A stretch of DNA of 51,375 nt, from NCBI GenBank assembly GCA_020852965.1, contig JADYZV010000086.1, positions 1 to 51,375 of the forward strand, read 5' to 3'. Positions 1 through 51,375 of this stretch are shown in pieces. The notes below the pieces were generated by a model. That model did no database searches and was not told the origin of the DNA. It was given only the letters and a program-made list of their open reading frames with translations. Each line of letters starts with the position of its first letter. Position 1 is the first letter of the stretch. Both the position numbers and the translations under genes were made by a program. The stretch is from Pirellulaceae bacterium. Lineage in GTDB: Bacteria; Planctomycetota; Planctomycetia; Pirellulales; Pirellulaceae.

Positions 1-23
1 CCCGAACGTATTACCAATCAAAC

Positions 24-46
24 GGACTCGTAACCTCGTCCACTAC
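24..46 (+). repeat. Dispersed repeat, GGACTCG family (copy 1)
   Basis: Carries GGACTCGTAACCTCGTCCAC followed by TAC. The same core occurs at 4005-4029, 17375-17400 and 46324-46346, and inverted at 17331-17354. Similarity to the 4005 copy continues downstream to a shared AGCACTAGC near position 70. It is intergenic. Confidence 0.75.
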
Positions 47-76
47 CCGAAACTCTAATATGGACAGAGCACTAGC

Positions 77-268
77 CTAAAGATTCCGGCTTACAAAGTT
101 GCAGACCGGGTTCAGCCCAGGATAAAAAAATACGATCAGCAGTGTTGGAGACGCTATCAACAACCACTTTGCCATGCGATTCCTTCGCACGAAGAGAATT
201 GTTGCGGTAAACGAAAGGAGTGCGAAGGCGGCAGACGCGACTGCCGTGCGGACGTAATCCGTGGTCAA
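77..268 (-). CDS. Small two-TM membrane protein (hypothetical)
   Basis: A 63-residue ORF with two hydrophobic stretches (about residues 7-27 and 35-52) separated by a basic loop containing RRNR, which looks like a small inner-membrane hairpin protein. It starts at a TTG; no ATG or clear Shine-Dalgarno sequence was seen. It lies 21 bp downstream of, and in the same reading frame as, another tiny membrane ORF (290-445), so the two may be a mini-operon or one gene interrupted by a stop codon. I do not recognise a family. Coding status is uncertain; the hydrophobic pattern is the main support. Confidence 0.35.
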   Translation of the reverse strand: MTTDYVRTAVASAAFALLSFTATILFVRRNRMAKWLLIASPTLLIVFFYPGLNPVCNFVSRNL

Positions 269-289
269 TAGTGGAGGCTTAGTACGGAC

Positions 290-445
290 TTACTCGTAAA
301 GTGCAGCAACCAAAACAATAACGTAAATGGAACCCATCAACGCACTCGCGACAATCGCTACCCCGTATGTTTCGCGCGCGGCAGTCGGTGTATGGCCAGT
401 ATATGTATTGGAAGTTGGGGGGTTATAGGGATTGTTTGAGTTCAT
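290..445 (-). CDS. Small single-TM protein with NPY-type N-terminus (hypothetical)
   Basis: The preferred start is the ATG at 443-445, giving 51 residues that begin MNSNNPYNPP, a proline/asparagine-rich opening often seen in small planctomycete membrane proteins. One hydrophobic segment follows (about residues 27-48) and the protein ends at a TAA. An upstream in-frame start at 583 would add a Cys/Ser-rich, unconvincing extension. It precedes the two-TM ORF at 77-268 in the same frame. The function is unknown. Confidence 0.4.
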   Translation of the reverse strand: MNSNNPYNPPTSNTYTGHTPTAARETYGVAIVASALMGSIYVIVLVAALYE

Positions 446-695
446 AGAGGGCCAACTTTCGTCGATTAGTGAACAATTAGACAAGATGCAGGTGGGCGTG
501 GCGACCTTGCCTGGCTCGCAATTTGGAAAAACCAACGAAAAATCGACACTTCTCGCTGAACTCCACCCTATTCTGAACGTCAATCGAAATGTAACCGTTC
601 ACAAACTTCTTACTTAAACGAGCATTCTTGAGCTAGCTTATCAGATGAATCTGTTGGTATCGCGGCAGTGTGAGGTGCCATAGGGTGGCGTTGCT

Positions 696-771
696 ATCCG
701 TGCTCCGGCCTTGCCATCCGTGCGAAAATAGTGTCATTCGCTAGCACGGATGGCAAGGCCGGAGCACGGAT
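696..771. repeat. Perfect 28-bp inverted repeat (long hairpin)
   Basis: The arms 696-723 and 744-771 are exact reverse complements of 28 bp around a 20-bp spacer. Each arm also contains ATCCGTGC twice, separated by TCCGGCCTTGCC. There is no T-tract after it, so it does not look like a simple intrinsic terminator. It lies in the gene-free stretch 446-1103. Confidence 0.85.
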
Positions 772-876
772 GACAGGAACAAAGGGCGACTTTGCGCGTT
801 TCCAACTTAATTTTATTACTGTCAGGCGAATGGCAAGAGCGATTACATAACTCCTGAACGGCTACATCGAAACAAA

Positions 877-995
877 ACGTCCTTGCTGACACTGCGGGTT
901 ACGATTGTGTAGCGGACTGCTCTCTTGATCTTGGGACCTAAACCCGTCCGTTATCATCGTCTATTTCATTGTCGTGCAAACTCATTGACAATCCG
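877..995 (+). repeat. Half-copy of the palindromic element at 40267-40506
   Basis: The segment begins ACGTCCTTGCTGACACTGCG and aligns over its whole length, with about one single-base gap, to 40381-40499, including the shared TTATCATCG/CTATCATCG and CTCAT...AATCCG blocks. Only the right half of the palindrome is present. The rest of the interval 446-1103 shows no convincing gene. Confidence 0.7.
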
Positions 996-1103
996 ATCCA
1001 AGTTGCTCCCAGGTAGGACCAACCTGTCCTGGATACAAGATGCTATCATGGAGCTACACCATTGAAGTATCCGCGTCCCTACCTCGGAATTCATACATTT
1101 CCT

Positions 1104-2939
1104 ATGTACCTTCGATCGATACTATTCGCGGTTCATTCCGTCATCGCGCTAGCGGCTTGTGCCAACGACGTGCACACACTCGAGACCTTTACGTGCGCGT
1201 TCGCCGGACCCGGCACATCCGAAGCGGCCGACATCAATCCGTTCACCGACTACCGAATGATGGTGACGTTCCAGAGTGGTGACCATTCCGTCCAGGTTCG
1301 CGGCTTCTACGCAGCCGATGGCGACGCGGCAAATTCGGGAGCTGAATCTGGCAACGTATGGAAGTGCCGTTTTGCAACCGATGTGTCTGGAACTTGGACC
1401 TATCATGCCGAACTGAGGCGGGGCGATTGGATCGCCGTCACGGATGACCCAGCGGCTGGCCAAGCAGTTGAACTGGCCTCGCCCGACGGAGTGTTTGAAG
1501 TCAAACCTTGGCCGCCAGCGGAAAACCAAACCGACTTTCGTCGACTGGGGCGTATAACTACCGACGGTCCTTACTTTCGATTCGCCGGTAGTGGAGGCTA
1601 CTGGCTCAAGTCAGGTACCAATTCTCCTGAAAACTTGCTCGCCTTTCAAGATTTTGATGGCACCTATCGAATCCAAGCCAACCAGCGCAAGGGTGAAGCG
1701 AGGCCGAACATGGATCTGCACCGCTATGATCCGCACGCTCACGATTGGCGTCCTGGAGATCCGACGTGGGGCAATCAACGCGGCAAGAACTTGATCGGTG
1801 GTCTCAACTATCTTGCGAGCAGTGGAGTCAACGCCATCTATTTCTTGACGATGAACGTTGGTGGTGACGGCAATGATGTGTGGCCTTTTTCATCACCAGA
1901 CGATCCCACTCGTTTCGATTGCTCTAAATTAGATCAATGGGACATCGTGTTTGAACACGCTCAAAGTGCGGGTCTGCTGTTGCACGTCATCACGCAAGAG
2001 ACTGAGAACGAGAAATGGCTTGACGGTGGCCAGACGGGCAAGACACGCCAGCTCTACTATCGTGAGTTGATCGCTCGATTCGCCCATCATCCAGCCGTCG
2101 TTTGGAATCTGGGTGAAGAAAACGGACCGGCAAATTTCTCACCCGATGGTCAGTCGACCGCGCAGCAAACCACGATGGCTGATTTCTTTGCCGCGCACGA
2201 TCCCTACCATCATCCAGTCGTGATTCATTCGCACGCCACATCCGAGGCGCAAGCGGCTGTGCTGGGGCCGCTGTTGGGTTGCCAATCGCTGGATGGCGTC
2301 TCGCTTCAGGTTGGTAGACCGGAGCGAGTACATCATGATGTTTTGCGATGGCGGGCCGCATCGTCCAAGGCACATCATCCATGGGTGATTGCGATGGACG
2401 AAATCGGACCCGCCCGTCGCGGTGCGGTGCCTGATGCGGTCGATGCGGAGCACGACGAATTGCGTGGCCCAGTGCTCTGGGGGAGCTTATTGGCTGGGGC
2501 GGGCGGCAACGAATGGTACTTTGGCTACGATTTCCCGGACAACGATCTCCTCTGCGAAGATTGGCGCTCTCGTCAGGCGTTGTGGCGGCAAACGGAGGTC
2601 GCGCATAGTTTCTTTCGAGAGCACTTGAAGTATTGGGACATGCAGGCAGCCGACGAGGCGGTTACTGGCGGTCGGTCGTATTGCTTCGCTGAGCCTGGGA
2701 AAACCTATGTCATCTATCGAGCCGCTGGGCAACCCGAGGCCGATCTAAAACTCGATTTAACAGCGTTCAAAGGAAAATTCCGTGTGCAATGGTTCGACCC
2801 GGTCGCCGGTGGCGATCTGCAACTCGGCTCCAGCGAGTGGATCGACGGTGGCATGTCAGCGTCCGTTGGAATGCCACCATCGAAGCCTCAACGCGATTGG
2901 GTTGGATTGGTACAGTCAACCACCAGAGGCGCGCGGTAA
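1104..2939 (+). CDS. DUF5060 / collagen-binding glycoside hydrolase-like exported protein
   Basis: Predicted 611-residue exported protein. The N-terminus MYLRSILFAVHSVIALAAC is a signal sequence ending in a possible lipobox (LAAC, Cys19). Residues about 25-115 match DUF5060, an all-beta domain that precedes glycosidase barrels. The centre looks like a TIM-barrel glycosidase, with candidate acidic residues in GEENG (about 337) and AMDEIG (about 432). The last 90 residues resemble the putative collagen-binding domain that closes this family. ATG 1104 is preferred over an upstream TTG at 1062 because it puts the signal peptide at the N-terminus. The likely role is surface or periplasmic polysaccharide breakdown; the substrate is unknown. 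It appears monocistronic. Confidence 0.8.
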   Translation: MYLRSILFAVHSVIALAACANDVHTLETFTCAFAGPGTSEAADINPFTDYRMMVTFQSGDHSVQVRGFYAADGDAANSGAESGNVWKCRFATDVSGTWTYHAELRRGDWIAVTDDPAAGQAVELASPDGVFEVKPWPPAENQTDFRRLGRITTDGPYFRFAGSGGYWLKSGTNSPENLLAFQDFDGTYRIQANQRKGEARPNMDLHRYDPHAHDWRPGDPTWGNQRGKNLIGGLNYLASSGVNAIYFLTMNVGGDGNDVWPFSSPDDPTRFDCSKLDQWDIVFEHAQSAGLLLHVITQETENEKWLDGGQTGKTRQLYYRELIARFAHHPAVVWNLGEENGPANFSPDGQSTAQQTTMADFFAAHDPYHHPVVIHSHATSEAQAAVLGPLLGCQSLDGVSLQVGRPERVHHDVLRWRAASSKAHHPWVIAMDEIGPARRGAVPDAVDAEHDELRGPVLWGSLLAGAGGNEWYFGYDFPDNDLLCEDWRSRQALWRQTEVAHSFFREHLKYWDMQAADEAVTGGRSYCFAEPGKTYVIYRAAGQPEADLKLDLTAFKGKFRVQWFDPVAGGDLQLGSSEWIDGGMSASVGMPPSKPQRDWVGLVQSTTRGAR

Positions 2940-2950
2940 ATGCCACCACA

Positions 2951-3032
2951 TTAAACTCGGATTATTCATGAGTGACTAAAACATGCTGCAAGGTACCCTC
3001 CCGCAGGGGAATACCTGATAATCCGGGTTAAA
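2951..3032. repeat. Short inverted element related to the 40267 palindrome
   Basis: The left end reads TTAAACTCGGATTATTCATG (2951-2970). The right end, GATAATCCGGGTTAAA (3017-3032), is a near reverse complement of it. The same terminal sequences bound the 240-bp palindrome at 40267-40506. It sits just after the DUF5060 gene and before the crotonase gene. Confidence 0.65.
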
Positions 3033-3140
3033 AGGTGGGTCCACCCAGGCGCACTACGTTCATGTTCGAGCATCTGGCGATGCACCGTTTCATCGCGAAC
3101 GTTTGGTTGAATTAATTTTTTTACTTGGAAGGCGAATTGG

Positions 3141-3977
3141 ATGACGTACTCAACGCTAATCTACGAAGTTGACCAGTGGGTCGCGACCATTACACTCAAT
3201 CGCCCCGAGCGAATGAATGCGATTACACCTGAGCTTGAAGCTGAACTGCTCGACGCAATGAAGACAGCCGAAGCGAGCGACTTGGTGCGTGTGATCGTTC
3301 TCACGGGGGCGGGGCGCGCCTTCTGCGCGGGAGCCGATTTGTCGAACTTGGCGGCCGTAAGCACCATCGACTGGTCGACCGTAAACCGGCAGGAGTTGGA
3401 GGATCAAATCCTGCCACCTCGGCCTCGCGAGAACACCTGCGATGATTACCAACGAACCTACAGCTACTTTCCCGCCGTTGGCAAGCCGATTATTGGTGCG
3501 ATCAATGGCCCATCGATCGGATTGGGCATGATCATATCGCTTTACTGCGACATTCGCATCGCGTCGGACGAAGCTCGTTTTGGGACGGCCTTTGCCCAGC
3601 GCGGGCTCATCGCCGAGTATGGTATTAGTTGGCTGTTACCACGTTTAATCGGCCTTAGCAATGCACTGGATCTGCTATACTCAGCCAGAGTGATCGATGC
3701 TCAGGAAGCGCTCCGCATGGGGCTGGTCAGCCGTGTTGTCCCCGCAGCGGAGCTGGCGAGCGAATCGGGCAAGTACGCTCGGCTGTTGGCGACTAGTGTT
3801 TCACCGCGCTCACTACGAGTGATTAAGAAACAAGTCTACGAGGGAATGCTCGGGGGCTTGGGCGAGGCGATCGACGCGGCCAATGAAGAGATGTGGCTGA
3901 GCTTGCAGTGCGCGGACTTTCGCGAAGGCGTTGCGCACTTTATTGAGAAACGCCCACCAAACTTTACAGGCGGGTAA
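3141..3977 (+). CDS. Enoyl-CoA hydratase/isomerase family protein
   Basis: A 278-residue crotonase-fold protein of normal family length. Oxyanion-hole segments are visible as AFCAGADL (about 60-67) and INGPSIGLGM (121-130). The active-site stretch GLIAEYGISWLLPRLIG has Glu159, as in the subgroup with an EGG/EYG-S-W motif, while the position aligned with the first hydratase glutamate (about 151) is Phe. It therefore probably acts on a CoA thioester, but hydratase versus isomerase or another chemistry cannot be settled. It stands alone between two repeat-bearing intergenic regions. The start is an ATG after the GAAGG-like stretch near 3127-3133. Confidence 0.85.
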   Translation: MTYSTLIYEVDQWVATITLNRPERMNAITPELEAELLDAMKTAEASDLVRVIVLTGAGRAFCAGADLSNLAAVSTIDWSTVNRQELEDQILPPRPRENTCDDYQRTYSYFPAVGKPIIGAINGPSIGLGMIISLYCDIRIASDEARFGTAFAQRGLIAEYGISWLLPRLIGLSNALDLLYSARVIDAQEALRMGLVSRVVPAAELASESGKYARLLATSVSPRSLRVIKKQVYEGMLGGLGEAIDAANEEMWLSLQCADFREGVAHFIEKRPPNFTGG

Positions 3978-4004
3978 CGAGTCCCTTTGAGTCGTTAACC
4001 GGCT

Positions 4005-4029
4005 GGGACTCGTAACCTCGTCCACTACG
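4005..4029 (+). repeat. Dispersed repeat, GGACTCG family (copy 2)
   Basis: Contains GGACTCGTAACCTCGTCCAC plus TACG. Just upstream, overlapping the crotonase stop codon, TAACGAGTCCC (3975-3985) is an inverted partial copy, so CGAGTCCC/GGGACTCG can pair as a hairpin directly behind the gene. This may serve as its transcript end, although no T-run follows. Confidence 0.75.
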
Positions 4030-4173
4030 TTCAATTTAAATGTGGTTGAAGCACTAGCTGCGAAACTATTGCATACGCTGGGGTTAGGATAACATTCTGA
4101 ACGCTGCTGGAAACGTTCAGCAAAAATGTCACATTTTGAGTCGTTATGTTTCACCATAGGCGTGGAGAATCTC

Positions 4174-6132
4174 ATGAAAACAGGCATCGTTGTCTTGATT
4201 GCATTGGTGTATTCGGTTTCGTTTGCATGGGCGGATTCCCCAGCTAGCGGCCCGCTTGGCGAGAAAATTGCAGACTTCAGTTTGCGAGACTTTCGCGGCC
4301 AGCAAGTGTCACTATCCGATTTCAAACAAGATGTCTTGGTCGTGGCCTTTCTAGGCACAGAATGTCCACTTGCCAAATTGTACTCGAAACGATTGGTCGA
4401 ACTGGCTGAGCAATATGCCGAGCAAGGCGTTGGTGTGCTGGGAATCAATTCCAACAGTCAAGACTCGTTGGCTGAAATTGCAGCTCAAGTGCGCATCCAG
4501 GAGATCAACTTTCCGATGCTCAAGGATGCAGGCAGCCAAGTTGCTGATTCTGTGGGTGCCGAGAGGACTCCGCAAGTATTTCTGCTGGATCGACAGCGCG
4601 TGGTTAGGTACTGCGGGCGCATCGATGACCAATACGGTGTGGGAACGATTCGCGAGGAGCCACAGCGACGCGACTTGCAAATTGCCATCGATGAGCTTCT
4701 GGCGGGACAACCGATTAGCGTGCCTAGCACGCGATCGGTGGGTTGCATCATTGGGCGCAAACGAGTCGCTTCGGAGACCTCCGACATCACCTACTCGAAT
4801 CAAATATCGCGGTTGTTGCAGCGGCGTTGTATCGAGTGCCATCGCGCCGGGGAGATCGCGCCATTTGCGCTCACGGATTACTCGGAGGTCGCGGGTTGGT
4901 CCGAGATGATCGAGGAGGTTGTGCGGCAGGAGCGGATGCCTCCCTGGCATGCCAGTCCGGAACATGGCAGCTTCTCCAATGACCGGCGGCTGAGCGACGA
5001 AGAAAAGGAACTCATATATCAGTGGGTGGCTGCCGGTGCGCCGCAGGGAGATGTCACCCAGCTCCCTGAGCCTCGACATTGGCCGGAGGGTTGGCAACTG
5101 CCAAGGACGCCCGATTACATCGCGAACATCGCCGACGAGCCCTTTCAGGTTCCGGCAGAAGGAGCGATTAACTACCAGTACTTTCAAATGGACCCGGGGT
5201 TTACAGAAGATAAATGGGTCGATGCCATCGAGATTCAACCAGGCAATCGCTCGGTCGTGCATCACGTGCTGATGTTCGCTGGCACGGACGAGGACGCGCG
5301 GCGAGTCTCGGGAGGGGGAGCGCATGGCTACGACGGGATTTATGTTCCGGGTCAACGCGTTGAGCCGTATCCGACTGGAATGGCTCGTAAGATCCCCGCC
5401 GGTTCGAGGCTCACCTTCCAGGTCCACTACACTCCGGTTGGTAGTCTTCAATGGGATCAAACTCGTGTCGGCATGACCTTCGTCGATCCCGCATCGGTAG
5501 AGTTCGAGGTACGCACGGCCAGCGCCGTCAATCCCGAACTTCGCATTCCCCCCAACGATCCAGACTATCGCCAAGAGGCAATTAGTCCCCGGTTGCCGGA
5601 GGGCGCTCTTTTGTTGGCCCTGAATCCACACATGCACTTGCGGGGTAAATCATTTTTCTATGAGGCGGTGCTGCCTGACAAGAGCCGCCAAACATTGCTC
5701 GACGTACCTCACTACGATTTCAATTGGCAAACCGCCTACCGTTTGAGCGAACCCCTACCGCTGCCGGCTGGTACCAAGATACACTGTGTGGCCCATTTTG
5801 ATAATTCAGCAGACAACTTGAATAACCCCAATCCAAATGAGACGGTTCGCTGGGGTGAACAGACGTGGGATGAAATGATGATCGGCTACCTCGATTATGC
5901 AGTACCGATTGGGACTGCGACGACGGTGTCGAGCCATCCGCGGATCGAAGCTATGTTCAACAACTTCGACAAGGATTTTGACGATTTCATTACGACCGAA
6001 GAGATTCCCGGCCGATTCCGACTCATGTTCGGCCCCCTCGATGCGAACGGAGATGGCAAGTTGAGTTTAGAAGAATTTGAGAGTGCATCCAAATTATTTG
6101 GTAATAGAAGGAAAGGCCCCGCCAATGAATGA
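4174..6132 (+). CDS. Redoxin / c-type cytochrome / Cu monooxygenase-like / EF-hand fusion protein
   Basis: A 652-residue exported multidomain protein. Signal peptide 1-21 (ends FAWA/DS). Redoxin (AhpC/TSA, thioredoxin-fold) domain about 25-185 with one cysteine at GTECPLAK (Cys64) and no CxxC. A c-type heme motif CIECH follows at 219-223. Next comes a region like copper type II ascorbate-dependent monooxygenases, with VVHHVLMF and NPHMHLRGKS as likely copper-binding histidines. The tail has EF-hand loops, the clearest being DANGDGKLSLEE (about 623-634). ATG 4174 is chosen for the signal peptide and the GGAG at 4163-4166. Its end overlaps the next gene by 8 bp, so it leads a four-gene operon. 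It is probably a periplasmic redox enzyme; the substrate is unknown. Confidence 0.82.
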   Translation: MKTGIVVLIALVYSVSFAWADSPASGPLGEKIADFSLRDFRGQQVSLSDFKQDVLVVAFLGTECPLAKLYSKRLVELAEQYAEQGVGVLGINSNSQDSLAEIAAQVRIQEINFPMLKDAGSQVADSVGAERTPQVFLLDRQRVVRYCGRIDDQYGVGTIREEPQRRDLQIAIDELLAGQPISVPSTRSVGCIIGRKRVASETSDITYSNQISRLLQRRCIECHRAGEIAPFALTDYSEVAGWSEMIEEVVRQERMPPWHASPEHGSFSNDRRLSDEEKELIYQWVAAGAPQGDVTQLPEPRHWPEGWQLPRTPDYIANIADEPFQVPAEGAINYQYFQMDPGFTEDKWVDAIEIQPGNRSVVHHVLMFAGTDEDARRVSGGGAHGYDGIYVPGQRVEPYPTGMARKIPAGSRLTFQVHYTPVGSLQWDQTRVGMTFVDPASVEFEVRTASAVNPELRIPPNDPDYRQEAISPRLPEGALLLALNPHMHLRGKSFFYEAVLPDKSRQTLLDVPHYDFNWQTAYRLSEPLPLPAGTKIHCVAHFDNSADNLNNPNPNETVRWGEQTWDEMMIGYLDYAVPIGTATTVSSHPRIEAMFNNFDKDFDDFITTEEIPGRFRLMFGPLDANGDGKLSLEEFESASKLFGNRRKGPANE

Positions 6133-6673
6133 CGAGCGGCTTAGGAAATCGTTGCTGATCGCACTCTTCGGCTTGCTGCTGGCTATGTGTACGGTCGTGG
6201 GTTGGATCGTTTTTAGCGGAGGGGACGCACCACGCCAAGTAACCTTGCATGCGACGTTTCCCGATACGATGTTGCAAGGCACGCCAGGAGTCGAGCGACA
6301 GAGCGGCGTGCGCTGGTGGGGCCTGGCGTTTGGTGTATTGGAAATTGCTTTCTTCGTTGGCTGCTTGATGATTAGCCTGCGCCCGCTGCGGGGCCGCATG
6401 CTTATTTTTGTGTTTCTCGGAGTGTTGCATGTGGCGGCCTTCGCGATGATGTTTATTGCCGACTACTACTATTCAACAGGTGAGCTGCGAATTCTAGTCT
6501 GGGGCTTTCCGCTGCCGACCACATTGATGCTGTACGGCGTGGGTGGTGTGCCGCTTGCATTCATCCTGCTGTATGTATTTTGTTTCGACCGCCTCATTCT
6601 TACTCCAGACGACATGGCCAAGTTGGACCGGATCGTCCAAGAACAACGCCAAAACTCCGAGGCACATCAGTAA
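6125..6673 (+). CDS. Four-TM membrane protein, likely partner of the adjacent symporter
   Basis: A 182-residue protein with four hydrophobic segments (about residues 8-28, 60-80, 88-110 and 125-150) and a charged C-terminal tail ending in a predicted helix. ATG 6125 overlaps the end of the redoxin fusion by 8 bp, and its TAA shares a base with the ATG of the symporter gene (TAATG), so it is probably translationally coupled on both sides. I do not recognise a named family. By position it may be a small accessory subunit of the sodium:solute symporter, as small membrane proteins accompany some transporters of that class; this is inference. Confidence 0.7.
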   Translation: MNDERLRKSLLIALFGLLLAMCTVVGWIVFSGGDAPRQVTLHATFPDTMLQGTPGVERQSGVRWWGLAFGVLEIAFFVGCLMISLRPLRGRMLIFVFLGVLHVAAFAMMFIADYYYSTGELRILVWGFPLPTTLMLYGVGGVPLAFILLYVFCFDRLILTPDDMAKLDRIVQEQRQNSEAHQ

Positions 6674-8166
6674 TGGAAGCTTATCGACATGTGATCGTAT
6701 TGGCGTGTGTGGCGCTATACATGGTGGCTTGTGTGGCTGTGGGGATCTGGGCCATGCGGCGCACCAAGAGCGCAGGCGACTTCTTCATGGCGGGACGCAA
6801 TCTAGGGATATTCGTCACGGCCATGGCGGTATTCTCGAGCACGCTCAGCGGCTTTGGTTTTGTGGGTGGGCCCGGCTTGGTCTACCGAATGGGAATGAGT
6901 TCCATTTGGATGGTTATTTGTGTAACGATAGGTTATGCGTTGTCGTTCTTCCTGCTAGGAAAGCGAATTCGCCTATTCGCCGAGGTCTATCAACCGATTT
7001 CGCTCCCCGATATCGTGGCCATTCGCTACAACAGCCAAACGACGCGGCTGTTGATTTCCATCGCCATTCTATGCGGCGTAATGAGCTACCTCGGCTCGCA
7101 AATCAAGGCGATGGCAACGGTGCTGCAAGAGATCATCGCCGAGAATAGTAGCGCAACTTGGTCGCTCGAAATGTGCGTAGGCGTTAGCTGCGCCGTGCTC
7201 GTTTTCTACTGCGCTACCGGAGGTATCATCGCCTCGGTCTACACCGATCTTTTTCAGGGTGTGATCATGGTAATCGCGTCGGTATTGATTTTTTTCACTG
7301 CAGCCAGTTGCATCGATGGTGGCTTTAGCGAGATGTCACAAACCATTATGGATGACAACCCAGAGGCGATGGGGCCATGGGGCGCATTGGGGATGATGGG
7401 CTGCCTCTCCTGGTATTTCCTATTTGCCCTAGGGGGAGCAGGTCAGCCTCACGTCATTACCAAAATCATGATGAACCGCCGCATAAGTGCCGCAAAGCAC
7501 ATTCTCCCAATCTCGGTGGGTGGCTACTGCATCTCTGCGCTGTTGTGGTTGAGCATCGGGCTGGTAATGCGCACGCTAGTCTTGCAGGGCCAGCATCCCG
7601 AACTCACGTCGGCGGACGCTGCCGCTCCGCAGTTCTTGCAGGCCTACGCCAATCCAATACTGGCCGGTGTCGTGTTTGCTGCGTTGTTTGCGGCCATCAT
7701 GTCGACCGCAGATGGATTTCTCAACATTGGTACCGCAGCGGTAGTGCATGACATCCCACAAGCGATTCGCGGAAAGTCGCTCCAGCGTGAACTACTATGG
7801 GCACGAGTCGCTACGGTGGTCATGGCAGTTATCGCCTCGCTATTTGCCTTGTACTCCCCTTTCAGCCTGGTTGCCATCCTGGGGAAATACGGCTGGGGTA
7901 TTTTTGCCGCTGCCTGTGTGCCGGTGGTAGCCATTGGGTTCAATTGGAAGCGAGCCAGCGCGACGGCCGCCAATGTTTCGATCATCAGCAGTCTGCTCAT
8001 CAACGCTGCCGTGTTGGTCGCAGAGAAGTACGGCATGGTGTTTCCCTATGGCGTCGACGGAAGTGCGCTGGCCCTATTGGCCTCACTGACGATCTTCTTC
8101 GCAGTCGCCCTGCTCGCCAAACCGCCCGAATTACCCGCTGACGTCGCAGCCGTGATGGATATCTAA
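6673..8166 (+). CDS. Sodium:solute symporter (SSS) family transporter
   Basis: A 497-residue polytopic membrane protein with about 13 hydrophobic segments. N-terminal features are typical of the SSS family: a first helix, then RTKSAGDFFMAGRNLG and FSSTLSGFGFVGGPGLVYRMG, the region that builds the sodium and substrate sites in this fold. The ATG at 6673 overlaps the previous stop by one base. The substrate is not evident; relatives carry amino acids, sugars, pantothenate, acetate or urea. The downstream hydrolase gene begins 7 bp after its stop, and the operon gives no clear hint of the substrate. Confidence 0.85.
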   Translation: MEAYRHVIVLACVALYMVACVAVGIWAMRRTKSAGDFFMAGRNLGIFVTAMAVFSSTLSGFGFVGGPGLVYRMGMSSIWMVICVTIGYALSFFLLGKRIRLFAEVYQPISLPDIVAIRYNSQTTRLLISIAILCGVMSYLGSQIKAMATVLQEIIAENSSATWSLEMCVGVSCAVLVFYCATGGIIASVYTDLFQGVIMVIASVLIFFTAASCIDGGFSEMSQTIMDDNPEAMGPWGALGMMGCLSWYFLFALGGAGQPHVITKIMMNRRISAAKHILPISVGGYCISALLWLSIGLVMRTLVLQGQHPELTSADAAAPQFLQAYANPILAGVVFAALFAAIMSTADGFLNIGTAAVVHDIPQAIRGKSLQRELLWARVATVVMAVIASLFALYSPFSLVAILGKYGWGIFAAACVPVVAIGFNWKRASATAANVSIISSLLINAAVLVAEKYGMVFPYGVDGSALALLASLTIFFAVALLAKPPELPADVAAVMDI

Positions 8167-8173
8167 AGAGCTC

Positions 8174-9112
8174 ATGAGCGAACTGGCCATTGTCACTCTA
8201 AAAATTCCCAACCCTTTTTCCGAGGGCCGGAATCGCGTTTACATTATTCCATCCGATCCACTGACCATGATCGATAGCGGTGTAGCTACGGAGCGTGGCT
8301 ATCAGGCTTTGCAGGAAGGATTAGCGGAGCACGATATTGCCATGCGCGATATCGGTCGAGTGATTTTGACACACAAACACATCGACCACATCGGCAACGC
8401 TTGGCGTATCCAACAAGCCTCTGGAGCAGAAATACTGATCCACCGCAGCGAGATGGACGCGGTCTCCATGGTCGATCCACAAGGCGATCAGTTTCGTGCC
8501 GTTGTGAGCGAGCGATTGAAGCAATGGCAGGTGCCAGCCCAAATCCATTCTGCAGTGGAGCTACTCGCGTTTCCGAGTTGGGAGATCCGAGCGGCGCAAC
8601 CTACCGCAGTCGACGCCGGACAACGGATCGAACTAAGTTGCGGAGAGCTCGAGGTGCATCACTTCCCTGGCCATACCGGTGGCTCCATTGGGATTCAATT
8701 GGGGCGCCGCCTGTTGATCGGAGATCACGTACTTCCCGATATTTCACCCAACATCGGTGGGGGCGACATGCAATACCGTGGGTTGCTGCGGCAGTACATC
8801 GAGTCATTAGCGCGTACCATCGAGCTATCAAGCAGCATTGACGAAGTGTTGCCTGGTCATGGCGATCCGTTTGTCGATCTAAAACAGCGCTGCCAAACGC
8901 TGTTCAATCATCATCAGCAGCGTTTGGAGTCGACGGTCGCAATCCTCAAGCGCAGCGGTCCCCAATCGGTCTACGAAGTGGCTCAAAATCTATTCGGCCA
9001 GATGCGCGAGTTTCATGTCGTACTCGGCTGCGCCGAAGCCCAAGCCCACTTGGAGTATTTGGTGGAAGACGGGCGTGTCGCACATAGTCAAAATCGCTAC
9101 CGCGTGAATTAA
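8174..9112 (+). CDS. Metallo-beta-lactamase-fold hydrolase
   Basis: A 312-residue MBL-superfamily protein with a complete metal-binding set: HKHIDH (His67, His69, Asp71, His72), His167 in HFPGHTGG, Asp184 in GDHVLP and His229 in LPGHGDP. A C-terminal helical extension (about 235-312) resembles the winged-helix-like tail of glyoxalase-II/LACTB2-type members. It has no signal peptide, so it is likely cytoplasmic. It is the last gene of the 4174-9112 operon, 7 bp after the symporter, and may hydrolyse a product of the imported solute; this is inference. Confidence 0.85.
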   Translation: MSELAIVTLKIPNPFSEGRNRVYIIPSDPLTMIDSGVATERGYQALQEGLAEHDIAMRDIGRVILTHKHIDHIGNAWRIQQASGAEILIHRSEMDAVSMVDPQGDQFRAVVSERLKQWQVPAQIHSAVELLAFPSWEIRAAQPTAVDAGQRIELSCGELEVHHFPGHTGGSIGIQLGRRLLIGDHVLPDISPNIGGGDMQYRGLLRQYIESLARTIELSSSIDEVLPGHGDPFVDLKQRCQTLFNHHQQRLESTVAILKRSGPQSVYEVAQNLFGQMREFHVVLGCAEAQAHLEYLVEDGRVAHSQNRYRVN

Positions 9113-9175
9113 ACGCTCGGACACTTCTTAGAGCTGCAGATTCTCACTCCGTATAGTGGCGCTGGCTGTTTCATT

Positions 9176-9379
9176 GTAGGCTCGTAACGAGTATCGCGAG
9201 TTACGGCAGACCGAAGTAAGTGCCTACGGGCTGCGCTCCCACGCCCCAACGAGTACCGGCGTCCCGATCCGCTACGCTTAGCGTCAAGCCGAACTCGGTG
9301 GTGGCCGCAACGAACACAGGTGCGGTCGATCCGCCCACGCTGCCCGTGCCGTAACTCGCAGTACTCGCTACGAGCCTAC
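9176..9379. mobile_element. 204-bp MITE-like element with 33-bp terminal inverted repeats
   Basis: The left arm 9176-9208 and right arm 9347-9379 are reverse complements with 30 of 33 positions matching; both ends read GTAGGCTCGTA inward. The 138-bp interior has no gene of its own that I trust. The arms share the CTCGTAAC core with the GGACTCG repeat family. No obvious target-site duplication was seen. It lies in the gene-poor stretch 9113-10160 after the MBL gene. Confidence 0.65.
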
Positions 9380-9564
9380 TCCAGGGGTGAAAACACGATA
9401 ACGGCAACGGTCAGTTGAATCTATTGAAAGCTTCAAGCAGTGTGAGCCTGACAACCTTGGAGTCCCTAACTGACTTGGCAACAGCTCAGGGCTGACATGG
9501 AGAGGTGTGGGACTGAGTTGCACTCGCCTTTTCATTTTCGGAACATAGCGCGTTAGATTGATCC

Positions 9565-9789
9565 TCAGCGGGCTTTCAACATCTTGTGGCCACAGCCTTT
9601 TTTGTCTGGATAAATCCGTTTCGCATGATCTTTCGCTAGCTGTCTGCAAATTAATGTTTGAAGTAGCGCCCATTCAGAGAGGCCCGAAATCGCTCGAAGT
9701 AGGCTGATAATCCGCAACGGTGCACCACCGATGCGACAATCAAACACCGCATACCAACCACCATCATTGTCTCTGCGAGCGACAGACAT
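9565..9789 (-). CDS. Possible small protein of unknown function
   Basis: A 74-residue ORF with an ATG start, containing GGWYAVFDCRIGGAP and an amphipathic Leu-rich stretch and ending KMLKAR. The composition is plausible for protein, but no family is recognised and there is no clear ribosome site. It could be the remnant of a longer gene. The remainder of 9113-10160 outside the MITE shows nothing else convincing. Confidence 0.2.
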   Translation of the reverse strand: MSVARRDNDGGWYAVFDCRIGGAPLRIISLLRAISGLSEWALLQTLICRQLAKDHAKRIYPDKKGCGHKMLKAR

Positions 9790-10160
9790 TACGACGCCGT
9801 AATCATGCTGGTAGTTTCGAAATGGCTACGATACAAACGCAGCTAGAAAATAAAGGTTCAGCAAGCAGTGGCGGAGTAGAGGCATACCCCACCCTGTTCT
9901 ATTGACTTTCCAAAGTAGTAACATTACGAAATCTACACTGTAGCTTTCGTGGCGACAAATGTGATCCGTAATCCTTACGGAGGAGAGGACAGGATTATCA
10001 CAACGCAACAAAGTTACATCAAGGTTGAGCGATCCAGCCATAGTGGGCGTCGAGTCAAACTTGTAATAATTCCGGGTGACAGGGAGTCATCGTTCGAGGG
10101 CGTTCCGTGGGAAGGCTGAATCGATGTCGCCCCGGCAACTTTTCATCGGAGTTCATTATT

Positions 10161-11294
10161 ATGAGTCTTCAGTGTTCTAGTCCTAGTCGACATTCTCGTC
10201 GATGTTCACTTCGGCCATCGTGGTCGGGATTTACATTGGTCGAACTGCTGGTCGTAATCGCCATTATTGGAATTCTAGTGGGCTTGCTACTCCCTGCGGT
10301 CCAAGCGGCCCGAGAAGCGGCGCGACGCATGCAGTGCTCGAACAACGTCAAGCAACTCGGCTTGGCGATGCACACCTATCATGACGCACACAGAAAATTT
10401 CCGGCCTCAGTTCAGTCTCAAAGACTCCCCACCGGTTTAAACCCGCTCAATTACCGCGATACGACTTGGTCGACTACTTGGACGATTGCGATTCTGCCGT
10501 TCATCGAGCAAGGAAATCTTTGGAACATGTGGGACTCGGCCTTGGGTTTAGCGGACACGGTCCAACAAAGAGCAGTCGTTAGCGCCAACTTGACGGCCAT
10601 GCAATGTCCCAGCGATCCGATGGCCGATGGAAAGTCTCTCAATGTAGGCAATATTGATTTTGCGCGAGGTAATTACGGGGCGAATCACGGTGGCGGCAAT
10701 TACCACCGCGACAACAATCCGGCCACCATGGGCGGCGTTCTGGACACGCCCGACTGGAGTGCGTTCAACGTCGTAGCGGGGAGCAATCGCGGTATGTTCG
10801 CCGCCTCTTTGGGCTCAGCATCGTGGAGCGCTAAGATTGGAGACGTGACAGACGGTACCAGCAATACGGTAATGGTCGGCGAAATCATACAGGCTGGCGT
10901 TGCCTTTAATGATGACAATCGCGCAGCCTGGGGGCAGGCTGGTGGCGCAATCATCTCGGCATTCAATCATGCAACACCCGTCCGAGGCCCCGAGTTCATC
11001 GCTGGGCCCAACGCTCCGGCAGTCAATGGCGCCGGTTTCAACACGCTCTTCCGAGATGCCTGGGCCTACTGCTCCAACTCATTTTACAACAGAGTCAAAC
11101 CCTATGCATGCAACGACCGTTATCTGTCGACGCATGCCGAGGGTGGCATGGCCGCGCGGAGTTGGCACACCGGTGGCGTTCAAGTCGGCTTGGCGGACGG
11201 TTCGGTCCAATTCGTAAGCGATTCGGTTGATCGAATTATTTGGCGAGCCATGTTGACGAGCCAAGGCGGCGAAGTTGCGAGTTTTACTCAGTAG
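10161..11294 (+). CDS. DUF1559 domain protein with type IV prepilin leader
   Basis: A 377-residue protein of the large planctomycete DUF1559 family. The leader ends at Gly23 in [16 protein letters not shown], a class III prepilin cleavage and N-methylation site with Glu at +5, followed by [21 protein letters not shown] typical of the family. The C-terminus has the H-x9-DG motif ([17 protein letters not shown]). ATG 10161 is preferred, with CGGAG about 10 bp upstream. Such proteins are exported by pilin-like machinery and thought to be surface or pseudopilin-like components; the exact job is unknown. It is followed by a small lipoprotein gene, a common pairing. Confidence 0.9.
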
Positions 11295-11533
11295 TCATTC
11301 GAATCGCAAAGTGATTTAGCGAATTGCCATGGCGCGCTTTTGGTTTCAGCCCCTAGTGTCGAACGAGAGGCGCGCCTGATTGAGTAGATTTCGACAACGA
11401 ATAACAAATCCGCAATTTGCCGGCAGCTCGCACGCAGACGCATTGCGGAAGATTGCGAGTTTATACGAACGCGTTTGAGCAAAGCGACGCGTTTTATCGA
11501 ACAATCCAACCCATTCAAAAACGTGGAAATGCC

Positions 11534-11956
11534 ATGGTTCCAATCGCTAAGACTCGGTTCACGCTCCTACTTCTCGTCGTCGGTTTGATGATAGGAGTAA
11601 TCGCCGGTTGTACGGATCATGATAAGGAGCTTGACAAAATGTATGGACTGGATGTCCCCGGGAACCCCTTTGTGGACTATTCAGTTGATTTGCGGGCCGC
11701 GATGGGGTCACTGCGGAATGACAATCCGGCTGACGCTGCGGAGATGCTATCGGCCTACACCGAGGCCGATTTCCCTGGCGGTGAAGATGTCTTCACTGAG
11801 ATGAAAACCAAACTCGACGCATTGGTTTCGGGCAAAGCTCTGGAGGGGGGAAAGAAGCCAACCACCAGTGAAGTCCAAGCGCTGTTAAAGAAGCTGATCG
11901 ATCTCAGTAGACCCAAGCCGCCAGCGGCGCCAGCAGAGCCGGCTGCTACCAAGTAG
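11534..11956 (+). CDS. Small lipoprotein downstream of the DUF1559 gene
   Basis: A 140-residue protein with a signal sequence MVPIAKTRFTLLLLVVGLMI and lipobox VIAGC (Cys26), then a mostly helical, charged domain and a Pro/Ala-rich end (PKPPAAPAEPAATK). ATG 11534 is chosen because it gives the signal peptide; upstream starts add a non-signal extension. Its position 239 bp after the DUF1559 gene suggests co-function at the envelope. No specific family was recognised. Confidence 0.7.
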   Translation: MVPIAKTRFTLLLLVVGLMIGVIAGCTDHDKELDKMYGLDVPGNPFVDYSVDLRAAMGSLRNDNPADAAEMLSAYTEADFPGGEDVFTEMKTKLDALVSGKALEGGKKPTTSEVQALLKKLIDLSRPKPPAAPAEPAATK

Positions 11957-12053
11957 AGTCTTGTCACCAGTCTTGTCACAAATCACCCCGTGGAGTTTGG
12001 CAACGATTGCCTGTTTGAACTATTGGAAACCGAGGTAATTGCCGCGTGTATAG

Positions 12054-12689
12054 CCAAACCGTTGCCTTGTTGCTCGCTGCCAAGGTTGGACCGCCATGCT
12101 CAGCGGCGCGGCGGGATACGGGTACGGTGCTTACGGAGTCTGGAACTTCTACTCCCCGGACAATCCAAACGGTGAAACAGGAAAACTCACTGTAGAGACT
12201 ATCCCGTGGCAACAGGCTCTGAATATGGAGGGTTCCGGACAACTGAAACCAGTGCAGGAGTTGTTTTCTGGTCTGCCCTGGTGGCGACTCACTCCAGCAT
12301 GTTGCACGGTGAACGCTTCCGAAGTCTCCCCAGCAAGAGCCAGGGTGATTATGATTGCTGCCACCGCTACGGCGAACGATTCTATGGTCAGCGATACAAC
12401 CACGCCCGTCGGAGCTCTCACACCGAACGGTGATTTGATTGTCTATTTTCCGCGCGATGAACGCAAACGGGAGCTGCATCTGCCAGACCTAGATGGTGTT
12501 AGCCTTACGGGGCCGGTCGAAGTGTATTGGTACGATCCACGGTCCGCCGAACGAACCTCCGTTGACCCTTCACAGTTCGATAAACGCTCTGGGGTGATCC
12601 TGGCGACTCCAACGAATGACGACTGGGTGTTTGTACTCGATCGAGGCTTTAGCCCTTGCGACACGCGCCAAAAGTCGCGACACAAATAG
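12054..12689 (+). pseudogene. Remnant of a DUF4038-type (apiosidase-like) glycosidase
   Basis: The reading frame from the stop at 12051 gives RCLVARCQGWTAMLSGAAGYGYGAYGVWNF, which matches the segment near the end of the DUF4038 barrel (A-W-x-x-x-L-S-G-A-A-G-x-x-Y-G-A-x-G-x-W), then PWWRL and a C-terminal collagen-binding-like domain with GDLIVYFPRD, VEVYWYDPRS and NDDWVFVLD. The N-terminal signal peptide and most of the catalytic barrel are absent. A +1 frame upstream (VYSQTVALLLAAKVG) may be the continuation, which would imply a frameshift. Only the last third of a normal gene of about 450 codons is left. A short functional binding protein starting at ATG 12096 is possible but less likely. 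Confidence 0.6.
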
Positions 12690-12741
12690 CATGACACAGT
12701 TCATGACCTACAATCCCACGACCGTTCATGAGAGCGAGATT

Positions 12742-13347
12742 TCACGTCATTCCCACGGATTTGCGGATTGCTCGAATACCGAAGAATACCAAGCCCAATA
12801 TTCCCAATCCCATCGTGACACACCCAACGACCACCACTGAGATGATCGGCTTCACTACATTTCTCCGCACCGACAATGGCATTCCGACGACTTTCAGATC
12901 CACTTCGAAACTCTCGTCGGCAAGAAATGAGTAGGTGGCATTTTCGGGCACCTCGAACGGCGGAAGCACATAACCTCTCATTGCTCGGACCTCCCTGCCC
13001 ATTGGTGATGACGTCGAAAAACTGCTGTCGTCGATAGACGGCCCGAACTGCCCAGACCAGATCGTCTCGGTACCGCAACGGAGGGTACCGTTGTACACCG
13101 CGTGTCTGCGGGAGAACTGCCCCCGAGGCACAACAAAGATTACCCCAGCGGCCACACTCGCAGGGCTCATCTCTGGAGTCAACTCAATCTCGCAGGGATA
13201 ATCTGTCGACCATTGGTACTCACTGACAAGCTCGCCCGAGAAAGACGTGCAATATATCAAGTACCCCAAGCCCGCGATTCCGCCGCCTACGGTTAGAAGC
13301 AAACAAATCACGATGCTGCCAAAGCCTCGCACGACTCTCACTCTCAT
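12742..13347 (-). CDS. Two-TM membrane protein with extracytoplasmic domain (hypothetical)
   Basis: A 201-residue protein with one hydrophobic helix near the N-terminus (about 10-34) and another near the C-terminus (about 167-190), leaving a central beta-rich domain of about 130 residues outside the membrane. The tail is basic (RAIRKSVGMT). The start is the ATG at 13345-13347. It reads in the same direction as the FHA-sigma54 regulator gene but 237 bp downstream of it. No known family was recognised; the single large extracytoplasmic loop is the only functional hint. Confidence 0.65.
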   Translation of the reverse strand: MRVRVVRGFGSIVICLLLTVGGGIAGLGYLIYCTSFSGELVSEYQWSTDYPCEIELTPEMSPASVAAGVIFVVPRGQFSRRHAVYNGTLRCGTETIWSGQFGPSIDDSSFSTSSPMGREVRAMRGYVLPPFEVPENATYSFLADESFEVDLKVVGMPLSVRRNVVKPIISVVVVGCVTMGLGILGLVFFGIRAIRKSVGMT

Positions 13348-13584
13348 ACACTTAGAAATAGTTCGGTCCGGATCGCGGTCCCTGCTTGATGCGGGCGAAG
13401 AAGTTTGCCTGCCACGAATGTCACTTTAGTAGTTTTACCAGCGCGCGGGTTGGCCGTGGACTTAAGCCACAGATTTTGTGAATCCTCGACAACCAAGTTG
13501 GCCTTTCAAGTTCTCAGTCAGCCTGGCAGCCGTACCGCGTTCGATCCGGCCACGTGCGATCGGTGCCGAAGAGGGCTTGATTGG

Positions 13585-15690
13585 CTAATAACGTTTGAGT
13601 TTGCGATCGAGTGTGGAGCGTTCGATTCCCAGTTTTTGCGCCGCTTTGGTCTTGTTGCCAGCGCAGTGCTCGAGCATGGCCAGGATATGCCGCCGTTCGA
13701 GCTCGGACAATGAAATGGGCTCGAACGAGGAGTCGGGCTGGTTGTCGAGTGAGCCTTGATCAGTCCCTGCAGCGGGTTGGCCGAGCGTCGAGAGTTTGAG
13801 ATCTTCGACACCAATCGTAGCATGATTGCCGAGCACAATGGCGCGCTCAAGCACATTGCGCAGTTCGCGCACGTTGCCTGGCCATGTGTGGCGTGCGAGC
13901 AACTCGAGCGCATCGGGTTCGATCCCGCTCAAACGACGACCTGCATGTGGCCGCAGTTGTTCTATAAAGAATTCAACCAACGGCGGTACATCATCCAAAC
14001 GAGAACGCAGTGGGGGGACGTCGATTTCGATGACTCGCAAGCGGAAATAGAGGTCGGCACGAAATTCTTTGTCTCTGACCGCTTCTTCCAAATCGCGATT
14101 GGTGGCAGCGAGGACGCGTACGTCAGTTTGAATCGGCTTGTTGCCGCCGAGCCGTTCGAAGGGCTGTCCCTCGAGGACGCGTAGGAATTTGGCTTGTAGC
14201 TCGCTCGGCATTTCACCGATTTCATCCAACAGCAATGTCCCCTCGTGGGCCGCTTCGAATTTGCCAATCTTGCGCTCGGTCGCGCCGGTAAAGGCGCCTT
14301 TCTCGTGGCCGAACAATTCGCTCTCGAGCAACGTGGGGGCGAGCGCAGCGCAGTTTAAGCAGACGAGTGGTCCATCACGTCGCTTGCTTTGGCGGTGGAT
14401 GGCGCGGGCGACTAGCTCCTTGCCCACACCACTTTCGCCTCGAATCAGCACGGTGGCTTGCGTTGGGGCGGCGCGGCGGATTTCCGCGCGCACTCGCTCG
14501 AGAGCCTGGCTGCGTCCAACCAGTTCCGTGGTGCTATCGAGCTGTTCATGCAGGTGATCGATTTGTCGACGGCTCTGCGCCAGCGATTGGCTCAGACGTT
14601 CGTTGGCTGCGTGGCGATCCAAGGCGATCGCCAAATTGTCGGCGACACCGACGGCCAGCTCCAAATCCGCGTCGCTAAGCATTCGCTCTTCACCTGCCGA
14701 GTAGACATGCAATATTCCCACAATGGGTTGGTCGTCGGCCGTGGCCACCGCACTCGCGACGCGGACGCGCAGTGGCGCACAGATAATACTGACTACATTG
14801 CGCGCCGCCGACTCCCGAGCTAACGCGAGTTGCGAATCGTCCATGACGTTGCGCGCCAGCACCGCTTGCCGATCGCGGATGAGCGTGCGTACCAAGAAGT
14901 CGCTTACGCGGTGGTAGCTTTCCCCATCGGGCTGCCGCGTGGCGAGTACGGCTAGTGGCGGCAGTGATTCCTCCGTAGCCGCCGCGTCGATGGTCTCATC
15001 GAGTTTGATGTTCGCATCACCAACAAGGCTCGCAGACTCGATCGTCACAACCCCTCCGGCAGCCAACCCAAGTTCTTCGAGCAAGCGTTCGAGTGCAACC
15101 TGGGCGAGTTGTTCGCGCGTCTCGCATCGCACCAATTCAAACACCAGTCTGTAGAAGAAGCCCCAGCGGTCGGCTCGTGCTGGAGGTTCTCGCTGAGCGA
15201 TTGGGCTGGGGTATGTAAGATTGGCCGCCGACCACTGCGAGTCGGCGCGGCGATGGACGATGGCCGTTTGCCGCTCGAGGTCTTGCGTCATTCGAGCGTC
15301 GATTTCCGCTCCGTCAGCTCCTCGATCCCCCGTTGTGCCCGCAGCGCGAGCGGCGGTGCGACTGGCCGAAAAAGCGCCTTGAAGACTACGGGAAAATGTA
15401 ATGCGACAGCCTCCTACGCCGATCGTCTCCCCCTCCTGCAAATTGTGCGGCGCTGCGATCGTCACGCCGTCGATCTGCGTGCCGTTGCGCGAGCCGAGAT
15501 CGGCAACCTCCCACCCCCCTGAGGATGGGGTTATCGAGGCATGCCGGCGGCTGACTCGTTCGTCGCGGACAACGATCTGGTTTTCTGAGGAGCGGCCGAC
15601 GAAAACAGGATGGTTTTGCAAGCGTAGGACATTGGTCCAACGATTGCCAAACTGAATGATTAGGTAAGCTTGTGGGGATGATTGTTGCAT
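13585..15690 (-). CDS. FHA-GAF sigma-54-dependent transcriptional activator
   Basis: A 701-residue regulator. The N-terminal FHA domain (about 28-100) keeps the phosphothreonine-binding signature: Gly32-Arg33-Ser34, Ser47-Arg48-Arg49-His50 and Asn69-Gly70. A GAF-like sensor follows (about 180-345). The AAA+ domain has Walker A GESGVGKE (about 415), the sigma-54 contact loop GAFTGA (about 463) and Walker [12 protein letters not shown] Fis-type helix-turn-helix closes the protein ([21 protein letters not shown]). It probably activates sigma-54 promoters in response to a phosphoprotein and a small ligand. It is transcribed divergently from the DUF1598 gene across a 192-bp gap. No upstream Ser/Thr kinase gene is visible in the window. 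Confidence 0.93.
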
Positions 15691-15882
15691 TGGCCGTGGA
15701 TGCCAAGTAATCTAGGGTATAGTCTTGTCTCAAAAAACCTTCCAGCTTCAATCTTAGTCGAGCGCGGTTACAAAGCCGAGCGGGGCACTTCGGATGGAAG
15801 AGGCGCCCTGGCGCTAATGAAACTCGGCAGATTGAGCTTGCTGTTACCTTGCACCAATAGAAATCTTCTCCGGAGCCAGAGA

Positions 15883-17262
15883 ATGATTGATGGACAGATT
15901 TTAGTAAAATTCGCACAGCGCGGGTTAATTGCCCTTTTCGTTGCTACTAGCTTGGCGTGCCCAGTGCAGGCTCAGTTTGGATTCGGCGGTATAAACCGCA
16001 TCGGCGTCGTAGGAGGGGTTAGCGTCGACGCCGAAGGTGCCGTCAAGAGTGTTAGTGCTCTTGAACAGGATGGGCAGTTGAGCGAGTTGCGTCGAGCGAT
16101 TCAGGCACCTTCCGATAGCCTCGACAATCAGACCGACATGCGCATGATTTCATTGAGCAAATTGCAAAGTGAAATTGCTAGAGCCATGTCGGCCAACGAA
16201 CCGCTGAGCGAAGAGGTGCTGTTCCTAGCTGGCCTGCAACGTATTGAGTATGTATTTGTCTATCCTGAACAGCACGACATCGTGTTGGCAGGGCCGGCTG
16301 AGGGCTGGGTCGTACGCGACGACGCCAGCGTGGTGGGACGCAATAGCGGCAAACCCGTTTTGCACTTAGAAGATTTGCTGACAGCGTTGCGCACGACGGA
16401 AGCCGCCCGCGAGCAAGCCATTTCCGTTTCGATCGATCCCACGCCTGAAGGCGAAGTGCGACTCAACCAAGTATTATCCCGAGTGCAAACCGTCGGACCT
16501 GGCTTTAACGTAGCCGCCTTGGAAGCTGCCATGCGCGAAGCCTTTGGACCGCAAGTGGTTAGCTTGACCACCGTCGCTAACGATTCACGGACGGCTCAAA
16601 CCTTGGTGGCTGCCGACTATCGCATGAAGCGATTGGCCATGAACCTCGAAGACTCGCCTGTAGCTGGACTCCCCAGCTACATGAGCATGATTCGAAATGG
16701 CAATGCGAGTAAAGGGACACAGCCGCGTTGGTGGATGGCATGCAATTACGATGCCATCTTGCACAGCCAAGACATGCTGGCTTGGAAGCTGACGGGAACT
16801 GGCGTCAAGGCGATGACAGAGGACGACTTGGTCGATGCCCGCGGTACAAGAACGGGAACGGGGCGAGCCAACAAGGTAGCGCAGCGTTGGGCTGACATGT
16901 TCACTAAGAAATTCGACGAACTCTGCGGATACAACGCAGCTTTCGGTGACCTTCGCAATGTCATGGACATGAGCATCGTTGCTACGGTGATCAGCGGTCA
17001 TGAACTTGAGAAGGTCGCCGGCTGCGACTTCGGTTTGCTCAAGGGGGAGACGGGCGGTTTGATCACGCCAAGCTACCAAGCGCCGAAGACGATCGCTCCT
17101 GAGTGTAGCTTTGTCAAAGGAAATGCCGGCTGGGTCGTCTCGGCTAGCGGCGGAGTGGAACTCAACCCTTGGCAAGTGGTCAGCCAGCAATCCAAGAGCG
17201 ACGAGACGGTGAAAACGGTCTACGCTCAAGCGGCCGGCAGCGGAGAAACGTGGTGGTGGTAG
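15883..17262 (+). CDS. DUF1598 domain-containing exported protein
   Basis: A 459-residue protein with an N-terminal signal peptide (LIALFVATSLACPVQAQ, cleavage near residue 30), then a conserved-looking body I assign to the planctomycete DUF1598 family from its overall sequence (e.g. PRWWMACNYDAIL and SGGVELNPW). It ends in WWW. ATG 15883 is chosen because GGAG lies at 15872-15875 and it puts the signal peptide first; the longer frame back to 15682 runs into the divergent regulator gene. An intrinsic terminator follows 26 bp after the stop. Its biochemical function is unknown and its location is periplasmic or surface. Confidence 0.8.
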   Translation: MIDGQILVKFAQRGLIALFVATSLACPVQAQFGFGGINRIGVVGGVSVDAEGAVKSVSALEQDGQLSELRRAIQAPSDSLDNQTDMRMISLSKLQSEIARAMSANEPLSEEVLFLAGLQRIEYVFVYPEQHDIVLAGPAEGWVVRDDASVVGRNSGKPVLHLEDLLTALRTTEAAREQAISVSIDPTPEGEVRLNQVLSRVQTVGPGFNVAALEAAMREAFGPQVVSLTTVANDSRTAQTLVAADYRMKRLAMNLEDSPVAGLPSYMSMIRNGNASKGTQPRWWMACNYDAILHSQDMLAWKLTGTGVKAMTEDDLVDARGTRTGTGRANKVAQRWADMFTKKFDELCGYNAAFGDLRNVMDMSIVATVISGHELEKVAGCDFGLLKGETGGLITPSYQAPKTIAPECSFVKGNAGWVVSASGGVELNPWQVVSQQSKSDETVKTVYAQAAGSGETWWW

Positions 17263-17287
17263 ACTGCCCGAGTTCACTAAGCTTCCC

Positions 17288-17317
17288 AAGCCGCAGTTTT
17301 TACTGCGGCTTTTTTTT
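17288..17317 (+). terminator. Intrinsic terminator after the DUF1598 gene
   Basis: A perfect 10-bp stem, AAGCCGCAGT (17288-17297) with ACTGCGGCTT (17302-17311), around a four-base loop, followed by a T-run to 17317. It sits 26 bp after the stop codon. It is the clearest rho-independent terminator in the window. Confidence 0.93.
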
Positions 17318-17330
17318 GGTTAGTCCTTGG

Positions 17331-17428
17331 GTAGTGGACGAGGTTACGAGTCCCCTCGGGTTCAGCGTACTTCAGGGACTCGTAACCTCATCCGCTACAC
17401 GTCAGCGACTCGTAGCTCGTTCACTACG
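17331..17428. repeat. Cluster of three GGACTCG-family repeat units
   Basis: An inverted copy at 17331-17354 is followed by a direct copy at 17375-17400 and a diverged direct copy at 17405-17428 (GCGACTCGTAGCTCGTTCAC). The first two face each other and can form a long hairpin around a 20-bp loop. The cluster lies between the terminator and ilvN; the remaining intergenic bases (17429-17588) show no other gene. Confidence 0.8.
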
Positions 17429-17588
17429 CTAAAAGCTGGCGGCGGGCAGTAGCATCCTTGAGCGATTCGAGCTCGCTTTGTATCATTGCCTTTTGCTTGA
17501 CACATTTCCCCTTCACCCCAGCCCCTCACCCCGGCGTACCGAGGCGATGGGAACTAGGTTTGAGTCAGATAATTTGTAGGAAAAACGA

Positions 17589-18119
17589 ATGCGGCACCTC
17601 CTTTCAGCCTTGGTGCAAAACGTCCCTGGCGTTTTGTCGCACATTTCAGGCATGCTCGCCTCGCGCGGCTACAACATCGACTCATTGGCGGTCGGCGAAA
17701 CCGAAACGCCCGATCTGTCTCGGATGACCTTTGTCGTCATGGGAGACGACCGCGTCTTGGACCAAGTCCGCAAGCAACTGGAAAAAGTTGTCACGGTGGT
17801 TGAGGTCGAGGATATCAGCTCGCAAGACTTCGTCGAGCGCGACCTGATGCTGGCTCGTGTTCGTGCACCGAAAGGAACGCATCGAAGCGAGATATTCGAA
17901 CTGGTCCGCATCTTTCGCGGCAAGATCGTCGATGTTGGGGCGGATGAGTTAATCGTCGAGATTTCGGGGCGTGAGAGCAAGGTACAAGCCTTTATCGAGC
18001 GCATTCGCCCCTACGGGATCACTCAGTTGGTCCGCACTGGACGCATTGCATTGGTACGCAGCGGCCAGGGTGCTGCAACCGACATTGGCGGGCAAGCTGC
18101 CGTTGAAGTCCATTCCTAA
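17589..18119 (+). CDS. ilvN: Acetolactate synthase small (regulatory) subunit
   Basis: A 176-residue protein of normal family length. The N-terminal ACT domain (about 3-75) has NVPGVLSHISGMLASRGYNIDSLAVGETE, the valine-binding regulatory module; the C-terminal domain (about 85-165) has FVERDLMLARVRAP and the AFIERIRPYGITQLVRTGRIAL ending. It regulates and activates the catalytic subunit (IlvB/IlvI), which makes acetolactate in valine, leucine and isoleucine synthesis; that subunit is not in this window. AGGA at 17578-17581 supports the ATG at 17589. ilvC follows 116 bp downstream. Confidence 0.95.
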   Translation: MRHLLSALVQNVPGVLSHISGMLASRGYNIDSLAVGETETPDLSRMTFVVMGDDRVLDQVRKQLEKVVTVVEVEDISSQDFVERDLMLARVRAPKGTHRSEIFELVRIFRGKIVDVGADELIVEISGRESKVQAFIERIRPYGITQLVRTGRIALVRSGQGAATDIGGQAAVEVHS

Positions 18120-18235
18120 GCTGCGTAGCGAACCATATCCCTCCCCCTAGCGTTTCAAAGGAGCAGGCATAGTCCGTTGTGCCGTCCGCTCATTACAAAA
18201 CCTTTTAACACGTTTACTTTACGAGAATCCATTCG

Positions 18236-19240
18236 ATGACAGCCAAGATTTACTACGACAACGACGCCGACCTATCGCACCTTAAAGGCAAGACGGTTGC
18301 TATCCTGGGTTACGGTTCACAGGGGCACGCGCAGGCGCAGAATCTGCGCGATAGCGGTTGCCAAGTGATCATTGGCCAGCGCGAAGGCAGCCCCAACTAC
18401 GATCTGGCCGTCAGCCACAAATTCCAACCTATGCCCGTTGCCGACGCGGTCAAGGCGTCGGACGTGGTCAACATTCTACTCCCCGACGAAGTGCAGGGTG
18501 ACATTTTTCGCGAGCACATTCGTCCGAATCTCAAGCCGGGCAACGTGTTGATGTGTTCGCATGGATTCAATATCCACTTCGGTCAAGTCGAACCGCCCAA
18601 GGGAGTTGACGTCTTGCTGGTGGCGCCCAAGGGTCCAGGCCACTTGGTTCGTAGCGAATACGTCAAAGGGGGCGGCGTCCCTTGCTTGATCGCGCTAGGT
18701 GAAGGTGCTAGCGACAAGACGCGACAAATCGGGTTGGCTTATGCCAAGGGGATTGGTGGCACGCGCGGCGGTGTGATCGAAACGACCATCGCCGAAGAAA
18801 CCGAAACGGATTTGTTCGGTGAACAGGTCGTGCTGTGTGGCGGTGTGAGCGAGCTGGTCAAGGCAGCCTTTGAAACGCTTGTCGATGCTGGTTACCAACC
18901 CGAGATGGCCTATTTCGAGTGCATGCACGAGCTGAAGTTGATCGTCGACCTGTTCTACCAAGGTGGATTGAGCTACATGCGCTATAGCGTCAGCAATACC
19001 GCCGAGTACGGTGACTACACCCGCGGACCACGCATCATTACCGACGAAACACGCAAAGTAATGAAGCAGATCTTGACCGAAATCCAGAATGGTCAATTCG
19101 CCCGCGAATGGATCCTGGAGAATCGTGCCGGAGCACCCGCCTTCAAAGCGACTCGTCGCCGAGATCGCAATTTGGAGATCGAACATGTCGGTCGCCGTTT
19201 GCGCAAGCTGATGAGCTGGATCGACTCGAAGGAAGTGTAG
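18236..19240 (+). CDS. ilvC: Ketol-acid reductoisomerase (NADP+)
   Basis: A 334-residue class I (short) enzyme, EC 1.1.1.86, converting acetolactate or acetohydroxybutyrate to the dihydroxy acids of branched-chain amino acid synthesis. The NADPH-binding Rossmann motif [17 protein letters not shown] lies at about residues 24-40. [13 protein letters not shown] and the magnesium/catalytic segment [15 protein letters not shown] are intact, followed by the helical knotted C-terminal domain ([25 protein letters not shown]). It is cytoplasmic. It lies between ilvN and a uvrA-like gene that begins 3 bp after its stop, suggesting one transcript. Confidence 0.97.
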
Positions 19241-19243
19241 CCT

Positions 19244-22192
19244 GTGGGCCAAGCCCGCCAAGCTGGAAAGAACAGCGCCAAGAAACCAAGCTCGCGGAAA
19301 TCCAATGCTGGGACGGCCAAAGCAGACCAGCCGAGCTTGGCTCGGCCTAGCTTGGCTCAAGCGAGCGCCGCTCCGATCCAACACGCAGCGATTCAGTTGC
19401 GTGGTGTCCGCGTTCACAATTTGAAAAATGTGGACGTGGACATCCCTCGCGGCCAGTTGGTCGCCATCTGTGGCGTCAGTGGCTCCGGGAAAACCTCACT
19501 GGCCATCGATACGTTGTACGCGGAAGGGCAGCGCCGCTATATCGAGAGCTTTTCTGCCTATACTCGTCAGTTCCTCGAGCGGCTCGACAAACCCGATTAC
19601 GATCGTATCGACGGATTGCCTCCAGCATTGGCGGTTACACGCAGCGGTGCGCCGCGCGGCAATCGCAGTACGGTGGGGACCGCTAGCGAGTCGCTCGATT
19701 ATCTACGACTGCTGTTCGCCAAAATCTCGGAACCCTATTGTTACCAGTGTGGAAAAAGGGTTGTGCGAACTACGCCGCAGTCGGCGGCCCAATTGGTCGC
19801 GCAACTTCCGGCTGGCGCGAGGTTGATGATCGGCTTTGAAGTCACCTGGGATGACGTCAGCGATCGAGCCATGGTCCTTGCGGAGCTTCAGTCGGAAGGG
19901 TTCGTGCGTTTATTGTCGGGCGGACAGTTGTTCAACCTTGGACAAGACCAGCGTCAAGATTTGGCCGAAGCGCTCCCTAAAGCGGGGACGGCATGGGTCA
20001 TCGTCGATCGACTAAAAGGAGGAGACGCTGCCGAGCGTAGTACCGAAAGTTTGGAAGTCGCATTCTCGCACGGCTTGGGGGAAATAGCCCTGCTACAGGA
20101 AGAGGCTGGAGCCTGGCTTCCCCTGCGTCTATCGCATCAATTGCGCTGCACCGCCTGCGGCATCGACTATCCTGATCCCGAGCCGCGATTGTTCAATTTC
20201 AACAGCCCGCTGGGAGCCTGTACTACGTGCGAAGGTTTTGGCGACACCATCGATCTAGACATCGATCTGATCGTACCGGACAAACGCAAGACCCTGCGTG
20301 AGGGGGCACTTGCTCCCTGGACGACACCGGCCCATAGCCATCATCTGGAGGAACTTGCGGATGTTGCGGACGAGTTATCATTGCCGCTCGACGTTCCCTT
20401 CAGCAAACTGACCAAGAAGCAAATCAAGCTGTTAATCGAAGGTGATCCGAAACGCGGCTTCGGCGGAATGCAGGGCTTCTTTGCCGCACTGGAACGCAAG
20501 AAGTATAAGATGCATGTGCGCGTCTTTCTATCGCGATGGCGGAGCTACAACACCTGTCAGGCGTGCGACGGAGCGCGTTTGAATTCAGCCTCGCTGGCGT
20601 TTCGTGTAGCCGGGCGCAACTTCGCTGAGTTATGCGCTGCCGAAGTTCGCAAGCTAAGTGGATTTCTTGAAGAGATCGGGCTTGAGGGAGCGGCCGCAAC
20701 GATTGCGGGCGGCCCTTTGGAGTCAGTGCAAGCCCGCTTGAACTACTTGTGCGAAGTCGGGCTGGGCTATCTGTCGCTCAATCGTCCGCTACGCACCCTT
20801 AGTGGGGGAGAAGCACAGCGAACTGCGCTAACCGCAGCGCTCGGTTCGAGTCTTGTCAATATGCTCTATGTGCTCGACGAACCTTCCGTAGGTTTGCACC
20901 CGCATGATGTCGAGCAGTTGTCGGTCGCTATCGAACGACTGGCGCGGCGCGGTAATACGGTGATCATGATTGAGCACGAAGAAGCCCTGATATCGCTTGC
21001 CGATTGGCTGGTAGAAGTCGGCCCGGCCGCTGGTGAAGGGGGAGGGACGATCGTCTACTCCGGGCCACGCGACAGAATCGTACATGGCAACACACTGACC
21101 GGCGAATATCTTTCAGGGCGACGACAATTGCCCATGCCAGTTCAGCGTCGCGCTCCGAACCGAGGCGCCCTGCGATTGTTGGGTTGTCAAGGGAACAACC
21201 TTAAGAACATCGATGTCGAGTTCCCGCTGGGAGTGCTGTGCTTGGTCACGGGCGTTAGCGGGAGTGGCAAGAGCTCGTTGGTTCAAGACACTCTGTTCGG
21301 CGCGGTGGCCAATCGCTTGACTTCGCAGAGCTACAAGCCACTCCACTTCAACAGTATCGAAGGGACTGGCCTGATTGACGATTGCATCTTGGTGGATCAA
21401 AGCGCCATCAGTCGTTCTCCACGCAGCAATCCTGTGACTTACATCAAAGCCTTCGACGAAATACGCAAGGTGTTTGCCGAGACGACCGATGCCAAGCTGC
21501 ACAATTACAGCGCGGGGCATTTCAGTTTTAACAGCGAATTGGGGCGTTGCCCAACTTGCCAAGGTGATGGCGCGTTGCAAATTGACATGCAGTTTTTGGC
21601 CGACGTGACCGTTGTCTGCAGCGACTGTCGTGGAGATCGCTATCGTCCCGAGATATTGCAGGTGCGCTATCGCGATCGCAATATCGCCGAAGTGTTGCAT
21701 ATGACCGTGCGTGAAGCGAGCCAGTTCTTTCGCGGTGCGGGCAAGGTTCAGCAGAAGTTGAAGGTGTTGTCCGATGTGGGGCTGGGCTATTTGCAACTCG
21801 GACAAGCTGCCACAACGCTCAGCTCGGGCGAAGGGCAGCGGCTAAAACTCGCCGCCTATCTAGCGAGCGCCACACGCCGCAAAACGCTATTCATTCTCGA
21901 CGAACCGACCACGGGACTGCACACCAGCGATATCGTGCCGCTGCTCGATTGTTTCGACGCGCTAATCGAATTTGGGCATTCCCTAATTGTGGTCGAGCAC
22001 AATTTGCATTTGATGGCGGTGGCCGATCACATTATCGATATCGGTCCCGGTCCCGCCGACGAAGGTGGGAACGTGGTCGTGAGCGGAACGCCAGAGCAGG
22101 TCGTCGCCTGCAACCAGTCTCTTACTGGGAAATATCTACAAGACTTTTTGCTGAAGCGCAATCAAGAAATCGTACCAGAGTCCGAGCCGTAA
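19244..22192 (+). CDS. uvrA: UvrA-family excinuclease ATPase subunit
   Basis: A 982-residue protein with the full double-ATPase layout of UvrA, the damage-recognising subunit of nucleotide excision repair. Walker A1 is GVSGSGKTS (77-85) and Walker A2 GVSGSGKSS. Zinc-finger cysteines are present in CTACG...GACTTCEGFG and GRCPTCQGDG...CSDCRG. Signature motifs are LSGGEAQR in the first half but LSSGEGQR in the second, and both Walker B stretches (VLDEPSVGLH, ILDEPTTGLH) are intact. There is a low-complexity N-terminal extension of about 45 residues rich in Ala, Lys and Ser. The start is a GTG 3 bp after ilvC with AAGGAAG just upstream. It may be a second UvrA paralogue rather than the housekeeping copy. 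Confidence 0.88.
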   Translation: MGQARQAGKNSAKKPSSRKSNAGTAKADQPSLARPSLAQASAAPIQHAAIQLRGVRVHNLKNVDVDIPRGQLVAICGVSGSGKTSLAIDTLYAEGQRRYIESFSAYTRQFLERLDKPDYDRIDGLPPALAVTRSGAPRGNRSTVGTASESLDYLRLLFAKISEPYCYQCGKRVVRTTPQSAAQLVAQLPAGARLMIGFEVTWDDVSDRAMVLAELQSEGFVRLLSGGQLFNLGQDQRQDLAEALPKAGTAWVIVDRLKGGDAAERSTESLEVAFSHGLGEIALLQEEAGAWLPLRLSHQLRCTACGIDYPDPEPRLFNFNSPLGACTTCEGFGDTIDLDIDLIVPDKRKTLREGALAPWTTPAHSHHLEELADVADELSLPLDVPFSKLTKKQIKLLIEGDPKRGFGGMQGFFAALERKKYKMHVRVFLSRWRSYNTCQACDGARLNSASLAFRVAGRNFAELCAAEVRKLSGFLEEIGLEGAAATIAGGPLESVQARLNYLCEVGLGYLSLNRPLRTLSGGEAQRTALTAALGSSLVNMLYVLDEPSVGLHPHDVEQLSVAIERLARRGNTVIMIEHEEALISLADWLVEVGPAAGEGGGTIVYSGPRDRIVHGNTLTGEYLSGRRQLPMPVQRRAPNRGALRLLGCQGNNLKNIDVEFPLGVLCLVTGVSGSGKSSLVQDTLFGAVANRLTSQSYKPLHFNSIEGTGLIDDCILVDQSAISRSPRSNPVTYIKAFDEIRKVFAETTDAKLHNYSAGHFSFNSELGRCPTCQGDGALQIDMQFLADVTVVCSDCRGDRYRPEILQVRYRDRNIAEVLHMTVREASQFFRGAGKVQQKLKVLSDVGLGYLQLGQAATTLSSGEGQRLKLAAYLASATRRKTLFILDEPTTGLHTSDIVPLLDCFDALIEFGHSLIVVEHNLHLMAVADHIIDIGPGPADEGGNVVVSGTPEQVVACNQSLTGKYLQDFLLKRNQEIVPESEP

Positions 22193-22214
22193 GTTGGACT
22201 GGTGCCGCGAAGCC

Positions 22215-22246
22215 TTGGAGTGCGGGGATTCATCACCGCACTCCAA
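22215..22246. terminator. 11-bp hairpin after the uvrA-like gene
   Basis: A perfect stem TTGGAGTGCGG (22215-22225) with CCGCACTCCAA (22236-22246) around a 10-base loop, 23 bp after the uvrA stop. No T-run follows on the plus strand, so it is a candidate transcript-end structure rather than a textbook terminator. Confidence 0.45.
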
Positions 22247-22411
22247 AAGGAGGCGCGATTGTAACGATCTTGTGACTTGGGTTGGATGCGTGGGCTGCTC
22301 GATGGTTACTGGCGTGCGAAATGTGGGGCGAGTCGAGATGGGTTGACTTAGTGGTGAGGTATCTTTGCAAACATGCTCTACAAATTCCTCAACGCACAAC
22401 ATACATGATAC

Positions 22412-23665
22412 ATGCACAATATTGCGACAGAGCGAACTTGGACCGAGGCAATGCTGCGTTTTCGCTTCGCCGGTCAGGTCACTGCGGTGTTGGTGTTGCT
22501 GGGCTGGGTGGCTTGGTTTTTTCCATTTGATGATTTGGTCGACCGCTCCGGCACGCCACTCGGTGGTGACTACGTCATGCTGTATGTGGCTGGACAAGTC
22601 GTCGCTGAGGATGCGGCCGACGCGTTGTATGACGACGCGAGCAATCAACGGCGATCGAGCCATGTGATCCGCGGTCTCAATCCGAGCGAGAGCTGGCCCT
22701 ATCGCTACCCACCGACGGTCGCTGCTGTCATGGTGCCGCTCTCGCAATTACCCTTTGCGTGGTCATTCGCCTTTTTCACCGTTCTCCAACTATCACTGTT
22801 GTCGGTCAGCGTGTGGTTGCTTGGACGCGACTACTCGGTGCTGCATCAGCGTAGAGGTTGGCTATGGGCGATCGTCGGATCGCCGCTGGTACTCGAGTCG
22901 TTGATTGGCGGCCAGTCGTCTCTGCTGACGCTAGCCTGCATCGTTGGTTTTCTGCATTTCCTACGGCGTGACAACTACCTTATTGCGGGAGTGCTACTGG
23001 CTGTGACACTTTACAAACCCAATGTGGCCGCATTGTTGATTGTCGCGGCGCTTATTGTTCACCCTCGCCTGCTCCGTGGATTCCTTCCGACCATGGCCAT
23101 TGGTTTGGGCGTTGCCCTGCTGACGACTGGGGCGTCCGGAGTTGTGAAGTACATTCAGCTGGCAACTCAACTAGCTTCTTCGCAGTGGAGTTTGGAAACG
23201 CCGTTTTGGAAAGTGCATGGGCTCGCACCTAGTTTCCAGTCGGTATGGCCGGAACATGGCAAGCTGGCGTGTGTTGCGGTCGGCTTGCTTATTAGTCTGT
23301 TGGTGGCTTGGCAATGGCGTGCGCACCGTTTACCGGAGTTATTGGCCGTAGCGCTCTTGTTATGTTGCAATGCGCTATTCAATCCTTACGTGCCGATCTA
23401 CGATCTGGTGTTGCTGGAATTGGCGTTGGTGTTGATCTGCCAAGTCGCCTACAGCGGGCAGCTCAAACTTCAATCGCCCGTGTTTCTGCAATGGGGGGCA
23501 CTGCTCTTGTTTGTTGGACCTCACCTGTCGCAGGTTTTTGCTCGACCGCTCGGTTGGAACCCCTTTCCAATGCTGCTTGTGGGCGCGTTCATTGCTGTAG
23601 TCGTTTACGAATGGAACGCGCGCGCTATGGAAAATGAGGTTGGCGTTTTTCAGCGAATGCCGTGA
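22412..23665 (+). CDS. GT87-type (DUF2029) membrane glycosyltransferase
   Basis: A 417-residue polytopic membrane protein with about 10 hydrophobic segments. After the first helix comes GGDYVMLYVAGQVVAEDAADALYDD, the extracytoplasmic GGDY...A...LYD loop typical of GT87/DUF2029 polyprenyl-phosphate-dependent mannosyltransferase-like enzymes, then YRYPPTVAAV and YKPNVAALL motifs. It probably transfers a sugar from a lipid carrier on the outer face of the membrane; the acceptor is unknown. ATG 22412 is used; ATG 22451 would also keep the first helix. Its last 41 bp overlap the 3' end of the convergent crotonase gene. Confidence 0.75.
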   Translation: MHNIATERTWTEAMLRFRFAGQVTAVLVLLGWVAWFFPFDDLVDRSGTPLGGDYVMLYVAGQVVAEDAADALYDDASNQRRSSHVIRGLNPSESWPYRYPPTVAAVMVPLSQLPFAWSFAFFTVLQLSLLSVSVWLLGRDYSVLHQRRGWLWAIVGSPLVLESLIGGQSSLLTLACIVGFLHFLRRDNYLIAGVLLAVTLYKPNVAALLIVAALIVHPRLLRGFLPTMAIGLGVALLTTGASGVVKYIQLATQLASSQWSLETPFWKVHGLAPSFQSVWPEHGKLACVAVGLLISLLVAWQWRAHRLPELLAVALLLCCNALFNPYVPIYDLVLLELALVLICQVAYSGQLKLQSPVFLQWGALLLFVGPHLSQVFARPLGWNPFPMLLVGAFIAVVVYEWNARAMENEVGVFQRMP

Positions 23666-24398
23666 GACCTTCGACGGCCGCTTCGGTGGTTAGCGAAGTC
23701 GCCATAGCCGCTGCACCGCTGGACAGTTGTGTCGACAATTGCTCGCCGATCATCTCATTGAGTACGCGCTTAGTTAGCTGCAACGATTCGGCAGCACCGG
23801 CCGATAGATAGTCGATCCAATTGCTCGAGCGCGCCCAAATCTGGTCTACGCCAACTACACGGTGTACTAAACCTAGTTCCTTGGCTTCTGCGGCTGTTAG
23901 TTCGTCTGCGCCCAACAACATGCGGCTAGCCAATGAACCGCCGCCACGAAAGACCAATAGTGGCGCGACCAGCCCCGAAACCAAACCCAAGCGCGGCGCT
24001 GGAACGCTGAATGTTGCACGTCCGCTGGCGACGACCAAGTCGCTGGCCAGGACGAGCGCCATGCCGAATCCAGCTGCCGCACCATCGACGGCGGCTACGA
24101 TCGGCTTAGGGAACTGCAACATTTGTTCGAGGAGCGTCTGCAGCCCCTGTGCGTCCTGATGCCACTGCGGCATTGGTTGTGCGCCAGCGGCTGTTTCCTG
24201 AAGCTCGGTTACATCAAGTCCGGAGCAGAAATGTGCCCCCGCGCCCGTCAATACCACTCCACGAACCTTTTTTTCTTGCCGCAAATCATCAAAGGCTTGC
24301 GACAATTGCTCGACCATCTGTCGATTGAGGGCGTTGCATCGTCGCGCTTGATCTAAGATAATGGTTCCGGTCAACCCATTGACTTTCACTGTAATCAT
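23625..24398 (-). CDS. Crotonase-fold protein lacking both hydratase glutamates
   Basis: A 257-residue enoyl-CoA hydratase/isomerase family protein. Oxyanion-hole segments HFCSGLDV (57-63) and VDGAAAGFGM (104-113) are present. At the positions aligned with the two catalytic glutamates of hydratases I read Ala134 (in VPAPRLGL) and Arg159 (in LASRMLLGA), so ordinary hydration is unlikely; another crotonase chemistry or a degenerate enzyme is possible. ATG 24398 is chosen for the AGGA at about 24409-24412; a longer frame to 24656 would cover the start of the divergent sulfatase gene. It converges on the GT87 gene with a 41-bp overlap and lies 28 bp from the divergent sulfatase gene. Confidence 0.85.
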   Translation of the reverse strand: MITVKVNGLTGTIILDQARRCNALNRQMVEQLSQAFDDLRQEKKVRGVVLTGAGAHFCSGLDVTELQETAAGAQPMPQWHQDAQGLQTLLEQMLQFPKPIVAAVDGAAAGFGMALVLASDLVVASGRATFSVPAPRLGLVSGLVAPLLVFRGGGSLASRMLLGADELTAAEAKELGLVHRVVGVDQIWARSSNWIDYLSAGAAESLQLTKRVLNEMIGEQLSTQLSSGAAAMATSLTTEAAVEGLTAFAEKRQPHFP

Positions 24399-24426
24399 CT
24401 TCGATATATCCTGAAGTGCAAAAGTA

Positions 24427-25881
24427 ATGTGTGAAGCAATCGATGGTTGTCTAGCGCGCACCGCTGTGCTGCAATCGTACCGCAGCCAGGTGGAGTTGTT
24501 CAAGCGGCTTATTGGCTCTCCGCACGACTTTCTCTGGGCGCGCTGGCTATTTATCGCAGCAGTTATTGCTGTCTTGAGCGGTTCTATGAACGGGCTACAG
24601 GCCCAGACTTCCCAAACGACGCACCCCGGTAGCGATTTGCCGGATGTGATATTCATCCTTTCGGACGATCAGGCGTGGAATGACTATTCGTTCATGGGGC
24701 ATCCTCACATTCGCACCCCCGCACTCGATCGACTTGCCCAGGAAAGCCAGCTTTTTACGCGTGGCTATGTGCCCGACAGCCTGTGTCGTCCGTCGCTAGC
24801 GACCATTATCACGGGACTCTACCCGCATCAACATGGGATTGTCGGCAACGATCCTCCCCCCAGGACACCCAACGCTGATGGACGCATGCGGGCCTATAAG
24901 TCAGCCGCCTATCAGCAAGACATCGAGCAGTTTTTGAAACTTCACATCGATCAAGTGACCACGCTTCCCGACCGTTTGAAAACGCTAGGCTATTCGAGCT
25001 TCCAGACTGGAAAGTGGTGGGAGGGGAATCCCAGTCGCGGCGGCTTCGACTCGGGCATGACTCATGGCGACCACAATCGCGGAGGTCGACACGGCGATGT
25101 GGGACTCGATATCGGGCGTAAGGGCATGCAGCCGATAGAGCAATTCGTGGATCAATCGCGACTAGCGAAGCAACCCTACTTTCTATGGTACGCTCCTTTC
25201 CTACCACACGCACCACACAATCCACCCGAAGAACTGTTGGCCCATTACCGCGACCTGGCCCCAACGGAATCGATTGCCAAATACTGGGCGATGTGCGAGT
25301 GGTTTGATCAGACGGTCGGACAATTGCGAACCATCGTCGACGAGCGCGGTCGCCCCGACAATACGCTAATCGTCTACGTGTGTGACAACGGCTGGATCAA
25401 TCTTCCCGATAAAAGCAGCTACGCCCCCAAAAGCAAACGCAGCCAGTACGATGGCGGCACTCGCACGCCGATCATGTTGCACTGGCTTGGTCACATTACC
25501 GCTTCACGCGATGATACGCATCTGGCTAGCAGTATCGATTTGGTCCCCAGCGTCATGGCCCTGCTTGGAATGGCTCCAGACGATGCTCTACCAGGCATCG
25601 ACTTGACGGATCCTGCACAAGTGAAAGGTCGCGATACGCTCTACGGCGAGATCTTCGAACACGATATTCAGAGCATGGACGATCCGCTGAGCAGCTTGCG
25701 TTATCGCTGGATCATCGAAGGTTACACCAAACTGATTGTACCCGACTTGAAGCAAGTTCCCGATGGCGTGCCTGAGCTCTACGACTTGGAGCACGACCCA
25801 TGGGAGGAACAAAATCTGGCTGGCGAACGAGGCCCAGAGGTTCAACGTCTAACTGAGAAACTCGACGCGTGGTGGCCTTAG
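24427..25881 (+). CDS. Sulfatase family protein with non-canonical C-R-P-S-L motif
   Basis: A 484-residue alkaline-phosphatase-superfamily sulfatase. A hydrophobic segment (about 37-58, ending GLQAQ) suggests export, though it lies unusually far from the ATG; a later GTG near 24490 would shorten the lead. Metal ligands appear in ILSDDQ (Asp80-Asp81) and VCDNGW. The formylglycine site reads C120-R-P-S-L-A-T-I-I-T-G, with Leu where the canonical CxPSR motif has Arg. The C-terminal region has ELYDLEHDPWEEQNLAGE, the usual sulfatase ending. The likely role is desulfation of sulfated polysaccharide or sugar esters outside the cytoplasm. It is divergent from the crotonase gene across 28 bp. Confidence 0.88.
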   Translation: MCEAIDGCLARTAVLQSYRSQVELFKRLIGSPHDFLWARWLFIAAVIAVLSGSMNGLQAQTSQTTHPGSDLPDVIFILSDDQAWNDYSFMGHPHIRTPALDRLAQESQLFTRGYVPDSLCRPSLATIITGLYPHQHGIVGNDPPPRTPNADGRMRAYKSAAYQQDIEQFLKLHIDQVTTLPDRLKTLGYSSFQTGKWWEGNPSRGGFDSGMTHGDHNRGGRHGDVGLDIGRKGMQPIEQFVDQSRLAKQPYFLWYAPFLPHAPHNPPEELLAHYRDLAPTESIAKYWAMCEWFDQTVGQLRTIVDERGRPDNTLIVYVCDNGWINLPDKSSYAPKSKRSQYDGGTRTPIMLHWLGHITASRDDTHLASSIDLVPSVMALLGMAPDDALPGIDLTDPAQVKGRDTLYGEIFEHDIQSMDDPLSSLRYRWIIEGYTKLIVPDLKQVPDGVPELYDLEHDPWEEQNLAGERGPEVQRLTEKLDAWWP

Positions 25882-25986
25882 TACTTTGCAGCAAAGTTCG
25901 AGCGTTCCCGATGGCCAGCAGTGCAGACTTACCTTGAGGCGCGCCTGCGAGCAGTGTTTTTGAGTGCCTATCAAGCCTGAGTGTTA

Positions 25987-26490
25987 ATGCCTGTCCACCC
26001 CTGTTGTTTGACCGAAGAGGAGCTCTTGAAAGAGTGTTCGCTGCGCAATGATCGGCGCAGTGGTCCCGGTGGTCAACATCGCAACAAAGTGGAAACAGCA
26101 GTGATCATCGTTCACCAGCCCACCGGCACCCAGGCCGAAGCCAACCAGCGACGCAACCAGGCCGACAACCGCCGCGAAGCAATCGCGAGATTGCGCCTTT
26201 CGCTAGCGACGCGGGTGCGGATGCCTGCCACGAGCCCAGCACCGTCGGAGCTATGGCAGCAGCGCTCCCGCGGTGGCCGGCTGAGCGTATCGAGCACGCA
26301 TAGCGACTTTGCCTGCTTGTTAGCTGAGTGCCTCGACCGCATGCAGGCTGTTGACTACGCCATGCCGAACTGTGCAGAGTTCTTTGGCGTCACTAGCTCC
26401 CAGTTGATCAAACTATTGCGACAACATCCACCAGCACTCATTCAGGTCAACGCGGCCCGCGCCGATCGCGGCATGCACAAACTCAGTTGA
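25987..26490 (+). CDS. Stand-alone release-factor-like (GGQ) protein
   Basis: A 167-residue protein with the peptidyl-tRNA hydrolase domain of class I release factors: LRNDRRSGPGGQHRNKVETAV, the catalytic GGQ at residues 28-30, followed by the basic RRNQADNRREAIARLRL segment. It lacks the codon-recognition domains 2 and 4, so it belongs with RF-like rescue factors (ArfB/YaeJ-like in principle), but its C-terminal 90 residues are a different domain instead of the short basic ArfB tail. The likely role is releasing nascent chains from stalled ribosomes; the target state is unknown. ATG 25987 is preferred to the GTG two codons earlier. Confidence 0.85.
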   Translation: MPVHPCCLTEEELLKECSLRNDRRSGPGGQHRNKVETAVIIVHQPTGTQAEANQRRNQADNRREAIARLRLSLATRVRMPATSPAPSELWQQRSRGGRLSVSSTHSDFACLLAECLDRMQAVDYAMPNCAEFFGVTSSQLIKLLRQHPPALIQVNAARADRGMHKLS

Positions 26491-26530
26491 AATGCTAGAA
26501 TGGTAGTTGCGGTCGCAAGACGGCGGAGTT

Positions 26531-26588
26531 CTACCATCTGGCGATGGTAGCTACATAGAAGGGATTCTACTGTCTGGTGACGGTAGAA
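26531..26588. repeat. Two tandem similar hairpins upstream of the DUF4404 gene
   Basis: Hairpin 1 is CTACCATC-TGGC-GATGGTAG (26531-26550). Hairpin 2 is TTCTACTGTC-TGGT-GACGGTAGAA (26565-26588). The two are 34 bp apart and share loop and outer stem, with an A-T to G-C compensatory change inside the stem. They lie 30-90 bp before the start codon of the DUF4404 gene. Confidence 0.7.
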
Positions 26589-26620
26589 ACAGTGTAGTCA
26601 ATTGAATCGAAAGTGAATCG

Positions 26621-26878
26621 ATGCGAGAGTCGTTGAACGAAACGCTAAGAAACCTGCATGAACAATTGGCTTCCGACAGAACGCTCGATGCCGAGCAGAT
26701 TGCCCTGCTGCGTAGTGCGGCCAACGAGATTGAAGAAACGCTTGACAACGCCGAAGTCAATTCGCTGGACTTGGCTCAGCGTATGCAGGCCAATTCACTC
26801 TCGTTCAGTGAATCGCATCCGATGCTCGTTCAGACCATCGGTCGCATCGCCGATTTGCTGTCACAAATGGGCATTTAA
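26621..26878 (+). CDS. DUF4404 family protein
   Basis: An 85-residue, mostly helical cytoplasmic protein. The pattern LNETLRNLHEQLASDRTLDAEQIALLRS...FSESHPMLVQTIGRIADLLSQMGI fits the DUF4404 family, including the F-x-x-x-H-P motif and the GI ending at the C-terminus. The length is normal for the family. The function is unknown. It is preceded by two small hairpins and ends 42 bp before the convergent transporter gene. The start is an ATG with GAATC/GAAAG-type purines upstream but no strong Shine-Dalgarno sequence. Confidence 0.75.
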   Translation: MRESLNETLRNLHEQLASDRTLDAEQIALLRSAANEIEETLDNAEVNSLDLAQRMQANSLSFSESHPMLVQTIGRIADLLSQMGI

Positions 26879-26920
26879 TCGGTTGTCATTGGGTTGGTCC
26901 TGTTGCCTCAGTGAGCGCTG

Positions 26921-28579
26921 CTACTTGTCGTCCGTGTTCGTTTCCGCGATGTTGTGCGTATGATCGCGAACGCGGGAATAAGCATTCAGGGCAGCCATAA
27001 ACGCGATACTGACCACTGGGGGAATTGCGTTTCCGGTCAGCTCTTCCAAGTGTTTACGGCGCAGGGCTTTAATTTCGTTTCGAATGCGTTTGCTCGTGGC
27101 TAAGGTACTGGTCAGTACGTTGCGATCGCGATTGGCAAATGCTTGATGGACGACGATCAGGTACTCTTTGGCATGCTCATTCAGCGCTGCCAAATCGGCG
27201 CGTTGCGATTCGGTAAATCGAAAACCGTCGCGGCGCAGCTTGCGATCGAATTTGTCGAGGTTGGAGATATAGTCGCTAATAGATTCGTATTCGTCAGCCA
27301 ATCGAAGTTGTCGACGCGCTTCCGCAGCCGTGGCATGCGACACGTTGGCGGCCAATAAATTCGTCACAAACGCGGTGACCTCGTCCTGCACCGAGTCGAG
27401 GATGCGCTCGCGCTGTTTGAGGCGGTCGGCCAACTTTTGGTCGGGATCGTCGTCGTGCATGAGTTGCATCAACCAATCGAGCATTTTGATACAACCATCA
27501 CCCATCTTGAGAATCTCTTTGCGAGATTGCTCGATGGCCAGCAAGGGCGTTTCCAAAATGCGCACATCGAGATCGGTCAACCGCGGCTTTTCTTTGAACG
27601 GGCGCGAAGGGACAATTCGTTCGAGCAAGCGGACCATCGGCGTTAGCAGCGGCAGAAACAATATCGTGTTGGCCACATTGAAAAGACTGTGTGTCGCAGC
27701 GATGGCCGGGACGATATGAGGATATGTGGTAACCCCGCCAACTTGCACGGCCGTGCCGATGTCATTTCCAATGATGGTCTGGATCAAGCCTATATACCAT
27801 TGAAAAACGGCAGTGATCCACAGCACACCGCATAGATTGAAGATAACGTGAAAGTAGGCGGCTCGTCGCGCATTGGTGGTCGCTCCCAGCGAAGCCAATA
27901 GGGCAGTGATCGTAGTACCAATGTTTTCACCCAATACCAAGGCAGCCGCTGTAGGATAAGAAATGACGCCCTGAGTAGCCAACGAGATGGTGATGCCCAA
28001 CGTGGCCGATGATGACTGCACGACCATCGTCATCACGCAGCCGACCATGGCGCACTTGAGCACCCCCAAATAGGTATCTGCGTTGAACTTAGCGAACCAG
28101 GCTTCAAAATCGGGGAGTTCTTTGATAATTGCGCAGGCGTCCTTCATGGTCTCTAAGCCGAAGAAGACCATGCCGGTGCCCATCACAAACATGGCCCAGG
28201 TCCGCCAGCGGTCGCCGCGCGAAAAAAGATAAACAAAGGCTGAGAAGCCGAGCAACGGTAAACCGTACCTGCCAATGTTTAGCACCAATATCCAGCCAGT
28301 AATTGTGGTGCCGATGTTGGCCCCCATGATCACTCCGACTGCTTGGGTCAGTTGCATTACACCGCTGTTGACAAAGCCGATTACCATGACCGTAGTCACC
28401 GAGCTCGACTGCACAATACAGGTAACTAGCACCCCGACCGTCGTAGCGAAGAAGCGATTGTTGGTGACGGCCCCGATCAATCGACGCAAACTGTTGCCAG
28501 CCACCGCTTGCATCCCATCGGACATATTTTTCATGCCGAGCAGGAAGATTCCCAGGCCGCCAACCAATTCGAAAATCAT
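26921..28579 (-). CDS. Na/Pi cotransporter family protein with PhoU-like domain
   Basis: A 552-residue membrane protein. Two inverted repeats of the Na/Pi cotransporter fold are visible, each with the QSSS motif (CIVQSSSVTTVM and MVVQSSSATLGIT), plus GANIGTTITGW and GENIGTTITAL. After about eight hydrophobic segments, residues about 330-545 are helical and charged, resembling a PhoU-like regulatory domain. It probably imports phosphate with sodium across the inner membrane. ATG 28579 (MIFELVGGLGIFLLGM) is preferred over an upstream TTG at 28636; neither has a strong ribosome site. It is transcribed towards the DUF4404 gene. Confidence 0.88.
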   Translation of the reverse strand: MIFELVGGLGIFLLGMKNMSDGMQAVAGNSLRRLIGAVTNNRFFATTVGVLVTCIVQSSSVTTVMVIGFVNSGVMQLTQAVGVIMGANIGTTITGWILVLNIGRYGLPLLGFSAFVYLFSRGDRWRTWAMFVMGTGMVFFGLETMKDACAIIKELPDFEAWFAKFNADTYLGVLKCAMVGCVMTMVVQSSSATLGITISLATQGVISYPTAAALVLGENIGTTITALLASLGATTNARRAAYFHVIFNLCGVLWITAVFQWYIGLIQTIIGNDIGTAVQVGGVTTYPHIVPAIAATHSLFNVANTILFLPLLTPMVRLLERIVPSRPFKEKPRLTDLDVRILETPLLAIEQSRKEILKMGDGCIKMLDWLMQLMHDDDPDQKLADRLKQRERILDSVQDEVTAFVTNLLAANVSHATAAEARRQLRLADEYESISDYISNLDKFDRKLRRDGFRFTESQRADLAALNEHAKEYLIVVHQAFANRDRNVLTSTLATSKRIRNEIKALRRKHLEELTGNAIPPVVSIAFMAALNAYSRVRDHTHNIAETNTDDK

Positions 28580-29055
28580 CGTGAGCAGGGTTTGCAAATC
28601 CAATATCGCGGACTTTAAGTTAGGGAATGGGGCCAATGCCGCTCAATTCTAAGGTTAAAGCCACCAGTTGCAACTCGCCTTATAGCAGCATTGGGGGAAG
28701 GTGTGATAAGTAGGGTGTTTTGAGGGGAAGGTGCGGACGGCAATGCCCTGGACCGAAACAATTCCCAAGGTCCACCTACGAGCGGGTGGTCGGGGGGTTG
28801 GCGATCCAGGGATGGGCTTGACGCCCGCTAGTAGCATTTCTAGTATCCCCACGGAAGCTGGCTTTTGGACAGGCAGCCAGTCCCTTTATCCCAGAGCAAC
28901 ATCGCACATAGCCCACCGGCGATTTGCAGAAAAATAACTCGACATTTCTCCCCCAAGAGTCGACCCGTCGCAACGCTACCCAAGCGTGCTTGCGTTTAAC
29001 GTGGCACTAGCGGTTGCAACCTGCAGTCTCTGGGTAAGTTGAAAAAGGAGCTCGG
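28580..29055. other. Intergenic region between the divergent transporter and gspD
   Basis: About 475 bp between two divergent starts, presumably holding promoters for both. No gene is convincing here. A strong AAGGAG at about 29044-29049 precedes gspD. A sigma-54-like TGGCAC...TTGCA at 29002-29018 has the wrong spacing and is not called. Confidence 0.5.
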
Positions 29056-32000
29056 ATGCGCAACTACAATTTTGCCGTATTGATCGCCGCACTGTGGCTG
29101 CTACCCATAGTTCGCTGCGCCGATGCTCAAGCACCACTCCAAGCGCCGGCGAATCAGCGGCGCGAAGTTGTCGTGCCCAGTCATCAGATGGAGCAAATAC
29201 GCGCGCAATTGCGTGGTGTCCTGGACGGCAATGTGCGTTTCGACCCTGCGAATCCAGCGCGCATGGAGGTGCAGACTGACAGCGGCATGGCCGTAGTCGA
29301 ATTTCTGCCTAATGAGGGGCGGCTGCTGGTCGATGGCACGGCGCGCGCAACTGCCGACATTGCGCGACTGATCGCACTTTTATCTCAGCCCACTAGTGTG
29401 GGAGCGATGCGGGCGCTGCCACTGAACGACAACGGGCAAGCCTCACTGTTGCAATCGTCGCTGCTTGAGGGAAGCCGCCAAGGGGCGTCGACTCCATTTG
29501 GGCTTCCCAGCTTCTCTGCGAGTGGCGGCAATGCACTGACCCCTGGGCGCTTGACCGCTGCTCAACAAGAAGGTATTCCTGCGGCTGGAGGACAGGCCAA
29601 CGGACAAACCGACGACCAGCCCGAGACGAGCGGGGACGAACAAGCACCTTTGCCGCTGCAGCCTTTCGAAGGAGTGCAGGTCGAGATGCTTCCTGAAATC
29701 GATGCAATCATTCTGCGTGGCAGAGATCAGCAGTTGCAAGACTTGGCCGAGATCATCAAACGACTCGACGAAGCCAGTTTACAAGCGCAGCCAATCATCG
29801 AAATCATCCCGCTTGAGCACACCGCTGCCGACTCGGTTTCGACCTTGATCGCACAGATTCAAACTGGATTGATATCGACGCGCCAGGGCCGCGCCACCGT
29901 GACTCCACTGAACAAACCCAACGCGTTGTTGGTGATCGGCTGGGGTGAAGCACTCAATGTCGTCAAGGAGCTGATCGGCAAGCTGGATGTGCCCGTCCAA
30001 GCTGATACTCAGTTCGCCATTCGTCAGCTACGTCACGCGCGCGCCACTGAAGTTCAAATACAACTGCGCAGTTTTTTCCAAACTCGCGGTGGTTTATCGC
30101 CGACGATTCAGTCGACGGTCGACAGTCGCACCAATGCCATCATTATCCATGCAGCACCGCGAGATTTGCAGGAAATTCTAGCCCTACTAGACCAGCTCGA
30201 TGTTCCTCGCGGCGAAGCCATGCAGCACGCTCGCGTATTCGAAATCCAACATAGTCTAGCGTCCGATATTGCGCAATCACTTCAAACGGCTCTTGCCGCT
30301 TCGGCTACAGGCAATCAGGTCAGCCTGCAGCTCGTCGATCAAGATGGCAATCCGTTGGCTACCAGCGGTGTGCTGGGGACGAGTCAAATCACCGTCAATG
30401 ATCGGAACAACACGCTGATCATCTCTAGCGCACCGGAGAACTTAGATTTGATCGAGCAACTGATCGAACAACTGGATACTCCAGGTATGGTCGCCAAAAT
30501 CAAAATCTTCCCAATTGAAAATGGCGATGCGGGTGACATGGTGCAAATGTTGCGATCGTTGATCCCAAGCCAAGCTCCCGGCACGACCGGGTCGCCTATG
30601 CTCTCTTCCTCACCCGATGAAGCCTCGCTGGTTCCCTTGCGTTTTACCGTGGACGGACGCGGCAATAACATTATTGCCGTTGGCTCAGAGGGTGACTTAA
30701 ACATCGTCGAAGCGCTCGTGATTCGGCTCGATGAAAGCGACACCATGCAACGCAAGAGCACGGTTTATCAGCTTAAGAATTCGCCCGCCGTCGATGTGGC
30801 ACTGGCAGTCAATGAATTCCTTCGCAGTAAGCGTAGCGTCGAAAACGTTGCAGGCCAATCGAGCAACCCATTTGCTCAGATTGAAAAGGAAGTAGTGGTT
30901 GTCCCAGAGCCGGTGCAAAATAAATTGATTCTGAGCGCGACGCCACGCTACTACGAAGAGGTCAGTCGCCTAATTGAACAGCTCGATCAACAGCCGCCTC
31001 AAGTGATGATCCAAATATTGATCGCTGAGATCACGCTGGGTAACACTGACGAATTCGGCGTCGAACTAGGCTTGCAAAACTCAGTGCTGTTCGACCGCAG
31101 TTTGCTGGGAGATCTGTTAACCCGGACCAACACTACCAACACGACTACGCCGGGGGGCGGCATCGTCACCTCCACAGTTCAAGACATTGTATCAGCCACC
31201 AATGTTCCTGGATTTGAGTTTAATAACACCAATCCACTCGGCAACTCAGGTTCCGCAAATGCGCTGCGCGGTGGCGGACAGGTTGGCGGGCAGGGGATTT
31301 CCAATTTTGCCGTCGGTCGAGGCAATGAAACGGCCGGTTTCGGCGGCTTGGTGCTATCGGCCAGCAGCGAGAACGTCAGTTTTCTGCTGCGAGCATTGCA
31401 AGAGACGCGGCGACTAGAAATACTCAGCCGCCCCCAAATCCTAACCCTCGATAATCAACAGGCCTTCATCCAAGTTGGTCAACGTGTACCGCGAATCGTC
31501 AATTCAACGATCAATCAAAACGGTGCTCAGAATAGCGTCGCGCTGGAGAATGTTGGTTTAATCATCGGTGTTACGCCGCGCATCAGCCCCGAAAATAATG
31601 TGGTGATGGAGATCGATGCCGAGAAATCAAAAATCGGACCTGAAAATGAAGGTATTCCTGTTTCTATATCTGCCGACGGTACCGTGATTCGATCGCCACG
31701 AATCGACACCATCACTGCGCAAGCCACAGTTAGTGCAGCCGATGGTGAGACGATTATTTTAGGTGGACTCATCTCGCGCAGCACGCAAACGATTCATCGT
31801 CAAGTTCCCTGGTTAGGTGACATACCGGTGATTAAGCATTTGTTCAGCTACGATTACTTTGACCTGAAGCGGACCGAGTTGCTGATTATCATGACCCCGC
31901 ACGTTGTTCGATCCGTGGGTGACATGGAACAGCTCAAGCAGGCCGAATTCGCGCGGATGAGTTGGTGCGAAGCGGATGTTTTTGCCTTGCACGGCGATGT

Positions 32001-32406
32001 CTATCCCACCACCAACCTCTCAACGCCGCTCGTCGACAGCATGGACTGCCGCGTGGTCTATCCCGATGTCGACCCACGTGGTCTACCGCCAGCTACGATC
32101 GACGAAGCCAGTCCTTATTCTACGGAACCGATCCCAACGAACCCCTCTGCCCTGCCAACTAGCCCGGAAGTTGTCCCGGTTCCCAGCGGACAATCTGGGA
32201 GAATACCCAAGCAGCCAAGTGTCCCGCTGGCAGTGATGGATCTTCCCACCGTGCCGCAATCTCTGGCCTCGCAGTTTGACTCTACTTCTCCCGTGGTTAC
32301 GGCCAGTGCTAGTTCACCGATTGCGACCAATCCAACTACGACCAATGCTAGAACCCTAGCGCCACCCTCTGCCTCTTCGCAACCAACGATCGGAGGTGCT
32401 CGATGA
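29056..32406 (+). CDS. gspD: Type II secretion system secretin GspD, enlarged
   Basis: A 1116-residue outer-membrane secretin. Signal peptide about 1-24 (ends CADA/Q). Residues about 205-660 hold roughly six secretin N-type modules (each ending in a pattern like LNIVEALVIRLDE), more than the three or four ring domains of a typical GspD. The secretin channel domain follows (about 660-955), with VGQRVPRIVNSTIN and the closing VPWLGDIPVIKHLF...RTELLIIMTPHVVRS. A tail of about 160 residues rich in Pro, Ser and Thr is added. AAGGAG lies 7 bp before the ATG. The stop overlaps the start of the lipoprotein gene (ATGA). It forms the outer-membrane exit pore of the T2SS encoded on the opposite strand. 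Confidence 0.93.
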   Translation: MRNYNFAVLIAALWLLPIVRCADAQAPLQAPANQRREVVVPSHQMEQIRAQLRGVLDGNVRFDPANPARMEVQTDSGMAVVEFLPNEGRLLVDGTARATADIARLIALLSQPTSVGAMRALPLNDNGQASLLQSSLLEGSRQGASTPFGLPSFSASGGNALTPGRLTAAQQEGIPAAGGQANGQTDDQPETSGDEQAPLPLQPFEGVQVEMLPEIDAIILRGRDQQLQDLAEIIKRLDEASLQAQPIIEIIPLEHTAADSVSTLIAQIQTGLISTRQGRATVTPLNKPNALLVIGWGEALNVVKELIGKLDVPVQADTQFAIRQLRHARATEVQIQLRSFFQTRGGLSPTIQSTVDSRTNAIIIHAAPRDLQEILALLDQLDVPRGEAMQHARVFEIQHSLASDIAQSLQTALAASATGNQVSLQLVDQDGNPLATSGVLGTSQITVNDRNNTLIISSAPENLDLIEQLIEQLDTPGMVAKIKIFPIENGDAGDMVQMLRSLIPSQAPGTTGSPMLSSSPDEASLVPLRFTVDGRGNNIIAVGSEGDLNIVEALVIRLDESDTMQRKSTVYQLKNSPAVDVALAVNEFLRSKRSVENVAGQSSNPFAQIEKEVVVVPEPVQNKLILSATPRYYEEVSRLIEQLDQQPPQVMIQILIAEITLGNTDEFGVELGLQNSVLFDRSLLGDLLTRTNTTNTTTPGGGIVTSTVQDIVSATNVPGFEFNNTNPLGNSGSANALRGGGQVGGQGISNFAVGRGNETAGFGGLVLSASSENVSFLLRALQETRRLEILSRPQILTLDNQQAFIQVGQRVPRIVNSTINQNGAQNSVALENVGLIIGVTPRISPENNVVMEIDAEKSKIGPENEGIPVSISADGTVIRSPRIDTITAQATVSAADGETIILGGLISRSTQTIHRQVPWLGDIPVIKHLFSYDYFDLKRTELLIIMTPHVVRSVGDMEQLKQAEFARMSWCEADVFALHGDVYPTTNLSTPLVDSMDCRVVYPDVDPRGLPPATIDEASPYSTEPIPTNPSALPTSPEVVPVPSGQSGRIPKQPSVPLAVMDLPTVPQSLASQFDSTSPVVTASASSPIATNPTTTNARTLAPPSASSQPTIGGAR

Positions 32407-33476
32407 TTGTCTACCCGTTAAATGCCGGCTACAGATTGGCGCTACCGCTTGTCTGTTTCTTGGCCTTGTTGCTGAGCAGCGGCTGCCAATTCACTCCCAA
32501 CACGACGAAAATGCGATGGCCGTGGACTAAAGAAAAGCCAAACCCACAACCTGACCGTGTCGTGGCCGTGTGGACGGATACCGTTTTGCATCAAACTGGG
32601 CAAGCGGGTGTGCGCGGCTTTGGTGGGCGAGTCTACTTCTATGCACAAGACAAAACCGACCCCATCGAGGTCGATGGTGGCTTAGCGATCTACGTCTTTG
32701 ATGCCGATAAATTGCAGGCGCATGACCAGCGTCCGCTGCGCAAATTCGTGTTCACCGCCGAGCAATTCGCGACACACATGAGTCGTACGTCGCTCGGTCC
32801 CTCGTATAGTGTTTGGCTCCCTTGGGGTGAAGTCGGCGGTCCACCGCTCCGCTTGAGCCTGATCACCCGTTACGAAGGGACCGCCAGTGGCACCACGATC
32901 TCAGAACCGACGATCAAACTCCTGCCCGGTGTACCGGCTCGCAGCATTGAGTCCGAGCAAGAGCTCGCCAAGCAACGCAGTGGCTCGTCGGTTCAGCTCG
33001 TCGGCCATACCGCACCCGTCGACACTACGGAACGAGAGGATCAGGAAAACGACAACGACGCCGACAACCCGTCAGTGCGCACTCTCGATCGTACTTCGCC
33101 GCGGTTGCAGCGAATCAAGACCATCGATCTCCCCCCCAGTTTCCAACGTCACTTTCAGCGATCCGGTGGAGCCAACCAAGGTGGTGACGATTTGCCGGGA
33201 GGCGAGGCGGGGGATTCTGCCACACCAGCCAGCGGTTCCACCAGTTCAAGAGAGGCACCCGCTGATGGTCCATCAGCCGCACTGACGACGGTTGACTCGA
33301 AGGCACTGCAAGCGCTGGCCGCCGCAGAAGCGGAGGCTCCCGTGACAACGCAGGTGATCGATCATCGAACTCGGATGCAGCAGCGGTTTCATGGAAGCCA
33401 GTTGTCGGGCACTTCGCCGCTCGATATTCGCGAAGGTAGGTGGATCGAATCGCTACCACGCATCGGTCGGCAGTAA
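32403..33476 (+). CDS. Lipoprotein coupled to gspD (hypothetical)
   Basis: A 357-residue protein with signal sequence and lipobox LLSSGC (Cys28). A folded domain of about 130 residues follows (VVAVWTDTVLHQTGQAGVRGFGGRVYFY ... PLRLSLITRYEG), then a Ser/Pro/acidic low-complexity C-terminus ending LPRIGRQ. ATG 32403 overlaps the gspD stop by four bases, so translation is coupled. No known family was recognised. Position and lipidation make it a candidate pilotin or secretin-associated factor, but it is much larger than known pilotins; this is inference. Confidence 0.75.
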   Translation: MIVYPLNAGYRLALPLVCFLALLLSSGCQFTPNTTKMRWPWTKEKPNPQPDRVVAVWTDTVLHQTGQAGVRGFGGRVYFYAQDKTDPIEVDGGLAIYVFDADKLQAHDQRPLRKFVFTAEQFATHMSRTSLGPSYSVWLPWGEVGGPPLRLSLITRYEGTASGTTISEPTIKLLPGVPARSIESEQELAKQRSGSSVQLVGHTAPVDTTEREDQENDNDADNPSVRTLDRTSPRLQRIKTIDLPPSFQRHFQRSGGANQGGDDLPGGEAGDSATPASGSTSSREAPADGPSAALTTVDSKALQALAAAEAEAPVTTQVIDHRTRMQQRFHGSQLSGTSPLDIREGRWIESLPRIGRQ

Positions 33477-33529
33477 TCTAGCTCGGTGGTCTCGACTGAT
33501 TCTATCTGTCACGTTGGGGACCAACCGTA

Positions 33530-34231
33530 CTACTTTGCTATGCTCAGCTCGTTTTGGACGCGATCAATTCCAGGTTCGAAGCTGAGTAGCTGTGCCGCTA
33601 GCTCAGCGTCGCGAGCCGAATTGACTGTACCATGTAGAATGGCAGTTCGACCGGCTAGGGTCACCTGAACGGTGTCACCGGCAACATTGACGACTCTCTT
33701 CAACAAGCGTTCGTCGGCGGATAGCTCAGCGGGAGAAACGATAGTACTTGGCTCAACATCAAAAGCGATTTCCAAACGTGGGTAGTAGATGCCTTTGGAA
33801 GATTGTGCCGGGATGGGACGATTGATTCTCTGGGTATCGGCGGTTTCGATTCGCAACCCCTCGGTAGCTGATCGGACGCGTCCGACACCAATGGCTTGTC
33901 CCGCCCCCACAAAACCTGATTGTTCGCTCCGGTCCGACCCGACAAAATCGCGGCGCGAGCGATTACCGCGCACGAAGCGCTCGTTTCCGCTGAGTATTCC
34001 CACCGCCGAGCCCGCAGCATTCGAGTTCAAACCACCCCCTTGGGAAAAGGGAGAACTGATTGGGCTGCCAACACTACGCGCTCCGAACAATTGAGCCTGT
34101 GCAGCACTCGCCGTGAAAGAGCTAACCACGACACACAGCAAAATCGGTTTCGCAATTCCCCAAAGCCCGGTAGGTTTGATACTCGCCAAACTCTCAGCGG
34201 AAGTGGCCAAGTCAATGTCTTCGATAAGCAT
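33530..34231 (-). CDS. Exported BON-domain protein at the end of the T2SS operon
   Basis: A 233-residue protein with a signal-type hydrophobic segment (about 29-46, ending AAQAQ) after a long N-terminal lead. The middle is Gly/Ser/Arg-rich and low in order. The C-terminal 70 residues form a BON domain (VQVTLAGRTAILHGTVNSARDAELAAQLLSFEPGIDRVQNEL), a small alpha-beta fold related in shape to secretin and KH-like ring domains and found in periplasmic envelope proteins. It follows the GspM/GspC-like gene by 20 bp on the same strand and faces the gspD-lipoprotein pair. It may help secretin assembly; this is inference. Confidence 0.8.
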   Translation of the reverse strand: MLIEDIDLATSAESLASIKPTGLWGIAKPILLCVVVSSFTASAAQAQLFGARSVGSPISSPFSQGGGLNSNAAGSAVGILSGNERFVRGNRSRRDFVGSDRSEQSGFVGAGQAIGVGRVRSATEGLRIETADTQRINRPIPAQSSKGIYYPRLEIAFDVEPSTIVSPAELSADERLLKRVVNVAGDTVQVTLAGRTAILHGTVNSARDAELAAQLLSFEPGIDRVQNELSIAK

Positions 34232-34251
34232 TGGTTTTCTCCTATAAATAC

Positions 34252-35166
34252 CTACGATTTGATTTCGGCCCCCGAAACCTGAGCAATCGACTGCCCCAAA
34301 GTGAGCCAGTATGGGGTTTCGTTGACATGCACCAAGACCTTGTCTGGCAGGATATCTATTACGGAGATATCGTGCAGGGCGAGCGGCACTTGGTCTCCTA
34401 CACCGACGGTCCGAGTGGTGCCACTACTATCGATGCGAAACCAGGCTTGAGCTGTTCCCAGCCGATCGAAGGTAATCGCTTTTAACTCGACATCTTGCAA
34501 AGCCTTGGCGAAGCCGCGCGCGAACAAGTTTCGCTGCACAAATTTTTTGTAACCACCCAACGAAGCTATCGCTTCATCCGTCAAATGCCATTGGCTGAGC
34601 TGATCTTTGCTGGGTGAGGCGTCGAGGCCCAGCACTTCGATCGACATATTGATATCCAGCATCCCCTCTTTTCCAGTTGGATTGAGGGCTAGCGAGCGAA
34701 TCTTGTGGAGTTGCCCGACCGAACGAAACTCGTGCAGAAACTGAGCTAGCTTGGTCAAGGTGGCTCGGGCACGCAGCGAATAACCAATGCGGAAGCCAAT
34801 CGACTGGCGCTTCCCCTTCTTGGTTCGTGATTTCAATTCAATCGCAAGCGGTTGCGCCGCATCAACGGTAGGGGATTGCAAACCATTTCGTTCCACTGCC
34901 GCCAACAACCATTTTTGATAGCCCGAGCGGGCTAACTGTGCTGAATAGGGAAGTGCTCGCGCGGCGTAAGACTCCAGACGCTTTCCCGCCTTCTGCGCTA
35001 GCATTTGCTGATCGTTCGTCTCACGCATCGATTTCGTCAGCGCATTGAGTTCGGCGTTGAGTTGCTGTGTCGGCGTTTCGATCCAGCTTCGATAGAGCGT
35101 GTCCGCAGCATAGAAACCGATGACCAATAGGCCGCCAATTGCTAGCCATTTTGTTCTTGGGTTCAT
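34252..35166 (-). CDS. GspM/PilO-like protein with a GspC/PilP-like C-terminal domain
   Basis: A 304-residue inner-membrane protein. One TM helix (about 7-23) is followed by a coiled-coil-like stretch and an alpha-beta domain (about 85-185, FRIGYSLRARATLTKLAQFLHEF...LDINMSIEVLGL) typical of GspM/PilO. The last 90 residues (about 210-300: FVQRNLFARGF...FDRLGTAQAWFRI...TVGVGDQVP...DISVIDILPDKVLVHV) look like the homology region of GspC or PilP, which contacts the secretin N-domain. No separate gspC exists in the window. It overlaps the upstream GspL-like gene by four bases. If the domain reading is right, two inner-membrane platform subunits are fused. Confidence 0.75.
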   Translation of the reverse strand: MNPRTKWLAIGGLLVIGFYAADTLYRSWIETPTQQLNAELNALTKSMRETNDQQMLAQKAGKRLESYAARALPYSAQLARSGYQKWLLAAVERNGLQSPTVDAAQPLAIELKSRTKKGKRQSIGFRIGYSLRARATLTKLAQFLHEFRSVGQLHKIRSLALNPTGKEGMLDINMSIEVLGLDASPSKDQLSQWHLTDEAIASLGGYKKFVQRNLFARGFAKALQDVELKAITFDRLGTAQAWFRIDSSGTTRTVGVGDQVPLALHDISVIDILPDKVLVHVNETPYWLTLGQSIAQVSGAEIKS

Positions 35167-36938
35167 GGCGACTCCTGTTTGTCTGATGCGCTTGCCTCAG
35201 CTTCAGGTTCCACGACGCTAGGCGCTTCTTCCGCCGCTACTTCCGTCACTTCTTCCCTCACGACGTCCGTCACTTCTTCCGCCACTTCTTCCGCCACGGC
35301 GTCCGTCACTTCGCTCGTCGTTGCAGCGCTTCCAGCCACGTAGGCCTCGCGTTGTGGAGGTTCGACAGGAAAGGAAATGTGGGTTTCAAATTGCCACGGA
35401 TACTCGGACGCATCGGCATTCTGACTAATCCGCTGGCTAGTGGCTTGGTACTTGGCGCTACGAATGCTGTTTTCGAGCTGCGCGATGTTCTCTTGCTGGG
35501 CCACTTGCAAAGATAAGTCGACTGTTGCAATTTTTCCGGATGCCGAAGCGGTCAAGCGGCGCACGGTCGCTTGTTCACCATTGGGCAAACGCCCCGAGAG
35601 TTCGTTGAGTTCCGCCAGCCAATCGACTTGATCGCTCAACCACGACTCGACATAGTCTACTTGATCCGCCTTTTCTGAGAATTTGGCAGCCAATTTCTTT
35701 TCGCCAATCAGATCATTCTCTAGTTCCGAGACTTCATTTCGCAGTTTGCTAACGTCGGACAACATGAAGTAGATGCCCACCCCAGCCACGATGGCAACCG
35801 CGGCTGCCAAAGTGCCCCAGCGGCGAAGCGGGTTGGGGGCAGTTGGTGCTCTCTTGGCTGCCAGCATATTGATGGGAAGCTCGCCATGTAGGAACTCCCA
35901 GGCAGCCCCTGCAGTCGCCGCTGAAGTCTGAGCCAAAAGCACAATGGGCGCGCTGGTTGCCGTCGGCTCGACCAATTCATCTGAGGTGCCCGACCCATCG
36001 GACTCGGTTCCAGAGGAAGTGCTTTGATCTGCGAGTTGCTTTTCATCAACGAGTGCATCGTTTGGTCCGTCCCATTCCCAGCCGAACAGAGGTTCGACCG
36101 GTTGTACAGTGACGTCGCGATCTTCCAACGAGCGGGCCACGTGCCAAGCCGCTTCGCACGTAGTAAAGACAAACCAGGCTTTAGGAAGTTCCGCCAACTC
36201 GGTGGGCAAGATGGTCAGGCAGCGTTGCGTCTCCATCCAGACTTGCTCGGCCACGCGTTGCGGATCGTCAATAGCGATGCGAATCAACCGCAAAAAGATA
36301 GGCTCTGTGCCACGGCAAACGGCCAACTCGACTTCGCCCGAAACCAGATGTACCGAGATATTCAGTGAATCCTCAGCGACTTGCTTGCGGCGCAGAATGC
36401 CCAGCGGTGATAATTCGCGCGAACAAACCGCTGCCAGACGCATGCCGGTTGGCTGGCACCACTCGCGCACTCGCTCCAGTTCGGCTGCGGCCAAAGCGAA
36501 GGCTAGCACACGTTGGCCACCCTCTGCGCTTTCTTCCTCTAGGCTGGGCTGAGCGTAGTAGTCGACAATCGGCGGCGTGTCACCCTCTCCCAGTTGCTGC
36601 TCGACTTCCGAGGCTACCAATGCCGGCAGTTCACTCGCCTCAGCCGGAGGCAACGTCAAACTCAATTGTTCTAACACAGGCCGCGAGAGCAGTACGATCA
36701 ACCGCTGCGGACGATCGGTTTGAGTGCGTAGATACTCGGAAAACGCCAACAACGGGTTGTCAAAACCAGACCAAGACATTCGTCCACTGTCGCTGGATGC
36801 TACCTTCGTCGATTTCGGGCTAACGATCAGGTAGTCAAGGGAGTCTTGATCCCAATGCACTATGGCTACGCGACTGTTGGCCGATACGCGGCGCGTCTGC
36901 TGGCGAAAGAGGTGGAACTTTTCTTGCAGGATATTCAT
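35163..36938 (-). CDS. gspL: GspL-like protein (PilM-PilN type architecture)
   Basis: A 591-residue bitopic inner-membrane protein. Residues about 1-270 look like the actin-fold (PilM/GspL cytoplasmic) domain that binds the GspE ATPase. A linker and one TM helix follow (about 373-391, TLAAAVAIVAGVGIYFML), then a coiled-coil and ferredoxin-like PilN-type periplasmic domain (about 395-525). The last 60 residues are Glu/Val/Ala-rich (EEVAEEVTDVV type), encoded by a short imperfect DNA repeat at 35225-35313. It is larger than a typical GspL of about 400 residues. It starts 21 bp after the gspK stop and overlaps the next gene by four bases. Confidence 0.8.
   Translation of the reverse strand: MNILQEKFHLFRQQTRRVSANSRVAIVHWDQDSLDYLIVSPKSTKVASSDSGRMSWSGFDNPLLAFSEYLRTQTDRPQRLIVLLSRPVLEQLSLTLPPAEASELPALVASEVEQQLGEGDTPPIVDYYAQPSLEEESAEGGQRVLAFALAAAELERVREWCQPTGMRLAAVCSRELSPLGILRRKQVAEDSLNISVHLVSGEVELAVCRGTEPIFLRLIRIAIDDPQRVAEQVWMETQRCLTILPTELAELPKAWFVFTTCEAAWHVARSLEDRDVTVQPVEPLFGWEWDGPNDALVDEKQLADQSTSSGTESDGSGTSDELVEPTATSAPIVLLAQTSAATAGAAWEFLHGELPINMLAAKRAPTAPNPLRRWGTLAAAVAIVAGVGIYFMLSDVSKLRNEVSELENDLIGEKKLAAKFSEKADQVDYVESWLSDQVDWLAELNELSGRLPNGEQATVRRLTASASGKIATVDLSLQVAQQENIAQLENSIRSAKYQATSQRISQNADASEYPWQFETHISFPVEPPQREAYVAGSAATTSEVTDAVAEEVAEEVTDVVREEVTEVAAEEAPSVVEPEAEASASDKQESP
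35225..35313. repeat. Low-complexity coding repeat in gspL tail
   Basis: GTCCGTCACTTCTTCC-type units recur three to four times and encode alternating Glu/Val/Ala on the minus strand. It is probably prone to slippage and length variation. Confidence 0.6.
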
Positions 36939-36959
36939 GAATCATTCTAACGTGTCAGA

Positions 36960-38786
36960 CTACCGCAGTGCGGGCGCGAAGCTCTCAACGGGAAAGCCGC
37001 GATCCCAGGCATGCCAGACTTGATAATCAACGATTTGGGCGGGGCGCTGACGAGCGTCAATTACGGCCGTGCAGCGGTATACGGGACTGACCGCGTCGCG
37101 ATAGCCTACGGCTTGCGTTCGGTAGACATCGCTGCGACAGGTGAGGTAGGGTTCCAACTGCTTCAATCGAGCCAAGTCGACTAGACCCTCGGACAACAAC
37201 CAAACAATCGAGCTACGCGGTGAGGGGGTCGCCGCGCTGGCTGCAACGCTAGGCATCGAACGCTGCTGCACAATTTGCTCAGCCAGCTGCTGATCCATAC
37301 CAGGTACGCTTGCCAAAACTTCCAGCCGAGCGTGTCGAATATCAACCCGCCCCACAAGGCTCGTAGCCAGCTCAACAGTCGACTCGTCGAGCAACCTTTC
37401 ATTGTAATTGCTACCCTCTGTCGTCGCACTCGAAAAAGGCGAGCTGAGTAAACGTTTTTTGGCAATCGCGCTAGCACTAGTGGCGGGCGACGCACCACCG
37501 CCCGCGCCCGTTGTTGCCGAGCTCTCGTCCGGAACCGAAACGCTCACGTCCACCAAATCTAGCACACTGGCCAGACGATAGCTCGATGGCCGGCTAAAGT
37601 CAGGGGTCCAAGCTCCAGCAGTCATGGCTGTAGAGGACGCACTCGCTCCGGTTGTCCCCATACTGGAGCTAGCGCTCGCACTGCTATCTGCGCCCGAACT
37701 GGCTGCGGCGATAGGCTGTCCGGGACCGTATTGCCGCATCGCTATAACAAAATCTGCGAACTCGGTCGGCCAGATCGACAAGAGCTGACGATGTAGCTCC
37801 AACAGATCGTCGTCGTTGAGATAAATTCGTGGCTGCCCGGCGACGCTCTCATTGCGCTGACCGCTAACCCAGCTCAGATAACGCTGCCAAGCCACCGGTG
37901 CGATCAAATCTGATGACGATGAACCGGTAAGTGACATCGCGCCGCTCGCACTACCGGACGCTCCGCCGGAAGTGTCTTCGCGCAGCGACTCTGCTAAAGC
38001 CAGTTCGAGCGCATCGAGTTGATAGTTTTGATTGAAATCGCCACCGAGCCATTGCAGTCGAAACCAGTCTTGCGAGTCGCGTTGATCTGAGGACGATGTG
38101 CCCGATTGCAGGCGATCCATTAAGCGACTTTCGCCCGACAGGCCGCCGCTGGTGGATACCCCTTGACTGCGTAACCAGTCATCGACCGGGCCGGCCTCCG
38201 CCTGTGGCAAACGCATCAATGCGGATCGTGCGTGGCCAGGGAATTGCCGCTCCCACTTCAAAAGCGTCGGCACGTGTAATTTCGCCGACTCGTTTTCCAA
38301 ACCAAATCGCAATCCCTTGAGGACTTGCCCAACCTCACTATTGCCAGCACTTCCGGTCGTTGCTGCGAGTGGACTTTGCGACTCGTCGCTTCCGACTGAA
38401 GCTGTCACAAGGCTCACGTGCCATGGTTCTAGCGAACTATCTTGCTGCGTTGTCGTCTGAGTCGACGCCAGCTCGGCACTGACGCTAATGTGCTGGAACA
38501 TCGTCGGATTGAAGCCGAGTCCTCCCATAGCATCTCGCTGCTCAATTGAGTTTTCGAGAATTGCTGCCGCGAGCTCAAGTCCGCTGAGGGCTGCCAGGCG
38601 AGCCTGCACTTGTTCCTCGTGAAGTCGAGTTACGCGATACTCGGCTTGCATCGTGAACGAGTACCGGTAGGCACCCAAGGCGATCAACATCGTGAGCACC
38701 ATCACCACTAATAGCGCCATCGCACGTCGAGATCGGCGGCCAGGCGTAGTCCTAGTTGGTGAGTTCAATTTCACCAGACTATTCAT
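36960..38786 (-). CDS. gspK: Type II secretion minor pseudopilin GspK, enlarged
   Basis: A 608-residue protein with a prepilin-type N-terminus (RRAMALLVVMVLTMLIALGAY, no Glu at +5, as usual for GspK) and the GspK globular domain, including QVQARLAALSGLELAAAILEN and a late helical part with RLEVLASVPGMDQQLAEQIVQQR. It is almost twice the length of classical GspK (about 330) because of several Ser/Ala/Gly-rich insertions (about 270-300 and 360-400). It probably sits at the tip of the pseudopilus with GspI and GspJ. Its ATG shares a base with the gspJ stop (TGATG), so it is coupled. Confidence 0.87.
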   Translation of the reverse strand: MNSLVKLNSPTRTTPGRRSRRAMALLVVMVLTMLIALGAYRYSFTMQAEYRVTRLHEEQVQARLAALSGLELAAAILENSIEQRDAMGGLGFNPTMFQHISVSAELASTQTTTQQDSSLEPWHVSLVTASVGSDESQSPLAATTGSAGNSEVGQVLKGLRFGLENESAKLHVPTLLKWERQFPGHARSALMRLPQAEAGPVDDWLRSQGVSTSGGLSGESRLMDRLQSGTSSSDQRDSQDWFRLQWLGGDFNQNYQLDALELALAESLREDTSGGASGSASGAMSLTGSSSSDLIAPVAWQRYLSWVSGQRNESVAGQPRIYLNDDDLLELHRQLLSIWPTEFADFVIAMRQYGPGQPIAAASSGADSSASASSSMGTTGASASSTAMTAGAWTPDFSRPSSYRLASVLDLVDVSVSVPDESSATTGAGGGASPATSASAIAKKRLLSSPFSSATTEGSNYNERLLDESTVELATSLVGRVDIRHARLEVLASVPGMDQQLAEQIVQQRSMPSVAASAATPSPRSSIVWLLSEGLVDLARLKQLEPYLTCRSDVYRTQAVGYRDAVSPVYRCTAVIDARQRPAQIVDYQVWHAWDRGFPVESFAPALR

Positions 38787-40027
38787 CAGAAGCCACCTCG
38801 CAGTCGACTCGACGGAATATCGGTCGAGCTTAGTGGAGTGGCAAACTCAGAGTTGCCAGTTGAATCCATCGATGCAGGCGCGTTTGCGTCACCCAAGGGG
38901 CCTGTCGTCCGTGCAGTCCGTCCAGCGACCAGGATAACCATTTGAACTTCGAATTGATCCGACTCCATTAGACTTGCGTCCGGGTCGGTTTCCAATTCCG
39001 CTTGGGCTTCCCCAGCCAGCGCCAGATCCGCCGCCGACAACTCAGTCGATGCTTGAAGTTCGAACTCCGCCTCGTCCTCCCAGGCCTCACGCGCCCTACG
39101 CGGTTGGGGCGGTTGCATTTGCGCTCGAGCGGGAAAGTCAAAACGCAGCGCAATAGCCGCAGGTAACCCACCGTCGGAGCGACTATTCCAACTGTCTTTC
39201 CAAGAGACTCCATCGCAGTATTGAAACTGTGGTCGTATCAAGCCTTCCAATCGTGATTGCGCGATAGGTATACCGCGCAATTGCTGCCGATCATCGTTCT
39301 GGCGGTAGAGGTCCTGGCCGGTCAACACTCGATCGCTGGGAGAGAGCTCCGAATCAAAGCCGATCGCATCGCCTTGTACCGTAGATTGCATGCTCGATGA
39401 CTGTGCGCTCGGCGACTGTGAGCCACCGATCAATTCTCGGCGCACCATCATGAACTGAATCTCATCGAGCTCGCTAGTTACTGCTGGTCGAGTTGTCTCT
39501 GTAGAATCGATGGGACGCGCGATATTGACGGGAAGCAATTCGTACTCGATCTGAACCTGTTCTGGGCTCCACGGTGAAGCGTCGGAAAGCGTTCCACTCA
39601 GCTCACTATCCATGGACGAAAGCGCTCCCGACAATGGCGAAGGATTTGCAGCCAGCCCCTGAGCGCTTCGAGCGGTTGCATTGCGCGAGTCAAACTCATC
39701 CGAGGCTGACGAATCGGAGAGTAGTCGTTCGAGAAACGGCAGTGGGTCGAGCGAGGGCGCAATGGTGGCAGAGAATCCGCGACTATTGCCAGTGAAAAGA
39801 AATTCATCGGAGGGTCCAAGCATCGCTTGAGCATCGCTTTGCAACCAAGCGTGTGCAGCGCGAATAATTTGCGTGCGACGCGTGATCTTCCAACCTCGTT
39901 CTTCGGAATCGCGAAACGTGGCCATCAACGACCAGGCTACGCTCATCAGTGCGCCTAACAAGCCCAACGCAATCATCAATTCGAGCAGCGTGTAGGCGCG
40001 TCGCGATTTTGAATTGGATGGTTGCAT
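38786..40027 (-). CDS. gspJ: Type II secretion minor pseudopilin GspJ, enlarged
   Basis: A 413-residue protein. The leader ends at Ala11, cleavage before YTLLELMIALGLLGALM with Glu at +5. The downstream region has the GspJ-like pattern of charged residues after the helix (RDSEERGWKITRRTQIIRAAHAWLQSD) and late EGLIRPQFQYCDGVSWKDSW and AAIALRFDF strands. It is roughly double the usual 200-230 residues, again through Ser/acidic low-complexity insertions. It is a minor pseudopilin of the T2SS pseudopilus tip. A 583-bp gap containing a palindromic element separates it from the upstream gspI. Confidence 0.87.
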   Translation of the reverse strand: MQPSNSKSRRAYTLLELMIALGLLGALMSVAWSLMATFRDSEERGWKITRRTQIIRAAHAWLQSDAQAMLGPSDEFLFTGNSRGFSATIAPSLDPLPFLERLLSDSSASDEFDSRNATARSAQGLAANPSPLSGALSSMDSELSGTLSDASPWSPEQVQIEYELLPVNIARPIDSTETTRPAVTSELDEIQFMMVRRELIGGSQSPSAQSSSMQSTVQGDAIGFDSELSPSDRVLTGQDLYRQNDDRQQLRGIPIAQSRLEGLIRPQFQYCDGVSWKDSWNSRSDGGLPAAIALRFDFPARAQMQPPQPRRAREAWEDEAEFELQASTELSAADLALAGEAQAELETDPDASLMESDQFEVQMVILVAGRTARTTGPLGDANAPASMDSTGNSEFATPLSSTDIPSSRLRGGF

Positions 40028-40266
40028 AATGGGAAATACTAAAATTTTTTATGGCTGATGGTTTTGTGCATCCATGCAGTAGTCCATACGAGTGTTCTGT
40101 CCAACGTCTGATGCTAAGTTCACGGCTCGAAGTCAATTTGGTCTGTTCAACCGCGCCAGCGCGCCCGCCAAAGTGACGAGTCAACTTGCGGTGCCCATTG
40201 GGGCGACCAGCGGTGCCGCTGGGGCTGTCTTCTCGATCTCAATTCACCATGCGGGCGCGCTGCGCG

Positions 40267-40506
40267 GTTAAACCCGGATTATTCATAACCCGCAGCGTCA
40301 GCAAGGACGTTTGAGTCAGAGTCGAAAGTTAAAAGCATGAATTACCTTGGATTTTCGCAACCCACTTGCAGTTGCGTCGAACGTCCTTGCTGACGCTGCG
40401 GGTTACGATTGCATAGCAGACTGTGTTTTGCTCGTATGACGTAAACCTATTCGCTATCATCGCTTACTTCGTTTTCTCGCAGACTCATGAATAATCCGGG
40501 TTAAAC
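40267..40506. mobile_element. 240-bp palindromic element with nested inverted repeats
   Basis: Outer arms 40267-40286 and 40487-40506 (GTTAAACCCGGATTATTCAT versus its complement) match at 19 of 20 positions. Immediately inside, 40286-40310 and 40381-40405 are a perfect 25-bp inverted repeat around CGCAGCGTCAGCAAGGACGT. The right half recurs at 877-995 and the outer ends recur at 2951-3032. It sits in the gspI-gspJ gap (40028-40610), which holds no other recognisable gene. Confidence 0.75.
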
Positions 40507-40610
40507 AGTCGATCGCCTCGACCTGAATCTCACGCCGCCGAAGAGCCTGCTTCCTAGCGGGTCGGTTGGGCATACTAGCGGACGCTACTCATACACGGAT
40601 GCTTGTCAAT

Positions 40611-41336
40611 TTATGGGATACCTGTGGTAGGGGGAACGCGCACGAGCTGCGAAAGCTGACACAAAACGCGAGTGTCATCGCTCATTTCCTGTTCCGCCGA
40701 TTCGAAGACCTCCACCGTTACCACTACCAATCGACTTGGCAACGGCGGAGCAGATTGATCGGAATTTGGCTGGCTTGCAGTAGGATAGTTACTGGTAGCG
40801 CTATTCATCTGAGGCGGTGAGGAGGCTGCGAGCGAACGGTTTGCACCGGAGTCGGCTCCATCGATTCCGCCCAATGCAGCGTCCTCCATGCGAATGCGGA
40901 ATGCGCGAGGCGGGTTGGAATTGAGAATCCCTGTCCGCTCTTCTTCACGCTCCGATGGTTCGCCAGGGAGTGCCAAAAACTCCGCTAGCAACGATTCGGC
41001 ATCCGATAGCGCTTCCGTCCGAGCTTCTGCACGGCTGCCAAACTTGGTCCCCAAGCCGAGTAAAGAACTGAGCACCATGGCACTCGAAGCCAGGATCGCG
41101 GTAGCCAGGATCACTTCTAATAATGAAAATCCGCGTCTTGTGATCGGGGAGTGACCGAAGCGATCTGTCGGAAAGCGACGCGGAGCGTCGGGCCACATTA
41201 AATACGGACGCGGAGCGTCGGGCCACATTAAATACGGACGCGGAGCGTCGGGCCACATTAAGTAGCGACGCGGAGCGTCGAGCCACATTGAACGCCGATG
41301 CGGAGCGTCGGGCCACATTGGGGGAACACGGTTCAT
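40611..41336 (-). CDS. gspI: Type II secretion minor pseudopilin GspI with repeat-expanded leader
   Basis: A 241-residue frame whose ATG (41334-41336) overlaps the gspH stop as ATGA, the normal coupled arrangement. The prepilin site RRG/FSLLEVILATAILASSAMVLSS (cleavage after residue 69, Glu at +5) is followed by the GspI helix and an enlarged globular part. The first 50 residues are five near-identical decapeptides (MWPDAPRPYL type) encoded by a 30-bp DNA repeat. Each unit supplies its own ATG; initiation at the last one (41198) would give a normal 23-residue leader. Whether the 69-residue or the 23-residue leader is used cannot be told from sequence. Confidence 0.85.
   Translation of the reverse strand: MNRVPPMWPDAPHRRSMWLDAPRRYLMWPDAPRPYLMWPDAPRPYLMWPDAPRRFPTDRFGHSPITRRGFSLLEVILATAILASSAMVLSSLLGLGTKFGSRAEARTEALSDAESLLAEFLALPGEPSEREEERTGILNSNPPRAFRIRMEDAALGGIDGADSGANRSLAASSPPQMNSATSNYPTASQPNSDQSAPPLPSRLVVVTVEVFESAEQEMSDDTRVLCQLSQLVRVPPTTGIP
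41177..41326. repeat. Five tandem 30-bp repeats inside the gspI leader region
   Basis: Units begin at 41177, 41207, 41237, 41267 and 41297, each with GACGCGGAGCGTCGGGCCAC (minor changes in units 4 and 5). The core CGACGCGGAGCGTCG is a palindrome with a GGA loop, so the RNA of each unit can form a small hairpin. Two further units lie at 42187-42244. The repeats are in frame with gspI. Confidence 0.9.
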
Positions 41337-42091
41337 CGCGAGATCTCCAGTGCACCGGTGGCAGCCGAGTAGGTAACGTACAGTCGCTGGTCGATGGACG
41401 CGTCGAATAACTCGATGGAGGCGTCACGGCCACGCCCCTCGGCGGTCAATGGCAACCACCATTGCCGACTGGTCGCGGGATCGAATTCGTTGGCATTGGT
41501 AGTCGGATCCAAAGCAGTGTCGGCTGCATACTCACGCTCGGTTTCATACTCATCGGAATCGAACGGAATTTGATCGTCCACGCCAGAGGGTATGATGCTC
41601 TCCAACGTCCAATCGACGTTGGAGATCACGACCGGCGGTGGCAATTGCCAAGTGCGAAGCGTTTGTGTTCGTACCGCTGTTGAGCGCTCAGCACCAAGGC
41701 CAGACGAATTGGCGGAATCGGTTCCAGGATAACTCGATGAGGCAGCTTGTGGAGTGGTGGCACCGTCGGAAAGTGCAGCCGGCAAACTCGCCGAAATGTC
41801 GGAGTTGCTATTGAGAAAACCATCGAAGCTGCCGCTGCGCAGTTGACTACTCCCCTGCTGCAACTGAACGAATTGAACCGCTCCATGCAGGGCGGCTTGA
41901 TAGCGACTTTCGTCAATTGCATCGCGCACCATCTGCGCCGCCTCGTCAAGCGAGGTGCGTTGTAGCGGGCGTTGTAGATTGGGCCACACTACGGCTAACA
42001 CGCCGACCATTAGCAACAACACGATCACTAGTTCCAACAACGTGAAGGCACGCGATTTAGGAAGGACGGTTCGGTTTGTTGAGGGGTACAT
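41333..42091 (-). CDS. gspH: Type II secretion minor pseudopilin GspH
   Basis: A 252-residue protein. The leader MYPSTNRTVLPKSRA is cut before FTLLELVIVLLLMVGVLAVVWP (Glu at +5). GspH-like features follow: EAAQMVRDAIDESRYQAALHGAVQFVQLQ, then a Ser-rich insertion and a late beta region (RDASIELFDASIDQRLYVTYS) that ends LEISR. It is longer than the usual 150-170 residues. Its stop overlaps the gspI start by four bases. The 169-bp gap to gspG upstream is filled with short repeats. Confidence 0.85.
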   Translation of the reverse strand: MYPSTNRTVLPKSRAFTLLELVIVLLLMVGVLAVVWPNLQRPLQRTSLDEAAQMVRDAIDESRYQAALHGAVQFVQLQQGSSQLRSGSFDGFLNSNSDISASLPAALSDGATTPQAASSSYPGTDSANSSGLGAERSTAVRTQTLRTWQLPPPVVISNVDWTLESIIPSGVDDQIPFDSDEYETEREYAADTALDPTTNANEFDPATSRQWWLPLTAEGRGRDASIELFDASIDQRLYVTYSAATGALEISR

Positions 42092-42141
42092 GTCTGTTTT
42101 GACCTTTCGGTCAAGCGTAGTTTTGTAGCTTTGGGTGCGCC

Positions 42142-42186
42142 GGCAAATCCGGCAAATCCGGTGTATCCGGTGTATCCGGTGTATCC
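42142..42186. repeat. Five tandem 9-bp units upstream of gspH
   Basis: Two units of GGCAAATCC (42142-42159) are followed by three of GGTGTATCC (42160-42186). The array abuts the REP-like units at 42187 and lies in the gspG-gspH gap, 51 bp upstream of the gspH start codon. Confidence 0.85.
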
Positions 42187-42244
42187 GACGCGGAGCGTCG
42201 GGCTACATTAAGCACAATCCGACGCGGAGCGTCGGGCCACATTA
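42187..42244. repeat. Two REP-like units of the gspI repeat family
   Basis: GACGCGGAGCGTCGGGCTAC (42187-) and GACGCGGAGCGTCGGGCCAC (42221-) with ATTA following, the same unit that is expanded in gspI. They lie directly downstream of the gspG stop codon. Confidence 0.88.
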
Positions 42245-42260
42245 AACCGCACTAAGTTGT

Positions 42261-42806
42261 TTAGGCTTCGATCTCACGGGATGCTGCGTCGGGGTCTTCT
42301 TCTTCTCCTGCAGCAGGCTGATTGCCGATATCATCGCTGGTGCCAGTTTGGCGATCGGGACCAATCGAAAAGATACGCGGGAAGTCGATTGAATTCTCTT
42401 CGGTTTCCCCTTCCGTAACGCCGTATTCGTACTCAAATGGGCTCCCCCAAGGGTCGATCGGCAATTTGCCTCCTTCGATGTACGGTCCGTCCCAGTTGCG
42501 GGCTAGGCCTTCGTCCTCAGGAGCCTTGACCAACATTTCGAGTCCTTCTTCGGTCGAAGGAAAGACCTTCATGTCCGCTGCATACATTTTTAGAGCCGAG
42601 GCGAGATTGCCAACTTGAGCTTGGGCCGTGCGCACGTCCGCCTTCTGTTGGGTTCCCAACAATCGCGGACCGACGATGGCCATTAAACCAACTAGGATGA
42701 TCAACACGATCATCAACTCTAACAAGGTTAAACCGCGTCGCAGTTTACGCAGGGAATGCTTAGCCACTCCGGCTTGATTGGTACGTCGCGTTGTGTTTTG
42801 ACGCAT
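42261..42806 (-). CDS. gspG: Type II secretion major pseudopilin GspG
   Basis: A 181-residue protein. The leader ends RRG before LTLLELMIVLIILVGLMAIVGPRLLG (Glu at +5). The GspG core is conserved: QKADVRTAQAQVGNLASALKMYAADMKVFPSTEEGLEMLV, then WDGPYIEGGKLPIDPWGSPFEYEY and IFSIGPDRQTGTSDDIGN, the calcium-binding loop region typical of GspG. About 20 acidic residues extend the C-terminus (AAGEEEDPDAASREIEA). AGGAGA at about 42813-42818 supports the ATG. It is the main building block of the pseudopilus; gspF lies 24 bp upstream. Confidence 0.95.
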   Translation of the reverse strand: MRQNTTRRTNQAGVAKHSLRKLRRGLTLLELMIVLIILVGLMAIVGPRLLGTQQKADVRTAQAQVGNLASALKMYAADMKVFPSTEEGLEMLVKAPEDEGLARNWDGPYIEGGKLPIDPWGSPFEYEYGVTEGETEENSIDFPRIFSIGPDRQTGTSDDIGNQPAAGEEEDPDAASREIEA

Positions 42807-42830
42807 GGTAGTTCTCCTAAATGGGTTGTG

Positions 42831-44051
42831 TTATCCGACGGACGAATTGAGGTCAAACACCGGCAGCAGTACGCCCAGGATCACAAACATGACCATGCTA
42901 CCGATGAGTATGAGCATTAGCGGTTCGATCAATTTTACTAAAACTTCCAAGCGCCGTTCGATACGATTGTCGATACGGTCGGCGATCTTGACCAGAACTT
43001 CATCGAGTGAATTGGATTCCTCGGCCACGCGAATCATGGCCATGATCTGCGGTGGAATGAGGCCGCTGGCTGACAAAGGCTTGGAAAGGCTATCCCCAGC
43101 GGTGACATTTTCTGCCGATTTCAACATGGCCTCTTCCAGTAGTCGATTGCCGGTTGAGCCACTGCTGATCTTTAGCGACTTGAGCAGCGGTACCCCGTTG
43201 CGGAGCAGCGTTCCCAACACGCGACAGGCGCGCGACACGGCGGCGTCGTGAAAGATCGAACCGAGCAAGGGAGCTTTGAGCTTGAGTTGGTCGAGTCCTC
43301 GTTTGCCAGAGTCGCTGCTGAGCAACTTTCGCACGCCGAATCCGATGGCGACCAACGCACCTAGCACGAGGAGCCCGTAATGCATGAGCGTATGACTGGC
43401 GCCCAGCAGCAAGATCGTAACTAGAGGAAGTCCGGTCCCGTTTTGTTCCAAGCGATCAAAAAAGGGTTGGAATTTAGGAACCAGAAAGACGATCATCAGC
43501 GAGGTGATGATAGTCCCGACGATCCCCAGTATCACCGGGTAGGTTAACGCCCCGACGATCTTGCCTCGCATTTCATCTTGTTTGCGCAGGAACATTGCCG
43601 TGCGTTGTAGGGCTTCTTCCAGGAAGGCTCCCTCTTGGCCAGCGCGTACCATGCTGAGTGTCAGTTCGGAGAAAATCGACGACTCACGCGACATCGCTTC
43701 GTCCAAACTTTGCCCCTGCGAAACCGCTTCGTGAATCCGTAGAGTGGTTTCCTGCAAGCGTGGATTGTCCATGGCGTCGCCGAGAATCTTGATCGATTCC
43801 AGCATGGGCACGCCGTTGGTCAAAAGATCCGCCAGTTGCGTGCAGAAGTCGGCAATTTGCTCCTTCTTCACGCGAACTGGCAGCGAGACATTGGCCCAGT
43901 TCGATGCGTTTGCTTGCGGATCGACCAGGCTCATTGGAAACAGCGACTGCGATCGCAGCCTCCGCATCGCTTCGGCTCGATTGGCGGCGGCAATAGTGCC
44001 TGTTCGACGTTCTCCGCTTGCCGATTTGGCCGTGTAGGTAAAGTCAGTCAT
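42831..44051 (-). CDS. gspF: Type II secretion inner-membrane platform protein GspF
   Basis: A 406-residue protein of normal length with two repeated T2SSF domains and three TM helices (about residues 170-195, 220-245 and 375-400). Family motifs are present: SGERRTGTIAAANRAEAMRRLR at the N-terminus, FCTQLADLLTNGVPMLESI, and CRVLGTLLRNGVPLLKSLKISSGSTGN in the second repeat. It couples the GspE ATPase to pseudopilus assembly. It lies between gspE (42 bp upstream) and gspG (24 bp downstream) in the same operon. Confidence 0.95.
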   Translation of the reverse strand: MTDFTYTAKSASGERRTGTIAAANRAEAMRRLRSQSLFPMSLVDPQANASNWANVSLPVRVKKEQIADFCTQLADLLTNGVPMLESIKILGDAMDNPRLQETTLRIHEAVSQGQSLDEAMSRESSIFSELTLSMVRAGQEGAFLEEALQRTAMFLRKQDEMRGKIVGALTYPVILGIVGTIITSLMIVFLVPKFQPFFDRLEQNGTGLPLVTILLLGASHTLMHYGLLVLGALVAIGFGVRKLLSSDSGKRGLDQLKLKAPLLGSIFHDAAVSRACRVLGTLLRNGVPLLKSLKISSGSTGNRLLEEAMLKSAENVTAGDSLSKPLSASGLIPPQIMAMIRVAEESNSLDEVLVKIADRIDNRIERRLEVLVKLIEPLMLILIGSMVMFVILGVLLPVFDLNSSVG

Positions 44052-44093
44052 GGAACGGTTTCTTATGCATTGGCAAACGGGAATTCACCGCAA

Positions 44094-45785
44094 CTAATCC
44101 GCCTTGGTGACTCGCATAACTTCAGCAAGCGTGGTAACACCCGAGAGCACTTTGCTCCAGCCGTCCATCCGCAGGGTCTCCATCCCGCCCTTGATGGCAG
44201 CCTTCTTGATGACATCCGAGCTAGCTCCTTGCGACGCGAGCTGACGGACCTCTTCGTTGGTCACCAGCAATTCGTATATTCCCATCCGGCCACGATAGCC
44301 GGTGCGTCGGCAGCATTCACATCCGCCCGGGCGATACAGTTTCAAGCGTGGATCGAGCCGCGCTTCGACAGGGAAATCGTCGGGCAATTCATCGGGATCG
44401 GGACGATACGACTCTTTGCACTCGTCGCACAACACACGCACTAGGCGTTGAGCCAAAACGCCTTCGACGGTGTTGGCGACCAAAAATGGTTCGACCCCCA
44501 TGTCGATTAAACGCATGAACGCTCCAGACGAATCATTCGTGTGCAACGTGCTAAACACCATGTGCCCAGTCAGCGAGGCTTGGGTCGCGTTTTCCGCAGT
44601 TTCCAAGTCGCGGATTTCACCGATCAGTACCACATCGGGATCGTGCCGCAAGATGGCTCGCAGACATGCCGCAAACGTCAAGCCGACTTTTGCGTGGACT
44701 TGGATTTGATTGATTCCCTCAAGCTGATACTCGATGGGGTCTTCGGTGGTGACGATCTTGTTGTCTTCCGACTTGATCTCACTCAAGGCACTGTAGAGCG
44801 TGGTGGTCTTACCGGAGCCGGTGGGACCGGTCACCAACACGATGCCGTGCGGCAAGCGAATCAGCTTTTGAAACTTCTCGTAGATTGACTCTGGCATGCC
44901 GACGCCGCGCAAATCAAACTTCAAGTTCGATTTGTCGAGTACCCGCATGACGACACCTTCGCCGTGCAACATGGGGATGATCGACACACGCACATCGATT
45001 TCACGCCCCGAGATTCGCAGCTTAATACGACCATCCTGCGGAACACGCTTCTCTGCGATATTCATCTTGGCCATGATCTTCAAACGGCTGATGATCGCAG
45101 CTCGGAATTGATTCATCTCGGGCGGAGTCGGCTGCTTCTGCAAGACACCATCGATGCGATAGCGGATTTTCAAGCCGCTCTCCTGCGATTCGATGTGAAT
45201 ATCGCTGGCACGAACTTCGATGGCCTCACTCAGGATCTCGTTCACCAGCCGTACCACGGAGGCTTGCTGAGCCTCTTCGGCATCTTCTAAGCCCTGCGTG
45301 TCGAGCTCTTCGAGCATTTCTACGTCGCCCAGTTGCCTTTGCTGAGCGATCAAGCCGTCGATCGTCTCGGAGCCAACGCCCAAGTTTCGCTTGATCAAGC
45401 GCTGTATCGTTTCAACCGAAGCAACCACCGGGCGCACCTCGACTGCCAACGCCGACGCGACCGAGTCGACCGCCGCAAAGTCAAACGGGTTGCTAACGGC
45501 CAACCGAATCCAGCCTGGTCCACGCTCTAGTGGAAAGACTTCATGCCGGTGAATCAGCTTCATCGGAAAACCGGCAAGCGCATCACTGGGAATCTCACCC
45601 TCATCAGTGTCGAGCCATTCGAGCCCCAGAGTTCTCGCACTGACGGCGAGTAGTTCTTGCGAATTGTTGAAAGACCAGCGGTCGACCAATAGCTCCAACG
45701 AATCACCATCTTTGAGCATGTCGGCCACTTGACGCAATTGGCTCGAATCGAGCTGCGGCAATAGCGCTAGCGTATTAGTAATCAT
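44094..45785 (-). CDS. gspE: Type II secretion ATPase GspE
   Basis: A 563-residue cytoplasmic hexameric ATPase. The N-terminal GspE_N-type domain (about 1-150) is followed by the RecA-like core: VRASDIHIESQESGLKIRYRIDGVL, Walker A GPTGSGKTTTLYSALSEI, the Asp box around TTEDPIEY, Walker B DPDVVLIGEIRDLETA and the His box HMVFSTLHTN. Zinc-type cysteines are CDECKESY and CECCRRTGYRGR, the GspE metal-binding loop. ATG 45785 is chosen because AAGGAATT lies about 10 bp upstream; the longer frame to 45965 is not credible. It powers pseudopilus assembly and is the first gene of the E-to-BON operon. Confidence 0.95.
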   Translation of the reverse strand: MITNTLALLPQLDSSQLRQVADMLKDGDSLELLVDRWSFNNSQELLAVSARTLGLEWLDTDEGEIPSDALAGFPMKLIHRHEVFPLERGPGWIRLAVSNPFDFAAVDSVASALAVEVRPVVASVETIQRLIKRNLGVGSETIDGLIAQQRQLGDVEMLEELDTQGLEDAEEAQQASVVRLVNEILSEAIEVRASDIHIESQESGLKIRYRIDGVLQKQPTPPEMNQFRAAIISRLKIMAKMNIAEKRVPQDGRIKLRISGREIDVRVSIIPMLHGEGVVMRVLDKSNLKFDLRGVGMPESIYEKFQKLIRLPHGIVLVTGPTGSGKTTTLYSALSEIKSEDNKIVTTEDPIEYQLEGINQIQVHAKVGLTFAACLRAILRHDPDVVLIGEIRDLETAENATQASLTGHMVFSTLHTNDSSGAFMRLIDMGVEPFLVANTVEGVLAQRLVRVLCDECKESYRPDPDELPDDFPVEARLDPRLKLYRPGGCECCRRTGYRGRMGIYELLVTNEEVRQLASQGASSDVIKKAAIKGGMETLRMDGWSKVLSGVTTLAEVMRVTKAD

Positions 45786-46423
45786 TGTTGAATTCCTTAA
45801 TCGTCGAGGTGGGAGCTCGCTCCGCGAGCTAAGGGGGGAGGTTGGGGTGGTTCGACTCCGACAACAATAAGTTGCCGAATGTTCGAAGCCGAGTTTTGCG
45901 AATTCGTCGCCGAATTTCGCAGAAACAAACGTCAGGAAGCTGTCAAAGCCGTCCCTGTAACCCAAGGAAGGTCTATGTCAGCCGATCGTCGGTCTATTCC
46001 AAGTCGTCGAGGTAGGTAGTTCAGGTGGGAATTTAAGGTGGGTACGAGCCATCCTGCTCGTTTTCATTATTTCATTATAACTCGCCATGTCCGCGAGCAT
46101 CTAACTCTTTTAACTCGACACGTTGGCATCGAGTGTGCAATCCGTTTAGTATTTTTCTTTGGCAGGTTCTAGTGTACTACTCTAAATGGTAGCAGCAATC
46201 TCCCGGCACGTCAATTTGGGGGAACTGTACTGACACGTGGTCTGTTCGGGCCAGTTTTCGGGTATCGCAGGCCAATTTTCGGGTGTTGGGCGCGGCGGCA
46301 AGTCCCAACGTACCACGAACGCGGGGACTCGTAACCTCGTCCACTGCACCGGGCTCGTGGGCGACGGCACACCCATTGTGCCTGCTATTTTTCAGCAATT
46401 TACTCGATTTCAATGAGTTTTCG
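45786..46423. other. Intergenic region between gspE and the giant N-domain gene
   Basis: About 640 bp with no convincing gene. It should hold the promoter of the gspE operon. Visible structures are a palindrome AGCTCGCTCCGCGAGCT at 45814-45830, a near-tandem 21-bp duplication GGGCCAGTTTTCGGG/GGCCAATTTTCGGG at 46248-46289, and the dispersed repeat at 46324-46346. Confidence 0.6.
46324..46346 (+). repeat. Dispersed repeat, GGACTCG family (copy 4)
   Basis: Contains GGACTCGTAACCTCGTCCAC followed by TGC, about 80 bp after the stop codon of the giant gene. It matches the copies at 24, 4005 and 17375. Confidence 0.75.
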
Positions 46424-49400
46424 TCATTTTGCCAGCAAAATCTTCAACGCTTGCTGCAGACTCTTGGTATTGGTCGATTGCAAACGGATGAGATCCACCC
46501 GTTTGGAGGGTGTTTGCTGTGACTTTCGGTCAAGTGATTCGACGAACTCACGAATCTCAGCGGTCAGCTCAATGGGAGCGCGAAAAATGATCGAATTGCT
46601 GGTCTCATCGACGGCCAAGGTCAATAGCGGACCGCTTGATTGGGCATTGAGCTGCTGCAATAAACTCGCCACATCGGAAGAAACCCCCTCGGGAATCGGG
46701 ACCGGACGACGACCAGCCCCGGAGCTCAATTGGGAACGATAGACATCGCGCAATATGGCTTCCACGTTATTGGCGCTAGCACTTTCAAGCGCGAGAGTCG
46801 TGGGCGTGATCTGTTGTAGAGAATCGAGTAGATCCTCCGAATCGAGCACGCCCAACAACTCTTCCACGGTGCGCCTATCCTGGCGATTACCGCTGACGAT
46901 CAGAGCGTTGATCCGCGAGTCGGCCACAATTTTGACGCGTTGCATCAGGTCGGAAACGGACGAGCTGCGACCGCGTTCTGGACGGAACAAATCGCTGAGC
47001 AACTCCTGAACTTGATCAGCTCCAGCGTGGCGAAGCAGATAGACGGAGTAATTGCCGGTCGTGGAGTACGGCTCGATCCGAGGGCTCAATAGGGTATCTA
47101 GCAAACGTTGGAATTGGTCGAGCGCCTGGGTATCCGCCGATGCCACCGTCCACTGCTCGTCCCCCACGACGACGACGATTGCCGGACGATTGGCTTGGTT
47201 GTCAGTCGCCTTGAGACCAGCCGAGTCGTCAGCGGCCTCAGAGGGGACAGCCGTCGAGCTCTCATCGGATATCTTGTCGCCTGAGCTGGCCGCTTCATCT
47301 GCAGTGTTCGTATCGACAGGGTTGGCCTGCGGTGCGCTAGTCAGTTTAGCAGTTGGCATTTCCTCCTCTAGCGCGTCTGTGCCGTCGTTCTTCTCACTGC
47401 GCGTTTCCTTATCCTTCTCGTTTTTCGTGTCGTTGGGGTTACCTGCTGGACGGATGACTTCCAGCACGTTGTCACCGGCGGCCGGCCAGAGGCGTCGGAT
47501 CTCATCTAACAATTTCTCTGAATTGCGGTGTACTGGAATAAATCGCAGCCTAGCTGAACTACCAATGCGGCTACCCGACGGCGTTTCCCCCATCTGCTGC
47601 AATAGCTTACGCAACGAAACGAGCTGAGTGTCTGTTGCGCGAATGATCACGCGTTGTTGGTCGCTGTCAATTGAAATGGAAGGGGCTGAGTTGACGGGCT
47701 CATCCTCGAATAGCGCATCGGCAGCCAACTTGAACGAGTAGGGGTCGGTCGCTTCGAGCTGAACAATCTCTAGTTGCCGTTCTGGAGGAGTCAATTGTTC
47801 GAGCATCTCCTCGACCAATTTTATCTGCTCCGGATCGCCCACCACAAACAACTGTTCGTTCAGCGGATCGTAGCGCACGTCGACTGGTGCGGAGCTCTCC
47901 GGAAACAGGTTCTCGATTGCGCTGGAGATCGATCGCCCATCTGCGCCTCCCAGTGAGAAGACGCGCATTTTACGAGAGTCGCTGTTGCTGCCTAGCACAT
48001 CGATCTGTTCCACGAGCGCCTGGGCTACTTGCAGGTCGTCTCGGCTGCCGACGACGAACACGCTTCGCGTCTCACGGTTGAAGCTAACTCCAGCCAAAGA
48101 GCGCCGACCGAAGGCATCTTCGAGTGCACCCGCTACGGCCTCTGGACTGGCATGTTTTAAAGTGAACGACTTGAGCGTTGGCAATCGAGTCGGTTGCGAG
48201 TTAAGTTCTTCGATGACCTTGGCCAGCTCAGCGTGCTCTTCTTCGGTAGCCGTTGCAAATAGACCGCCACCAGCCGAGTCGGCAGCAAATGTGGCTTTGG
48301 CAAAGCTCCCTTCCAAGGCGCGCGAAAGTGCGATTGGCTCACTGCCGAGCACAGGATAGAAGCGAGTCGAGCGAGGCTCACTTCCTCCCTTCTCCACTTG
48401 GTCGACAATCTCGCCGATTTGCTCGAGCTCTTCAGGAGTTGCAGTCACAATCAGACTGTTGGATGCTCGATCTGCCGTGACAGATGCCTCCGAGGAAATA
48501 TTCGCAATGGCATCCTGCAGCGAAACCGCGTCGCCGTTACCAACGACAAAGACCCGCGTCTTTACGTTTTCACGTTCGTTATCGAACTCCTTTACGATAG
48601 CCGCGATGCGTTCATGTTGTTCCGGTTGGGCGGTAGCGATTAAGCCACCGGTCTCACGTGAGCCGTAGAAGGTTGCATCGGGCATGAGGCTCTGCAATAC
48701 GAAAGACAGACCTCGTCCGTCGCCGCGCTGCAATCGATAGACGTGCGTCTCCTTATCGTTACCTCCTTTTTTCACCTGGTCGACAATCTCACCGATTTGC
48801 TTGAGTTCCTCAGGGGTTGCAGTGACAATTAGGCTGTCGGTCGCCTGATCGGCGGTGACGGCCGCTTCTGTCGAGAAACTCTTGATGGCTACTTGCAGCG
48901 AAGCTGCGCTCCCTTTGCCGACGACGAAGACTTGCGTTTTTACGTTCTCACGATCGTTATCGAACTCTTTGACGATAGCCGCGATGCGCTCATGTTGTTC
49001 TGGCAGGGCCGTGGCTACTAAGCCGCCCGAATCGGGCGATCCGTAGAACGTTGCATCGGGCATGAGGCTTGACAGTACGTAGGACAAGCCACGCCCGTTG
49101 CCACGTAGCAAACGGTAGACATGCGTCTCCTTGTCATTTACCGTCGGCTGATCGAAGCCTGTCAAGAACTCGGTGATCGCTTTGTGATCTTCGGCTTTAG
49201 CCGTGGCCGAAATTGTTTTTGAGGCCACATCGGGGGCCAGGGTCGATTGCGGCAAAAGCCGAGCCAGCACCGTCACGGCCGCTTGCGGATTGGCATGACG
49301 CAGCGGATAGACAACCGAGCTCATCGTATCGGGTGAAGGCATCTGCTCGATCAGCCGCTGCACTTGCTCACTCACACGTTCCAAGTCCTCCGCCGATCCG

Positions 49401-51375
49401 ATGGCCAACAGCGTGTGATTGGCCGGGTTAGACTCCAAGCGAACCTGCGCCGGAATCGTCGATTTGAGCGCGACCAGGATGTTGCTCAGCTCGACTTGCT
49501 TCGGATCGAACGTAAAGACCTTGGTCGTAGCCTCATCGGCGCCCGCACCGTTGGAGAGCATTTCGACCACGCTGGCGATACGCGATTGAACGTCTTGTGA
49601 CGCGACAACGACCAATTGCCCCGTCGTCGGATCGGACGTGCTGACTGCGGCAGGAAACAGGGTGCGCAGCGAGGTTTGGATGGCCAGCAACTGTGTCGGC
49701 TTGACCATGTAGGTAGCCGGCTGTTGCGCGTCACGAGCCGTCTGGCTGAGAGCCGCTAAGGCCTGCTCTACCAATTCCTGTTGCGGCGGTGTGGCCCAAA
49801 CTGTCACCGTGCGTGAAACGGGATCAGGGCTGAGCAATGCGCGGGGAGCGAGCTGTTTGAGCAGGCTCGAGAGCGTTGACATCTCGCCAAACGGCACCGG
49901 GTAGGTCTTCGCCAATTGCGCTTCGCTACCTCCTTTTTCCACCTGGTCGACGATTTTGCCGATTTGCTCGAGTTGTTCGGGGGTTGCAGTCACAATCAGA
50001 CTGTTGGTCGCTCGATCTGCGGTGACCGATGCTTCTGCCGAGACGTCTTTGATGGCGACTTGCAGGGAAGCTGCATCCCCGTTGCCGATAGCGTAGACAC
50101 GCGTCTGCCTGCCGTCAGCCGTCGGCTGATCGAAGCCTGTCAAGAACTCGGCGATCGCTTTGTGATCTTCGGCTTTAGCCGTGGCCGATATCGTCTTTGA
50201 GGCCACATCGGGGGCCAGGGTCGATTGTGGCAAAAGCCGAGCCAGCACCGTCACGGCCGCGAGCGGATTGGCATGACGCAGCGGATAGACAACCGAGCTC
50301 ATCGTATCGGGTGAAGGCATCTGCTCGATCAGCCGCTGCACTTGCTCACTCACGCGTTCTAAGTCCTCCGCCGTTCCGATGGCCAACAGCGTGTGATTGG
50401 CCGGGTTGGACTCCAAGCGAACCTGCGCCGGAATCGTCGATTTGAGCGCGACCAGGATGTTGCTCAGCTCGACTTGCTTCGGATCAAACGCAAAGACTTT
50501 GGTCGTAGCCTCATCGGCGCCCGCGCCGTTGGAGAGCATTTCGACCACGCTGGCGATACGCGATTGAACGTCTTGTGACGCGACTACGACCAATTGCCCC
50601 GTCGTCGGATCGGACGTGCTGACTGCGGCAGGAAACAGGGTGCGCAGCGAGGTTTGGATGGCCAGCAACTGCGTTGGCTTGACCATGTAAGTAGCCGGCT
50701 GTTGCGCGTCACGTGCTGTCTGATTGAGCGCCTCCAAGGCTTGCTCCACCAGTTCTTGTTGCGGCGGTGTGGCCCAGACTGTCACCGTGCGCGAAACGGG
50801 GTCTGAACTGATCAACGCGCGCGGGGCGAGCTGCTTGAGCACGCTAGGCAGCGTTGACATCTCGCCAAACGGAACCGAGTACGTTTTAGCCAACTGCGCA
50901 TCACCACCTGGGGCCGACGTCAACTGCTCAAAGGCTGCTTCAAGCTGTTCATGCTCCTCGGGGGTGCCCGATGCGACCACTTGATTGGAAACACCATCGA
51001 CGGTCAATTGCATGCTTGGCCACATGGCTTGCAGCGTGGTTAGCAGTGCCGAAGCGGTGAGCTGGCCTGCATCATAGCTGCGGATCTCGGCTACCTGGCG
51101 CACGCTTCCTGTGCGATCGATTTGATCGATGGCCGCTTTGACTTGAGCTTGAGTTTCCAACGAGCCGGTCACGACCACCTGCCGCAATTTGTCATCGGCC
51201 AACACGGTCGCATCGCGTACAATCTGATCGAGCAGCAGTTTGACATTCGTCGCCGCCGCGTGCTCGAGCGGATAGGCGAGCACCACCTTCTGGCGGCCTG
51301 CTGCCGGTTTGGCACCCAGGGCCGTTGCCATTTGGTGCAGCTCAGCGTGGGTCTCAGCGTCAGCGCGAACCAGCA
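46424..51375 (-). CDS. Giant secretin N-domain repeat protein (5' end outside window)
   Basis: An open frame of about 1,650 codons with no start required before the window edge; the frame continues past 51331 (ADAETHAELHQ), so the gene is partial. It consists of about 22 modules of 60-70 residues, each ending in a pattern such as TPEEHEQLEAAFEQL or TPEELEQIGEIVDQVEKG, which is the secretin N-type alpha-beta ring domain. No secretin channel domain (VPxx...GDIPxxxxLF) is present; the protein ends inside a module (TKSLQQALKILLAK). One acidic linker interrupts the array (about 47330-47470). Nearby modules are near-identical copies. By location beside the T2SS it may form or line a periplasmic conduit; this is inference. 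Confidence 0.82.
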   Translation of the reverse strand, partial: LVRADAETHAELHQMATALGAKPAAGRQKVVLAYPLEHAAATNVKLLLDQIVRDATVLADDKLRQVVVTGSLETQAQVKAAIDQIDRTGSVRQVAEIRSYDAGQLTASALLTTLQAMWPSMQLTVDGVSNQVVASGTPEEHEQLEAAFEQLTSAPGGDAQLAKTYSVPFGEMSTLPSVLKQLAPRALISSDPVSRTVTVWATPPQQELVEQALEALNQTARDAQQPATYMVKPTQLLAIQTSLRTLFPAAVSTSDPTTGQLVVVASQDVQSRIASVVEMLSNGAGADEATTKVFAFDPKQVELSNILVALKSTIPAQVRLESNPANHTLLAIGTAEDLERVSEQVQRLIEQMPSPDTMSSVVYPLRHANPLAAVTVLARLLPQSTLAPDVASKTISATAKAEDHKAIAEFLTGFDQPTADGRQTRVYAIGNGDAASLQVAIKDVSAEASVTADRATNSLIVTATPEQLEQIGKIVDQVEKGGSEAQLAKTYPVPFGEMSTLSSLLKQLAPRALLSPDPVSRTVTVWATPPQQELVEQALAALSQTARDAQQPATYMVKPTQLLAIQTSLRTLFPAAVSTSDPTTGQLVVVASQDVQSRIASVVEMLSNGAGADEATTKVFTFDPKQVELSNILVALKSTIPAQVRLESNPANHTLLAIGSAEDLERVSEQVQRLIEQMPSPDTMSSVVYPLRHANPQAAVTVLARLLPQSTLAPDVASKTISATAKAEDHKAITEFLTGFDQPTVNDKETHVYRLLRGNGRGLSYVLSSLMPDATFYGSPDSGGLVATALPEQHERIAAIVKEFDNDRENVKTQVFVVGKGSAASLQVAIKSFSTEAAVTADQATDSLIVTATPEELKQIGEIVDQVKKGGNDKETHVYRLQRGDGRGLSFVLQSLMPDATFYGSRETGGLIATAQPEQHERIAAIVKEFDNERENVKTRVFVVGNGDAVSLQDAIANISSEASVTADRASNSLIVTATPEELEQIGEIVDQVEKGGSEPRSTRFYPVLGSEPIALSRALEGSFAKATFAADSAGGGLFATATEEEHAELAKVIEELNSQPTRLPTLKSFTLKHASPEAVAGALEDAFGRRSLAGVSFNRETRSVFVVGSRDDLQVAQALVEQIDVLGSNSDSRKMRVFSLGGADGRSISSAIENLFPESSAPVDVRYDPLNEQLFVVGDPEQIKLVEEMLEQLTPPERQLEIVQLEATDPYSFKLAADALFEDEPVNSAPSISIDSDQQRVIIRATDTQLVSLRKLLQQMGETPSGSRIGSSARLRFIPVHRNSEKLLDEIRRLWPAAGDNVLEVIRPAGNPNDTKNEKDKETRSEKNDGTDALEEEMPTAKLTSAPQANPVDTNTADEAASSGDKISDESSTAVPSEAADDSAGLKATDNQANRPAIVVVVGDEQWTVASADTQALDQFQRLLDTLLSPRIEPYSTTGNYSVYLLRHAGADQVQELLSDLFRPERGRSSSVSDLMQRVKIVADSRINALIVSGNRQDRRTVEELLGVLDSEDLLDSLQQITPTTLALESASANNVEAILRDVYRSQLSSGAGRRPVPIPEGVSSDVASLLQQLNAQSSGPLLTLAVDETSNSIIFRAPIELTAEIREFVESLDRKSQQTPSKRVDLIRLQSTNTKSLQQALKILLAK
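49137..49920. repeat. Internal long repeat of the giant gene, copy B
   Basis: About 780 bp that matches 50115-50898 at a fixed offset of 978 bp (326 codons), with only scattered substitutions. It encodes four consecutive modules (FGEMSTLSSLLKQL to FLTGFDQPT). Confidence 0.9.
50115..50898. repeat. Internal long repeat of the giant gene, copy A
   Basis: Partner of 49137-49920. Between the two copies, 49921-50114 encodes one additional module whose own near-copies occur again around 48390-48560 and 48760-48930. Confidence 0.9.

Follow-up and report, generated by a model that had tools for sequence, protein, structure and literature searches.

A giant planctomycete protein of tandem secretin N-modules without a pore, encoded in a type II secretion locus

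In GspD, the secretin of the type II secretion system (T2SS), the usual few N-modules and the pore domain belong to one protein, with the N0 domain sitting at the inner-membrane T2SS platform. A related fold is found in PrgH and PrgK, the ring-building motif proteins of the type III secretion system (T3SS) basal body, which form rings and have no pore. The PilQ secretin of Thermus thermophilus is reported to have six N rings, with which, according to its authors, it bridges the greater part of a wide periplasm (PMC5745081), and the N-domain of XcpQ is reported to self-assemble on its own into a hexamer of dimers (PMC5646246).

Here, we describe a planctomycete gene whose product shares with GspD the N0–N1 order, an N2-/N3-like end, the β-α-β-β-α fold of its modules and a position of the gene before gspE, while differing from it in lacking a pore domain, in having about 29 to at least 49 N-module matches instead of the usual few, and in leaving the pore to another protein that itself has no detectable N0. 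Unlike this giant protein, PrgH and PrgK have few modules, are anchored in the inner membrane and are not known to be encoded beside gspE. PilQ resembles it in its enlarged stack of N rings, but unites the pore with all six of these rings in a single protein of 757 residues (PMC5745081). The XcpQ case is similar in that a secretin N region without the C-domain self-assembles, and different in that it concerns an engineered fragment rather than a natural poreless gene (PMC5646246). Among the matches listed for open-licence PMC papers, none reported a giant or split planctomycete secretin in its title or in the start of its abstract.

Architecture of the giant protein

The window, i.e., the whole stretch of 51,375 nucleotides under analysis, is an entire contig (C86) of the source genome, a Pirellulaceae bacterium (G000). 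On its reverse strand, the ORF at 46424..51373 has no stop before the contig end, and the gene runs off the window with its 5′ end cut, leaving the C-terminal 1649 aa of a protein of about 2368 aa. The 5′ part of the gene is the terminal open ORF of contig C141 of the same assembly (L050 9928-12165, forward strand): the 3′ end of that contig and the end of the window have 84 bp in common, exact and in frame (window 51292..51375, reverse strand; L050 12083-12166). This join is supported by relatives with the gene on one contig, which have both parts in the same order, for example the 2157-aa protein of G024 and the 1930-aa protein of G006. Extending the contig in this manner adds further modules, N0–N1 and the start of the protein, which is hydrophobic and signal-peptide-like by eye, with a hydropathy not above our own cut-off of 1.8, and is followed by a short helical region and then by N0 and N1. 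The full protein is strongly negative, with a net charge of −95.

An initial annotation, made from the letters of the window, had read its ORF as consisting almost only of secretin N-modules, about 22 in number, with no channel domain, and the profile searches bear this out. The Pfam Secretin_N family (PF03958) matches the ORF with an E-value of 1.1e-120 and 394.4 bits, exceeding the gathering score of 28.2 bits, in 17 significant stretches across the 1649 aa. Our own module profile, which was trained on the modules of this family and on which the module counts depend, recovers 21 modules at ≥5 bits in the window part; adding one module that is split by an acidic insert, the figure of about 22 is correct. 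We excluded a chance or low-complexity origin of the modules by a shuffled control, which yielded one match at ≥5 bits in 616,300 residues (20 shuffles of each searched protein). The joined protein has 29 module matches at ≥5 bits by the same profile, and since these include N1 and the N2-like and N3-like modules, the array proper amounts to about 26 modules plus the split one.

Together, the profile and fold matches give the domain order N0–N1, array, N2/N3-like modules and terminal half module. In the N-terminal half, positions 2-158 of the TIGR02517 (GspD) model match residues 115-272 (E = 1.8e-11), which places N0–N1 there. The Pfam N0 model (PF21305) gives a match below its cut-off in this half (E = 0.0035) and is found at E ≤ 0.1 in 17 of 46 relatives. 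The TIGR02517 equivalog cut-off of 351 bits is missed by the window part (253.8 bits) and the N-terminal half (43.3 bits), and likewise by the pore secretin of the window itself (339.0 bits). The window part of the array, all of it on the reverse strand, includes a run of 19 consecutive N-modules spaced by about 61-72 aa (47585..51277). Next comes the module that we read as split by an acidic low-complexity insert (47087..47548, with the insert at about 47198-47443 and modelled at a pLDDT under 50), followed by an N2-like module (46838..47056), whose best sequence match in the PDB is the N2 domain of a GspD (5wq7, E = 3.7e-22), and an N3-like module with a mid-module loop (46520..46801), into which a match to 6hcg extends. 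The protein closes with a strand–helix half module (46427..46498), the conserved end of the family. A cryptic C-terminal pore was considered and rejected: the ORF ends in N-modules, the pore family PF00263 is absent among the families matching it at E ≤ 1, and the model of the C-terminal part has no barrel. Nor did any giant ORF appear among the PF00263 matches in its own genome or in 17 other giant-bearing genomes.

AlphaFold2 predicted tandem β-α-β-β-α modules both for the C-terminal 890 aa of the window protein (pLDDT 75.4, pTM 0.32) and for the N-terminal 767 aa of the relative L062 (pLDDT 82.0, pTM 0.31); in these monomer models, single modules are confident and the arrangement between modules is without confidence. 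A Foldseek search of the C-terminal model against the PDB gave 26 matches at E ≤ 0.001: 21 to secretins of the T2SS or of type IV pili, and five to chains of the Salmonella SPI-1 injectisome that the result table does not identify further. All 21 matches of the L062 model at this threshold are GspD-type or related secretins, including 3ezj (E = 1.1e-7). The TM-scores are low for both models, and what is matched is therefore the modules, not the whole arrangement. The predicted fold is that of secretin N-modules and not an unrelated one.

The window protein also carries an internal duplication, with two 817-bp copies that are 92% identical (50093..50909 and 49115..49931, reverse strand); together with an identity peak at a lag of five modules, this points to a recent block expansion. 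The identity peak lies at a lag that depends on the lineage: 2/4 for the longest arrays, 3 for other ones and 5 for the window protein. We therefore dropped the idea of a fixed repeat unit, and the expansion looks like independent block duplication.

Genomic context and phyletic spread

The giant gene lies upstream of gspE in a T2SS locus that has a separate secretin, as had been noted at the outset. The longest ORF of gspE, coding for the T2SSE ATPase, spans 44094..45965 on the reverse strand (PF00437, E = 2.0e-138), with a likely ATG near 45785 that corresponds to the start in relatives. On the same strand follow an ORF that we take to be gspF from family knowledge and synteny (42831..44051), gspG (42261..42806; T2SSG, E = 8.5e-27) and three pseudopilin-like genes (38786..42091), two with N_methyl matches under the cut-off and one with a match over it and a weak T2SSJ match. 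Beyond these are a gspK-like gene (36960..38786; HHH and T2SSK, both below cut-off), a gene without a family match that is called gspL-like by position alone (35163-36938), and a gspM-like gene that co-occurs with the giant (34252-35166; GspM, E = 0.025, far below cut-off). A GspC HR domain seen by eye at the C-terminus of the gspM-like protein was discarded, being without support from PDB or Pfam profiles. The operon order is thus giant–gspE–gspF–gspG–pseudopilins–K–L–M-like, with the secretin and lipoprotein genes beyond it on the opposite strand. The pore secretin (29056..32406, forward strand; 1116 aa) has six Secretin_N domains and a Secretin domain and shows no match to the N0 profile of the giants. 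Adjoining it is a conserved partner gene for a predicted lipoprotein (32403..33476, forward strand), with a lipobox-like SGCQF recognized by eye; we dropped GspC as an identity for this product, which reads as a lipoprotein. A BON-domain-like protein (33530-34231, reverse strand; E = 8.6e-6, just under cut-off) ends the T2SS operon, and homologues of it are found near two other pore secretins (L044 and L051).

The association with T2SS genes recurs in relatives. Downstream DNA sufficed for a test in 33 giant loci; gspE occurs at most 4.5 kb downstream of the giant in 18 of them, and at most 700 bp away in 12 of these 18. Three of the 15 loci without gspE in this range have a pore secretin upstream, and the remaining 12 have neither in the stretches examined, which extend upstream by 1 bp to 9.8 kb and in three of the 12 by under 5.3 kb. 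A pore secretin is found upstream in 6 of 34 giant loci with at least 7.5 kb of upstream DNA. In six further giants, gspE is the next gene downstream in L171, L172 and L175, and is absent there in L173, L174 (with a downstream stretch under 1 kb) and L178; L171 has the order secretin–lipoprotein–giant–gspE–gspF on one strand. An ortholog of the gspM-like gene is present in all 10 giant-bearing genomes (E ≤ 7.6e-21) and in 3 of 30 others (E ≤ 1e-20), a count that is uncorrected for kinship and uses an E-value cut chosen after the values were seen, with G018 exactly at the cut. A genome counts as giant-bearing here if it has an ORF longer than 1600 aa, and G007 was included on the basis of two pieces at contig ends; G014, with a 93-aa fragment only, was counted among the 30, and in G006 the gspM-like gene is on a different contig from the giant.

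Scanning one genome per species with an N0–N1 profile, we obtained 143 relatives and analysed the 80 best. By name, 79 of these 80 are planctomycetes and one is labelled only "bacterium"; two MAGs titled Fuerstiella are among the carriers of a giant. Our own pore-domain profile matched none of the 80; 27 of them are cut before the 3′ end, so the count is 0 of 53 for those complete there. At least 12 modules are present in 54 of the 80, and 36 of the 54 are closed at both ends, with 12-33 modules; the closed ORF with 12 modules, L102, represents a broken frame. With 48 module matches in 3749 aa, G021 has the longest array among closed ORFs, and open ORFs reach at least 49 modules (L113 and L135). 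Intact ORFs have 16 modules or more, and the overall range extends to at least 49. Some members have long Pro-rich stretches before N0, such as (PE)n and PAEPK-like repeats (L128, L094, L135 and L089).

In a tree of the N0–N1 region, all 55 giants (≥12 modules, window included) fall into one clade of 63 rows with a support of 100/99. The closed non-giants inside this clade, L078 (followed by the array ORFs Narray7 and Narray9) and L084 (401 aa, followed by Narray8), look like broken frames because array ORFs follow them. In L078, L084 and L102 the giant frame is split over several ORFs, by assembly frameshifts or by real decay. The N0–N1 profile is matched by 144 of 393 genomes sampled across the phylum; in the class of the window, our count of the listed rows gives 91 of 99 genomes, and the ORFs listed are mostly shorter homologues. 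A giant is also present in G133, a genome placed outside this class, for which contamination is given as 6. The giant gene is under purifying selection: dN/dS is 0.056-0.155 in seven of nine pairs (one of the seven with a dS of 2.8, near saturation), dS being not computable in the other two, and on this basis we rejected a pseudogene.

Distribution of N0 and the pore between two proteins

We then ran the giants' N0 profile on each protein alone; a version confined to the columns present in the window secretin gave the same picture. The 13 pore-secretin rows (12 distinct, as G007sec lies within L059sec) show no match or E ≥ 3.1. All 10 small poreless homologues match at E ≤ 9.8e-41, the poreless paralogs encoded on contigs C26 and C39 of the source genome at 2.3e-26 and 6.4e-17, and all four fused proteins examined (see below) at E ≤ 1.4e-13. 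In a shorter secretin of the source genome (C100), N0 is matched faintly where it would be expected (hhalign 0.0038, hmmsearch 0.15). N1 separates the two groups less cleanly than N0, with pore secretins matching up to an E-value of 0.0012, as any N-module may. A separate secretin frame of 1116-1434 aa (E ≤ 2.8e-40) is found in 16 of 17 giant-bearing genomes; no pore secretin of this class was found in G133, which is 91% complete.

A sister family (f22) displays the two parts in one chain. All 10 of its listed genomes match the N0–N1 profile, and each of the eight examined (all but G345 and G378) has one ORF of 2135-2331 aa combining N0–N1 with PF00263. In these eight, the fusion is recorded as PF00263 in a frame of the same length on the same contig, and four of them (L167-L170, 2138-2321 aa) were studied as sequences. 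A Gly/Pro-rich linker, about 240 aa long in L167, joins their poreless and pore halves: along the L167 chain, the poreless family aligns with residues 108-963 (E = 9.3e-85) and the pore secretins with residues 1204-2114 (E = 6e-138). No gspE was found near the four fused proteins in the stretches examined.

The poreless half of the fused proteins ends in the same strand–helix half module as the giants, in which it was recognized in 37 of 43 tails by profile and in the other six by eye. By eye, 12 small poreless proteins also end in it, most of them with Gly-rich tails resembling the f22 linker. Completion of the half module in trans by the pore secretin is possible and not required, because pore secretins seem, in our reading, to have a strand–helix of their own before the strand–strand–helix.

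With N0–N1 on the giant, N0 undetectable on the pore secretins and the two fused in a sister family, the giant looks like one half of a split secretin. The split of N0, the fused form and the separate pore secretin make up the strongest argument that the two proteins probably work as one. The fused form renders a partnership of giant and pore secretin a concrete and testable prediction. Taken together, the observations suggest that the secretin, regarded as a single protein, can be split over two genes.

Proposed role, alternatives and paralogs

We favor, with a probability of roughly 60%, the reading that the giant is the periplasmic, inner-membrane-facing half of a split T2SS secretin (GspD). 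The original reading as a secretin-N array thus stands in the N nature of the modules, the lack of a pore, the link to the T2SS and its recurrence, and needs amendment in that the protein is not simply a set of extra rings and carries an N0–N1 docking end. Once exported into the periplasm, the protein would have its N0 end at the inner-membrane T2SS platform, its C-terminal end would face the N-domains of the outer-membrane pore secretin, and the amplified modules would set the reach between both membranes. Most likely, the modules would assemble laterally into stacked rings and extend the channel for the pseudopilus and the substrates; in a weaker version, they would be a tether of the same reach. 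Such an arrangement suggests how a secretion machine could keep two membranes connected despite a greatly enlarged periplasm.

A more specific proposal, less likely than not, is a two-part planctomycete secretin in which the giant would form a tube across the periplasm, made of some 30 to 50 rings stacked on one another and, at about 3 nm per ring, of the order of 100 nm long; module duplication would adapt this length to the enlarged periplasm, and the dangling half module might complete or dock on an N-module of the pore secretin. Rings are plausible because the N-domain of XcpQ self-assembles in isolation (PMC5646246) and because PilQ, by virtue of its six N rings, can span most of a wide periplasm (PMC5745081). 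The planctomycete periplasm is described as capable of being greatly enlarged, and crateriform complexes as appearing to hold the cell membrane near the wall (PMC5394234); a place for the giant in the crateriform complexes is speculation. A module range from 16 to at least 49 is not what one would expect of a rigid tube with a fixed reach, unless envelopes vary. Provided that rings form, comparing the number of modules with the width of the periplasm would offer a natural experiment on length setting.

Alternatively, the giant might be a flexible tether or scaffold, with single chains linking the inner and outer T2SS parts like beads on a string, without rings. We consider this rather doubtful: confident modules with no confident arrangement (pLDDT 82.0 and 75.4, pTM 0.31 and 0.32), the drift of array length through block duplication and the Pro/Ala-rich stretches before N0 in some members are all consistent with it, but the spacing of the window array is steady near 61-72 aa, an unmodelled oligomer would also give a low pTM, and the N-fold is a ring-forming fold in secretins, with the XcpQ N-domain reported to form a hexamer of dimers alone (PMC5646246). 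Improbable is a substrate-holding brush, a multivalent periplasmic surface gathering T2SS substrates or glycans before export, for which one could invoke the many similar modules and the net charge of −95, whereas nothing in the analyses run, none of them specific for binding sites, indicates a binding site, and the fusion of N0–N1 with a pore points to a channel role. An adhesin or envelope fibre unrelated to export, with a co-opted secretin N region that merely neighbors T2SS genes, would account for the 12 of 33 testable loci with neither gspE downstream nor a pore secretin upstream in the stretches examined, but is highly improbable in view of the recurrent gspE adjacency (18 of 33 loci), the presence of the gspM-like gene in 10 of 10 giant-bearing genomes against 3 of 30 others, and the fused form in the sister family.

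Besides the split secretin half that we favor for the giant, the source genome codes for other poreless N0-bearing proteins. None of the small poreless homologues scanned adjoins T2SS genes; the C26 paralog does. It is a homologue of 1229 aa in a second T2SS-like operon (L052 6369-16785), and in the listed ORFs its end abuts the gspE frame at 10058. Contig C39 (L053 7112-10279) encodes the third poreless protein with an N0 in this genome, which has 1055 aa and five Secretin_N stretches.
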